A stretch of 64,000 nucleotides of DNA from Vitis vinifera (Eukaryota; Streptophyta; Magnoliopsida; Vitales; Vitaceae). The notes under the pieces were generated by a model. The model was not told the origin of the DNA and made no database searches. It saw nothing but the letters and a program-made list of their open reading frames with translations. Where the stretch lies: the NCBI RefSeq assembly GCF_030704535.1, contig NC_081812.1:16465001-16529000 (forward strand), in the 5' to 3' direction. A program made the position numbers and the translations under genes. Below are positions 1 through 64,000 of this stretch, one piece after another (positions within the stretch are counted from its first letter, which is position 1; each line of letters starts with the position of its first letter).

Positions 1-1204
1 GTAATTGTTTTGATAATTTTGTTCCCTTCCCCCCACCTTCTTCAAATTGGGTGTATAATTGAAATGGAAGTTGGCTTATATTTACTGGTAATGCTTGTGA
101 TATCCTTTTTCTCACCTTTTTCTTAGAAATGAAGAATGAGGAAATATGGGTGCTACATGTTTCGCTTGTTGAGAACTGCCATTGTCACATAGATTTCCTA
201 TTGATTAACATGTAATCCTTGTATGATTTTTGTTCCAAGGAAATTAGTTGGTAAAAAGCTTCAGTCAAACTTTAATTGTGTGACATTGTAGGAATCTTTG
301 TCCTAGATCTTGAATGCCTTCTTTTTGTATGATATTAGATATCATGCATCCACAAGTTCTTCTCACTTGTTCAATTTTTTATGATGTGCGGTTTTTAACA
401 TATGGTGTTCTTAGATGTCTGGATCCTAGTAAGCTTTACTTGTGTGAGCTTATCCTTGTAAAGTGGAAAAGTTATCCTACTGATGCAGTGTTGTTAGATA
501 TTCTAATAGCTTTACTTGTATGAGCTCATCCTTGCAAGCTTGAAGGTTATCTTGTTCAGGGACATGGTCCTTGCTCTTCTTCTAGAACTTTTTATTCCGT
601 TCTTTTCATTTATTTATTTATTTTTGGTGTGTGTGGATAGCCTTACTATTATAGCACGTGTGTTATTTTTCCATGGGCTATATTACAATTTATCTCTCGT
701 AGTTTCTTCCCTTATTTTTAGGAAGCATACTTATGTACGTCTGAATTCTTATTTGGAAGCGTCTTGGTACTTTGACTGTTTAAGTCTTAAGAAGTTGATA
801 TCCAAGTGTAGCTATATATTGTTACTTAGAGGATCTGCAGATTTAAGTAGGTTTAGATCTGATAAAACTATATACCAGCACTCATGTCCCCATTGTTTGC
901 AATATGGAGCTATGCTGAACTGTGAAATGAGTAGCTACTGTTACCAACTTGAGGCTTGGGTCAAAGGAAGAAAAAGAGGTTGATAGGATATGTTGAACTG
1001 TGAATTTAATTAACTCGTGTTCATCATTTGATATCATGATTCTGAATTGTTGATCGGATGGACCAAATGCATTTGGTGTGGTACTTGTTTTAATTGGACC
1101 TGGTAACATTGATCAGGTCCTGGTTTTTTTTTTCTTCTTCTTTTTTTTTTTTTTTCCAGCAATGTTTGCTTTTTGAAACACCAATTTTCTCATCATGATT
1201 GTAG

Positions 1205-2200
1205 GAAGTACAGAGATGCCAGATGCAATGGAGATGATATTTCAGTCTGCCCTTGCTTTGGGTAGAAACGGGGCCGCGAGTTATTTGTTTTCCCTGAAAT
1301 TTCTTGCACTTACATCATATCGTGCTTTTCCATGTCTAATTTTTAGTACCACACTCAATTGAGCTAATTGACAGTAAGTTTCTTGCTTTTGCTTTGCATT
1401 ACATTTTAGTATGCAAAATAAAAGGAAAAAAAAAGAAAAAAGAAAAAGAAGAGTGGACTCTTCTAGAATTACCAGAAAACAAAAAATAAGCATGGGTTGT
1501 TGTTTGTTTGTGGAGTTATTTTAGTTTTTGACGTCATGCTCCTCAAGCAACATCTTATAAGACGATTTTTAGTATTAGGTCCAACATGAACTAGTGCAAG
1601 TGTGAAGATTGCATTTTCTCATGTCTCAGACTCTCCAGTAGAGGGAATCATACTCTCTCCATTTGACTTGACATGTGATATGCTGGAAACCTGAAACATG
1701 GCCTTGGTTTGGCTGGTGTCATTTTTCACTACTCAAGAGATTTCTTGCCCATATGCTAAAGACTTTTATAAGTAGTCTATATAACTAACTGCCCTTGGCA
1801 AAAACTCAGCGTGTCTATAACTAAAGATGTACGTTAGCAATAGCATTATATGGATATGGCTTTGTGGTTCAACACGAATACAATGACACTTTCCTGGAGA
1901 ATACCTGAATAAGATGAATAACAACAAATGTCACATGAAAGCAAATTGGTCGTGCCAATTAAGAATTTCTGTTTCATACATGTCAGCAAGTTGATGAGCT
2001 AATGGGTGATGTGGAAAGCGCAGTGTCCTTGTATTCAAAGGCGGTGCACTTGTTAGTGTTCCTTCTAGTGGAAGCACCATCCCTCATTCTCAACCCTCCC
2101 TTCTTCTTACAAACTCAGACCAGTATAGGCTTCGAACTTACATTGATATCCTTAATAGGCAAGAGTCCACTCAAGGTCTCAAAGGATGAATCTTCTTAAG
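1205..2200 (+). pseudogene. Fragment of an ATG1-like autophagy kinase gene, left copy
   Basis: Two exon-like pieces are seen. The first (1205-1275) encodes EMPDAMEMIFQSALALGRNG. The second (about 1991-2200) encodes VDELMGDVESA..YSKAVHLL and VEAPSLILNPPF. From memory of the family, these match the C-terminal part of plant ATG1/ULK-type serine/threonine kinases, which start autophagy. No kinase domain is present. The first piece ends at GC instead of a GT donor. The second is preceded by AA where the copy at 18766 has an AG acceptor. The left copy also loses the frame after NPPF; the right copy keeps it. It is a dead 3' fragment carried with the RLK block. Assignment to ATG1 is from remembered family sequence and is moderately sure. 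Confidence 0.6.
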
Positions 2201-2215
2201 TGCGAGGATCAACAA

Positions 2216-3518
2216 TGCCCCCCTTAAAAGCTAGTGTAACTTTTAAATATCCAAGGTGCCATGACTTCCATATAAAATCATTTATTTGTAAAGATGTTCT
2301 TTGAGTGACTGTGATCCCTTATTTGGGACTCAAATCATGATTCTATAATTTAAAGACTGATGAAATGTGCATTTTTTTCCCATCTCTGTCCATTTGGATG
2401 TGCATTTTCTGACCAGGTGTCTATTCAGGGGTCATTGCCTAAAAAGCCAATCTGGACGGTTCTGTTAGATGAATGGACTAGTGACTTCAAATGCAAATTT
2501 TGGAGCCACTAAAAACTCCTAACGGATGGGCTTGTGATTTCAAATGCCATCGAACATGTATTTTTTATTTTTTATTTTCAGGCCTGGAGATACAATGCTG
2601 TTTATGGGACACCAGATCTACTTTAAGGTCTTGCTTGATTTATGGGAAGAAAATGTGCGGAAAATTATTTTCCTTATAACTGGTGAGGTAGATGAGTGCA
2701 GCTTGTGTCTAAGCAGCTTCCATTGAATATTTGAGGAAAATTCTCCTATGAATAATTAGCATCTTATTCAAAACTTATGAGGAGGGTTCCAATCAGTAAA
2801 GAGTCCTGCAAAGGCTTGATTATCTTAGCATGAGTCATCATCCCATGACCAAGAGCGAATACAGAAATGTTAGGCATGCCGCATACGAAGGCGCCAATCA
2901 TTTTATCAGCCTATCACAATATGCATTATGTATTCCAATTATATTCAAAATTTCACCACCCGTAAATAGGGCAGCATATTTCAAAACACCTACCGTATCT
3001 TCCAATGTTTTAAAGAGTGTCACAAGTTTCTCTAAATCTTCCTCATTCTTAGCTGGCAAATGTGGACACCTTCCTTCAGGAAGAATACAATATCAATGGA
3101 TCTCCTTTAACTACTTGATGAAAATCATTTCCTGCCATTTCACAATTGGGTCTTATCGGATGAGGTTACTAGAATGAATGGAACTTGGTGGGTCGGAGTC
3201 CACATTGATGAATGGTGAAATGGTGCCCAGTAAAAAGGCAAATAACACAAGATTGAGAAGACGAAAGCATGTCTTTTTTCATTATAACTTCAAAGGGAAG
3301 ATTCATGGTGGTGATCAAAATGAAATCTCCAAATAAAGATGGCTAGTTATACTCTAACTCTGCTGGTTTGGAAATCCAAGATCTACCTTGTCGAGAATGA
3401 TCAAATTTTAGGGGTGTTATCAATATTGTCCCCTAAGCTAATGACCAATTCAAGGCATTGAAATATAATTAAAAAAATGCAACAAGTAGGAGTGGATATT
3501 AAAAAGAAGGGAGTCTTA
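2216..3518. other. Non-coding flank shared by the duplicated blocks
   Basis: No gene is supported here. The stretch recurs at 38033-39656 and, in part, at 20860-23115. A more diverged version of its distal part lies at about 12850-13100 and 48090-48300, upstream of G1 and G3. It therefore belongs to the ancestral upstream region of the receptor kinase unit. Short open frames such as the one at 2830-3177 are kept only because the copies are young. Confidence 0.6.
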
Positions 3519-6352
3519 TGTCATAAGACGCTTCAAATGACCCTCCCTATGGGCTTATATAGGAAATAGGAAGCTTTTAAAGACCCCAAGAGACATCTAC
3601 ACTTAGCTACAAAGTGGAAGAGTATGGAAGTTTTTAGAGAGGGTTAGAGATGTCTACACATCTCTACACTTGACTAGGAGAGCATTGGAATAGTGTGGAA
3701 TGTTCTAAATTCTTCCAAAGGCATCTTGTACATAACCTTATACATAGACTAGTGTAGGAGCTTCTAGATTATTCTTGATCTGTAAGGAAACCTCTAAGGT
3801 TCTACATACTTCCTGAGGTGTCTATAAATAGGTTAAGGCCTCATTTGGCCAAGACACCACCCAAATCACTTTCTAACCAAGCAAGTGAGCTTTCAAAGCA
3901 CTTGTAAAACATCATTTGAGAGCAATAGAAGCTTCCATTCTTTAAGAGTTGCCTATTTCGCCTTCTAAAGCTTCCAATTCGTGAGTAGTAAGCTAAGTAC
4001 TAGGAGTAAGGTTGACATAGCAAGATCACAAGTCTTGGTTTGTCTAAGTGTCACATGAGCTTAGGAAAATATTAATTCTATGATAGTTGGTATTAGAGTA
4101 TGGTTGCAAAGCAGGCATTGTGAAGGAAGCATATTGGGGTCCAATGTTGATGACACTAGTGAGCAAACTCGTGGAAGGAAAACCGAGCCTATTGTACGGG
4201 GTAGGGGTAGGAAGGATAAGTCTCATGATGTCGTTGTCAACATAGAGGCAAGGGCTAGCCAAAATGGAGCTAGCCATGGCGGACTCTCGGGAGGGGTTGG
4301 ACTTGATTGAGCAAGGCATGGAGAAGGGCATGGAAGATCTTAGGGAATAGATCCAAGACCTTCGTGAGGAGATGCTAGTCTCATAGGTTCAACTAGTGTC
4401 ACACGAGGAGTTTGTGTCCTTCGAAAAGAAGGTCATGAGTGTGCTTACTAGCATGGAGTCAAAGATGGAGGCTTTGGCTACCATAGAGTCCCGAGACCAA
4501 GGGGTTAGGCAATAGTTGGCTATCTATAAGGTCGTTGTGTCAGCGCTAGTCATGGCCATATGGGAGGCATCTAGGATAGAGATACTGAAGCCACAAGGGT
4601 TTAGTGGCAAGTAGGATGCCAAAGAGTTAGACAACTTCTTATGGCATATGGAGCAATACTTCGAGACTATCGCACTAACTGATGACGGCTAAGGTAAGGA
4701 CTATGATCCTCTACCTTACTAACATAGCTACTCTATGGTGGCGTCAAAAGTTCACCGATATGGAGAAAGACATTTGCATCATAGAAACATGGGAGGACTT
4801 TAAAAGGGAAATCAAAAGGTAGTTCTACCTCGAGGACGTGGCCTACCTAGCTAGGAAAAACATGAGACGTCTTAAGCACACAAACTCGATTTGTCTCTAT
4901 GTCAAGGAGTTCTCTTCGCTCATGCTTGAGATTCCTAATATGACTGAGGAGTTGTTATTCAACTTCATGGATAACCTACAAAGGGGGGCCAAGCAGGAAT
5001 TAAGGCATTGAGGTGTTCAAGACTTAATCACTGTTATGGCAGTAGTAGAGTTTTTAACGGATTACAAGAGGAAAGACTCCTCCAAGGTTGACTCTTTGGA
5101 GGATAGCCATGCCACTAGTGGAGAAGATGAGGTTTCAAGGGACCACAACGCTCTTAGAATGGGATCAGGCAAGACACTTAACGTTAGGAAAAAAAGAGGT
5201 AAGACGAAAAATAAGGACTTTACGCTTAAAATCAAGTGTTTCTTGTATGACAGTCCATATTGGGCACAAGATTGTCCAAAGAGGAAGATGCTTAGTGTCA
5301 TGATCGAGGAGAATGAATAAGAAAATGAGGCACATATGGGTTCGATGCAACTACTAGGTACCTTCCAAGTCAACCCAAAGCGTAGTACGCTTAAGACCTT
5401 CTTACTATTAAGGGTGCAAGTAAAGGAGGCAAAATGGGAGCAAACTAAAGTAGCCCGTACACACATGGACAAGGTCACCAAGGGAGAGGTGAACTTAATG
5501 GGCAAAAGAAAACAACACTCTAAGCATCGAAAGTGTAGGTGTCTGCATCCATCCAAGGCCTCATAGGAAAAGGAGGTGAAAAATATCCTGGCTGAGTAAG
5601 TCACCAGGAGACAAGGGGTCCTTTTTGTGATAGAGTATCTAGTCCAATGGAAATGTCTACCTAAGAGGCAAGCAAGTTGGGAACATGTGGATGCCTTGAG
5701 AAAGTTTTGGAAACACATCAAGAGATTTCAAGAAGAGGCAACGACAGGGACATCAATGGTATGGGTGAGGGAAAGTATCACAAGATGCTTCAAATACCCC
5801 TCCCCATGGGCTTATATAGGAGATAGGAAGCTTTTAGAGACTCTTGGAGACATCGACACTTAGCTACAAAGTGGAAGAGTATGAAAACTTTTAGAGAGAG
5901 TTAGAGATGTCCACGTATCTCTACACTTGGCTAGGAGAGCATTGGAGTAGTGCGAGGTGTTCTAGAGTCTTCCAAAGGCATCTTGTACATAGTCTTATAC
6001 ATAGACTAGTGTAGGAGCTTCTAGATTTTTCTTGATTTGTAAGGAACCCTCCAAGGTTCTAGAGACTTCCTAAGGTGCCTATAAATAGGTTAAGGCCTCA
6101 TTTGGCCAAGACACCACCCAAATCACTTCCTAATCAAACAAGTGAGCTTCCAAAGTATTTGTAAAACATCATTTGAGAGCAATAAAAGTTTCAATTCTTC
6201 AAGAGTTGCCTACTATGCCTTCTAAAGCTTCCAAGTCGTGAGTATCTTAGCCTAGTAAGTTAAGCATCAGGAGTAAGGTTGACTTAGCAAGATCACGGGT
6301 CTTGACTTGTCTAAGTATCATATGAGCTTAGGAAAATACTAAGTCCATGACA
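3519..6352 (+). mobile_element. Decayed gypsy derivative with gag and chromodomain remnants only (left copy)
   Basis: The LTRs are 3519-4085 and 5776-6352, both related to the LTR of the gypsy element at 29526. A primer-binding-like site follows the first LTR (TTGGTATTAGAG). The interior encodes a broken gag with a zinc knuckle (CFLYDSPYWAQDC near 5236-5274). It then goes almost directly to a chromodomain remnant (EYLVQWKCLPKRQASWE, about 5625-5690). Protease, reverse transcriptase, RNase H and integrase are absent. Many stops break gag. Flanks fit a 4-bp target duplication (CTTA), and the unoccupied site is visible near 23115. The element could only have moved with help from an intact relative. 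Confidence 0.85.
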
Positions 6353-7388
6353 TTTAGCTTCATTGTCGACAAGTCTTTAGTGTATCTTCGTCTATAGCTT
6401 ACATCAAACAAGGACAGGTCATGAATTCATTTGTAGCTTTCGTCATATAACAAGAGTTGTTGACATATAATCAGTGGGTATACCAATGACCAGTATCATT
6501 GCTAATGAGTCTTTCACGGGCCATCGTACATGGCTAGCTTACATAAGATAAAGAACCATCATGATTCATGTGTAGCTTATACGAGATTGGGAGAGGTCTT
6601 CACTTAAGAGAACTTGTTGTTCAAGGCATTATTTCTGGGGTGACGGTCAAGTTTCTCAACATTCAGACTTTCCCGCAACGTAACGTACATGCACGGTGCG
6701 CCCAAATTCAACAAAGGGCACCTTTAGATGTGACCATTTCTACAGTTAAATTGGATAAATATCTATCATCTCCCTAAGGTTTCTCAAAAATTTATCTCCC
6801 TTAAAAAATCTTGGGGCATCTCTATTCTTTGGTTTACAGTTTGTTTGAAAAGCTGATCAAGGTAGTGGATAAACTTAATTCGTGCCATGTCTTCCCTCCT
6901 TTCGTATGTGAACTAATGGATATAAAACTAACATTTTCTTAACCAAAGATACATTGTGAAGCTACAAAACTCGAACGACCAGGAGAATGGTCTCTCTCAA
7001 AAGTCAAAACCTAAGGGTGCAAAGAATTCTCCCCACCTTCGGGGCAAGGACATTCAACATCCACTCAAATGAAGACCTAATGCTGAAGAAAGGAAGTCAA
7101 GTCTCTTTGGCACCATGCACGATAAAGCTGAAAAATGGCAGAAAAGTCGTGGTTCCTGCTGCCCTGTTGCAAAAGGCCTACTCCTTCGTGCTCCTTCCCG
7201 TGAAGAGTGGCTATAAAAAGAAACATAAGCAACAAAATGGGATCTCCTCCTCAACGAAATCACTCTCTCCATCTACAAGAAAACGGTAAAAAATTCATCT
7301 TTGTATCCAGAAAATGATGAAATAAAATCCTCCATTTTTCCTGAAGAATTTTAGCTACTTCACATAGCTAGACAAAACTAGGAAAGAC
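6353..7388 (+). promoter_or_regulatory. Upstream region of pseudogene P1, with an extra block next to the start
   Basis: Positions 6353-6960 match the DNA upstream of the other kinase copies, ending in a TATA box (TATAAAA, 6921-6927) and the conserved ACATTTTCTTAACCAA block. In G1, G2 and G3 the start codon follows 50-60 bp later. Here about 420 bp (roughly 6965-7385) intervene. That extra block has its own TATA-like CTATAAAAAG at 7211-7220. It contains an open frame (6987-7289) that resembles no protein I recognise and is shifted in the right copy, so I do not call it a gene. Confidence 0.55.
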
Positions 7389-10256
7389 ATGGGAAACCTT
7401 AGTCCTACATCTCAAAAGTTTCCTTCCATTCTTCTTATCCTTCTCATATTTCTCATCTCCTTCTTCCCTTTTGCAACTTCCAACACCCAGAACATTTTGC
7501 AAAGAAGCTCCTTTCTATCGGTCGAAGATGATTCAGACTACATCACCTCCCCAGACAAATCATTCAATTGTAGTTTCTATGGGATGGGGGAAAATGCTTA
7601 CTGGTTTTCAATATGGTTCACAAATTCGAAGGAACGAACTGTTGTTTGGATGGCCAATCGAAACAGACCTGTCAATGGCCGGGGCTCCAGAATTTCGCTG
7701 CAGCAAGATGGTGCCATGATTCTAAGGGAATGCTGATGGCACCCTGTTTGGGAGACGAACACTACCTCCACCGATGTTGATCGAGCAGAGCTTTTGGACA
7801 CTGGAAACCTTGTTCTGAAGGACCCACGCGGTAAAATTCTATGGCAAAGCTTTCATTTTCCAACGGATATTTAATTTTCTGCCAAACCAACTCCTCACTA
7901 CAAGCACAAAGCTGATCTCTATAGTCAGCAGAGGGGATTTTTCCTCTGGTCACTTTCACTTCTTTTTTTTATAATGACAATGTCTTGAGAATGATGTACG
8001 ATGGGGATGAAGTTTCAAGCTTGTATTGGCCTAATCCTGATGGGAATGTTTTCCGAAATGGAAGAACAAACTATACCAGTAGTAGAATTTATGTTTTAGA
8101 TGAAATGGGGAGGTTTCTTTCGAGTGATAGAATGTCTTTCAAAGCTTCTGACATGGGTTTTGGAGTCAAAAGGAAGCTGACATTGGACTACGATGGAAAC
8201 CTGAGACTCTATAGCTTAAACCATTCTACGGGATTATGGAATATATCATGGGAAGCTCTTAGCGAACAGTATAAAGTGCACGGGCTATGTGGTAAAATCG
8301 GGATTTGTATTTATACGCTAGAACCCAAGTGTTCATGTCCTCCGGGCTATGAAGTAAGTGACCCAAGTGACTGGAGCAAAGGTTGCAAGTCTAAGTTCAA
8401 CCAAAGCTGTTCCCAACCACAGTAGGTAAAATTTGTGGAGCTTCCCCAGACCGATTACTATGGGTTTGATCTGAATTATAGCCAATCTGTTTCACTAGAA
8501 GCTTGCAGGAAAATCTGCTTGGAGGATTGCCTTTGCCAAGCATTAGCCTACAGGCTAACAGGAGAAGGGATCTGTTACCCAAAAAGTACCCTTTTCGATG
8601 GCTGCAAGTCCTCGAACTTCCTAGGGAGTACATATTTAGAACTGCCTGTAGATGTCTAAACGTCAGCACCCACTATTCTTAATGGCTCTGATAACATATG
8701 CAAGTCTAAGGAAGTTGAGGTCGTGCTGAGATCTTCTTCTATGTATGACACTGCCAATAAAGGGATGAGATGGGTTTATCTCTACTCATTTGTTTCCATC
8801 ATTGGTGCAATGGAAGTTCTCTTTATTGTGTCGGGTTGGTGGTTTCTTTTCAGGGCACATAATGTGCCATCTTCGGTTGAAGATGGGTATGCTCCGATTT
8901 CAAGCTATTTCAGGAGATTTAGCTACACCGAACTTAAGAAGGCAACCGACAATTTCAAAGTAGAGCTTGTAAGAAGAGGCTTTGGGGCTGTTTATAAGGG
9001 TGTTTTGGAGGATGAAAGGGTAGTAGCTGTGAAGAAATTGGGAGATGTCATTCAAGGGGAAGAGGAGTTTTGGGCTGAAATAAGCACTATCCGAAAAATG
9101 AGTTTTGACCCAAGATATTAAAAAAAAAAAAATTCATAAAATAAACTTTGTTTCCGAAATAATACCTAATTTAGTGTGTCTATGACACGTGTTTTAATAA
9201 AACTAAACAAAAATATTTTTATATCAAATTAAAAATATCAATGATTTAATTTCATATATTATTATGTTTTAAATTAATAAGATAAGTTTATTAGCCACTC
9301 ACATATTTTTAATAAATATAAAATCAAAATAATATAATATTTTTATTTAAAAAAATTAAAATTAAATTCATAGTGACTATGACTTTGACAATTTTAAAAT
9401 AAATTTAAAGCAATAGTTATCAACTACGGTATTATGATGTGGAGGCATACGTAATATAAGCACACTAGATTTAGTATTATTTTGGAAACAAGTTTAGTTT
9501 ATGGATTTTTTATTTTTATTAATATCCTAAAACTGCCGAAAAAATTATCATATGAACCTTGTTAGAATGTGGGGATTCTGTTCAGAGGGTAGACACAGAC
9601 TTGTAGTCTATCAACATGTAGAAAATCTGTCACTGGATAAGCATCTCTTCAGCACGACTTTTCTGGGATGGAAATAGAGGTTTAACGTTGCAGTGGGGAC
9701 AACACGGGGTTTAGCCTACCTTCAGCAGGAGTATCTAGAATGGGTTATCCATTGTGACGTGAGGCCTGAAAATATACTACTAGACAATGGGTTTGAACCA
9801 AAAATTGAAGATTTTGGGCTAGTAAAGCTGTCCCGAAGAGGTGGCCTTGGTTCAGGAGAATTCTCTCGGGTTCCGGGGACTAAAGGGTACATGGCTCCAG
9901 AGTGGGCTATGAATCTTCCAATTACGGCAAAAGTTGATGCTTATAGCTATGGAGTTGCGGTTCTAGAGATGGTGAGGGGAATTTGGCTTTCAAACTGGGT
10001 GGGTGGGGATGGTGAGGAGCAGGAAGCTGAGCTGACGAGGTTTGCCAGGCTAGTGAAACGGAAAATTCAATGTGGAGAAGACAATTGGATAGAGGATACA
10101 TTGGACCCAAGATCGAAGGGGAAGTTTAGCAGGCAGCAGGCAATCGAAATAGGTATTTCTTGTGTGGAGGAAGAGAGAAGTAAAAGACCAACAATGGCCA
10201 CCGTAGTCCAAGTTCTACTGGAATGTGAAGATGAAGCCCAAGTAGACTTGGAGTAA
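7389..10256 (+). pseudogene. P1: broken G-type lectin receptor-like kinase (ZmPK1-like)
   Basis: The full domain order of G1-G3 can still be followed: signal peptide, bulb-type lectin, EGF-like, PAN, transmembrane segment, kinase. The lesions are a +1 near 7730 followed by a -1, a 4-base gain with a TAA near 7870, an extra T in the T-run near 7965, a TAG at 8423-8425, a TAA at 8657-8659, a 436-bp foldback insertion (9100-9535) in the kinase N-lobe, and a TAG at 9675-9677. The C-lobe is still open to the natural stop but has lost a few codons near 10140. The first EGF cysteine is replaced by Tyr. The open pieces are remnants of one gene, not separate genes. P2 shares almost all of the lesions. 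Confidence 0.93.
9100..9535. mobile_element. Small foldback (TIR) element in the kinase domain of P1
   Basis: It is AT-rich. The ends are inverted: GAGTTTTGACCC at the left, and at the right the complement of CAGTTTTGGCCC, which is fully seen in the right-hand copy (45247-45688) and partly deleted here. The gene sequence CCGAAAAA is repeated on both sides (9091-9099 and 9536-9544), an 8-9 bp target duplication as made by hAT or Mutator-type transposases. It carries no gene. It splits the segment just after the alpha-C glutamate region (WAEISTIRK). Confidence 0.8.
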
Positions 10257-10728
10257 ATGTCTTTTTTTTATCTATCGGCCTGTATCTCTTGAACAAATTA
10301 CATAGCTGTCATCAGTTTTGGCTTTGTAGAGGGCATTTGTCTATTTAATCCTATAATTCTCGTGAGATACATAAAAAGTATTTAATCCTACAATCCTCAT
10401 GAGATACATAAAAAGTATTTGTAATATCTCATATCAAATAGAAAAGAAAGTTTTCTATACTATAAAAATATAGATTTCTCTTTTAACTATGTAGATGCAT
10501 TTTAAAATTATGGAACCTTTTTGAAATAGGCTTGAAGTATCATATTAAAATAATTTATTGGCTTTAAATCTTTTTTTTTTTTCACTTTTTATTTCTTATA
10601 TTTTTCTCCTCTATTTTCTTTCTCTTACATTGTATCTTATATTTTCAGGAAAAAAAAATATAGCCTAAATATTCCAAATTAAAATACAAAATCATGAACC
10701 GCATTACTCTAGTATGAATAGTTATATC
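10257..10728. other. 3' flank of P1
   Basis: No gene is seen. The first 60 bp match the 3' tail of the intact kinases (T-run, GGCCTGTATCTC, ACAAATTACATAG). After that it is AT-rich and matches 46409-46880 of the right copy. Confidence 0.6.
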
Positions 10729-11956
10729 TGTGAAATCAAGGTTTGGTTAATCTTGATTTTGATGATAACAAAACAAGGTTTAGAACTAATGATCATATTT
10801 CAAGTGTGATTAGACAAGATGATTTCCAAATTGGGAATCACAAAGACAAATCAAGCCAAAGAGAAATCATGAAAAAGAAGACCACCTCAAAGAGAAGTGT
10901 TTTTCAAAGACCCAAACTTCATAAAATCTCTTTGTAAGGTTGTTGATGCACTAGGATTTTCATGCATTACATTTTTTACTTATGCACCAAAATCATCTAA
11001 GAGTTATTTTGTTTTTAAATATTTTAAGAATTAGATGATTTCATGTTTTCAACTAAAGCTTTGTGTTAAATGTCTTTCAAACTTGTTTTAAAAGGTTTTA
11101 AGTTGAAAAAGTTGGTTGTTGAGCCAAAAAAACGGCTCAACCGGTCGAGATCCGGGTCGACCCCCAACTCAACCGGTCGAGGGTGTAAAAAAATTTCTCT
11201 TTCTTCCAGAAGGGTTGTTCAACCGGTTGAAGTCTGGTTGATGCCCAACGGTCACCTATCAAGCATTAAATGCTAATGGCTAGTCAACCGGTCGACCCCT
11301 AGCTCGACCGATCGAACCCCCAACGGCTAGTTTGACTTTTTTTCTTCTATAAAAAGACTTCAATCTTCATTGTTTCATGAGCTTAACCTTCCTAAATCTT
11401 TTTTGAATATATTTGAGCCTTGGAAGAGTATTTTTTAGTTCACCATTATTTCAAAACTTGCATATCTTTAGTGCATCATTCAATCTAATTGTTCTTGTAT
11501 CATTTGAGCTTAAAGTTCTTGTACTAGGATTTTTGTGAGATCTTTTGCTTGTAAATCCTTAAAAGGAAGTTGTTCAAGAGTGTGATATCTCTTGAGAAGT
11601 GTAAAGGGTGTTTGGAGCCAAAAGTCCAAGAGGGTGAATTGGAACCATAATCCAATTGTATTGTTTGAAGGCTTGGTTTGGAAGCCTTGAATTAGTGGAA
11701 CCTCAAGCTTGGGATTGAAGCTAGAGGAGAGTGGATGTAGGCCGGGTTGCGTCGAACCACCATAAACTCTTGTGTTTGCTTTCTCTCTTCCCTACTCTTT
11801 AATTTATATGCAATTGTCTTAATATTGTTTATCATATACTTGCATATAATTGTCTCTTAAATCCACTTGTGTAAATTTGTGAAAAAAGACCATCACCCTA
11901 TTCACCCCCCCTTTAGGGTGATTACCATAGGTTGGATTAACCTAATATTCCTAACA
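10729..11956 (+). mobile_element. Solo LTR of a long-LTR copia-type element
   Basis: It begins TGTGAAATC and ends CCTAACA (TG..CA). It is flanked by ATATC and ATATA, a 5-bp duplication with one mismatch, and it is precisely absent from the right copy near 46880. TTGATTTTGATGATAACAAAAC near the start and CACCCCCCCTTTAGG near the end are, in my experience, typical of about 1-kb LTRs of SIRE/Maximus-like copia elements (family assignment is inference). Internal DNA is lost, so it is a solo LTR left by LTR-LTR recombination. It holds a cluster of CAACCGGTCGA-type palindromic motifs at 11138-11315. Confidence 0.75.
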
Positions 11957-12226
11957 ATATATTTATCTATCTTTAAGAAATTTCAATAATACAAACGTAA
12001 TATACAACATGCTCTTTAACATCAATCATTTTTGCTTTTCTTAAAATCAATTTTAAGGCTTAATATAAGGTGAAAAATTAATATGTAACTTACCTAGACT
12101 TGGATTGTGCTCGTTTTGCCATAGTTTCACTTTTGTTATGTTGGATCTCAAAAAATATTAAAGAAAATATAAAAAAAAATTATTTTTTTTATATTTGATT
12201 ATGTATTTTTAAAATTATTTAATATT

Positions 12227-12259
<33 letters not shown>

Positions 12260-14048
12260 CTAAATAGAAAAATAAGACAAAGGATAAAATATACAATTTC
12301 TAACACAAGTCTAAATGTGTTTTATTGATACAAATGCACAACCAATCATCTATCTACATATATATCTATATATATATATATAAATTTTAATTATTTTATA
12401 AGGTATTTTATATAATAATTAAATTAAAAACAAAGGTAAATTTATAAGTAAAATTATCAATATTTTTAAATAAAAAATACTTATGTATCATATTTTTTTA
12501 TATTGTTCAATATATATTAATTTCTTTGTTAAAACTACTTTAATATAAATATTATCATTTTTTTTAATTTTTTTAAATATTTTATATCAATTTTCTCTTA
12601 TTAATATTTTTTTTAATCAAAATATCCCACTCATATATCAATTGTATTTGTACCTAGCAAAAAATATAATAGAAATATTTTGTCCAAAATATTGGACAAA
12701 TGACTCAGTCGTCGAAAGAATTTTGTCTTGTAGTTGAAGTTAAGGACAAGAAATATTGGACCTTGGACAGAAATATAACGATTTACAGTTGTACCCAGTA
12801 AAAATAAATAAATAAATAAAGACCTGTTTAATAAAGGGTCTTCGTCCAACGTAATTAGACCAGACTTGAGTAGATCAGTCTAAGTCATCCTCCAATGATC
12901 AAGTCAAAAAATGTTAGGCATACCAATGGGCTGGTCTGGTAGGCGCGGGTCGCAATATGCATTTTCTTGCCTTATCATATTCAAAATTTCACGTGTAGTT
13001 TGAGTTTCCCACTTGCATTTAAAATTTCACACCTACCAAATCTTTGTGTTTTAAGAGATCCAACCAACCTAGTTTCTCTAATGAAGACAAGAGAGCACCC
13101 TTGGTTTGTTAATTGGAACCTCTTTGAGTGGGGTCTGGTCAGATGAGACTAGAATAATACCAAATGGAAGCTTTGTAGAGTCGACGGTCAATGGTGAAGT
13201 GATGGTGCCCAATCAAAAGGCAAATAAACGTTATAACAAGAGGTCATGACTCATCACTCATAAACTGGTATATCAATGAGACAATGACGCTAGCAAGTTT
13301 TCCGCGGGTCTTCCGTCGTCCCTAGCTTAAAATAAGGTAATAAGATAAAAGAGTCGTCATGTCTATTATATATATTGGGTAAGGAGACGTGGTGTAAGGC
13401 ATATTTCTGCAACTTGCTTCTTTAAAAATTAAAAATCCATGCGAGTGTGTCCAAATTTGGCAAGTGGGGTGGCGACTAGGTGGAGTCACAACGGTCATTA
13501 TATTCCAAACCCCAATTATTTATTCTCATGCTCGCCCACCAGTTCTTGTTTTTCTCTCTCTTCTTTTTTTAAAAAAATCTTAATTATATTTAAAATAAAT
13601 ATAATTTGTATGTAAATAAATATTATAACTTTTTATGATTTATTTTTATAAGATATATTTTCATTTTATATTTGTTAAAAACTAAAAAATATTTTTTATT
13701 TAATTATATATATATAAATTGGATGAGACAATACAATATCTCAATTACCCCCATCAAAATAAGAAAATTCAAATCTATCACCAATTTTATATGTCTTATC
13801 CCAAACTCATCTAATGTCACCTAAAGTACGTGTATCCGCGAAAACATGTTTCAGGTCCATTCCTAATTGAGACATCTTTTTTGACGGTTTGTTCACCTCA
13901 AAGCTCAATGCCTGACAACCAAGTGACCAACCAAGCACGTCTTCTCGAAGAAAGGACCAAGCATTTTCTGAGAACAGCTCAAGATGGTGAGTTTAAGACC
14001 AAAATAATCTATTTATAAAAAAAAATTGACAAGAATAGTACCCATCTC
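11957..14048. other. AT-rich intergenic DNA and distal upstream region of G1
   Basis: No gene is supported. Positions 11957-13990 match 46880-49212 of the right copy. Positions about 12850-13990 are a diverged version of the upstream region shared by all kinase units, with the GTTAGGCATACC, CAATATGCATTTTC and TTCAAAATTTCAC blocks. An (ATA)n microsatellite lies at 12232-12259. Confidence 0.6.
12232..12259. repeat. (ATA)n microsatellite
   Basis: This is a short perfect run. A run of the same kind sits at the matching place in the right copy, near 47166. Confidence 0.85.
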
Positions 14049-14453
14049 AAAATATTTATCAAAGTAATATTTTGTATTCACATTTATATGAATTTTTTTT
14101 TTAAGTGTAAAAAATCACCGTTGATAACTGTGGTTTTAAAAGTTTCAAAAATATCATTAAAACTACAGTTTGTGACTGTGGTTTTACAATTTCCTTAAAA
14201 CCATAATTACTAATTATGATTTCAAAATTATTTTTAACCCACCCCCGTTTGAATGGTACTATGATTTTTAAAATATTCTTTATCATAATAATTATAAAAC
14301 TTTCACACTTTACCAAAATTTCTTAACAATGTACCAAATTTTCTTAAAGTTCGTTTCGGAGTGGAGAAATCTTTATACAATTTTCCATTATCAGTTTAAA
14401 ACTATTTTTCTTTTACAAATTATCCTTAATAAATTTTTTTTTACGACTGTTTT

Positions 14454-14493
<40 letters not shown>

Positions 14494-15005
14494 TTATTTA
14501 TTTTTTATATTTTCCTTGAAATTTTGAGAAAATAATTTTGCCTACATGCATTCCTATAAAAATTTATATATTTATGGTAAATAAAATATTTATTTTTTTT
14601 ATGAATTTTATCACATATGAATTAAAGAAAATTATTTTTTCATATTATTTTTAAATTTTAAAATAATTAAACAAATTGTTTATATTATTTAAAATTTTAC
14701 ATTTTCATATAAAAAATAATGTCAATGATTATGATTTTAGGTTATTCCTTAATAATTGTGGTTTACTAGTTATTATGATAAAAAATATTTTACCATTAAA
14801 ATGGAGGTGGATTAAAAATAATTTTGAAACCACAGTTACTAACTGTGGTTTTAAGAAAAATTGTAAAACCACAATCGCAAATTGTGGTTTTAAGTATATT
14901 TTTTAAACTTTTAAAATCATAGTTATCAATAGTGGTTTTTTATACTTAAAAAAAAATCATGTGGATGCTCACGTGCATACAAAAGATTACTTTGACAAAT
15001 ATTTT
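14049..15005. mobile_element. Large foldback element upstream of G1
   Basis: The outer arms pair over about 250 bp: the left arm starts at AAAATATTTATCAAAGTAAT (14049) and the right arm ends at its near complement (15005). Each arm also contains iterated short palindromes built on AAACCACAGTTACTAACTGTGGTTT and diverged versions of it. The loop holds a (TA)n run and T-rich DNA. No coding capacity is seen. The G3 upstream region lacks the element, so it is an insertion 65 bp before the G1 TATA box. The ends are not sharp enough to give a target duplication. Confidence 0.75.
14459..14489. repeat. (TA)n microsatellite
   Basis: A perfect dinucleotide run in the loop of the foldback element, followed by TTTA repeats. 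Confidence 0.9.
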
Positions 15006-15045
15006 CTTAATGATGCCTTGGTTGGTATAATAATGCCTTCCTCCT

Positions 15046-15130
15046 TAATTTCCTACGTGAAGTAGCGGATATAAAACCAACATTTTCTTAACCAACCAAA
15101 GATGCATTTCTGAACCAAACTTGGAAAGAC
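15046..15130 (+). promoter_or_regulatory. Core promoter and leader of G1
   Basis: The TATA box TATAAAA is at 15070-15076, 54 bp before the start codon. It is followed by the block ACATTTTCTTAACCAACCAAAGAT found at the same place in all kinase copies. The block contains ACCAACC (15091-15097), which matches the AC-II type MYB site. Conservation across copies is seen; MYB control is inference. Confidence 0.6.
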
Positions 15131-17542
15131 ATGGGAAACCTATTTTCCTCCATTCTTCTCATCCTTCTTATCTCTTTCTTCTTCTCTTTTACAACTTCCA
15201 AAACCCAGAACTTTTTGCAAAGAGGCTCCTCTCTCTCTGTCGAAGATGATTCGGACGACTACATCACCTCTCCAGACAAATCATTCACTTGTGGTTTCTA
15301 TGGGATGGGGGAAAATGCTTACTGGTTTTCAATATGGTTCACAAATTCAAAGGAAAGAACTGTTGTTTGGATGGCCAATCGAAATAGACCTGTCAATGGC
15401 CGGGGCTCCAGAATTTCGCTGCAGAGAGATGGCACCATGATGCTAAGGGATGCTGATGGCTCAACTGTTTGGGAGACTAACACTACCTCTACCGATGTTG
15501 ATCGAGCAGAGCTTTTGGACACTGGAAACCTTGTTCTCAAGGACCCACGAGGTAAAATTCTGTGGCAAAGCTTTGATTTTCCAACTGATACTCTTCTGCC
15601 AAACCAAATCTTTACCACGAGCACAAAGCTGATCTCTATACTCAGAAAAGGGGATTTTTCTTCTGGTTACTTTAACTTCCTTTTTGACAATGACAATGTC
15701 TTGAGAATGATGTATGATGGGCCTGAGATTTCAAGCTTGTATTGGCCTAATCCTGATTGGGATGTTTTCCAAAATGGAAGAACAAACTATAACAGTAGCA
15801 GAATTGCTGTTTTAGATGAAATGGGGAGGTTTCTTTCGAGTGATAGAATGTCTTTCAAAGCTTCTGACATGGGTTTTGGAGTCAAAAGGAGGCTGACAAT
15901 GGACTACGATGGAAACCTGAGACTCTATAGCTTAAACCATTCCACGGGATTATGGAATATATCATGGGAAGCTCTTAGGCAACAGTGTAAAGTGCATGGG
16001 CTATGTGGTAGAAATGGGATTTGTATTTATACACCAGAACCCAAGTGTTCATGTCCTCCGGGCTATGAAGTAACTGACCCAAGTGACTGGAGCAAAGGTT
16101 GCAAGTCTAAGTTCAACCAAAGCTGTTCCCAAACACAGCAGGTAAAATTTGTGGAGCTTCCCCAGACCGATTACTATGGGTTTGATCTCAATTACAGCCA
16201 ATCTGTTTCAATGGAAGCTTGCAGGAAAATCTGCTTGGACGATTGCCTTTGCCAAGGATTCGTCTACAGGCTAACAGGAGAAGGGAACTGTTTCGCGAAA
16301 AGTACCCTCTTCAATGGCTTCAAGTCCTCCAACTTCCCTGGGAGTTTATATTTAAAACTGCCTGTGGATGTCGAAACGTCAGCACCCACTGTCCTTAATG
16401 GTTCTGATCTCATATGCGAGTCCAAGGAGGTTGAGGTTGTGCACAGTTCTTCTGTGTATGACACTGCCAGTAAAAAGATGAGATGGGTTTATCTCTACTC
16501 ATTTGCTTCTGCCATTGGTGCCATAGAAGTTCTCTTTATTGTGTCAGGTTGGTGGTTTCTTTTCAGGGTACATAATGTGCCATCTTCAGCTGAAGATGGA
16601 TATGGTCCGATATCAAGCCCGTTCAGGAGATTTAGCTACACCGAACTCAAGAAGGCAACCAACAATTTCAAAGTGGAGCTTGGAAGAGGAGGCTTTGGGG
16701 CTGTTTATAAGGGTGTTTTGGAGGATGAAAGGGCAGTAGCAGTGAAGAAATTGGGAGATGCCACTCAAGGGGAAGGGGAGTTTTGGGCTGAAGTAAGCAC
16801 AATCGGAAAAATCTATCACATGAACCTAGTCAGAATGTGGGGATTCTGTTCAGAGGGTAGACACAGACTTGTAGTCTACGAGCATGTAGAAAATCTGTCA
16901 CTGGATAAGCATCTCTTCAGCACGAGTTGTCTGGGATGGAAAGAGAGGTTTAACGTTGCAGTGGGGACAGCGAGGGGTTTAGCCTACCTTCACCATGAGT
17001 GTCTAGAATGGGTTATCCACTGTGACGTGAAGCCTGAAAATATACTTCTAGACAACGGGTTTGAACCAAAGATTGCAGATTTTGGGCTAGCCAAGCTGTC
17101 TCAGAGAGGTGGCCCCGGTTCAGGAGAATTCTCTCGGATTCGGGGGACTAAAGGGTACATGGCTCCAGAGTGGGCTATGAATCTTCCAATTACGGCAAAA
17201 GTTGATGTTTATAGCTATGGAGTTGTGGTTTTAGAGATGGTGAGGGGAATTCGGCTTTCGAAATGGGTGGGTGAGGATGGCGAGGAGCAGGAAGCTGAGC
17301 TGACGAGGTTTGTCAGGGCAGTGAAAAGGAAAATTCAATATGGCGAAGACAATTGGGTAGAGGATACAGTGGACCCAAGATTGAAGGGGAAGTTTAGCAG
17401 GCAGCAGGCTGCCATGTTGGTCGAAATAGGTATTTCTTGTGTGGAGGAAGATAGAAGTAAACGACCAACAATGGCCACCGTAGTGCAAGTTCTACTGGAA
17501 TGTGAAGATGAAGCCCAAGTCCAAACCCTGGACTTGGAGTAA
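15131..17542 (+). CDS. G1: G-type lectin receptor-like serine/threonine kinase (ZmPK1-like), intact
   Basis: This is a single-exon gene of 803 residues. It is a plasma-membrane receptor kinase: a signal peptide (1-23), bulb-type lectin domain (about 33-160), S-locus-type region, EGF-like module with six cysteines (C286 to C324), PAN/apple domain (about 338-414), transmembrane helix (453-478) and cytoplasmic kinase (about 513-790). Kinase motifs are all present: glycine loop G518-R-G-G-F-G523, Lys539, Glu554, HCDVKPEN (630-637), DFG (650-652) and APE (678-680). Cys631 precedes the catalytic Asp, so it is a non-RD kinase. In the family such receptors act in immune and wound or stress signalling; the ligand is unknown. 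The start is fixed by the signal peptide and by conservation among copies. Residues 498 to about 720 are identical to G2. Confidence 0.95.
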   Translation: MGNLFSSILLILLISFFFSFTTSKTQNFLQRGSSLSVEDDSDDYITSPDKSFTCGFYGMGENAYWFSIWFTNSKERTVVWMANRNRPVNGRGSRISLQRDGTMMLRDADGSTVWETNTTSTDVDRAELLDTGNLVLKDPRGKILWQSFDFPTDTLLPNQIFTTSTKLISILRKGDFSSGYFNFLFDNDNVLRMMYDGPEISSLYWPNPDWDVFQNGRTNYNSSRIAVLDEMGRFLSSDRMSFKASDMGFGVKRRLTMDYDGNLRLYSLNHSTGLWNISWEALRQQCKVHGLCGRNGICIYTPEPKCSCPPGYEVTDPSDWSKGCKSKFNQSCSQTQQVKFVELPQTDYYGFDLNYSQSVSMEACRKICLDDCLCQGFVYRLTGEGNCFAKSTLFNGFKSSNFPGSLYLKLPVDVETSAPTVLNGSDLICESKEVEVVHSSSVYDTASKKMRWVYLYSFASAIGAIEVLFIVSGWWFLFRVHNVPSSAEDGYGPISSPFRRFSYTELKKATNNFKVELGRGGFGAVYKGVLEDERAVAVKKLGDATQGEGEFWAEVSTIGKIYHMNLVRMWGFCSEGRHRLVVYEHVENLSLDKHLFSTSCLGWKERFNVAVGTARGLAYLHHECLEWVIHCDVKPENILLDNGFEPKIADFGLAKLSQRGGPGSGEFSRIRGTKGYMAPEWAMNLPITAKVDVYSYGVVVLEMVRGIRLSKWVGEDGEEQEAELTRFVRAVKRKIQYGEDNWVEDTVDPRLKGKFSRQQAAMLVEIGISCVEEDRSKRPTMATVVQVLLECEDEAQVQTLDLE

Positions 17543-18345
17543 ATCTCCTTTTTTTTATTTACTGAATAAGTTATGGGGCCTGTATCTCCTGAACAAATTA
17601 GATAGTTGTCATTGGTTTTTCTTGTTTTCCTTTTGTATGGGGTCTGTAGCCACTACATCAATTTGGAATCTTACAAGTTCATGGTCTTGGGTAGCATAAA
17701 ATATTCACCTCCCATATAATAATAGAAGTACACAGAATGCAGATAATAAGATTTTTTTTTTTTCTCCCAAAAAGAAAAGAAAAAAAGAAAAAAAAAAGAG
17801 ACAGAAGTCTGTAAAATAGTATTGGGTGAAAAGAAATTTAGGCCCAGAATTTAACAGTTTCATGCAATCACAGAAAAGGTCCTATCAATGAAACTGAAAG
17901 CATCACAAAATCCTGTTGAATTAAAACCTAACTTCAGCCAGCAAAATGCCTAAGAATTAAGGACACATAAAAAACAGAAAATTCAAGTGGCCTGGAGCGA
18001 TGGAAATGGTAGTAAAGGTGCAGTCATTACTGAATCAATAAAAAAGAAAAAAATAGTTTTAATTCCAAATTCATACATAAAGTTTTGGTAACAGTTTGTT
18101 TGATGAAATTGAAAATTAAGTAGAGAGAAATATATTGCATCATGCTAATATAAAATGCCTACTTACATAATTTGTGTACTAAAACTGTTGGATGAGGCCC
18201 AATTGAAAATTTATGATTTCTGGAATGTTGTAAAGACCATAACTTGTCAGTAACTAATAAAGGACAACCATATAAGTAAATAACAAAAATTGTTTATGCC
18301 AACTATTCTTGCTTGGATAATCTGGAGCTGAGAACCATTATTTAT
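17543..18345. other. 3' flank of G1
   Basis: The 3' tail is shared with G2 and G3: a T-run, GGGCCTGTATCTC, TTGGTTTTTCTTGTTTTC, CACTACATCAATTTGGAATC, ACCTCCCATATAATAATAGAA, then a T/C-rich and A/G-rich stretch and GACAGAAGTCTGTAAAA. The tail presumably contains the 3' UTR and poly(A) site. From about 17840 to 18345 I see nothing. Confidence 0.55.
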
Positions 18346-18765
18346 GGCGTTATTTTAGTTTTTGACGTCATGCTCCTCAAGCAACATCTTATATGACTAT
18401 TTTTAATTTTTTAGGATAAGGTCCAACATAAACTAGTGCAAGTGTGAAGATTGCATTTTGTTATGCCTCAGACACTCTGAAGTAGAGGGAATCACACTCT
18501 CCATTTGACTTGACATGTGATATGCTGGAAACCTAAAACATGGCCTTGGTTAGGCTGGTGTCATTTTTCACTACTCAAAAGGTTCCTTGCCCACATGCTC
18601 AAGAGTTATATGTATAGTCTATATAACTAACTGACACTTGTGATTCAACACAAATGCAATGACACTTTCCTTGAGAATACCTGAAATAAGATGAATAACA
18701 ACAAATGTCACACCAAAGCAAATAGGTCGTGCCAATCAAGAATTCTGTTTCATAATTGTCTGCAG

Positions 18766-18811
18766 GTTGATGCGCTCATGGGTGATGTGGAAAGGGAAGT
18801 ATCCTTGACCA
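18766..18811 (+). pseudogene. ATG1-like gene fragment, truncated third copy
   Basis: A normal acceptor (TGCAG, ending 18765) precedes VDALMGDVEREVSL, after which the sequence jumps to the downstream flank (GTGTGATCCC). The acceptor AG is intact here but mutated to AA in the other two copies. Too little is left to be functional. Confidence 0.55.
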
Positions 18812-19200
18812 GTGTGATCCCTTGAGACTCAAATCATGATTCTATAATTTAAAGAATGATGAAATGTGTTTTTTTTTTTTTTTGAGTAAATTATGTAAAA
18901 GTGCATTAAAAAAATATAATTTTTTTTCAAAAGTAATCCAATAAACATGCATTCAAATAGTAATTTCAATAAATATCCGTGATTGTATTTGATTGTTTTC
19001 TCTTTCTTGATTAACCTATTTGTTTTTTTTCTTTTTTGGGTTTTTTTTTGTTTTTTTCAAACCTTGAAATGACATGTCAAAAGTTAGTAATTACTTTTAA
19101 TGTTGACATGTGCCTAATCAACATATCACATTATTTTTATTATTATTCTTTTTTCTTTATTTTACCTATAAAATAATCTACTTTTTAATTTTTTTTTTTC

Positions 19201-20466
19201 ACTTTTTCTCCTTTTCATAATTATTGATTTTAATTATTTAGATACATTTTAAATATATAATAATAATAATAATAATAACGACAACAATAATAACAATAAC
19301 AACAACAATAATAATATATGATAAATAATTAATAGCAAAAAATTAATATGCAAATTTAGAAGTTTAAAATATATATATAAGATTTTATATATTCATATTA
19401 AATAAAATATTTATTTATTTGATAAATCTTATTATATAAATTAAATAAAAATAGGTTTATCATATTATTTTATTATTTCTATTTTTTTTTAAATTTAAAC
19501 TTTTTATGTGAAAATCAAAAATCAATTATCGTGATTTTTTAACTTTTTTACTTATGATTCTTACTTGAATGTAGTTTTAACTTTTTTTTAGTTAAAATCA
19601 TTAATATTTTTATTTTAAAAAATAAAAACTTGATTATGGTTATAATATTTTACTTTATTAAAATTTTATTTTTTTATTCATATAAAATAAAAATAAAATA
19701 TGCTTTTAAAAAAATTGTATTTAATCATTGATATTAATTTTCTTTTAAATTTATTAAAAATTAAAATTTTTGTATAATGAAATTGCGCATTAATCAACAC
19801 AACTATTGAAAAAGAATGTATCATTCTTTTATGAAAAATGTAACACTAAAGTTTGTTAAAAATACCATGAAAATGTTACTTTTAACACATTTTAGTGTTA
19901 CTTTTTTCATAAAAGATTGGTACATTTTTTCTAATGGTTGTGTTGATCAATGCACAATGTCAATATATAAAAATTTTAATTTGTAATAAGATTAAGAAAA
20001 ATGAACATAAATGATTAAATACAATTTTTATGAAAAATATAAATAAAAAATAAATTTTTTTAATAAAGCATAATGTTATCATCACAACCAAATTTTCTTC
20101 TTTAATTACAAATATTAAACATTTTAGCCAAGAAAAAAAATTTATGTCCTAAATCTCAATTGTGATTTAGGCTAGTTAAATTTATAAGCAAAAAGCTAAA
20201 ACTATAATTATCAATTATGATTTTCACATGAAAATTTAAAGTAAAAAATATAAATAATATGACAATATAATAAGATTTATAAAATAAATAAATATTTTAT
20301 TTAGTATGAATATAGAAAATTTTATATCCTAAATCTCTAAATTTGTTCATCATGTATTTATTTTTATATTAAATTTATTATCATTAATTATTTATTATAT
20401 ATTATTATTTTATGTTTAAAAATGTCCATAAATAATTAAAATTAATAAATATAAAAAGCTGAAATA
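19201..20466. mobile_element. Long foldback element, nested hairpins
   Basis: The outer arms (about 19201-19560 and 20180-20466) are inverted copies, for example TTGATTTTAATTATTTA near 19225 against its complement near 20435. An inner pair (about 19780-19852 and 19893-19965) is built on GCATTAATCAACACAAC and TGTAACACTAAA and forms a second hairpin. It is extremely AT-rich with no open frame of note. The insertion as a whole spans roughly 18870-20830, since the flanking DNA of the other copies is continuous there. Confidence 0.7.
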
Positions 20467-21529
20467 TTAGAAAATTTTCATCAAGTTAACATATTAAAAA
20501 AAAACAAAAATAAGATGAGGATATTAATCATGTAGTATGGTGATTGCTGCATGTCATTTTTTTTTAAACAATAATAGTTATGATGAGTTCATTTGTCTTG
20601 TCAAAGTAAATAATAAAAAGAAAAAAAAAAGTGATAATAAAAAGAAAAAAAAAGTGATAGTTGAGGGAGGTGAAAGAAGAGGGATTGAGGGTAAGTTTGA
20701 AATATCGATTATTTTCATTATTTGAGTGCTTTGGGATTATTTTCCCTTCTTTGAAAATCAAAAATCAAAGTTCTAAAAAATGCAATTTCTTTTTTTTAAA
20801 TGATACATGATTACATGATTCCCCCTTTTTTTTTCATCTTCTCAGTGCATTTGGAAGTGCATTTTCTGACCAGGTGTTTGTTCAGGGGTAAATGCCTAAA
20901 ACACAAATCTGGACGATTCGGTTAGATCAATTATGCTGCAAGGCATCCTTTCAACACGTACAAGATAGTTATCCAGTACTCGTGTAACTTAAAAACTTTT
21001 TATTTGAGTTTCATGCCATATTTTTTCCCTAAGCAAATGAAATAATTCTACTGCTTCTTATTAAGCGTTTAGAATGGGTTAAAATCCTATATCTGAATGT
21101 GGGGAACAATTTGCTCAGTGAATGAATTGCATCATCTTTACATTTTATTTCTTCCACTTTTGCTGCTGAAAATATGGGTGGTCTCATCCGAAGTTGGGAC
21201 ATGTTTCGGGGCCACTGCATTCGAATGAATGGACTAGTGACTTCAAATGCAAATTTTGGACCACTAAAAGCTCCTAAGGAATGGAGTTGTGATTTCAAAT
21301 GCCATAGAAGATGTCTTTTTATTTTTTATATATTTTTTTTCAGCCCGGCGATACAATGTTGTTTATGGGACATCAAATCTACTAGAAGGTCCTGCTTGAT
21401 TTATAGGAAGAAAATGTGAAGAAAATTATTTTCCTTATAACTAGTGAGGTAGGTGGGTGCAACTTGTGCTCTAAGCAGCTTTCATTGAATATTTGACAAA
21501 ATTATCCTATAAATAATTAGCATCTTCCT

Positions 21530-22354
21530 CTATGTGTCATTTCCAGACTCAAGATCCTTTCGTCGATCAAGACAAACATATAACCCATCTGGGATTACTC
21601 TATTTGGACCAAGATAAGCTCCGTCTGGCACCTGAAATGAGAAGTTTTCCTTCTTCCATAATGCCAGACGAAATGGACAGACCAAGCCGACTAGACCTTT
21701 TAGACAGACAAATCAATCCAGTCAAGTCTTCAAGATTTCTGAAATGCGTGGTTAATCACGCCTGATGTCTTAGCAATGGACTAGACGCTTGATGTCTAAG
21801 CGACGACTAGATGTCTGGTGTCTGAATGATGACCTATACGCTTGATGTTTGAGCAACGAACTAGACGTCATTTACACCCAAAAGTCAATGCCAATCAATT
21901 GTTACACACAATCCCATATATTGGCAAGCTAAATGGACAGTCAACTACATGATCCAAGATTTTGGCATGATAGTCAGCAAATGGCATAAGTCAGTAGCCC
22001 TTACTTGATATGATTGCCCATTTCACACAATAGTGACAACGTTGACTGTCCTAGCAAGGCTCGATTTTCGTCCTAATGACAATCATCATTACAAGAAAGA
22101 CAAGAGTGCATAATCAATGCTATAATCACGATGTCATCAGTTCTATATAAACCCCTCAAAAAGCACGAATAAGATATACACTCATTCTCTCCCACAAAAA
22201 ATAGTTAAAGCTATCCTCAATGATTGCTGATTTAAGCTTTGGAGGGGTGTGTCTGAACCACATGTCCGGACATCCTTCTGTGTAAGGAAGAAGTCCACCT
22301 AACTCCAGTGAAACTAGACGGACCTGAATCCAATTGGCTCGACACCAACATATG
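21530..22354 (+). mobile_element. LTR-like insertion in the third unit
   Basis: About 825 bp interrupt a sequence that is continuous at 2745-2775 and 38885-38915. It contains degenerate short repeats built on CTAGACGCTTGATGTCT (21780-21870), a TATA box (CTATATAAACC, about 22143-22153) and a C/T-rich leader like an LTR promoter. No coding sequence or clear TG..CA ends and target duplication were found, so the class is inference. Confidence 0.45.
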
Positions 22355-23387
22355 TGATTCAAAACTCACATGGAAGGCTCCAATCAGTAAAGAGTCCTTC
22401 TCCAACGTGATTATCTCAGCATGAGCCATCATCCCATGACCAAGAGTGAATACAAAAATGTTAGGTAGGCCGCATACAAAAGTACCCATCGTTCTATTAG
22501 GCTGTCGTAATATGCATTATCTATTCGAATTATATTCAAAGTTTCACCACTCGTAAATAGGGCTGCATATTTCAAAATTCCACACCTACCCCATCTTCCA
22601 GTGTTTTAAGAGTTTCACACAAGTTTCTCTAAATCTTCCTCATTCTTAGCTGGCAAATGTTGACACCTTCCTTTAGGAATAATACAATATCAATGATTCA
22701 ATAGATCTCCTTTAACAACTTGATGAAAATCATTCCCTTTCATTTTCATAATTAGGTATTGTCGAATGAGGTTACTAGAATAAATGGAACTTGGGTTCAC
22801 ATTGATTAATGGTAAAATAGTGCCAAGTGAAAATGCAAATAACACAAGATTAATGAGAAGAAGAAAACACATCATTTTTCATTACAACTAAAAATGGAAG
22901 ATTCATGGTGGTGATTGAAATGAAATCTCCAAATAGAGATTGGCTAGTTATATTGTGACCTTGGTGGTTTGGAAATCCAAGATCTACCTTGTTGAGAATG
23001 ATCAAATTTTAGGGGTGTTACCAATATTGTCCCTCATACTAATGACCAATTCAAGGCATTGAAATATAAAAAATGAAGCAGGTAGGAGTGGATATTAAAA
23101 AAAGAAGGGTGTCTTAGCTTCATTGCCGACAAGTCTTTAGAGGATCTTCATCTATAACTTACATCAAACAAGAAGGGGTCATGAATTCATTTGTAGTTTT
23201 CCTCAAATAACAAGACTTGTTGACATATATATAATCAGCGGGTAAACCAATGGCTAGCATCATTGCTGATGTATGTAGCTAGCTTACGTAAGATAAAGAA
23301 CTATCATTATCCATGTGTAACTTATGAGGTAGGAATAGGCCTTCACAAAAAAGAACTTATCTAAGGCATTATTTCTAGGGTGGTGTT

Positions 23388-26300
23388 TGTTGAATTTTGA
23401 ATTTTGTCTTAGTATTTGCTGGAATTTGAATTTTGAAGTTAAATATTGCAGTTGGAGTCTTGCACAAAATCTACAGCATCCAAATATTTTCTTGTTTTTT
23501 ATTTGGTCAAGATTTGGTTTCTATTTTATAGAAAGTAGTTGTTCATCATCTAGCAACTTGATTTTACGCTATTCTAATGTCATTTTAGTTACAAGCTCAT
23601 GTATAAATTTAACACTCTTTATCAATAAAATGTGTGTTCCAGGAACCCAAAAATATATATTCTTCATAAGTGTTTAGTCAAATCAACATTGTGGTATCAA
23701 AGCAGAAGTTATCGTGAAGGGCCAATGAGTTGAGTGAGCCTAAATACCTTGAGAGTGCCTAAACACCACAGACCCGTGAGGTGAGTGAACCCAAAACACC
23801 ACAAGTGAACCTAAACGCCTTCTAAAATCATCTAGCAATGAAGGAGTCAAGTGTCACAGCTGCACCATCAATTCTTGATGGAGACAATTATGAAACTTGG
23901 GTTGTTAGAATGACAATTCATCTACAAGTACTTAATGTTTGGGAAGTAGTGGAAGAAAATTATGAAGTTCCTCCACTATGAGCCAATCCAACTGTGGCTC
24001 AAATGAAGTTGCAGAAAAAAAGAAAAACAAGAAAGGCTAAAGCGAAGGCTTTCTTGTTTGCTGCAATTTCACCATCAATTTTGATAAAAAAATCATGAAA
24101 ATTGATTTAACTGCAAAAATTTCGGAGTGGCTTAAGGAGGAATACAAAGGAGATGAAAGAATCAAGAACATGCAAGTGATGAACTTGATTTGAGAATTTG
24201 AAATGAAGAAAATGAGGGAGTCTGGTGTTGTTAAAGTCTATGCTACACAATTTCTTTCAATAGCAGACAAAGTTAGGCTGTTTGGAAAAGAATTTTCCAA
24301 TCAGAAGATTGTTCAAAAGATATTGGTTACACTTCTAGAGAAATATGAAGCTACAATTTCCTCTTTGGAGAATTCAAAGGATCTGTCAACTATTAGCTTG
24401 ATAGAATTATTACATTCCTTGGAGATTGTGGAACAAAAAAGGTTCATGAGACAAGGAGATACTATAAAAGGAGCATTTCAAGCAAGAATGCAGAAAAATG
24501 CAGGCCATAAAAATGGAGAGAAGAAAAAAAAAAAAAAAACAAGCTAAACAATATCAACCAGAAAAATGGAGTTTTTCCACCTTGTCTTCATTTTCCACAA
24601 AAATGTTGGTAGGAACCAGATGTGAAATGTAACAAGTGTGGTAAACAAGGACATGTGGAGATGATTTGCAAAAATCAATAACAAGAAGAAACTAGTGCAA
24701 CAGTTGACCAATGCCAAGAGGAGCAATTGTTTGCAACAACGTGTTTTGCTAATAAAAACACCTCTGAAAGTTGGCTTATGGATAGTGGTTGTACAAACCA
24801 CATGACAAATAATCAAGATCTTTTTAGAGAACTTGATAGAACAATTATTTCCAAAGTTAGAATTGGAAATGGTGTACTTATTCTAGTGAACGGAAAATGA
24901 ACGGTTGCTATCGAAAGCCAAATAGGTTTGAAACTCATTTATGATGTTTTGTTTGTGCCTGACATTGACCAAAACTTAGTCAGTGTTGGACTTGTTGAGA
25001 AAGGATCTAAAGTTTATTTTGAAGATAGGAATTGTATTATTAAGGATGCTGAAGGCAAAGAGGTGTTTAACATAAAACTAAACTGCAAGAGTTTTGCTTT
25101 GAATTTACTGGAAAATGAGCATGTTGTTGTTTTACAACAAGATAGTACAAAAATGCTTTGGCACAGAAGACTCGGGCACTTTAATCATGATGTTGTGCTC
25201 TACATGAAAAAAACTCAAATAGTTGAAGAACTTCTTGAATTTGAAAAAGATCTTCCTATATGTGCTACTTGTCAATATGGGAAGCAAACTAAACTTTCAT
25301 TTCCAAAGAAAACATCCTGGAGAGCAACCCAAAAACTGCAACTGGTGCATACTAATGTTGGTGGACCTCAAAAGACACCATCCTTGAAAGGGAGAAACAA
25401 TGTGGGGCTGGCCAATAAGTTCAAGGCTGAAATGAAGCAAGTCCTGGAAATGACAGACCTTGGAGAGATGACTTATTTCTTGGGAAAAGAAGTACATCAT
25501 CAACAACATGATATTTTCATCTGTCAGAAAAAATATGCAAAAGAAAGATTGAAGAAATTCAGAATGGAAGAATGCAAGCCTACATCAACTCCTATGAACC
25601 AAAAATAGAATTTTTGTAAGGAATATGGTACTGAAAAGGCCGATGAAGGAAATTTTAGAAGCATGATTGGATGCTTAATGTACTTGACCGCAATAAGACC
25701 AGATATAATGTACATCGTAAGTCTACTTTTGAGGTACATGCATTGTGCAAGTGAAATTCATTTTCAGACAACAAAACGTGTGTTGAGATATGTTAAAGGT
25801 ACAATTGATTATGGTATTAAGTTCAATCAAGTTAAAAAATTCATTCTTCATGGATATTCCGATAGCGATTAGGTTGGATGTGTTGATGATATGCGAAATA
25901 CTTCAGGCTGTTTTAGTTTTGGTTATAGTATATTTTCTTGGAGTTCAAAGAAACAAGAAGTTATGGCTCAATCCACAGCTGAGGCGGAGTATGTTGCTGT
26001 TGTTGATGCTGTAAATCAAGTTTTCTGGTTTAGAAAGTTGCTGACAGATCTGGACATGAAGCAAGAAATGAGTACTCAAGTGTTTGTTGACAACCAAGCT
26101 GCTATATCTATTGCCAATGACCCGGTTTTTCATGGCAAAACAAAGCACTTCAAGATTAAACTATACTTTCTGACCGTGGTGCAGAAGGAAGGAAATGCGC
26201 AACTAGTCTATTGTAACATGGAGAGTCAAAATGCTGATATATTATCTAAATCTCTTCATAAAGCAAGGTTTGAGTTTCTACGTGGAAGACTTGGAGTTTG

Positions 26301-26605
26301 CATCTACTAAGTCAAGGAGGAGTGTTGAATTTTGAATTTTTCCTTAGTATCTGTTGGATTTGAATTTTAAAGTTAAATATTGCAGTTGGACTCTTACACA
26401 AAATCCGCAACATCCAAATATATATATATTTTTTTTGTCAAGATTTGGTTTCTATTTTATAGGAAGTAGTTGTTCATCATCAATAAAATATTTCGTCAAG
26501 ATTTGATTTTCTGTCATTCTAATGTCATTTCAGTTACAATCTCACGTATTAATTCAATATTCTTTATCAATAAAATGTGTGTTTTAGCACCCAAGATTTG
26601 GTTTC
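23388..26605 (+). mobile_element. Ty1/copia element, internally deleted and decayed
   Basis: The 5' LTR is 23388-23688, starting TGTTGAATTTTGAA. A primer-binding site TGGTATCAAAGC (23692-23703) fits initiator-Met tRNA. The interior shows gag (about 23838-24540), a CCHC zinc knuckle (CNKCGKQGHVEMIC, near 24630), protease (DSGCTNHM, near 24783), the pre-integrase zinc domain (HRRLGH, CATC; about 25160-25275), then a jump at about 25395 to the end of reverse transcriptase and RNase H (AQSTAEAEYVA, SKSLHKARFEFLRGRLG). The integrase core and the reverse transcriptase catalytic part are missing. Several stops break the frame. The 3' LTR begins at 26323 after a purine tract, but its end is rearranged (AAGATTTGGTTTCTATTTT occurs twice), so the right border is approximate. 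Confidence 0.88.
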
Positions 26606-26760
26606 TATTTTATAGGAAGTCAGATCCACAGCGTTCACAGTATTAGACAAAGGGCACGTTCAGATGTGACCCTTTCCACAGTCAAATTGGATAAATATGT
26701 GTCGTCTCCCTAAGGTTTCTCAATAATTCATCTCCGTTAAAAAATCTTGAGGCATCATCA

Positions 26761-26888
26761 CTCTGTGGTTGACAGTTTGTTTGAAAAGCTGATCTGGCAT
26801 GGATAAAATCTTGGGCTATCTTTACTCTGTGGTTGACAGCTTGTTTGAAAAGCTGATCAGGATAGTGGATAGACTTAATTGGTGCCAT
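26761..26888. repeat. 64-bp tandem duplication in the G2 upstream region
   Basis: CTCTGTGGTTGACAG...TTGTTTGAAAAGCTGATC occurs at 26761 and again at 26825. The P1 and P2 upstream regions carry it once. Each copy has a TTGAC core as bound by WRKY factors (26769-26773 and 26833-26837). The single P1/P2 copy reads TTTAC there and lacks that core. Confidence 0.75.
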
Positions 26889-26904
26889 GTCTTCCCTCCT
26901 TTCA

Positions 26905-26983
26905 TACTTGAACTAGTGGATTTAAATCCAACATTTTCTTAACCAACCAAAGATACATCGCTAAACAAAACCATAGGAAAGAC
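26905..26983 (+). promoter_or_regulatory. Core promoter and leader of G2
   Basis: The conserved block is the same as in G1, but the TATA position reads TTTAAAT (26921-26927), a weaker match. ACCAACC is at 26942-26948. The start codon lies 56 bp after the TATA position. Confidence 0.5.
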
Positions 26984-29413
26984 ATGGGAAACCTTAGTCC
27001 TACATCTTCAAAGTTTCCTTCCATTCTTCTTATCATTCTCATATTTCTCATCTCCTTCTCTTTTGCAACTTCCAACACCCAGAACCTTTTGCGAAGAGGC
27101 TCCTCTCTCTCTGTCGAAGATGATTCCGACTACATCACCTCCCCAGACAAATCATTCACTTGTGGTTTCTATGGGATGGGGAAAAATGCTTACTGGTTTT
27201 CGATATGGTTCACAAATTCAAAGGAAAAAACTGTTGTTTGGACGGCCAATCGAAACACACCTGTCAATGGCCGGGGCTCCAGAATTTGGCTGCAGCGAGA
27301 TGGCACCATGATTCTAAGGGCTGCTGATGGCTCAACTGTTTGGGAGACGAACACTACCTCCACAGATGTTGATCGAGCAGAGCTTTTGGACACTGGAAAC
27401 CTTGTTTTGAAGGACCCGCGGGGTAAAGTTCTATGGCAAAGCTTTGATTTTCCTACTGATACTCTTCTGCCAAACCAAATCCTTACTACAAGCACAAAGC
27501 TGATCTCTATAATCAGAAGAGAGGATTTTTCCTCTGGTCATTTTTACTTCTTTTTTTATAATGACAATGTCTTGAGAATGATCTATGATGGGCCTGACAT
27601 TTCAAGCTTGTATTGGCCTAATCCTGATTGGGATGTTTTCCAAAATAGAAGAACAAACTATAACAGTAGCAGAATTGCTGTTTTAGATGAAATGGGGAGG
27701 TTTCTTTCGAGTGATAGAATGTCTTTCAAAGCTTCTGACATGGGTTTTGGAGTCAAAAGGAGGCTGACAATGGACTACGATGGAAACCTGAGACTCTATA
27801 GCTTAAACCATTCCTCGGGATTATGGAATATATCATGGGAAGCTCTTAGCCAACAGTGTAAAGTGCATGGGCTATGTGGTAGAAATGGGATTTGTATTTA
27901 TACACCAGAACCCAAGTGTTCATGTCCTCCGGGCTATGAAGTAAGTGACCCAAGTGACTGGAGCAAAGGTTGCAAATCAAAGTTCAACCATAGCTGTTCC
28001 CAACCACAGCAGGTAAAATTTGTGGAGCTTCCCCAGACCGATTACTATGGGTTTGATCTCGATTATAGCCCATCTGTTTCATTAGAAGCTTGCAGGAAAA
28101 TCTGCTTGGAGGATTGCCTTTGCCAAGGATTCGCCTACAGGCTAACAGGAGAAGGGAACTGTTTCGCAAAAAGTACCCTTTTCAATGGCTACAAGTCCTC
28201 CAACTTCCCTGGGAGTTTATATTTAAAACTGCCTGTGGATGTCCAAACGTCAGCACCCACTGTCCTTAATGGTTCTGATCTCATATGCGAGTCCAAGGAG
28301 GTTGAGGTTGTGCACAGTTCTTCTGTGTATGACACTGCCAGTAAACAGATGAGATGGGTTTATCTCTACTCATTTGCTTCTGCCATTGGTGCCATAGAAG
28401 TTCTCTTAATTGTGTCAGGTTGGTGGTTTCTTTTCAGGGTACATAATGTGCCATCTTCAGCTGAAAATGGATATGGTCCGATATCAAGCCAGTTCAGGAG
28501 ATTTAGCTACACCGAACTCAAGAAGGCAACCAACAATTTCAAAGTGGAGCTTGGAAGAGGAGGCTTTGGGGCTGTTTATAAGGGTGTTTTGGAGGATGAA
28601 AGGGCAGTAGCAGTGAAGAAATTGGGAGATGCCACTCAAGGGGAAGGGGAGTTTTGGGCTGAAGTAAGCACAATCGGAAAAATCTATCACATGAACCTAG
28701 TCAGAATGTGGGGATTCTGTTCAGAGGGTAGACACAGACTTGTGGTCTACGAGCATGTAGAAAATCTGTCACTGGATAAGCATCTCTTCAGCACGAGTTG
28801 TCTGGGATGGAAAGAGAGGTTTAACGTTGCAGTGGGGACAGCGAGGGGTTTAGCCTACCTTCACCATGAGTGTCTAGAATGGGTTATCCACTGTGACGTG
28901 AAGCCTGAAAATATACTTCTAGACAACGGGTTTGAACCAAAGATTGCAGATTTTGGGCTAGCCAAGCTGTCTCAGAGAGGTGGCCCTGGTTCAGGAGAAT
29001 TCTCTAGGATTCGGGGGACTAAAGGGTACATGGCTCCAGAGTGGGCTATGAATCTTCCAATTACGGCAAAAGTTGATGTTTATAGCTATGGAGTTGTGGT
29101 TTTAGAGATGGTGAGGGGAATTCGGCTTTTGAAATGGGTGGGTGAGGATGGCGAGGAGCAGGAAGCTGAGCTGACGAGGTTTGTCAGGGCAGTGAAAAGG
29201 AAAATTCAATATGGAGAAGACAATTGGATAGAGGATACAGTGGACCCAAGATTGAAGGAGAAGTTTAGCAGGCAGCAGGCAGCCATGATGGTCAAAATAG
29301 GTATTTCTTGTGTGGAGGAAGATAGAATTAAACGACCAACAATGGCCACCGTAGTGCAAGTTCTACTGGAATGTGAAGATGAAGCCCAAGTCCAAACCCT
29401 GGACTTGGAGTAA
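26984..29413 (+). CDS. G2: G-type lectin receptor-like serine/threonine kinase (ZmPK1-like), intact
   Basis: This is a single-exon gene of 809 residues with the domain order of G1. Positions are shifted by six: signal peptide 1-30, EGF-like C292-C330, PAN about 344-420, transmembrane helix 459-484, Lys545, HCDVKPEN 636-643, DFG 656-658, APE 684-686. Cys637 makes it a non-RD kinase. It differs from G1 mainly in the first 40 residues, scattered lectin-domain positions and the last 90 residues of the kinase (for example L for S in GIRLLKW, E for G in RLKEKFS, K for E in MVKIGIS). The kinase from the juxtamembrane FRRFSYTEL to the C-lobe is identical to G1. A gypsy element begins 112 bp after its stop codon, inside the presumed 3' UTR. 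Confidence 0.95.
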   Translation: MGNLSPTSSKFPSILLIILIFLISFSFATSNTQNLLRRGSSLSVEDDSDYITSPDKSFTCGFYGMGKNAYWFSIWFTNSKEKTVVWTANRNTPVNGRGSRIWLQRDGTMILRAADGSTVWETNTTSTDVDRAELLDTGNLVLKDPRGKVLWQSFDFPTDTLLPNQILTTSTKLISIIRREDFSSGHFYFFFYNDNVLRMIYDGPDISSLYWPNPDWDVFQNRRTNYNSSRIAVLDEMGRFLSSDRMSFKASDMGFGVKRRLTMDYDGNLRLYSLNHSSGLWNISWEALSQQCKVHGLCGRNGICIYTPEPKCSCPPGYEVSDPSDWSKGCKSKFNHSCSQPQQVKFVELPQTDYYGFDLDYSPSVSLEACRKICLEDCLCQGFAYRLTGEGNCFAKSTLFNGYKSSNFPGSLYLKLPVDVQTSAPTVLNGSDLICESKEVEVVHSSSVYDTASKQMRWVYLYSFASAIGAIEVLLIVSGWWFLFRVHNVPSSAENGYGPISSQFRRFSYTELKKATNNFKVELGRGGFGAVYKGVLEDERAVAVKKLGDATQGEGEFWAEVSTIGKIYHMNLVRMWGFCSEGRHRLVVYEHVENLSLDKHLFSTSCLGWKERFNVAVGTARGLAYLHHECLEWVIHCDVKPENILLDNGFEPKIADFGLAKLSQRGGPGSGEFSRIRGTKGYMAPEWAMNLPITAKVDVYSYGVVVLEMVRGIRLLKWVGEDGEEQEAELTRFVRAVKRKIQYGEDNWIEDTVDPRLKEKFSRQQAAMMVKIGISCVEEDRIKRPTMATVVQVLLECEDEAQVQTLDLE

Positions 29414-29525
29414 ATGTCCTTTTTTTTATTTACTGAATAAGTTATGGGGTCTGTATCTCGTGAACAAATTACATAGTTGTTATTGGTTTTTCTTGTTTTC
29501 TTTTTGTATGGGGTCTGTAGCCACT

Positions 29526-30148
29526 TGTCACAAGATGCTTCAAATGACCCTCCCCATGGCTTATATAGGAGGTGAGAAGCTTCTAGAGACCCTTGGAGAC
29601 AACCACACTTAGCCACTAGTGGGAAGAGTGTGGAAGGTTCTAGAAATGCCTAGAGAAGTCCACACAACTCTACACTATGGTAGAAGGCATGAGAAGGGTC
29701 CAAAGCTTTCTAGAGAAATCTAGAAGTCTCTTGAATATTCTAGAATAGTGTAGGACATTCTAGAAGTCTCTTGAATATTCTAGAATAGTGTAGGACTATC
29801 TAGAAGTCTCTTGAATATTCTAGAATAGTGTAGGACATTCTAGAATATTCATGAATTGTAAGGAACCCTCCAAGGTTCTAGAGAGTTCCATTGGTGCCTA
29901 TAAATAGGTGAGGGCCTCATTTGGCCAAGGCACCAAGCAAGTGAGCATCCAAGCACTTGTAAAGGCTTTCTTGAGATAATAAAGCTTTCATTCTTTAAGG
30001 AGTTGCCTACTAAGCTCTTAAGCTTTCGAGTCGCGAGTGTCTTAGCCGAGCAAGCTAAGCATTGGGGATCAAGGCTGACTTAGCAAGATCAAGCGTCTTG
30101 ACTTGCCTAAGTGTCGCATGAGCTTAGTGAACGACTAAGTCCGTGACA
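29526..30148 (+). repeat. 5' LTR of the gypsy element
   Basis: 623 bp long. U3 carries three 40-bp units (29719-29838) and a heat-shock-element cluster. The TATA box is TATAAATA (29899-29906) and a poly(A) signal AATAAA lies near 29975. It is 40 bp longer than the 3' LTR by exactly one repeat unit. Confidence 0.93.
29633..29855 (+). promoter_or_regulatory. Heat-shock-element array in the 5' LTR
   Basis: Perfect alternating GAA/TTC units at 5-bp spacing: GAAGGTTCTAGAA at 29633-29645 (three units); GAATATTCTAGAA at 29733, 29773 and 29813 (three units each, one per 40-bp repeat); and TTCTAGAATATTCATGAA at 29838-29855 (four units), 43 bp before the TATA box. In repeats 2 and 3 the trimer extends leftwards in phase (GAAgtCTCtt), with CTC as a one-base mismatch; in repeat 2 a perfect TTC continues it further left. 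Heat-shock factors bind three or more such units. Binding here is inference from the motif. Confidence 0.75.
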
Positions 30149-30190
30149 AGTGGTATCAGAGCGTGGCTACGAAGCGGGCATAAGGGAAGC

Positions 30191-33100
30191 ATGTCGGGCT
30201 CTAACATGGAGGAGACTAGCGAACAAACCCGTGGGAAGGAGGCCGAGCCTACTGCACGGGGCAGGGGCAGAGGTAAGAAGGATACATCTCGTGATGTTGT
30301 TGCCAACATGGAGGCAAGGTTAGCCAAGGTGGAGCTAGCCATGGCAGACACCCGGGAAGGGGTGGACTTGATCGAGCAAGGCATGGAGAAGGGCTTAGAG
30401 GATCTAAGGGAGCAGACCCAAGACCTTCGCGAGGGGGTGCTGGTCTCGCAAGTTCAGCCGGTGTCACACGAGGAGTTCATGTCTTTCCAAGACAAGGTCA
30501 TGAGCATGTTCACTAGTGTGGAGTCAAGGATGGAGGCCTTGACTGCACGAGTGGAGGCCCGAGACCAAGAGATTCGACAAGAGTTGGCCATCTATAAGAC
30601 CGTTGTATCAGCACGAGTCATGGCCACTCATAAGGCACCAAGGGTGGAGGTGCCCAAGCCACACACGTTCAGTGGCAAGAGGGATGCCAAGGAGCTAGAT
30701 AACTTCTTGTGGCACATGGAGCGTTACTTTGAGGCAATTGCATTAACGGATGAAGCCACTAAGGTACGTACCGCGACCCTTTACCTCACTGATAATGCTA
30801 CTCTATGGTGGCGTCGACGATTTGCCGACATAGAGAGAGGGACGTGCACCATAGACACATGGGATACCTTTAAGAGATAAATCAAGAGGCAATTCTATCC
30901 CGAAGACGTGGCTTACCTAGCAAGGAAGAGTTTGAAGCGTCTCAAGCACACGGGCTCGATCCGTGAGTATGTCAAAGAATTCTCTACTCTTATGCTTGAG
31001 ATACCTAACATGGCTGAGGAGGAGCTACTGTTCAACTTCATGGACAACTTGCAAAGCTGGGCCGAGCAAGAGTTGAAGAGACGTGGTGTCCAAGACCTAG
31101 CCACGGCCATGGCAGTAGCCGAGTCCTTAGTAGATTATAGAAGGGGAGACTCCTCCAAGCCCAAACCACCATCCAAGGGTAACCAGGCCAAAGGTGGGGG
31201 AGACAAGAGGTCGCAAGGCCATACCTCTAAGGAAAGATCAAGCAAAGGCCCTAGTGGCAAGGATGGCAAAGGCAAGGACAAGCGAAAGGAGTTCACGCCC
31301 AGGACCAATTGCTTCCTGTGCGATGGTCCGCACTAGGCACGAGACTGCCCTAAGAGGAAGGCCTTAAATGTTATGATCGAGGAAAATGAGCAAGAAGGCG
31401 ATGCTAAGATGGGATCGTTGTAGCTCTTAAATGCCCTTAAGGCCAAGCCGATGCCTAAGATGCCTCAAAGCAAAGGGCTGATGTATGTGGAGGCCCTTGT
31501 GAATGGGAAGGCCACCAAGGCCCTGGTGGACACAGGTGCCACTCACAACTTTGTCTCGGAGGATGAGGCAAGAAGGTTGGAGCTCCAAGCATCCAAGGAA
31601 GGAGGATGGCTCAAGGCAGTCAATTCAGCCGCCAAGCCATCACATGGAGTAGCTCGCGGGGTGACTATGCACATCGGCTCGTGGGAAGGAAGGGTCGACT
31701 TCACAGTGGCACCCATGGATGACTTCAAGATGGTGCTAGGAATGGACTTCCTACAGAAGGTCAAGGCCGTGCCACTACCTTTCCTACGCTCAATGGCTAT
31801 CCTAGAGGAGGAGAAGTTGTTCATGGTCCCTACGGTCAATGAAGGTACGCTCAAGACCCCTATGTTATCCGTTATGCAAGTAAAGAAGGGGTTAAAGAGG
31901 GAAGAGGTGACCTACCTCGCCACCCTAAAGGAAGAAAAGGATGATGGGTCGAGAGAACCCATACCTAAAGAAATCAAGGGGGTCCTTGATGAGTTCAAGG
32001 ACGTGATGCCGCCCGAGTTGCCTAAGAGACTTCCTCCTAGGAGAGAGGAAGATCACAAGATTGAGCTGGAGCCGGGAGCCAAGCCCCCTGCTATGAGGCC
32101 ATATAGGATGGCACCACCCGAGTTGGAGGAGCTAAGGAGACAACTCAAGGAGTTGCTAGATGCGGGGTTCATCCAACCATCTAAGGCTCCTTATGGCGCG
32201 CCGGTTCTATTTCAGAAAAAGCGTGATGGGTCCCTACGAATGTGCATAGATTACCGGGCACTCAACAAGGTGACGGTGAAGAACAAGTATCCCATCCCGC
32301 TCATTGCTGACTTGTTCAATCAACTTGGAAGGGCAAGGTACTTCACGAAGCTGGACTTAAGGTCAGGCTACTACCAAGTCAGGATTGCGGAGGGAGATGA
32401 GCCGAAGACTACATGTGTGACCAGGTATGGCTCATATGAGTTCTTAGTAATGCCTTTCGGACTCACCAATACCCCAGCAACGTTTTGCACCCTCATGAAC
32501 AAGATCTTCCACCCATACTTGGACAAGTTCGTGGTGGTGTACTTGGATGACATAGTCATCTATAGTAACACTCTAAAGGAGCACGTAGAGCACTTGAGGA
32601 AGGTCTTTAAGATCTTGAGGCAGAATGAGCTATACGTGAAGAAGGAGAAGTGTTCGTTTGCTAAGGAGGAAGTGAGCTTCCTTGGGCATCGCATCAGAGA
32701 TGGCAAGCTGATGATGGATAATAGCAAGGTGAAGGCCATCCAAGAATGGGATCCACCAACCAAGGTACCTCAACTCAGATCTTTCCTTGGTTTAGTTAAT
32801 TACTATCGGCGGTTCATAAAGGGTTATTCGGCAAGGGCCGCTCCAGTCACTGATCTTCTGAAGAAGAATAAGACATGGGAATGGGATGAAAGATGCCAAC
32901 AAGCCTTTGAGGACCTGAAGAAGGCTGTGACTGAGGAGCCAGTGTTGGCACTACCTGACCACACCAAGGTCTTTGAGGTACACATAGATGCCTCAGACTT
33001 CGCTATTGGGGGAGTCCTTATGCAAGAAAGGCACCCAATCGCATTTGAGAGTCGCAAGCTAAACGACACGGAGAAGCGTTACACGGTACAGGAAAAGGAG

Positions 33101-34828
33101 ATGACTGCCATCGTCCATTTCTTGCGCACCTGGAGGCACTATCTGCTAGGGTCTCACTTCATAGTGAAGACCGACAATGTGGCCACTAGCTACTTCCAGA
33201 CACAGAAGAAGTTGAGTCCTAAACAAGCTAGGTGGCAAGACTTCCTGGCCGAGTTCGACTATACGCTGGAGTATAAGCCGGGAAGTGCTAATCATGTGGC
33301 CGACGCCCTAAGCCGCAAAACCGAGCTAGCGTCTATGACGAGTCAGCCCCAAGGAGACATAATAGATCTTCTAAGGGAAGGACTGAAACATGATCCAGTG
33401 GCTAAGAGCCTCATTGCCCTGGCTCATGAAGGGAAGACCAAGCGGTTTTGGGTGGAGGACGACTTACTCTACACCAAAGGGAGACGACTCTACGTGCCTA
33501 AGTGGGGGAACATAAGGCGGAACCTGATTAAGGAGTGCCATGACACCAAGTGGGCAGGGCACCCTGGGCAACGACGCACTAGGGCACTACTCGAGTCGGC
33601 TTACTATTAGCTTCAAATACAGGATGAGGTTGAGGCCTATGTGAGGACTTGTCTTGTGTGCCAACAAGACAAGGTGGAGCAACGACAGCCTAGAGGCCTG
33701 TTGGAGCCATTACCCATAGCAGAGCGCCCATGGGACAGCGTCACCATGGACTTCATCATCGGGCTACCCAAGTCAGAGGACAACGGGTCGATCATAGTGG
33801 TGGTAGACAGGTTCTCTAAGTATGCAACCTTCATAGCAGCCCCGATTGACTGCACTGCGGAAGAGACGGCGAGGCTATTCCTAAAGCACGTAGTCAAGTA
33901 TTGGGGGTTGCCGAAGTTCATCATCAGTGATCGCGATCCACGTTTCACTGGGAAGTTTTGGACGAAGCTCTTCAAGCTTATGGGTTCGGAGCTTCACTTC
34001 TCCACAAGTTTTCACCCACAAACGGATGGGCAGACCGAGAGGGTGAACGCTTTATTGGAGCTGTACTTGAGGCACTTCGTGAGTGCCAACCAGAAGGATT
34101 GGGCTAAGTTGCTAGACATAGCCCAGTTCTCATACAATCTGCAAAGGAGTGAGGCGACCAATAAGAGTCCGTTCGAGCTAGCTACAGGACAGCAACCGTT
34201 AACTCCTCACACTCTAACGATTGGCTATACGGGGAGAAGTCCAGCGGCTTTCAAGTTCGCGAAAGGGTGGCACGAGCAAGCTGATATAGCACGCTCATAC
34301 TTGGACAAGGCCGCTAAGAAAATGAAGAAGTGGGCTGACAAGAAGCGACGACACACAGAGTACAAGGTCAGAGACATGGTGCTTGTCAAGCTCCTTCCTC
34401 AACAATTCAAGTCCCTAAGGTCGGTGCATAAGGGCCTTGTGAGGAGGTATGAAGGACCCTTCCCCATACTGGGGAAGGTCGGCAAGGTGTCCTATAGAGT
34501 CGAGCTGCCCTCGAGGTTGAAGATTCATCCTGTCTTCCACGCAAGCTACTTGAAGCCTTATCACGAAGACAAGGATGATCCAAGCCGAGGGCTTTCTAAG
34601 AGGGCAACTACAGCGGTTGTGACCTCCTATGACAAGGAGGTGGAACACATCATTGCAGACCGAATCATCAGAAGGCGTGGTGTGTCTCCTGCTACGGAGT
34701 ACTTAGTGAAATGGAAGGGACTACCAGAAAGCGAGGCTAGTTGGGAGCCAGCAAATGCACTATGGCAGTTCCAGGAACAGATTGAGCGGTTCCGGGCAGA
34801 AAACACGACGAGGACGTCTGCGGCTTAG
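30191..34828 (+). pseudogene. gag-pol polyprotein frame of the gypsy element, four in-frame stops
   Basis: One reading frame runs from ATG 30191 to the stop at 34826-34828. It is broken only by stop codons at 30878-30880 (gag), 31334-31336 (within the zinc knuckle), 31421-31423 (gag-protease junction) and 33608-33610 (integrase zinc domain); no frameshift is seen. Domains in order: gag (about 30650-31110), CCHC-like knuckle (CFLCDGPH, about 31310), protease DTGA (31529-31540), reverse transcriptase with YLDD (32540-32551), RNase H ([11 protein letters not shown], about 32980), integrase with HHCC and catalytic domain (about 33530-34150) and chromodomain (about 34630-34800; EYLVKWKGLPESEASWEP). 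As it stands it cannot make a full polyprotein. Confidence 0.92.
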
Positions 34829-34839
34829 GTGGGGGAGAG

Positions 34840-35422
34840 TGTCACAAGATGCTTCAAATGACCCTCCCCATGGCTTATATAGGAGGTGAGAAGCTTCTAG
34901 AGACCCTTGGAGACAACCACACTTAGCCACTAGTGGGAAGAGTGTGGAAGGTTCTAGAAATGCCTAGAGAAGTCCACACAACTCTACACTATGGTAGAAG
35001 GCATGAGAAGGGTCCAAAGCTTTCTAAAGAAATCTAGAAGTCTCTTGAATATTCTAGAATAGTGTAGGACATTCTAGAAGTCTCTTGAATATTCTAGAAT
35101 AGTGTAGGACATTCTAGAATATTCATGAATTGTAAGGAACCCTCCAAGGTTCTAGAGAGTTCCATTGGTGCCTATAAATAGGTGAGGGCCTCATTTGGCC
35201 AAGGCACCAAGCAAGTGAGCATCCAAGCACTTGTAAAGGCTTTCTTGAGATAATAAAGCTTCCATTCTTTAAGGAGTTGCCTACTAAGCTCTTAAGCTTT
35301 CGAGTTGCGAGTGTCTTAGCCGAGCAAGCTAAGCATTGGGGATCAAGGCTGACTTAGCAAGATCAAGCGTCTTGACTTGCCTAAGTGCCGCACGAGCTTA
35401 GTGAACGACTAAGTCCGTGACA
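34840..35422 (+). repeat. 3' LTR of the gypsy element
   Basis: 583 bp long with two 40-bp units (35033-35112). HSE trimers lie at 35047-35059 and 35087-35099, the four-unit HSE at 35112-35129 and TATAAATA at 35173-35180. As the downstream LTR, its promoter would face the ATG1 fragments and P2. Confidence 0.93.
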
Positions 35423-35831
35423 CACTTCTCTGGCACTACATCAATTTGGAATCGCACAAGTTCATGGTCCTAGGTTATGGGTTATCATTGGTTTTTCTTG
35501 TTTTCTTTTTGTACATCTTTCTCCGTAGCCACTTCTCTGGAACTACATCAATTTGGAATCGCCCAAATTCATGGTCCTGTGTAGCATAAGATATTCACCT
35601 CCCATAAAATAATAGAAATTCACAGCATGCAGATACTAAGATTTTTTTTTTCTCCCCAAAAAGAAATACGTACAAAAGTAAAAAAGACAGAAGTCTGTAA
35701 AAAGCAGATGAACAAACTTGAATTTTATTTTTAGGACTCAAGTCAAGGGTGACTAGATGAATTGGTGGATGTAGATTCTGATTTCCTTTCATTTGTTTTA
35801 TTTATAGCAGTTTCATTTCCTTGTTCAGTCA
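35423..35831. other. Rest of the G2 3' tail, partly duplicated
   Basis: The kinase 3' tail resumes after the gypsy element. TTGGTTTTTCTTGTTTTC...GTAGCCACT and the following CTACATCAATTTGGAATCG occur twice (29485 plus 35427, and 35488-35570), so this tail had been tandemly duplicated before the insertion, which struck the first unit. No gene is seen. Confidence 0.65.
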
Positions 35832-37038
35832 GTAATTTTCTTTTTCCCCTCACTCCCCCTCCCCCCACCTTCTTCAAATTGGGTGTATAATTGAAATGGA
35901 AGTTGGCTTATATTTACTGGTAATGCTTGTGATATCCTTTTTCTCACCTTTTTCTTAGAAATGAAGAATGAGGAAATATGGGTGCTACATGTTTCACTTG
36001 TTGAGAACTGCCATTGTTACATAGATTTCCTATTGATTTACATGTAATCCTTGTATGATTTTTGTTCCAAGGAAATTAGTTGGTAAAAAGCTTCGGTCAA
36101 AATTTAATTGTGTGACATTGTAGGAATCTTTGTCCTAGATCTTGAATGCCTTCTTTTTGTATGATATTAGATATCATGCATCCACAAGTTCTTCTCACTT
36201 GTTCAATTTTTTATGATGCGCGGTTTTTAACATATGGTGTTCTTAGATATCTGGATCCTAATAAGCTTTACTTGTGTGAGCTTATCCTTGTAAAGTTGAA
36301 AAGTTATCCTACTGATGCAGTGTTGTTGGATATTCTAATAGCTTTACTTGTATGAGCTCATCCCTGCAAACTTGGAGGTTATCTTGTTCAGGGACATAGT
36401 CCTTGCTCTTCTTCTTCTAGAACAATTTATTCCGTTCTTTTCATTTATTTATTTATTTTGGTGTGTGTGGATAGCCTTACTATTATAGCACGTGTGTTAT
36501 TTTTCCATGGGCTATATTACAATTTATCTCTCGTAGTTTCTTCCCTTATTTTTAGGAAGCATACTTATGTACGTCTGAATTCTTATTTGGAAGCGTCTGG
36601 GTACTTTGACTGTTTAAGTCTTAAGAAGTTGATATCAAAGTGTAGCTATATATTGTTACTTAGAGGATCTGCAGATTTAAGTAGGTTTAGATCTGATAAA
36701 ACTATATATCAGCACTCATGTCCCCATTGTTTGCAATATGGAGCTATGCTGAACTGTGAAATGAGTAGCTACTGTTACCAACTTGAGGCTTGGGTCAAAG
36801 GATGAAAAAGAGGTTGATAGGATATTTTGAACTGTGAATTTAATTAACTCGTGTTCATCATTTGATATCATGATTCTGAATTGTTGATCGGATGGACCAA
36901 ATGCATTTGGTGTGGCACTTGTTTTAATTGGACCTGGTAACATTGATCAGGTCCTGGTTTTTTTTTTCTTCTTCTTTTTTTTTTTTTTTCCAGCAATGTT
37001 TGCTTTTTGAAACACCAATTTTCTCATCATGATTGTAG

Positions 37039-38032
37039 GAAGTACAGAGATGCCAGATGCAATGGAGATGATATTTCAATCTGCCCTTGCTTTGGGTAGA
37101 AACGGGGCCGCGAGTTATTTGTTTTCCCTGAAATTTCTTGCACTTACATCTTATCGTGCTTTTCCATGTCTAATTTTTAGTACCACACTCAATTGAACTA
37201 ATTGGCAGTAAGTTTCTTGCTTTTGCTTTGCATTACTTTTTAGAATGCAAAATAAAAGGAAAAAAAAAAAAAAAAAAAGAAAAAGAAAAGTGGACTCTTC
37301 TAGAATTACCAGAAAACAAAAAATAAGCATGGGTTGTTGTTTGTTTGTGGAGTTATTTTAGTTTTTGACGTCATGCTCCTCAAGCAACATCTTATAAGAC
37401 TATTTTTAGGATTAGGTCCAACATGAACTAGTGCAAGTGTGAAGATTGCATTTTGTCATGTCTCAGACTCTGCAGTAGAGGGAATCTATCATTAATCATA
37501 CTCCATTTGACTTGACATGTGATATGCTGGAAACCTGAAACATGGCCTTGGTTTGGCTCGTGTCATTTTTCACTACTCGAGATTTCTTGCCCACATGCTA
37601 AAGACTTTTATAAGTATAGTCTATATAACTAACTGCCCTTGGCAAAAACTCAGCGTGTCTACAACTAAAAATGTACGCTAGCAATAGCATTATATGGATA
37701 TGGCTTTGTGGTTCAACACGAATACAAAGACTTTCCTTGAGAATACCTGAATAAGACGAATAACAACAAATGTCACATGAAAGCAAATTGGTCGTGCCAA
37801 TTAAGAATTTCTGTTTCATACATGTCAGCAAGTTGATGAGCTAATGGGTGATGTGGAAAGCGCAGTGTCCTTGTATTCAAAGGCGGTGCACTTGTTAGTG
37901 TCCCTTCTTGTGGAAGCACCATCCCTCATTCTCAACCCTCCCTTCTATCTTACAAACTCAGACCACTATAGGCTTCGAACTTACATTGATATCCTAAATA
38001 TGCAAGAGTCCACTCAAGGTCTCAAAGGATGA
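37039..38032 (+). pseudogene. Fragment of an ATG1-like autophagy kinase gene, right copy
   Basis: The first piece is 37039-37109 and the second 37832-38032, the latter open from VDELMGDVESA through LTNSDHYRLRTYIDILN to a TGA. Because it keeps the frame lost in the left copy, it shows the family match best. As in the left copy, the donor reads GC and the acceptor AA. The N-terminal kinase is absent, so it is not a working gene. Confidence 0.6.
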
Positions 38033-39656
38033 ATCTTCTTAAGTGCGAGGATCAACAATGTCCCCCTTAAAAACTAGTGTAACTTTTAAATATCCAATGT
38101 GCCATGGCTTCCATATATAATCATTTATTTGTACAGATGTTCTTTGAGTGACTGTGATCCCTTATTTGGGACTCAAATCATGATTCTATAATTTAAAGAC
38201 TGATGAAATGTGCATTTTTTTCCCATCTCTGTCCATTTGGATGTGCATTTTCTGACCAGGTGTTTATTCAGGGGTCATTGCCTAGAATACCAATCTGGAC
38301 GGTTCTGTTAGATCAATTCTGCTGCAAGATATCCTTTCCACATTCACAACATAGTTATCCAGTACTCATGTAACTCAAAAACTTTTTATTTGAGTTTCAT
38401 GCCATTTGTTCTCTCTCAGCAAATGAAATAACTCTACTGCTTCTTATGAAGCGTTTAGAATGGGTTAAAATCCTATATCTGGCTGTAGGGAACAATCTGC
38501 TCAGTGAATGAATTGCATCATCTTTACATTTTATTTCTTCCACTTTTGCTGCTGAAATTATGGGTGGTCTCATCTGAAGTTGGGACATGTTTCGGGGCCA
38601 TTGCATTCGAATGAATGGACTAGTGACTTCAAATGCAAATTTTGGAGCCACTAAAAACTCCTAACGGATGGGCTTGTGATTTCAAATGCCATCGAAGATG
38701 TATTTTTTATTTTCTATTTTCGGGCCTGGAGATACAATGCTGTTTATGGGACACCAGATCTACTTGAAGGTCCTGCTTGATTTATGGGAAGAAAATGTGC
38801 GGAATATTATTTTCCTTATAACTGGTGAGGTAGATGAGTGTAGCTTGTGTCTAAGCAGCTTCCATTGAATATTTGAGGAAAATTCTCCTATGAATAATTA
38901 GCATCTTATTCAAAACTTACGAGGAGGGTTCCAATCAGTAAAGAGTCCTGCAAAGGCTTGATTATCTTAGCATGAGTCATCATCCCATGACCAAGAGTGA
39001 ATACAGAAATGTTAGGCATGCCGCATACGAAGGCGCCAATCATTTTATCAGGCTATCACAATATGCATTATGTATTCCAATTATATTCAAAATTTCACCA
39101 CCCGTAAATAGGGCCGCATATTTCAAAATACCTACCGTATCTTCCAATGTTTTAAAGAGTGTCACAAGTTTCTCTAAATCTTCCTCATTCTTAGTTGGCA
39201 AATGTGGACACCTTCCTTCAGGAAGAATACAATATCAATGGATCTCCTTTAACTACTTGATGAAAATCATTTCCTGCCATTTCACAATTGGGTCTTATGG
39301 GATGAGGTTACTAGAATGAATGGAACTTGGTGGGTCAGAGTCCACATTGATGAGCGGTGAAACAGTGCCCAGTAAAAAAGGCAAATAACACAAGATTGAG
39401 AAGACGAAAGCACATCTTTTTTCATTATAACTTCAAAGGGAAGATTCATGGTGGTGATCAAAATGAAATCTCCAAATAAAGATAGTTATACTCTAACTCT
39501 GCTGGTTTGGAAATCCAAGATCTACCTTGTCGAGAATGATCAAATTTTAGGGGTGTTATCAATATTGTCCCCAAGGCTAATGACCAATTCAAGGCATTGA
39601 AATATAATTTAAAATTGCAACAAGTAGGAGTGGATATTAAAAAGAAGGGAGTCTTA

Positions 39657-42499
39657 TGTCACAAAACGCTTCAAATGACCCTCCCTATGGGCTTATATAG
39701 GAAATAGGAAGCTTCTAGAGACCCAAGAGACATCTACACTTAGCTACAAAGTGGAAGAGTATGGAAGTTTTTAAAGAGGGTTAGAGATGTCTACACATTT
39801 CTACACTTGACTAGGAGAGCATTGGAATAGTGTGGGGTGTTCTAAATTCTTCCAAAGGCATCTTGTACATAACCTTATACATAGACTAGTGTAGGAGCTT
39901 CTAGATTATTCTTGATTTGTAAGGAACCCTCCAAGGTTCTAGATACTTCCTAAGGTGTCTATAAATAGGTTAAGGTCTCATTTGGCCAAGACACCACCTA
40001 AATCACTTTCTAACCAAGCAAGTGAGCTTTCAAAGCACTTGTAAAACATCATTTGAGAGCAATAAAAGCTTCCATTCTTTAAGAGTTGCATATTTCGCCT
40101 TCTAAAGCTTCCAATTCATGAGTATCTTAGCGTAGTAAGTTAAGTATTAGGAGTAAGGTTGACATAGCAAGATCACAAGTCTTGGCTTGTCTAAGTGTCG
40201 CATGAGCTTAGGAAAATATTAAGTCTGTGATAGTTGATATTAGAGTATGGTTGCAAAGCAGGCATTGTGAAGAAAGCATGTTAGGGTCCAATGTTGATGA
40301 CACTAGTGAGTAAACTCGTGGAAGGAAGACCGAGCCTATTGTAAGGGGTAGGGGTAGGAAGGATAAGTCTCATGATGTCGTTGCCAACATAGAGGCAAGG
40401 GCTAGCCAAAATGGAGCTAGCCATGACGGACTCTCGGGAGGGGTTGGACTTGATTGAGCAAGGCATGGAGAAAGGTATAGAAGATCTTAGGGAATAGATC
40501 CAAGACCTTCATGAGGGGATGCTAGTCTCATAGGTTCAGCTAGTGTCGCACGAGGAGTTTGTGTCCTTCGAAAAGAAGGTCATGAGCGTGCTTACTAGCA
40601 TGGAGTCAAAGATGGAGGCTTTGGCTACCATGGAGTCCCGAGACTAAGGGGTTAGGCAATAGTTGGCTATCTATAAGGTCGTTGTGTCAGCGCTGGTCAT
40701 GGCCATATGGGAGGCATCTAGGATAGAGGTACTGAAGCCATAAGGGTTTGGTGGCAAGTAGGATGCCAAAGAGTTAGACAACTTCTTATGGCATATGGAG
40801 CAATACTTCGAGACTATCGCACTAACTAATGACGGCTAAGGTAAGGACTACGATCCTCTACCTTACTAATATAGCTACTCTATGGTGGCGCCAAAGGTTC
40901 ATCGATATGGAGAAAGACATTTGCATCATAGAAACATGAGAGAACTTTAAGAGGGAGATCAAAAAGTAGTTCTACCCCGAGGACGTGGCCTACCTAGCTA
41001 GGAAAAACATGAGACGTCTCAAGCACACAAACTCGATTTGTCATTATGTCAAGGAGTTCTCTTCGCTCATGCTTGAGATTCCTAATATGATTGAGGAGTT
41101 GCTATTCAACTTCATGGATAACCTACAAAGGGGGGCCGAGCAGGAATTAAGGCATTGAGGTGTTCAAGACTTAATCACTGTTATGGCAGTAGTAGAGTTT
41201 TTAGCGGATTACAAGAGGAAAGACTCCTCTAAGGTTGAGTCTTTGGAGGATAGCCACGCCACTGGTGGAGGAGATGAGGTTTCAAGAGACCACAATGCTC
41301 TTAGAATGGGATCAGGCAAGACGCTTAACGTTAGGGAAGGAAGAGGTAAGACGAAAAATAAGAACTTTACGCTTAAAATCAAGTGTTTCTTGTATGACAG
41401 TCCACATTGGGCAAAAGATTATCCAAAGAGGAAGACACTTAGTGTCATGATCGAGGAGAATGAATAAGAAAATGAGGCACATATGGGTTTAATGCAACTA
41501 CTAGGTACCCTCCAAGTCAACCCAAAGCGTAGTACGCCTAAGACTTTCTTACTATCAAGGGTGCAAGTAAAGAAGGCAAAATGGGAGCAAGCTAAAAGTA
41601 GCCCGTACACACATGGACAAGGTCACGAAGGGAGAGGTGAACTCAATAGGAAAAAGAAAACAATACTCTAAGCATCGAAAGTGTAGGTGTCTGCATCCAT
41701 CCAAGGCCTCACAGGAAATGAGGTGAAGAATATCCTAACTAAGCGAGTCACCAGGAGACAAGGGGTCCTTCTCGTGATAGAGTATCTAGTCCAATGAAAA
41801 TGATTACCTAAGAGGCAAGCAAGTTGGGAACATGCGGATGCCTTGAGAAAGTTTTGGAAACACATCAAGAGATTTCAAGAAGAGGCAACGACAGGGACAT
41901 CAACGGTATGGGTGAGGGAAGGCATCATAAGATGCTTCAAATACCCCTCCCCATGGGCTTATATAGGAGATAGGAAGCTTCTAGAGACTCTTGGAGACAT
42001 CGACACGTAACTACAAAGTGGAAGAGTATGAAAACTTTTAGAGAGAGTTAGAGATGTCCACGCATCTCTACACTTGGCTAGGAGAGCATTGGAATAGTGT
42101 GGGGTGTTCTAGAGTTTTCCAAAGGCATCTTGTACATAGTCTTATACATAGACTAGTGTAGGAGCTTCTAGATTATTCTTGATTTGTAAGGAACCCTCCA
42201 AGGTTCTAAAGACTTCCTAAGATGCCTATAAATAGGTTAAGGCCTCATTTGGCCAAGGCACCACCCAAATCACTTCCTAATCAAACAAGTGAGCTTCCAA
42301 AGTATTTGTAAAACATCCTTTGAGAGCAATAAAAGTTTCAATTCTTCAAGAGTTGCTTACTACGCCTTCTAAAGCTTTCAAGTCGTGAGTATTTTAGCCT
42401 AGTAAGTTAAGCATCAGGAGTAAGGTTGGCTTAGCAAGATCACGGGTCTTGACTTGTCTAAGTATCACACGAGCTTAGGAAAATACTAAGTTCGTGACA
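39657..42499 (+). mobile_element. Decayed gypsy derivative (right copy)
   Basis: The LTRs are 39657-40232 and 41923-42499. It has the same structure as 3519-6352: broken gag with zinc-knuckle remnant (CFLYDSPHWAKDYP, its third Cys now Tyr), no pol, chromodomain remnant near 41780-41870. CTTA flanks both sides. It was copied with the segmental duplication and is not an independent insertion. Confidence 0.85.
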
Positions 42500-43535
42500 C
42501 TTAACTTCATTGTTGACAAGTCTTTAGTGTATTTTCGTCTATAGCTTACATCAAACAAGAATAGGTCATGAATTCATTTGTAGCTTTCGTCATATAACAA
42601 GAGTTGTTGACATATAATCAGTGGGTATACCAATGACCAGTATCATTGCTAATGAGTCTTTCACGGGTCATCGTATATGGCTAGCTTACATAAGATAAAG
42701 AACCATCATGATTCATGTGTAGCTTATACGAGATTGGGAGAGGTCTTCACTTAAGAGAACTTGTTGTTCAAGGCATTATTTCTAGGGTGACGGTCAAGTT
42801 TTCTCAACATTCAGACTTTCCCGGAAGGTAACGTACATGCACGGTGTGCCCAAATTCGACAAAGGGCACCTTCAGATGTGACCTTTTCTACAGTTAAATT
42901 GGATAAATATCTATCGTCTCCCTAAGGTTTCTCAAAAATTTATCTTCCTTAAAAAATCTTGGGGCATCTTTATTCTTTGGTTTACAGTTTGTTTGAAAAG
43001 CTGATCAGGGTAGTGGATAAACTTAATTGGTGCCATGTCTTCCCTCCTTTCGTATGTGAACTAATGGATATAAAACTAACATTTTCTTAACCAAAGATAC
43101 ATTGTGAAGCTACAAAACTCGAACGACCAGGAGAATGGTCTCTCTCAAAAGTCAAAACCTAAGGGTGCAAAGAATTCTCCCCACCTTCGGGGCAAGGACA
43201 TTCAACATCCACTCAAATGAAGACCTAATGCTGAAGAAAGGAAGTCAAGTCTCTTTGGCACCATGCACGATAAAGCCGAAAAATGGCAGAAAAGTTGTGG
43301 TTCCTGCTGCCCTGTTGCAAAAGGCTACTCCTTCGTGCTCCTTCCCGTGAAGAGTGGCTATAAAAAGAAACATAAGCAACAAAATGGGAGCTCCTCCTCA
43401 ACGAAATCACTCTCTCCATCTACAAGAAAACGGTAAAAAATTCATCTTTGTATCCAGAAAATGATGAAATAAAATCCTCCATTTTTCCTGAAGAATTTTA
43501 TCTACTTCACATAGCTAGACAAAACTAGGAAAGAC

Positions 43536-46408
43536 ATGGGAAACCTTAGTCCTACATCTCAAAAGTTTCCTTCCATTCTTCTTATCCTTCTCATATTTCT
43601 CATCTCCTTCTTCCCTTTTGCAACTTCCAACACCCAGAACATTTTGCTAAGAGGCTCCTTTCTATCGGTCGAAGATGATTCAGACTACATCACCTCCCCA
43701 GACAAATCATTCAATTGTGGTTTCTATCGGATGGGGGAAAATGCTTACTGGTTTTCAATATGGTTCACAAATTCGAAGGAACGAACTGTTGTTTGGATGG
43801 CCAATCGAAACAGACCTGTCAATGGCCGGGGCTCCAGAATTTCGCTGCAGCAAGATGGTGCCATGATTCTAAGGGAATGCTGATGGCTCCCTGTTTGGGA
43901 GACGAACACTACCTCCACCGATGTTGATCGAGCAGAGCTTTTGGACACTGGAAACCTTGTTCTGAAGGACCCACGCGGTAAAATTCTATGGCAAAGCTTT
44001 CATTTTCCAACGGATACTTAATTTTCTGCCAAACCAACTCCTCACTACAAGCACAAAGCTGATCTCTATAGTCAGCAGAGGGGATTTTTCCTCTGGTCAC
44101 TTTCACTTCTTTTTTTTATAATGACAATGTCTTGAGAATGATGTACGATGGGCCTGAAGTTTCAAGCTTGTATTGGCCTAATCCTGATGGGAATGTTTTC
44201 CGAAATGGAAGAACAAACTATACCAGTAGCAGAATTTATGTTTTAGATGAAATGGGGAGGTTTCTTTCGAGTGATAGAATGTCTTTCAAAGCTTCTGACA
44301 TGGGTTTTGGAGTCAAAAGGAAGCTGACAATGGACTACGATGGAAACCTGAGACTCTATAGCTTAAACCATTCTACGGGATTATGGAATATATCATGGGA
44401 AGCTCTTAGCGAACAGTATAAAGTGCACGGGCTATGTGGTAAACTCGGGATTTGTATTTATACGCCAGAACCCAAGTGTTCACGTCCTCCGGGCTATGAA
44501 GTAAGTGACCCAAGTGACTGGAGCAAAGGTTGCAAGTCTAAGTTCAACCAAAGCTGTTCCCAACCACAGTAGGTAAAATTTGTGGAGCTTCCCCAGACCG
44601 ATTACTATGGGTTTGATCTGAATTATAGCCAATCTGTTTCACTAGAAGCTTGCAGGAAAATCTGCTTGGAGGATTGCCTTTGCCAAGCATTCGCCTACAG
44701 GCTAACAGGAGAAGGGATCTGTTACCCAAAAAGTACCCTTTTCGATGGCTACAAGTCCTCGAACTTCCTAGGGAGTATATATTTAAAACTGCCTGTAGAT
44801 GTCTAAACGTCAGCACCCACTATTCTGAATGGCTCTGATAACATATGCAAGTCTAAGGAAGTTGAGGTCGTGCTGAGATCTTCTTCTATGTATGACACTG
44901 CCAATAAAGGGATGAGATGGGTTTATCTCTAATCATTTGTTTCCATCATTGGTGCAATGGAAGTTCTCTTTATTGTGTCGGGTTGGTGGTTTCTTTTCAG
45001 GGCACATAATGTGCCATCTTCGGTTGAAGATGGGTATGCTCCGATTTCAAGCTAGTTCAAGAGATTTCGCTACACCGAACTTAAGAAAGCAACCGACAAT
45101 TTCAAAGTAGAGCTTGTAAGAAGAGGCTTTGGGGCTGTTTATAAGGGTGTTTTGGAGGATGAAAGGGTAGTAGCTGTGAAGAAATTGGGAGATGTCATTC
45201 AAGGGGAAGAGGAGTTTTGGGCTGAAATAAGCACTATCCGAAAAATGAGTTTTGACCCAAGATATTTAAAAAAAAAAAATTCATAAAATAAACTTTGTTT
45301 CCGAAATAATACCTAATTTAGTGTGTTTATGACATGTGTTTTAATAAAACTAAACAAAAATATTTTTATATCAAATTAAAAATATTAATGATTTAATTTC
45401 ATATATTATTATGTTTTAAATTAATGAGATAAGTTTATTAACCATTCACATATTTTGAATAAATATAAAATCAAAATAATATAATATTTTTATTTAAAAA
45501 GATTAAAGTTAAAGTTGTAGTTAGTGACTATGACTTTAATAATTTAAAAAAAAAAATTAAAATGATAGTTATCAATTACGATATTATGATGTGAAGGCAT
45601 ACGTACGCTAGATTTAGTATTATTTTGGAAACAAGTTTAATTTATGGATTTTTTATTATTATTAATATCCTATTTTGGGCCAAAACTGTCGAAAAAATTA
45701 TCATAAGAACCTAGTTAGAATGTGGGGATTCTGTTCAGAGGGTAGACACAGACTTGTAGTCTATCAGCATGTAGAAAATCTGTCACTGGATAAGCATCTC
45801 TTCAGCACGACTTTTCTGGGATGGAAATAGAGGTTTAACGTTGCAGTGGGGACAACACGGGGTTTAGCCTACCTTCACCATGAGTGTCTAGAATGGGTTA
45901 TCCATTGTGACGTGAGGCCTGAAAATATACTACTAGACAATGGGTTTGAACCAAAAATTGAAGATTTTGGGCTAGTAAAGCTGTCCCGAAGAGGTGGCCT
46001 TGGTTCAGGAGAATTCTCTCGGGTTCCGGGGACTAAAGGGTACATGGCTCCAGAGTGGGCTATGAATCTTCCAATTACGGCAAAAGTTGATGCTTATAGC
46101 TATGGAGTTGCGGTTCTAGAGATGGTGAGGGGAATTTGGCTTTCAAATTGGGTGGGTGGGGATGGTGAGGAGCAGGAAGCTGAGCTGACGAGGTTTGTTA
46201 GGCTAGTGAAACGGAAAATTCAATGTGGAGAAGACAATTGGATAGAGGATACATTGGACCCAAGATTGAAGGGGAAGTTTAGCAGGCAGCAGCAGTCGAA
46301 ATAGGTATTTCTTGTGTGGAGGAAGAGAGAAGTAAAAGACCAACAATGGCCACCGTAGTCCAAGTTCTACTGGAATGTGAAGATGAAGCCCAAGTGGACT
46401 TGGAGTAA
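43536..46408 (+). pseudogene. P2: broken G-type lectin receptor-like kinase (ZmPK1-like)
   Basis: It shares with P1 the +1/-1 pair near 43877, the 4-base gain near 44020, the T-run gain near 44110, TAG at 44570-44572, TAA at 44804-44806, the foldback insertion in the kinase domain, and TAG at 45828-45830. It has extra stops of its own: TAA at 44930-44932 in the transmembrane segment and TAG at 45053-45055 before the kinase. A small loss near 46295 also shifts the C-terminus. It keeps the TATA box (43069-43075) and the extra 420-bp block with a second TATA-like site (43359-43368). A non-coding transcript remains possible, but no receptor can be made. Confidence 0.93.
45247..45688. mobile_element. 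Small foldback (TIR) element in the kinase domain of P2
   Basis: Same insertion as at 9100-9535, with better kept ends: GAGTTTTGACCC at the left and GGGCCAAAACTG at the right. CGAAAAA flanks lie on both sides (45238-45246, 45689-45697). Its identical position in P1 and P2 shows that the insertion came before the block duplication. Confidence 0.82.
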
Positions 46409-47240
46409 ATGTCTTTTTTTTTTTATCTATAGGCATCTATCGGCCTGTATCTCTTGAACAAATTACATAGCTGTCATCGGTTTTGGCTTTATAGAGGGTA
46501 TTTGTCTATTTAATCCTACAAGGTGAGATACATAAAAAGTATTTGTAATATCTCATATCATAATCAGATAGGAAAGAAAGTTTTTTATATATATTATAAA
46601 AATATAGATTTTTTTTTAATTATGTAGATGCATTTTAAAATCATGGAACCCTTTTGAAATAGGCTTGAAGTATCATATAAAAATAATTTATTGGCTTTAA
46701 ACCTATTTTTTATTTTTTATTTTTTCTTTTTTCACTTTTTATTTCTTATATTTTTCTCCTCTATTTTCTTTCTCTCACATTGTATCTTACATTTTCAGGA
46801 AAAAAAAAAAAGGTATAGCCAAAATATTCCAAATGAAAATACAAAATCATGAACTGCATTACTCTAGTATGAATAGTTATATCTTTATCTATCTTTAAGA
46901 AATTTCAATAATACAAACATAATATACAACATGCTCTTTAACATCAATCATTTTTGCTTTTCTTAAAATCAATTTTAAGGCTTAGTATAAGGTGAGAAAT
47001 TATTATATAACTTACCTAGACTTGGATTGTGCTCGTTTTGCCATAACTTTACCTTTGTTTCACTTTTGTTATGTTGGATCTCAAAAAATATTAAAGAAAA
47101 TATTAAGAAAAATGGTTTTTTTTATATTTAATTATGTATTTTTAAAATTATTTAATATTTACATATAATAATAATAATAATAATAATAACTAAATAGAAA
47201 AATAAGACAAAGGATAAAATATACAATTTCTAACACAAGT

Positions 47241-47541
47241 TGATGGTGTTTGTTTTTTTACTTTTTGCTGAAAGCAATTTAGTTTTAGAATTTAGGTTGT
47301 TTGTTTTTCTACTTTTTCATGATTTATTATAAACATTTTAATGACTTATTATAAACTTTTTACTAAATAGAAAAAGCCAAAATATATAGTTTTTTCTAAA
47401 TAAAAAAAACTAACATATTGATTTTTTTTACTTTTTAATATTTAATAGAAATAAAATACTACAAAAACAAACAACCTAATATTTAACACTATTAAGTATT
47501 AAGGTTCTATTTAGAATTAAGTAAAAAAACAAACACCACCT
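47241..47541. mobile_element. Small non-autonomous TIR element, right copy only
   Basis: About 300 bp with inverted ends GGTGTTTGTTTTTTTACTT (from 47245) and its exact complement ending at 47537. The left copy runs straight from ACACAAGT to CTAAATGTG at the matching place (near 12313), so it is a recent insertion. It has no coding capacity. The ends and size suggest a hAT-type MITE, which is inference; the target duplication is not clean. Confidence 0.75.
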
Positions 47542-49254
47542 AAATATGTTTTATTGATACAAATGCACAACCAATTATCTATCTACATATATATATATAT
47601 ATATATATATAAATTAATTTTAATTATTTTATAAGGTATTTTATATAATAATTAAATAAAAAACAAAGGTAAATTTATAAGTAAAATTATCAATATTTTA
47701 AAATAAAAAATACTTACGTATCATATTTTTTTATATTGTTCAATATATATTAATTTCTTTGTTAAAACAATTTTAATATAAATAATATCATTTTTTTATT
47801 TTTTTAAATATTTTATATCAATTTTCTCTTATTAATATTTTTTTTAATCAAAATATCCACTCATATATCAATTGTATTTGTACCTAGCAAAAAATATAAC
47901 AGAAATATTTTGTCCAAAATATTGGACAAATGACTCAGTCGTCGAAAGAATGTTGTCTTGTAGTTGAAGTTAAGGATAAGAAATATTGGACCTTGGACAA
48001 AAATATAACGGTTTCCAGTTGTAGCCAGCAAAAATAAATAAATAAATAAATAAAGACTTGTTTAATAAAGGGTCTTCGTCCAACGTAATTAGATCAGACT
48101 TGAGTAGATCAGTCTAAGTCATCCTCCAATGATCAAGTCAAAAAATGTTAGGCATACTAATAGCTGGTCTGGTAGGCGCGGGTCGCAATATGCCTTTTCT
48201 TGTCTTATCATATTCAAAATTTCACGTGTAGTTTCCCACTTGCATTTAAAATTTCACACCTAACCAAATCTTTGTGTTTTTAAGAGATCCAACCAACCTA
48301 GTTTCTCTAATAAAGATAAGAGAGCACCCTTGGTTTGTTAATTGGAACCTCTTTGAGTGGGGTTTGGTCAGATGAGACTAGAATAATACCAAATGGAAGC
48401 TTTGTAGAGTCGACGGTCAATGGTGAAGTGATGGTGCCCAATCAAAAGGCAAATAAATGTTATAACAAGAGGTCATGACTCATCACTTATAAACTGGTAT
48501 ATCAATGAGAGAATAACCCTAGCAAGTTTTCCACGGGTCATCCGTCGTCTGTAGCTTAAAATAAGGTAATAAGATAAAAGAGCCGTCATGTCTACTATAT
48601 AATATATATATATATTGGGTAAGGCCGAAGGGGACGTCGGTGTAAGGCATATTTCTGCAACTTGCTTCTTTAAAAATTATCCATGCGAGTGTGTCCAAAT
48701 TTGGCAAGTGGGATGGTGACTACGTGGAGTCACAACGGTCATTATATTCCAACAATTATTTATTCTCAAGCTCCCACTTGTTCTTGTTCTTCTCTTTTTT
48801 TTTTCTTTTTTTTTTTAAATCTTAATTATATTTAAAATAAATGTAATTTATATGTAAATAAATATTATAACTTTTTATGATTTATTTTTATAAGATATAT
48901 TTTCATTTTATATTTGTTAAAAAATAAAAAATATTTTTATTTAATTATATATATAAATTGGATGAGACAATACAATATCTCAAGTACCCCATCAAAATTT
49001 AAAAATTCAAATCTATCACTAATTTTTTTTCATCTAATGTCATATAAAGTACGAGAATCCGCGAAAACGTGCTTCAGGTCCATTCCTAATTGAGACATCT
49101 TTTTTGACGGTCTGTTCACCTCAAAGCTCAATGCCTGACAACCAAATGACCAACCAAGCACGTCTTCTCGAAGAAAGGACCAAGCATTTTCTGAGAACAG
49201 CTCAAGACGGTGGATACTGGACAGTGGGTCGTTTATTAGTACCATGTCTTCTCT

Positions 49255-49335
49255 CCTTTCGCACCTGAACTAGTGGATATGAAACCAACATTTTCTTAAC
49301 CAACCAAAGATATATCTCTGAACCAAACTTCGAAA
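49255..49335 (+). promoter_or_regulatory. Core promoter and leader of G3
   Basis: The conserved block is present, with TATGAAA (49278-49284) where G1 has TATAAAA, and ACCAACC at 49299-49305. The start codon follows 51 bp after the TATA position. Confidence 0.5.
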
Positions 49336-51765
49336 ATGGGAAACCTTAGTCATGCATCTCCAAAGTTTCCTTGCATTCTTCTCACCCTTCTCATCTCTTA
49401 CCTCTTCTCTTTTGCAACTTGCAAAACCCACAACTTTTTGCAAAGAGGCTCCTCTCTATCTGTGGAAGATGATTCAGACTACATCACCTCCCCAGACAGA
49501 TCATTCACTTGTGGTTTCTATGGGGCGGGGGAAAATGCTTACTGGTTTTCAATATGGTTCACAAATTCTAAGGAAAGAACTGTGGTTTGGATGGCCAATC
49601 GTGACAGACCTGTCAATGGCCGGGGCTCCAGGATTTCACTGCGGCGAGATGGCATCATGAACCTAAGGGATGCTGATGGCTCAACTGTTTGGGAGACTAA
49701 CACTACCTCCACCGATGTTGATCGAGCAGAGCTTTTGGACACTGGAAACCTTGTTCTGAAGAACCCACATGGTAAAATTCTATGGCAAAGCTTTGATTTT
49801 CCTACTGATACTCTTCTGCCAAACCAAATCCTTACCAGGAGGACAAAGCTGATCTCTATAATCAGAGGAGGGGATTTTTCTTCTGGTTACTATATCTTAT
49901 ATTTTGATAATGACAACATCTTGAGAATGATGTATGACGGGCCATCTATATCAAGCTTGTATTGGCCTAATCCTGATTTGGGTATTTTGCCAAATAAAAG
50001 AAGAAACTCTAACAGTAGCAGAATTGCTGTTCTAGATGAAATGGGGAGGTTTCTTTCGAGTGATAACGCGTCTTTCAGAGCTTCTGACATGGGCTTGGGA
50101 GTCAAAAGGAGGCTGACAATTGGCTACGATGGAAACCTGAGACTCTATAGCTTAAATCATTCCACTGGGTTATGGATGATCTCCTGGATGGCTTTTGGAG
50201 AACGGAATAGAGTGCATGGGCTGTGTGGTAGAAATGGGATTTGTGTTTACACACCAGAACCCAAGTGTTCTTGTCCTCCGGGTTATGAGGTAAGTGACCC
50301 AAGTGACTGGAGCAAAGGTTGCAAGTCTAAGTTCCACCGAAGCTGTTCCCGACCACAGCAGGTAAAATTTGTGGAGCTTCCCCATACAGATTTCTATGGG
50401 TCTGATGTCAATCACCTCACATCTGTTTCATTAGAAACTTGCAGGAAAACCTGCTTGGAGGATTGCCTTTGTGAAGCATTCGCCTATAGGCTAACAGGAA
50501 ATGGGCTCTGTTTCAACAAAATTGCCCTTTTCAATGGCTTCAGGTCTCCGAATTTCCCAGGGACTATATATTTAAAACTGCCAGTGGATGTCGAAACATC
50601 AGCATCCACCCTTGTTAATGTTTCTAATCCCATATGCGAGTCCAAGGAAGTTGAGATTGTGCTGAGTTCTCCTTCTATGTATGACACCGCCAATAAAGGG
50701 ATGAGATGGGTTTATCTCTACTCATTTGCTTCTGCCCTTGGTGCGCTGGAAGTCCTCTTTATCGTGTCAGGTTGGTGGTTTCTCTTCAGGGTACCTAAGG
50801 TGACATCTCCAGTTGAAGATGGATATGGTCCGATATCAAGCCAGTTCAGGAAATTTAGCTACACCGAACTTAAGAAGGCAACCAACAATTTCAAAGTAGA
50901 GCTTGGAAGAGGAGGCTTTGGGGCTGTTTATAAGGGTATTCTGGAGGATGAAAGGGTAGTAGCTGTGAAGAAATTGAGAGATGTCATTCAAGGGGAAGGG
51001 GAGTTTTGGGCTGAAATAAGCACAATCAGAAAAATTTATCATATGAACCTTGTTAGAATGTGGGGATTCTGTTCAGAGGGTAGACACAGACTTTTAGTCT
51101 ACGAGCATGTAGAAAATCTGTCTCTGGATAAGCATCTCTTCAGCACGACTTTTCTGGGATGGAAAGAGAGGTTTAACGTTGCAGTGGGGACAGCAAGGGG
51201 TTTAGCCTACCTTCACCATGAGTGTCTAGAATGGGTCATCCATTGTGACGTGAAGCCGGAAAATATACTTCTAGACAATGGGTTTGAACCAAAGATTGCA
51301 GATTTTGGGCTAGCAAAGCTGTCTCAGAGAGGTGGCCCCGGTTCCAGAGAATTCTCTCGGATTCGGGGGACTAAAGGTTACATGGCTCCAGAGTGGGCTA
51401 TGAATCTTCCAATTACAGCAAAAGTTGATGTTTACAGCTTTGGAGTAGTTGTTCTAGAGATGGTGAGGGGAATTCGGCTTTCAAATTGGGTGATGGAAGA
51501 TGGCAAGGAGCAGGAAGCAGAGCTGACGAGGTTTGTCAAGTTAGTGAAAGAGAAAATTCAATGTGAAGAAGACAATTGGATAGATGATACAGTGGACCGG
51601 AGATTGAAGGGGAGGTTTAGCAGGCACCAGGCAGCAACATTGATCGAGATAGGTATTTCTTGCGTGGAGGAGGATAGAAGCAAAAGACCAACAATGGCTA
51701 CCGTAGTCCAAGTTCTACTGGAATGTGAAGATGAAGCCCAAGTTCAAATCCAGGAGTTGGAGTAA
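49336..51765 (+). CDS. G3: G-type lectin receptor-like serine/threonine kinase (ZmPK1-like), intact
   Basis: This is a single-exon gene of 809 residues and the most diverged of the three intact copies. Signal peptide 1-28, bulb-type lectin about 38-165, EGF-like about 291-329, PAN about 343-419, transmembrane helix 459-484, kinase about 519-796 with Lys545, HCDVKPEN (636-643), DFG (656-658) and APE (684-686). It is non-RD (Cys637). The first EGF cysteine, present in G1 and G2, is Asn291 here, leaving an odd number of cysteines in that module. Ectodomain changes are spread widely (for example NSNSSR, SWMAFGERN, HLTSVSLETC), while the kinase stays close to G1/G2. It belongs to the same receptor class and may sense a different ligand (inference). 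Confidence 0.95.
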   Translation: MGNLSHASPKFPCILLTLLISYLFSFATCKTHNFLQRGSSLSVEDDSDYITSPDRSFTCGFYGAGENAYWFSIWFTNSKERTVVWMANRDRPVNGRGSRISLRRDGIMNLRDADGSTVWETNTTSTDVDRAELLDTGNLVLKNPHGKILWQSFDFPTDTLLPNQILTRRTKLISIIRGGDFSSGYYILYFDNDNILRMMYDGPSISSLYWPNPDLGILPNKRRNSNSSRIAVLDEMGRFLSSDNASFRASDMGLGVKRRLTIGYDGNLRLYSLNHSTGLWMISWMAFGERNRVHGLCGRNGICVYTPEPKCSCPPGYEVSDPSDWSKGCKSKFHRSCSRPQQVKFVELPHTDFYGSDVNHLTSVSLETCRKTCLEDCLCEAFAYRLTGNGLCFNKIALFNGFRSPNFPGTIYLKLPVDVETSASTLVNVSNPICESKEVEIVLSSPSMYDTANKGMRWVYLYSFASALGALEVLFIVSGWWFLFRVPKVTSPVEDGYGPISSQFRKFSYTELKKATNNFKVELGRGGFGAVYKGILEDERVVAVKKLRDVIQGEGEFWAEISTIRKIYHMNLVRMWGFCSEGRHRLLVYEHVENLSLDKHLFSTTFLGWKERFNVAVGTARGLAYLHHECLEWVIHCDVKPENILLDNGFEPKIADFGLAKLSQRGGPGSREFSRIRGTKGYMAPEWAMNLPITAKVDVYSFGVVVLEMVRGIRLSNWVMEDGKEQEAELTRFVKLVKEKIQCEEDNWIDDTVDRRLKGRFSRHQAATLIEIGISCVEEDRSKRPTMATVVQVLLECEDEAQVQIQELE

Positions 51766-52094
51766 ATGTCCTTTTTTTATTTACTGATTTAGTTACGGGG
51801 TTTGTATCTCGTTATCAAATTAGTAAATTACATAGTCGCCATTGGTTTTTCTTGTTTTCTTCTTCTTGTGTTTTTCTCCATAGCCACTACTCTGGAGACT
51901 GGAACTACATTAATTTGAAACAACTCAAATTCATGGTCCTTACTCCTGTGTAGCATCAGATTTTCACCTCCCATATAATAATAGAAATACACATCATGCA
52001 GATGATAGGAATTCTTTTTTTCTCTCTCTCCCCCACCCCAAAAAAAAAAAGAAAAAAGAAAAAAAGAAAAAAGACAGAAGTACGTAAAATAGAG

Positions 52095-52700
52095 GGATTT
52101 GGCAGGGAGACTGTAGTTTGGGCAGAGATGAGCATCATAGGGAACATCGATCATAGGAACCTGGTCAAGATGTGGGGTTCCTATGCTGAGATGAGCATAT
52201 GCGTTTGGTTTATGAATACTTGGAGAATGAACCCTTGGTTAAAATTTCATTCTCAGAAATCTCATATACATCCAGGAGATAATTAAAATGGGAGGCCATA
52301 GGGAGAGCAAAGGGTTTATCTTATTTACATGAGGGGTGTCTAGAGTGGCTACTCCATTGTGATGCCTTAGAGCCTACTGATTGGTGAAAGTCTTGGGTAT
52401 CTCAAAAACTTTTCAAAGGTGGGTATGATGCGGGGTTTTCTATGGTAAGGGGCACTAGAGGATATCCGGGTCCAGGGTGGTTGATAAACCTAAAGTTTAA
52501 TGCAAAGACAGATGTCTACAGCTGTGGACTTTTCCTTTGAGTGGAAAGGCTGCATCTGGTTTCAGATTGGCTACAGCCCAGGGAGTGAGCACAACCACTT
52601 GGAACAATTGGTGAGGCAGAAGATGGAAGAAGTAGAGCTTGCAGTTGCTAAGGGTCGCTTTGCTGTGTGCAGGAGGAGAAACACTCTAAAACTACCCATG
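52095..52700 (+). pseudogene. Decayed kinase-domain fragment of a related receptor kinase
   Basis: Translating across frameshifts gives WAEMSIIGNIDHRNLVKMWG, then IGRAKGLSYLHEGCLEWLLHCD, then MVRGTRGYPGPGWLINLKFN and AKTDVYSCG. These match the alpha-C, catalytic-loop and activation-segment regions of G1-G3 in order. The DFG segment is lost, the APEW motif reads GPGW, and several stops occur. HCD is kept. It begins right after the 3' tail of G3 and is older and more diverged than P1/P2, so it comes from a different member of the family. Confidence 0.8.
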
Positions 52701-52720
52701 GCCTTCATATTGTCTTGAAA

Positions 52721-53560
52721 GCACCATCACATTCATTCTCCTCCCTCTAAATGACCAAATCAAGGGAGCTTGCCATCAAATTGTAACAATTATTTAATTT
52801 TTATTCCTAATCTTCTAAAACTACAAAATGAAAACAAAACATAAACAAACAATACTCGAGACTAATCATTGTGATCAACGCAATATAAAAGGCTTCAGTA
52901 CCAACCTCTTTTTGTAAACATATGATAAAAAAAATCAACTATTTTTCAAGATTATATTTGACTATGAAAAGTATTAAGAAAAATGATGTTATAAAGGATT
53001 TAAAATACCATATAAAAATAATTTAATTTTAAATCTACCTTTTTATTTTTATTCATCTTTTTTCTATATTTTTTTCTCTTTATTTCATTTATTTTGCATA
53101 TTTTTCTCAAATTTTCCACCCGGCCAGAGCAGCGTAATTGTTCTTGAGCTGGTTACTGCTTCACCACGCGTGACGCATCCTAGACCATCCATCCCGATAT
53201 TTTTATCCTATGAAAGGCCCCAACACATCCTCAGCCACCCATTGCAAGAGACTTATTCCAGCTTCCAAGAAAGAACGACTCCTATGCTCATCACAACCAT
53301 AAGCAAACAGAACGCAGATGAAACTGCTTTTGTGCTTCTCTCTGTTCCTTTTTCACTCTCTTGTCAAAATCGATTCAATTTGTTCTGTTTTTAATTAAAT
53401 TATAACCAATTTATTTATCAAACTAATCTGGCTCTATAATGGACATGAAAATATTTGAAAAATAAATAAAAAAGGACCATATAATAACACTTTGGTAGCA
53501 TTAAATTAAAGGAGGCTGGCAGATTAATAACTCACTGCCACCTTAATGGGTCTATTAAAG
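52721..53560. other. Intergenic DNA between the RLK cluster and the RER4-like gene
   Basis: No gene, RNA or clear repeat is seen. It is AT-rich to about 53110, then of mixed composition. The open frame 53170-53394 has no recognisable features. Confidence 0.5.
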
Positions 53561-53576
53561 CGGAGTTTAAGTGCTG

Positions 53577-53760
53577 AAACCCTAGAGATCTCGTCACGTG
53601 CTAATGTTTTTGGGCCACGTGCGAAGCCCACGTATATATGGTAGCAAACATGGCGCCACGCCCACGGCCATCTCCTCCAGCGCAAACAAAAAAACACAGA
53701 AGTCTCTGTCTCACTCGCTCACGCACGCTCCTCCTTCCTCTTTTATACGCCATTTCTGAC
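53577..53760 (+). promoter_or_regulatory. Promoter of the RER4-like gene: telo-box, site II, G-boxes
   Basis: AAACCCTAG (telo-box, 53577-53585), CACGTG (G-box, 53595-53600), TGGGCC (site II, 53611-53616) overlapping a second CACGTG (53616-53621), then CACGTA (53629-53634) and TATATATG. A C/T-rich stretch and TTTTATACGCC (about 53741) follow. Telo-box plus site II is typical of nuclear genes for plastid, mitochondrial and ribosomal proteins, and G-boxes of light or ABA response. Motifs are seen; control is inference. The start of transcription is not fixed. Confidence 0.6.
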
Positions 53761-54076
53761 CATCCTTTTCAGGTTCCACCTTTCTTTTGATTTCCCCCAT
53801 TCCAAACAACCTGTTCGTCGTTTTTTATAATAAAAAAAAAATTGTTTATTTTCTCTCGTCATTTACGGCTATTTTTCCTACATTTTCCGGGAGACTTTGA
53901 AAAGGAAAGAGTTGTTTCGGATGATCCGAGCGGATTTTCTAATTTATGCATTAGATTTGCTCCAAATCTTGATTGTTTCCAACCAGTACTTTAGTTGATT
54001 AGTTGGTTTCTTTGCGTTTTACTTTCAAATCTCAGTTATTATTTGTCGACGTATCCGAGGTTGTATTGGTAGTAAC

Positions 54077-57000
54077 ATGGCGGCTTGTTCATCGAGTATT
54101 GGATTGTCTCGCTCTCTGAGTTTGCGAAACGAGGTCGTTTCGGGGATGATTTGGAGTCATAATTTGATTATTGATAACGCCAGGTTGGGGTATTTCGTAA
54201 AGGAAGTGGCATTGCCACTTCTGTGTAGGAACAGTGGAAGTAGACATTTGTATAGGAAGAAAAAGCAGAGGCGTGGAGCAATGAGCATGTTGGAGCCACA
54301 GGCTGAGCTGCAATCTGGTGTTGCTGAAACTCCGGTTTCAAAAGATGTGACTGATACTTCTGTGAGAAACGATGCTAGGGTTTTGGAAACTGGGTGTGCA
54401 TTAAAAACTGATAGTGAAGATGGTGGTGAGGATATGCTTGATGGCAATGGTGGTAATGGAAATTTTCCGAATGGTAGGGGGGGCGGCGGCGGCGGTGGGG
54501 GCGATGATAAGGACGATGGGGATGACCTCGAAGAAGAGGAGTTTGGACCCATTTTGAGCTTTGAGGAGGTGATGAGAGAGGCGCAGGCCCGAGGGGCCAG
54601 CCTTCCTTCCGATATGCTGACTGCTGCCAAGAGTGTTGGAATTCGGAAAATACTTCTCCTGAGGTATTTAGATTTGCAGGTACAACTTTGCTAAATATTG
54701 ATACAATTTTTCCCATTCCTTTTTGGTTGTGGGAAATCAAAGGAAAAAAAAGGGGTAATATGAGTCCCAACTTTATAATTGGTTTGCTCCTCGGACTGAA
54801 GTTTAATGATCAGCTCAAGCAAATGTGAACAATTACTTGAAGCGGATAAGTGTTTGGAGGAGATAGCAAATGGGCAACTCCCATGGTGCCTCATTGTTCT
54901 TGCTTGCATTCAAACAAAGCTATGGTTTTTTTATACAATTAGAAATTCAGTTAATTTCCTTGTGCAAGACTTCCATTCGTCTTACTCATTTTGTCTTGTA
55001 ATAACTGGTGTTTATGATATTCCTGTTGCAGGGGTCAGTCTGGCCTCTAGGCTTTGCTATGAAGTCATGCTCTATGCTTCGTAACCGAATGTTGGCTGAT
55101 CCATCTTTTCTTTTTAAAATTGGAACAGAGGTTTGTTAAACCTTCTCTGATATAACTTCCTGCTTGAAAATTTTCCAGCTAAACTGTAGACATATGGTTC
55201 TGCTAAGGTATTCTTGAACTTGAGTAACTGAAAATTGGGTAAGTAGTTACAAGTAAATCCATCCTTCAGCCTACTTAATATGAGTGGAAGTGGCCAACTT
55301 ATACTTCAGATTGAGCATATAATGTGTGGTCCACATGATTGTTGAGAGCACCACCAATGTTGAGGCCCTTGGTATTGTCATATATATGTTATCCTTATTG
55401 ATTCAATGTGATGCAGATAGTCATTGATTCTTGCTGTGCCACTTTTGCGGAAGTCCAAAAGAGAGGCAAAGACTTCTGGGCAGAATTTGAGTTGTACACT
55501 GCAGATCTTTTGGTTGGGGTGGTTGTTAACATTGCTTTAGTTGGTATGTTAGCACCCTATGCTCGAATTGGGCAGCCATCCATATCTAAGGGGTTCCTTG
55601 GACACCTACAACATGCTTATGGGGCTCTTCCTAGCAGGTTGTTAGTTTATGCCAGGAAGAATGTTAACTTGTTTTCCTAATAAGAAAATTTTGATTGAAG
55701 TTTTTAACTTACTTGATTCAGATGTGTTTGATGTGCTTAGTCTTACATGTGAGTTCGGGCTGTCAATTGTTTATCTTATGCTTTATGCAGTGTATTTGAA
55801 GCTGAAAGACCAGGTTGCAGATTTTCTGTAAAGCAGAGAATTGCTACATACTTCTTTAAGGTGTGACAATCTAAAACTGTTCAGCAACAGTATTTTATTG
55901 TGTATTTTTCATTGATTAAGTAGTTCTGTTACACTGTCAGTTTTCCATGACAGTATTTAGCTTTCATTGTTGAACATGGTTGTTTCTTGTTTAACTGGAT
56001 TTCAGTATGTGTTTGCCATTTTTTTTTTCGTTCTGTAAGTTATAACTAATGCACACATTCTCTTTCCAGGGAATTCTATATGGATCAGTTGGGTTTGCCT
56101 GTGGTCTTATTGGTCAAGGCATCGCAAATTTGATCATGACTGCCAAGCGGTATTCTTCTATCTAGAATATATGCTAATTTTGACCTTACCTACTTTTCTG
56201 TTTTTCTTACCTCAATATATTGGTACATTCTGCATATCTTGAAGAATTGGTACTTGAGAGATTTGATTAACTTTTAAAATGCTGTTATCTGCTTCAAGTT
56301 TTATCAACTGTATTTTTGTTTTTTTATAATTGCTTTGAATGATAGTTATGGGATCATTGTCTAGTTGTTCCTTGACAACTGGTTTGCTATTATTTGTTTT
56401 AGGGTTATCATCATGTTGTGATAAAGTTTATTAGAGTTAGGATTATTAAAATTAGTTTCCCACTAGAGTTACAATTGTCTATCTATACGTAGGCCTAGTA
56501 ATGTTAAATACTTTAGATTTTGATTAATAATGTTCGTAATTCTTTGGAATTCTCTTTTCTACTTCTATTTCTCTCCTCTATATTCTTTTTCTCTCTACTG
56601 CCCTACATCGGCTGAACATTTGGTTTTGTGCAAGAAGATCCACTTCGTAAGTTATTTTCTTACGTGATTGATGGAAAGGCCTAGAGGGAAGAAAAAGGAT
56701 ATCCCTATGGTGTTCATCAACTTTAAAGACACATGTTGGGGGTACTTGTGGAGATTATGGCAGGTTTTTAGAAAAGGAGCATCAATTAGATATATTGATG
56801 TGATGAAAATATGTGGAATGAAGCTGTAACTAGCGTGAGAGCAATTGGAAAATAGATACATAAATAATCAATTACCATAGGCTTACATCAATTGAAATTG
56901 GATTTAGGCTAAGTCTTGGCCATGGATTGGGCTGAGGAGCCAGCCCCAAATACCTAATTTTGCCTGTTTCTTTCATGCTTGAGCTCGGCTTGGATCTCAC

Positions 57001-60000
57001 CTAGACATATAACCCACTCAATCCTTCTCCACCCTTTTCCCCAGGTTCCATGTATGTATCATATACAAGCAACAAAATATTTGAGAGGTTGGGTGCTAGT
57101 GTCTTTTTACCATGAAAGGAACTATATTCTAGAAGAGTTGACGCACATTATGTGTATGTGAAGGAAATAGGTAATGAATTAGTTATTAAATCAATGGTAA
57201 ATCTTGAATAATTAAAAAAGAAATAAAAAGGGGTAGAGAGATGTGAGTTGGCAGTTAATTCTTAATAAGCCTTACCAACCTTTGTGAAAACATGAGAAAA
57301 TAATTTTCTTACGGTGGATACATGAATAGAAGATGAGGTACTAATGTAATTAATAGTATGACTATAACTATTGTCCATAATGAGTATAACAACCTTAGTG
57401 ACTACTTGGGGTATGGACACTTTTACAAAGATAGGCATCAGGGAAAAAGAATGAGATATTAGTTGGTTTAGTGACTTTACTGAATTTGAATGAGCTGTTA
57501 GTTTCCTTTGGTAAGTGTGTAGCTTTTGCTGTTTTTTTGGCATATGAGTGGAGTGAGTAATTTCACAAAGAGAATGCCAAGAAAAGGATATCAAAATGTG
57601 GTATTGGCTTAAAATATGACATTGCTCTATTGTGTTTATTTGTGCTTTTTCTTGGAGTCGATTATTCATTATTGCTCACCATGTTCTCTCTATATATATC
57701 AGGAGCATAAAGAAATCAGAAGAGGACATACCTGTGCCACCTCTTGTGAAGAGTGCAGCTCTTTGGGGTATGCCTTTGTTTTACTAGATCTTCCATTGTT
57801 TGTTAAGTTTATTGCCCTAGTATAATCTTGAGATGGTTTTGGTATCATGAGATCAAATGGACATTGTCTTACATGTGCTACAGTTGTTTACAATTGAAGG
57901 ATCCATTAACGCAAAGACATAGAAAGATGTATATTAATAAAAACAAGGCACCCAACGGCTAACCCAAAGCATTATACAACAGGCACCTATAGGCAAAAAA
58001 ACAAACGAAAGAGGGGTGCAAAATGATCACCTGCCCTCATCTATAGCCCAACCACTCAAAAAAGTTAATCAAAGAATTAAGCCCTTCATCTATACACAAC
58101 TTAGACCAAGACCACAAATTACAAACAAAAGAATATTTCATCCTTTGGATTGAAAGATCCTTATTTTCAAAAGCAACCCTATTTCTTTCCTTCCAAACCG
58201 TCCAAAAGAGACATAAGGGGGCTGCTCTCCAAACCTTTACTCACTTCTTGCCCACAAGGGAACCATGCCACCCAAGAAGGATCTCTTTCACTGATGATAG
58301 GAGAACCCACAGCACACCAGAAAGGTTAAATAACAACTCTCACAAAACCCTAGCCTTGGTGTAATGAATTAGAAGATGATCAATAGACTCTTCAGCAGCA
58401 CAACAAAGATAACATCTGTTCGGAAGAGAACAACCTCTCTTCTTTAGTTGGTCCAATATTAGAGCTTTACCCCAAGAGGATTCCCAAGCAAAAAAACCAA
58501 CCTTAGTAGGAACAAAAGGGCTCCAAATAATGCTTTTTGGGAACGGGACTGTGCTGCTACCCTCCATAGCACTATAAAAGGATTTAACAAAAAAATTATC
58601 ATCCGTAACCTCCTTCCACGGTATCCTATCCTCCAAATTAGTAACCACCCTCTTCCCTTGTAAGGAGAATAGGAATCTCTCCACCATCTCCCAATCATTA
58701 ACTCTTGTTACTAGCTATAGGCTTTACCCCTTTGTCTATATATGACTGATCATGATCTGAAATTTTTTGAGCTAGTATGTCCTTTTCTGATCATGTTTTG
58801 TTCTTCTGCTCCTGTCCTATGTAGTTCAGAACTTGAAACTTCTCAAATTCCTAGGAGTTAATTTTTATGCTTGCATAAAATGTTGTGTCTCTTCTATCTG
58901 AATTTTGTGGTGTTCTGTGGCTTGGTTGTGAGGCCATGGGTTCAATCTAGGGCCTGTTTTGGTGCATTTCTAACAGCAAGTTGGTTCTTTCAAGAGATTT
59001 AGTGTAAATAACTTTTATGTGAAAAGATATTGAATTCTAGAACCTCTTCCTGAAAACTTTTGTGCACGAGCATCTAACCTCCTGCTTTACCAAAAAGGGT
59101 TTTCAGGCCCCAAACCTGCTGTACTTTTGAAGTGTTTCCGTATATAACCAAACATGGTCTGAAGCTCTTATCAGTCAGAAATAGCTTTTAAGCAATAAAA
59201 AATTGTGCCAAACAGGGCTCAAATCCTCTAGCTGAATGGAATACCAATTGTGGGAAGGCCCCTATTACATGATACCTGTTGGACGATCACCAGCAATCCA
59301 TGAGATACCCAGGCTATGCTTGTGGATTTGCTCTCCAGGAGCTGGCTGAACTGATTTCTTGGTTATCATAGTAAACCAAACACAGAAATTGAAAGATTTA
59401 GGAACTATGTTGCATGGGTTTGGGTATGAGTATCAGATACAAGTATGTGTTTAGGTGTCTAATCCTTCACAACTCAAATTTTAGGATACAGAGATTCAGC
59501 TAAGAAGGATCCAAAAAAGAGGTATGGATACCGGGATACGACATGATAAAAGAAAACCCAATTAAAAATAAATTAGAAGGAAAGGTATTCTTTTTAAAAG
59601 CTCCCATCTTTTCCCTCTAATCCATTCTTTTTCTCCTATCCCTAAATATTCTTACAAATATTCACTTTTTAGCTAACTCTTCTTTTTCTCTAGTATAATT
59701 ATTATTAAAAAAGTTAAAAGAATAAAAGGATATCAATGAAAAAATCAAATAGCCACACTCAAAGTAAAATAGGAGTATCTGACAAGAATCTCATACCCAC
59801 ACCCATGTCATGCATAGCCACACGGGTATGTTGAGTGAAATTGAAGGATTCGGGTATCATAGTTTAGGAAGTGCCTAGTGCCTACATGTAAATAATGTTA
59901 CAGTCTAATGCTCAACCCGTGTCTGATATGATAATACAGGCCTTCTCAACTGAAAGACTATTGTACTAATTTGGATTTTTCACCTCTTGAATAATTTTGG

Positions 60001-61633
60001 TATTTTCCAACATACGTCAAACATCTAAAACTACGAAGAGCTCTACAAATAGTCTGATCACAAATAGTGATGTGAGATTCATCAACTGCATTTGGTCTCA
60101 TGGTTTACAAGAACTGCACTGGGTTGCTTTAAAATAATAGAACAACAAAACAAATTCATTGAAGCCCTTGAGGCCTGGCTCAAGTGGTAAAGGGATGGGG
60201 AGAATTTATGGGAGGTTCTAGGTTCAAGTCCCAATGGGGCAAAAAAAAAAAACAAAAAAAAAAAATCATTGAAGAAAATTTGAAATAGTCTAGAAGCACA
60301 TGGTGCCCATTTGGGTAGCTTTTAGCTTCTGGATTGAGCAGTAGAACAAGCAGAAGTCAATGCTGTTTTTTGTATTTGAAAACTGTATTTTAAAAGTGCT
60401 TTTCTGAAACATAAGGGCAATTTTAACCTTGTTAAGAGTTTCATTAAACTCAAATCTCCTTCCTGTTTCTCTACTTTCTCTAAAACACAAGGAAATCATG
60501 TTAGGTTTTAGGGCTAATGTAGAGGAGTTTTATCCATGCAAGCTGAAAATTTACTTAGGATTCAAAAGCTGCTTTTAGCATTTTAGAAAGCTCTACCACA
60601 CAAGGTCATAATATAAGGAGAAGGAAGAAGAATTCCTTGTAGAAAGCCAAATTTTTGTGCTCAGTGCACATCAAACCAGGGATTGAAAAAGAACGAGAGA
60701 AGATGAAAAAGAAGTTCCTCAAAGGAACCTAGATTTAGTTCTGCGAGCACAATAAATCATTATGGAAAGAAGCAAGAAAAGATGATTGGGAGCAAATCTC
60801 TCCCATTTATTTAGTCTTAATCTATCTTTAGGTTGTAATATCATTTTAGAACAGAGATGCCTAAAAAAGGCTAGGTAAAACCAAAAACAACTAGAGACAT
60901 GCTAACTTCTTCCATAGGAAATACTAAAACTTATAAAAAGAGTGAAAGGAACAAAAAAACAAAATATTCTTAAGAATGGATTCTAATAATGCTGAACTAC
61001 TTCAATAAATAATTGCCACATGCTATAGGGTCATGTCCATGGTGTGATGAACCCCCAATGTCCAATCCTTTCAACAGTCCAAAGTTTAAGCAGATTCATG
61101 AGCAGGTTTCTACTCCCAGTATGAAAGATTAATTACCAAATTGTGGTCGATTCATGTGGTATCCTTTGTGCTGTTTGAGTAATTCCTGTTTCTGCAATGA
61201 TATTAGATTCCATCATAGGTGTTGCTTTTGCCTTTGGCTCGTACTTTTTTTGTTCTTTAATGGAGTTGGATATGTTAGCAGCTTACCATTTGCATGTCAT
61301 AGACTTGTTTCTGCATCCTACTGCATTCTGTCTCAGTAAAACTCATCTTTTCCATAGAGCATTGACTAGGATATTTAAACAAGTCCGCCACCTATCTTTA
61401 AAGTTCCACTAATGGGGTCGTTTCTCCTCCAACTTGCAGGTGTTTTTCTTGCAGTTTCTTCCAACACTCGCTATCAGATCATAAATGGCCTGGAACGGGT
61501 GGTAGAAGCATCACCTCTGGCAAAGAAGGTTCCCCCAGTTGCAATGGCCTTCACAGTTGGTGTGCGATTCGCCAACAACATTTATGGTGGGATGCAATTT
61601 GTTGACTGGGCCAGATGGAGCGGGGTGCAGTAA
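54077..61633 (+). CDS. RER4: RETICULATA-RELATED 4-like chloroplast membrane protein, seven exons
   Basis: Exons: 54077-54679, 55032-55130, 55417-55637, 55791-55860, 56070-56149, 57703-57767, 61440-61633. All introns are GT..AG, phases join cleanly, and the product is 443 residues. The N-terminus is Ser/Arg-rich and acid-poor like a chloroplast transit peptide. An acidic, glycine-rich linker follows (residues 121-156, with eight Gly at 135-142), then the conserved RETICULATA (DUF3411) domain from FGPILSFEEV to the end (FANNIYGGMQFVDWARWSGV). Likely membrane segments are 265-282 and 333-354. In Arabidopsis this family sits in the plastid envelope and affects leaf mesophyll and vein patterning; the biochemical role is unsettled. 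Assignment to RER4 rather than another member rests on remembered similarity of the C-terminus. Introns 5 and 6 (1.55 and 3.67 kb) carry transposon pieces. Confidence 0.88.
56669..56850 (+). mobile_element. LINE reverse transcriptase fragment in intron 5 of the RER4-like gene
   Basis: The translation ERPRGKKKDIPMVFINF, then YIDVMK and, after a one-base shift, NEAVTSVRAIG follows the fingers/palm region of plant LINE reverse transcriptases (usual pattern KKKDLHMVFIDLEKAYD...YI.....Y..A.TSVR). The catalytic FADD region is absent. Sense to the gene, short and old. Confidence 0.65.
57915..58700 (-). mobile_element. 3' end of a LINE, antisense in intron 6 of the RER4-like gene
   Basis: On the minus strand, 58687 down to 58340 encodes the zinc-binding reverse-transcriptase tail domain (zf-RVT): IPWKEVTDDNFFVKSFY, FVPTKVGFFAWESSWGKA, LKKRGCSLPNRCYLCCAAEE and SIDHLLIHYTKA. 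Further 3', frames with VWKERNRVAFENKD and VCNLWSWSK are also typical of LINE C-termini. It is 5' truncated as usual. CATTAAC occurs just outside both ends (near 57905 and 58696) and may be the target duplication. Confidence 0.8.
60165..60265 (+). mobile_element. tRNA-derived SINE in intron 6 of the RER4-like gene
   Basis: About 76 bp followed by an A-rich tail. The pol III A box (TGGCTCAAGTGGT, about 60176) and B box (GGTTCAAGTCC, about 60222) are at tRNA spacing. TTCATTGAAG and TCATTGAAG flank it (60155-60164 and 60266-60274) as a target duplication. It is essentially a tRNA-like monomer, not a working tRNA gene: it ends in a poly(A) tract and has a target duplication. Confidence 0.8.
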
Positions 61634-63434
61634 TTGTAGGTATTACTTCCTTTTAAATGGAGATGTCCTCTGCTAACCCATGAGTAGGGGGTAGATAGAA
61701 AAACTTTGGTGATACTGATCCACAACTATCAATTTGATCCTTAGAGAACTCTCATCCTGCTTGAAAATTTTTGCTTCAACAAACAAGAAGCACTGGCAGT
61801 GTAATTCGAAGCAATTGTCTCTTCAGAAGGGCTTTTATTTTAAACTTGATCCATAACAACTACTGCAATGTTTTGCTGTTTATTAGGAAGCTTACCCTAC
61901 TGTTCTCTTTCACCTATATGAAAACATTTACCTCTAATGATGCTCGTTTATCTTTGGAAACAAAAAGTGGCAAACAGGATTGTACTCGAATAAATGACAT
62001 GGATTATTAACCAGAGGTCCAGAACAATTAGGCATTGTACTGAGATGAACCACAATACTTTTGCTTCCTTTCCCGTGTTTTCCCACATCCAAGGAAGCAC
62101 AGGGGAAAAGGAATTTTGTGAGTTTGTCCTTCACTCGTATCCCTGTTGATGGAAAAAGTACGAATTTATAACTGTACGCACAACAATGAAATTTTCAACT
62201 GTGAGGAAATTTTCTAAACGGGGCATGAATTGTAATTTTGTATTAAAAAATAAAAAAGGGGAAATTTTGTCAATCCTTTTTAGTACTGAATCGAATTTTA
62301 ATGTGGACCGTTAAATTTTGGCATCAATGTAAGTCATTGATTTGTCATAAAAGAGGAGCCAGATGGTGAAAAACTAGTCTGTTTCTCCACTTTTCTCATT
62401 CCCCTTTCCTCACCTACCACCGCTTTTTTCTTTACAAAAAAAATTCAGAAGTACTTTTCCATTGTCTTCTCTCGCATCCTTATTCTTATTCAATTTAAAT
62501 TTTATTTTCTTCTCCTAAAATTTATAATCTTTGTAAAGTTAAAAAGAAAAATACACCTCAATAATTTCTCAAGAATAAAAGAATAAACTTTAAATACCAA
62601 CTAAAGAAAATAGAAAATTAAAATCAAATAAAATAATACTCTAAACATACCATAGAAACATTAAAATAAAATCTAAAATAAACTATTTTATTTTTATTAC
62701 TTTAAATTTCATATCTTAGTATGACCTAGATGTAAGAATTTAACTAGTGTACGAACGTACAACTATACAAAAAATATAGTTAAAATATGAAAAATGTAAC
62801 TAGGATAAGAAAATTTTGATCCGAAGATGATAAATGTGATCAAGATATTAACATATGAAATTTTATGATTTAGTTATAAAAAAAAAAATACATGATATAA
62901 TCAAGATAACAAAAGTGTGATGAGTACAAAAAATATAACCAAAATACGAAAATTATACATTGAGGTATAAAATAAAATAAAAATCCTAACAGTAATAACG
63001 ATAATAATAACATAAAATTACATAATATGGTATTTTCATTCACATATATTTGTATAAGATAAATAATATAAAATATACTAAATTTGGTAACATAGCAAAG
63101 AAGCTATGGGTGTGCTTAATTATATTTCTTCTTGGTGCGGTATTTTATTTGTTTGTTAAACAAATTTGACTAGTACCGAGCATTTGAGATAGTTTCTGTG
63201 TATTACCAAATGGTGGTTGGTCTCAAACATTTGAAGGTCTTGTTTTTGTTTATGTAATTTGATAGGACAAAATTTTGGCATTTGGACAATATACTCAAAG
63301 AACTATACAGTTTGAATTGACGCAAATTTAATAAGCAAAAAGTTATAGAAACTAACACATAATGTTCAAAATATCATAGTTACTAATAAGCAAATCATAG
63401 AATTTGTGATACCCCACATCGGGCAAGGGGAGTA
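61634..63434. other. 3' UTR and downstream DNA of the RER4-like gene
   Basis: The first several hundred bases are of exon-like composition and probably hold the 3' UTR; no single poly(A) site can be chosen. From about 62450 it is very AT-rich with degenerate repeats on AAATATAGTTAAAATATGAAAA-like units (62760-62960). No gene is seen. Confidence 0.45.
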
Positions 63435-63995
63435 TGTCACGACCTACTCAAATGACCTTTCCCATGGGCTTATATAGAGGGCAGGAAGCTTTTGGAGGCT
63501 CCTAAAACCACTTACACATAGTCATTGATGGGAAGAGTGTGGAAGGGTCTTCGAAAGGCTAGAGACACCCACACTTCTCTACATCAAGGGTGGAAGACAA
63601 GGGAAGCCTATGGAATGTTCTAAAAACGTCCAAATATGTCTTGTAAATACTTGTACATAGCTTTTGTATAAAGTTTTCTAGATAATTCTAGGAAAGTAAG
63701 GAACCTTTGTGGGTTCTAGAGAGTTCCATTAGTGCTTATAAATAGGTGAAGGCCTCATTTGGGCAAGGCACCACCCAAACCACTTTGTAACCAAGCAAGT
63801 GAGCTTCCAAGCACTTGTAAAGTTTTCTTTGAATAATAAAAACTACCATTCTTCAAGTGTTGCCTACTACGCCTTCCAAATCTTCCAAATTGTGTATATC
63901 TTAGCCTAACGAGCTAAGCATCGGGGGTAAGGCTAACTTAGCAAGATCAAGTGTTTTGACTTGCCTAAGTGCCGCATGAGACTAAGTTTGTAACA
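63435..63995 (+). mobile_element. 5' LTR of another member of the gypsy family, cut by the window edge
   Basis: It starts TGTCACGACC and ends TTTGTAACA, followed by GTTGG, the start of a primer-binding site as in the copies at 4086 and 40233. It aligns along its length with the LTRs at 29526 and 3519 (CTTATATAGAGG, CTATAAATAGGTGAAGGCCTCATTTGG, GAGCTTCCAAGCACTTGTAAAG). In place of the four-unit HSE it reads TTCTAGATAATTCTAGGAAA. The rest of the element lies outside the window. Confidence 0.8.
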
Positions 63996-64000
63996 GTTGG

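Follow-up and report, generated by a model that had tools for sequence, protein, structure and literature searches.

The window analysed here, a stretch of 64,000 bases from Vitis vinifera, contains five similar receptor-kinase copies (approximately 7460-9830, 15180-17100, 27050-29413, 43610-45990 and 49400-51330) and a group of related LTR retrotransposons. The full-length best matches of an 809-codon receptor-kinase gene were in Vitis (92% to V. rotundifolia), and 112 bp past its stop codon starts the 5' LTR of the element with which this report is concerned. Two further elements on the plus strand, element A (3519..6352), an old short relative whose own LTRs differ by K 0.132, and element C (39657..42499), its duplicate, represent one insertion which was duplicated along with the receptor-kinase array. 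An LTR of subfamily D (63436..63997, plus strand) is cut by the window end. Two nested inverted-repeat pairs at 14094-14956, with arms of 99 and 86 nt which are 87% and 80% complementary, are perhaps a foldback element.

The focal element is a complete LTR element with a 4-bp target duplication, CACT. Its 5' LTR (29526..30148, plus strand) is 623 bp long, reads TGTCAC...GTGACA and is preceded by CACT; its duplicate, the 3' LTR (34840..35422, plus strand), is 583 bp long, has one 40-bp unit fewer and is followed by CACT. The two LTRs differ by 5 substitutions, all of them transitions and none inside the heat-shock element (HSE) runs described below. The primer-binding site TGGTATCAGAGC was read from the sequence at 30151..30162 (plus strand) and is presumably of the initiator-Met type, while a purine-rich tract lies just ahead of the 3' LTR. 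The gag-pol frame (30143..34828, plus strand) specifies capsid-like, protease, reverse transcriptase (RT), RNase H, integrase and chromodomain regions. It is interrupted by premature stops at 30878, 31334, 31421 and 33608, so this copy is broken.

The domains were identified by scanning the pieces of the frame separately against Pfam, the frame not being read through. Protease (13-102), RT (256-415), RNase H (478-602) and the integrase zinc domain (688-719) were found in one piece. The integrase core in the next piece fell below the Pfam cut-off (27.2 vs 32.6 bits), as did the capsid-like match, and the chromodomain (PF00385, E 2e-13) occupies residues 333-385 of the last piece, at the integrase C-terminus. 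The integrase piece was up to 93% identical to V. vinifera entries over 91% of its length. The order protease, RT, RNase H, integrase, together with the chromodomain, bears out the initial annotation of this LTR as that of a gypsy chromovirus; a COPIA78-type Ty1/copia element is ruled out by the same domain order and chromodomain.

A scan of the whole window for places where GAA and TTC alternate every 5 bp over three units or more revealed five such runs in the 5' LTR, none of which is assigned a strand. The first has three units, GAAGGTTCTAGAA, at 29633..29645, and its homologous place is also occupied in other subfamilies. Three further three-unit runs, each GAATATTCTAGAA, are located at 29733..29745, 29773..29785 and 29813..29825, inside a 40-bp tandem repeat (29719..29845, plus strand). 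The fifth, TTCTAGAATATTCATGAA at 29838..29855, has four units, and 43 bases separate its end from a putative TATA box, TATAAATA (29899..29906, plus strand), recognized by its sequence and place. The run scan agreed to the base with the five perfectly spaced clusters of the initial annotation, which had also placed three trimers in the 40-bp repeat and the four-unit cluster 43 bp before the TATA box; both positions were correct. In terms of HRE-type sites, which consist of at least three adjacent nGAAn units with four the strongest (PMC5059998), the 5' LTR carries four three-unit runs and one four-unit run. The 40-bp repeat amounts to 3.2 copies in the 5' LTR, compared with 2.2 in the 3' LTR. 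Its TTCTAGAA cores are exactly 20 bp apart, at 29738, 29758, 29778, 29798 (altered), 29818 and 29838, a phasing which was absent from the initial annotation.

Four runs, starting at 34947, 35047, 35087 and 35112 (span 34947-35129), were identified in the 3' LTR. Together with the five of the 5' LTR they make up every run of three or more units in the 64,000 bases; none was found in element A, element C or the subfamily D LTR, and all five related LTRs of the window besides the two of the focal element are free of them. Dinucleotide shuffles of the U3 gave a mean of 0.006 runs and reached five in 0 of 5000 trials. When the tandem repeat was collapsed to one unit, three runs were left, and three were again reached in 0 of 5000 shuffles. 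For the whole window the observed nine runs compare with a mean of 1.5, nine being reached in 0 of 30 shuffles, and runs of at least two units occur at 18.7 per kb in the U3 vs 0.94 per kb in the remaining window.

The genome-wide search for LTRs with the same array that the initial annotation had proposed was carried out over 495.6 Mb in 21 contigs. Using the focal LTR as query, the best 40 of 1101 candidates were scored (two in the window and 38 fetched). All 40 of these nearest copies contained at least two three-unit runs, 39 had one with at least four units, and the number of 40-bp units ranged from 1 to 5. A 36-base piece of the array had 141 exact copies in the genome vs 0 for a reversed control, and the first 100 of the 141 places listed formed 55 LTR-sized clusters by hand count. 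The array as a gain of this single insertion is ruled out, since many genome copies have it and the sister subfamilies have single sites. Among the best 40 of 1101 there were eight solo LTRs with matching 4-bp duplications. Eleven LTR pairs of this array class, here called B, showed 0-7 substitutions each (one pair, 10.5 kb apart, includes a truncated LTR), which points to a recent spread of the class. Despite these 0-7 substitutions, four of the ten pairs without truncation had two LTRs of unequal array length. One copy, L012, has a perfect six-unit run, TTCTAGAAGTTTCTTGAATATTCTAGAA, at LTR position 273, where a base difference joins two neighbouring array sites. By eye, the target sites resemble GC-N4-GC, GC preceding the duplication in 10 of 11 pairs and following it in 8 of 11.

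Conservation of the sites was assessed over 39 copies in the frame of a natural one-unit copy. The 29633 site and the four-unit site together differed in 1 of 1209 cells, compared with 97 of 8693 in the remaining non-array U3 of the same copies, and 119 of 20,000 random block pairs were as clean. Within the class this result is suggestive only, shared ancestry lying outside the test. Between subfamilies the core bases are not clearly more conserved than the other U3 bases, the differing cells being 9.1% vs 12.1% in E, 21.3% vs 29.8% in D and 22.8% vs 20.3% in C.

Sister LTRs were collected with a C-type query (best 40 of 1059 candidates scored; 36 of 41 rows fetched, four being in the window and one a 138-base piece) and a D/E-type query (best 40 of 1056 scored; 39 of 41 rows fetched, one being in the window and one not taken). 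Among these best-scoring candidates 25 of the 36 C-type copies and 35 of the 39 copies of D/E type had at least one three-unit run, and the runs occupy about five homologous places. No run of more than three units and no 40-bp array was found in the 36 and 39 copies. One correction to the initial annotation is that this copy is not alone in having such sites, as single three-unit sites already occur in the sister subfamilies; the lineage is set apart by its four-unit site and by the amplification of the array. The K values of LTR pairs were 0.0055-0.0112 for E (four pairs), 0.075-0.091 for C (two pairs) and 0.126 for D (one pair). Across 115 related LTRs, copies which share descent so that the events are not independent, 267 GAA/TTC runs were counted at 5-bp spacing vs 73 for the next triplet pair, AGA/TCT. 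At spacings of 3, 4 and 6-10 the same 115 LTRs gave 0 GAA/TTC runs. These counts support the view that the motif behaves like a heat-shock-element array, being specific for both the GAA/TTC pair and the 5-bp spacing.

Full-length relatives were obtained with an RT-region query, the best 40 of 316 candidates being scored (37 stretches fetched, and three elements from the earlier set). Their RT regions were 92-100% identical. The 5' LTRs of these 40 nearest elements of 316 fell into class B with the array (9), class F (8) and class H (20), with three left unclassified: L144 had no LTR in its stretch, that of L157 was truncated, and L172 had another LTR with two three-unit runs. Class F has one three-unit and one four-unit site and no array, the four-unit site being down to three in one of the eight. 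In class H none of the 20 LTRs has a run of at least three units, and all 20 retain a two-unit TTCTAGAA. The 20 H LTRs have a mean identity of 95.1% (190 pairs), and two are 100% identical, which indicates that this class also spread recently; as it did so with no three-unit site in any of its 20 members, the sites are not required for the family to multiply. The H LTRs are about 89% identical to a one-unit array LTR and the RT regions about 95-97%; an origin of this class by a further LTR swap was considered and discarded as unproven, as LTRs may outpace pol.

Sequence correspondences link the classes. TTCTTGATTTG in the E LTRs corresponds to TTCATGAATTG in the F and array LTRs, and TTGTATATAGGCTTGTACATAGAATAG in the F LTRs corresponds to TTGAATATTCTAGAATAG in the array LTRs. 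A stepwise order from E through F to the array can be read from these natural copies, the direction being our inference. In a tree of the LTRs with the array excised, which left out L140 and L163 (its LTR cut by the stretch), F and array LTRs were intermixed. This mixing would mean repeated gain, loss or exchange of the array, unless the tree lacks the power to tell.

Array LTRs also flank much shorter elements. Of the 10 untruncated pairs, seven are spaced at 2.24-2.33 kb and three at 5.27-5.31 kb. In four short copies the interior measures 1.70 kb and aligns with nothing but the first 1.3 kb and the final 0.2 kb of its long counterpart; the longest open stretch is 561-567 codons in three of them and 426 in the other. 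Judged from this alignment, the short elements are apparently gag-only. They have the make-up of a non-autonomous partner: RT and the integrase core are missing, and the primer-binding site, purine tract and LTR are those found in the full-length element. The shared LTR and the recent LTR pairs suggest that the short element may be mobilised in trans by the full-length one. The short elements measure about 2.8-3.0 kb; the grapevine Gypsy-V1 (2,825 bp, PMC9097378) is near in length, which is a lead by length alone.

The LTRs and interiors of the short elements differ in their relationships. Short elements with B-type LTRs (B-short, seven copies) have a mean identity to the long B elements (three copies) of 97.6% in the LTR and 80.3% in the first 1.36 kb of the interior; to E-type short elements (E-short, four copies) the values are 88.5% in the LTR and 94.4% in the interior. 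This reversed order, which rate differences alone do not give, implies that the LTR was exchanged. Four of the seven B-short copies (L049, L050, L052 and L137) have leader stretches which, in 50-nt bins, are 94-100% identical to the long element and which end at differing points about 200-450 nt past the primer-binding site. In the other three (L051, L136 and L138) the leader resembles that of the E-short elements. Beyond the leader the B-short elements are 74-88% identical to the long element, and in their 3' tail identity stays at 60-72% up to the final 25 nt ahead of the LTR. A long-like leader stretch was also present in one of the four E-short copies. These leader mosaics would fit repeated template switching between co-packaged RNAs.

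Several described systems resemble parts of this arrangement. Like the grape LTR, those of ONSEN/COPIA78, TERESTRA, COPIA37 and ROMANIAT5 (PMC5059998, PMC3907296) and of Thlaspi Alesia.FAM.7 (PMC10881000) carry clustered nGAAn units of the three- and four-unit types. Four adjacent units gave the strongest heat induction in Brassicaceae COPIA elements and three a moderate one, gap and step types being mostly insufficient, and the four-unit site of ONSEN arose by duplication of a two-unit precursor (PMC5059998). The ONSEN LTR is bound by HSFA2, and dependence on HSFA1 is reported (PMC3907296). These Brassicaceae families are Ty1/copia elements with a measured heat response, whereas the grape element is a Ty3/gypsy chromovirus known from its sequence. 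In contrast to these COPIA LTRs, the grape LTR combines several three-unit sites in a 40-bp array with a four-unit site and is shared with a short element. TCN3 of Cryptococcus, which transposes at 37 C, is, like the grape element, Ty3/gypsy with HSE-like LTR sites; it differs in being fungal and in having two putative HSEs, with no array or partner mentioned in the available text (PMC12810828).

Sharing or homogenisation of regulatory sequence, LTR or noncoding, between autonomous and non-autonomous partners, as in grape, is described for wheat RLC_Angela (PMC9744471) and grass pararetroviruses (PMC5491270), and recombination or template switching was proposed or inferred in both cases. The available text of these two papers describes no stress response for the shared sequence, whereas the shared grape LTR has an HSE array. 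Heat-activated plant gypsy elements have been reported in papers whose available text names no HSE (PMC9780303, PMC7170881). In the literature found, the heat-responsive plant LTRs described with HSEs are copia elements of Brassicaceae, and the nearest gypsy case is the fungal TCN3 (PMC12810828). No description of a plant gypsy LTR with an HSE array was found in the open-licence literature, which is weak evidence of absence. Searches outside plants gave results expected for a plant element: three pattern matches to the RT region in viral contigs, none confirmed, and 0 occurrences in contigs of prokaryote genomes of a 21-base pattern taken from the array. Scanning the LTR for bacterial promoters and terminators gave 0 hits, the bacterial models being uninformative on a plant promoter.

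The array is probably a set of HSEs near the promoter which couples transcription to heat through heat-shock factors (HSFs), as in ONSEN and with a separate origin. Upon heat, HSF trimers would bind the three-unit sites and the four-unit site, the 20-bp phasing placing them on about one face of the DNA, and the bound HSFs would activate transcription directed by the TATA box at 29899. The starting point would have been related LTRs with a single three-unit site or two; the four-unit site would have followed, and then a new three-unit site would have been amplified as the 40-bp tandem repeat. Slippage in reverse transcription is the probable route of amplification, because the two ends of a given insertion often have LTRs of unequal length. 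The LTR, in some copies with a variable stretch of leader, would have been exchanged between full-length and short elements, template switching among RNAs packaged together being the probable means. The different superfamily and the graded LTR states in one genome support an origin separate from that of ONSEN. The independent gain which the initial annotation proposed for this chromovirus is supported as far as these two points go, and needs amending in another, for single three-unit sites are already found in the sister subfamilies. In favour of the HSE reading are the perfect sites and their placing, the shuffle results, the specificity for GAA/TTC at 5-bp spacing, the retention of sites in all 40 nearest copies, the recent spread of the class, the cleanness of the two sites outside the array, the LTR exchange with the short elements and the Brassicaceae precedents. 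Against it stand the recent spread of the H class with no three-unit site, the lack of clear core conservation between subfamilies, the strong folding of the array as RNA and the broken state of the focal copy; silencing could also keep the HSE sites closed.

An unlikely alternative is that the array is a by-product of a U3 rich in TCTAGA-type palindromes, a repeat grown by slippage on which HSF occupancy is absent or is ineffective in silenced chromatin. TTCTAGA-type words do occur at several places in the LTRs of all subfamilies, AGA/TCT ranks second in the number of runs at 5-bp spacing (73), array length changes fast, and the H elements spread with no sites. A mere by-product would not readily account for the three separate runs which survive collapse of the repeat (0 of 5000 shuffles) and the restriction of runs to 5-bp spacing, for the near absence of differences from two separate sites (1 of 1209 cells), or for the fourth unit, which came from changes outside the palindrome when the E sequences are compared with those of F and B. 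Far less probable is a role of the palindromic array at the RNA level, within the 3' U3 of the genomic transcript (its folding, the formation of its end or its packaging), the likeness to HSEs being accidental. The array RNA (29700-29870, 171 nt) does fold at -56.2 kcal/mol with a z of -5.3, and 0 of 200 shuffles were equally stable; good folding is nevertheless expected of any tandem palindrome, and it leaves the 5-bp spacing unexplained. The 29633 site and the four-unit site outside the array need no hairpin, and the array can have anything between 1 and 5 units and is missing from the F and H elements. An RNA hairpin is a weaker alternative to the HSE reading.

It is also rather improbable that the sites are bound by HSFs and are not mainly a heat switch, the factor being one of development, seed, callus or another stress. 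Plant HSFs share one recognition core. They are many, 21 in Arabidopsis (PMC3907296), and one full-length long read from the grapevine Gypsy-V1 locus was obtained from unheated callus (PMC9097378), a locus tied to the short elements by length alone. Against such a role, site type tracks the size of the heat response in Brassicaceae COPIA elements (PMC5059998).

Measured by the site types of the Brassicaceae COPIA elements, the focal LTR, with four three-unit sites and one four-unit site, 20-bp core phasing and 43 bp to the TATA box, is at least as well equipped as that of ONSEN. On the HSE reading, the shared LTR would let one heat signal act on both the full-length supplier of enzymes and the short element depending on it. 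A wider and more tentative proposal is that an LTR cassette able to sense heat arose in a grapevine chromovirus and was transferred between element bodies by template switching. The autonomous element and the short one may thereby have a heat-coupled promoter in common, its strength depending on how many array units it has. Closely related elements of one genome form a dosage series: no site, a three-unit and a four-unit site, and these plus 1-5 array units. As their RT regions are 92-100% identical and their LTRs have from none to several sites, RNA-seq under heat could test dosage without constructs, the site-free H sister class serving as a natural control. On its sequence this is a strong candidate for a heat-responsive LTR, carried by a gypsy chromovirus in a woody, long-lived crop, and the intermediate steps are preserved. 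It is relevant to the questions of how transposons come under stress control and whether the number of sites tunes that control, and the exchange of LTRs suggests that stress control can spread between element lineages as a module.
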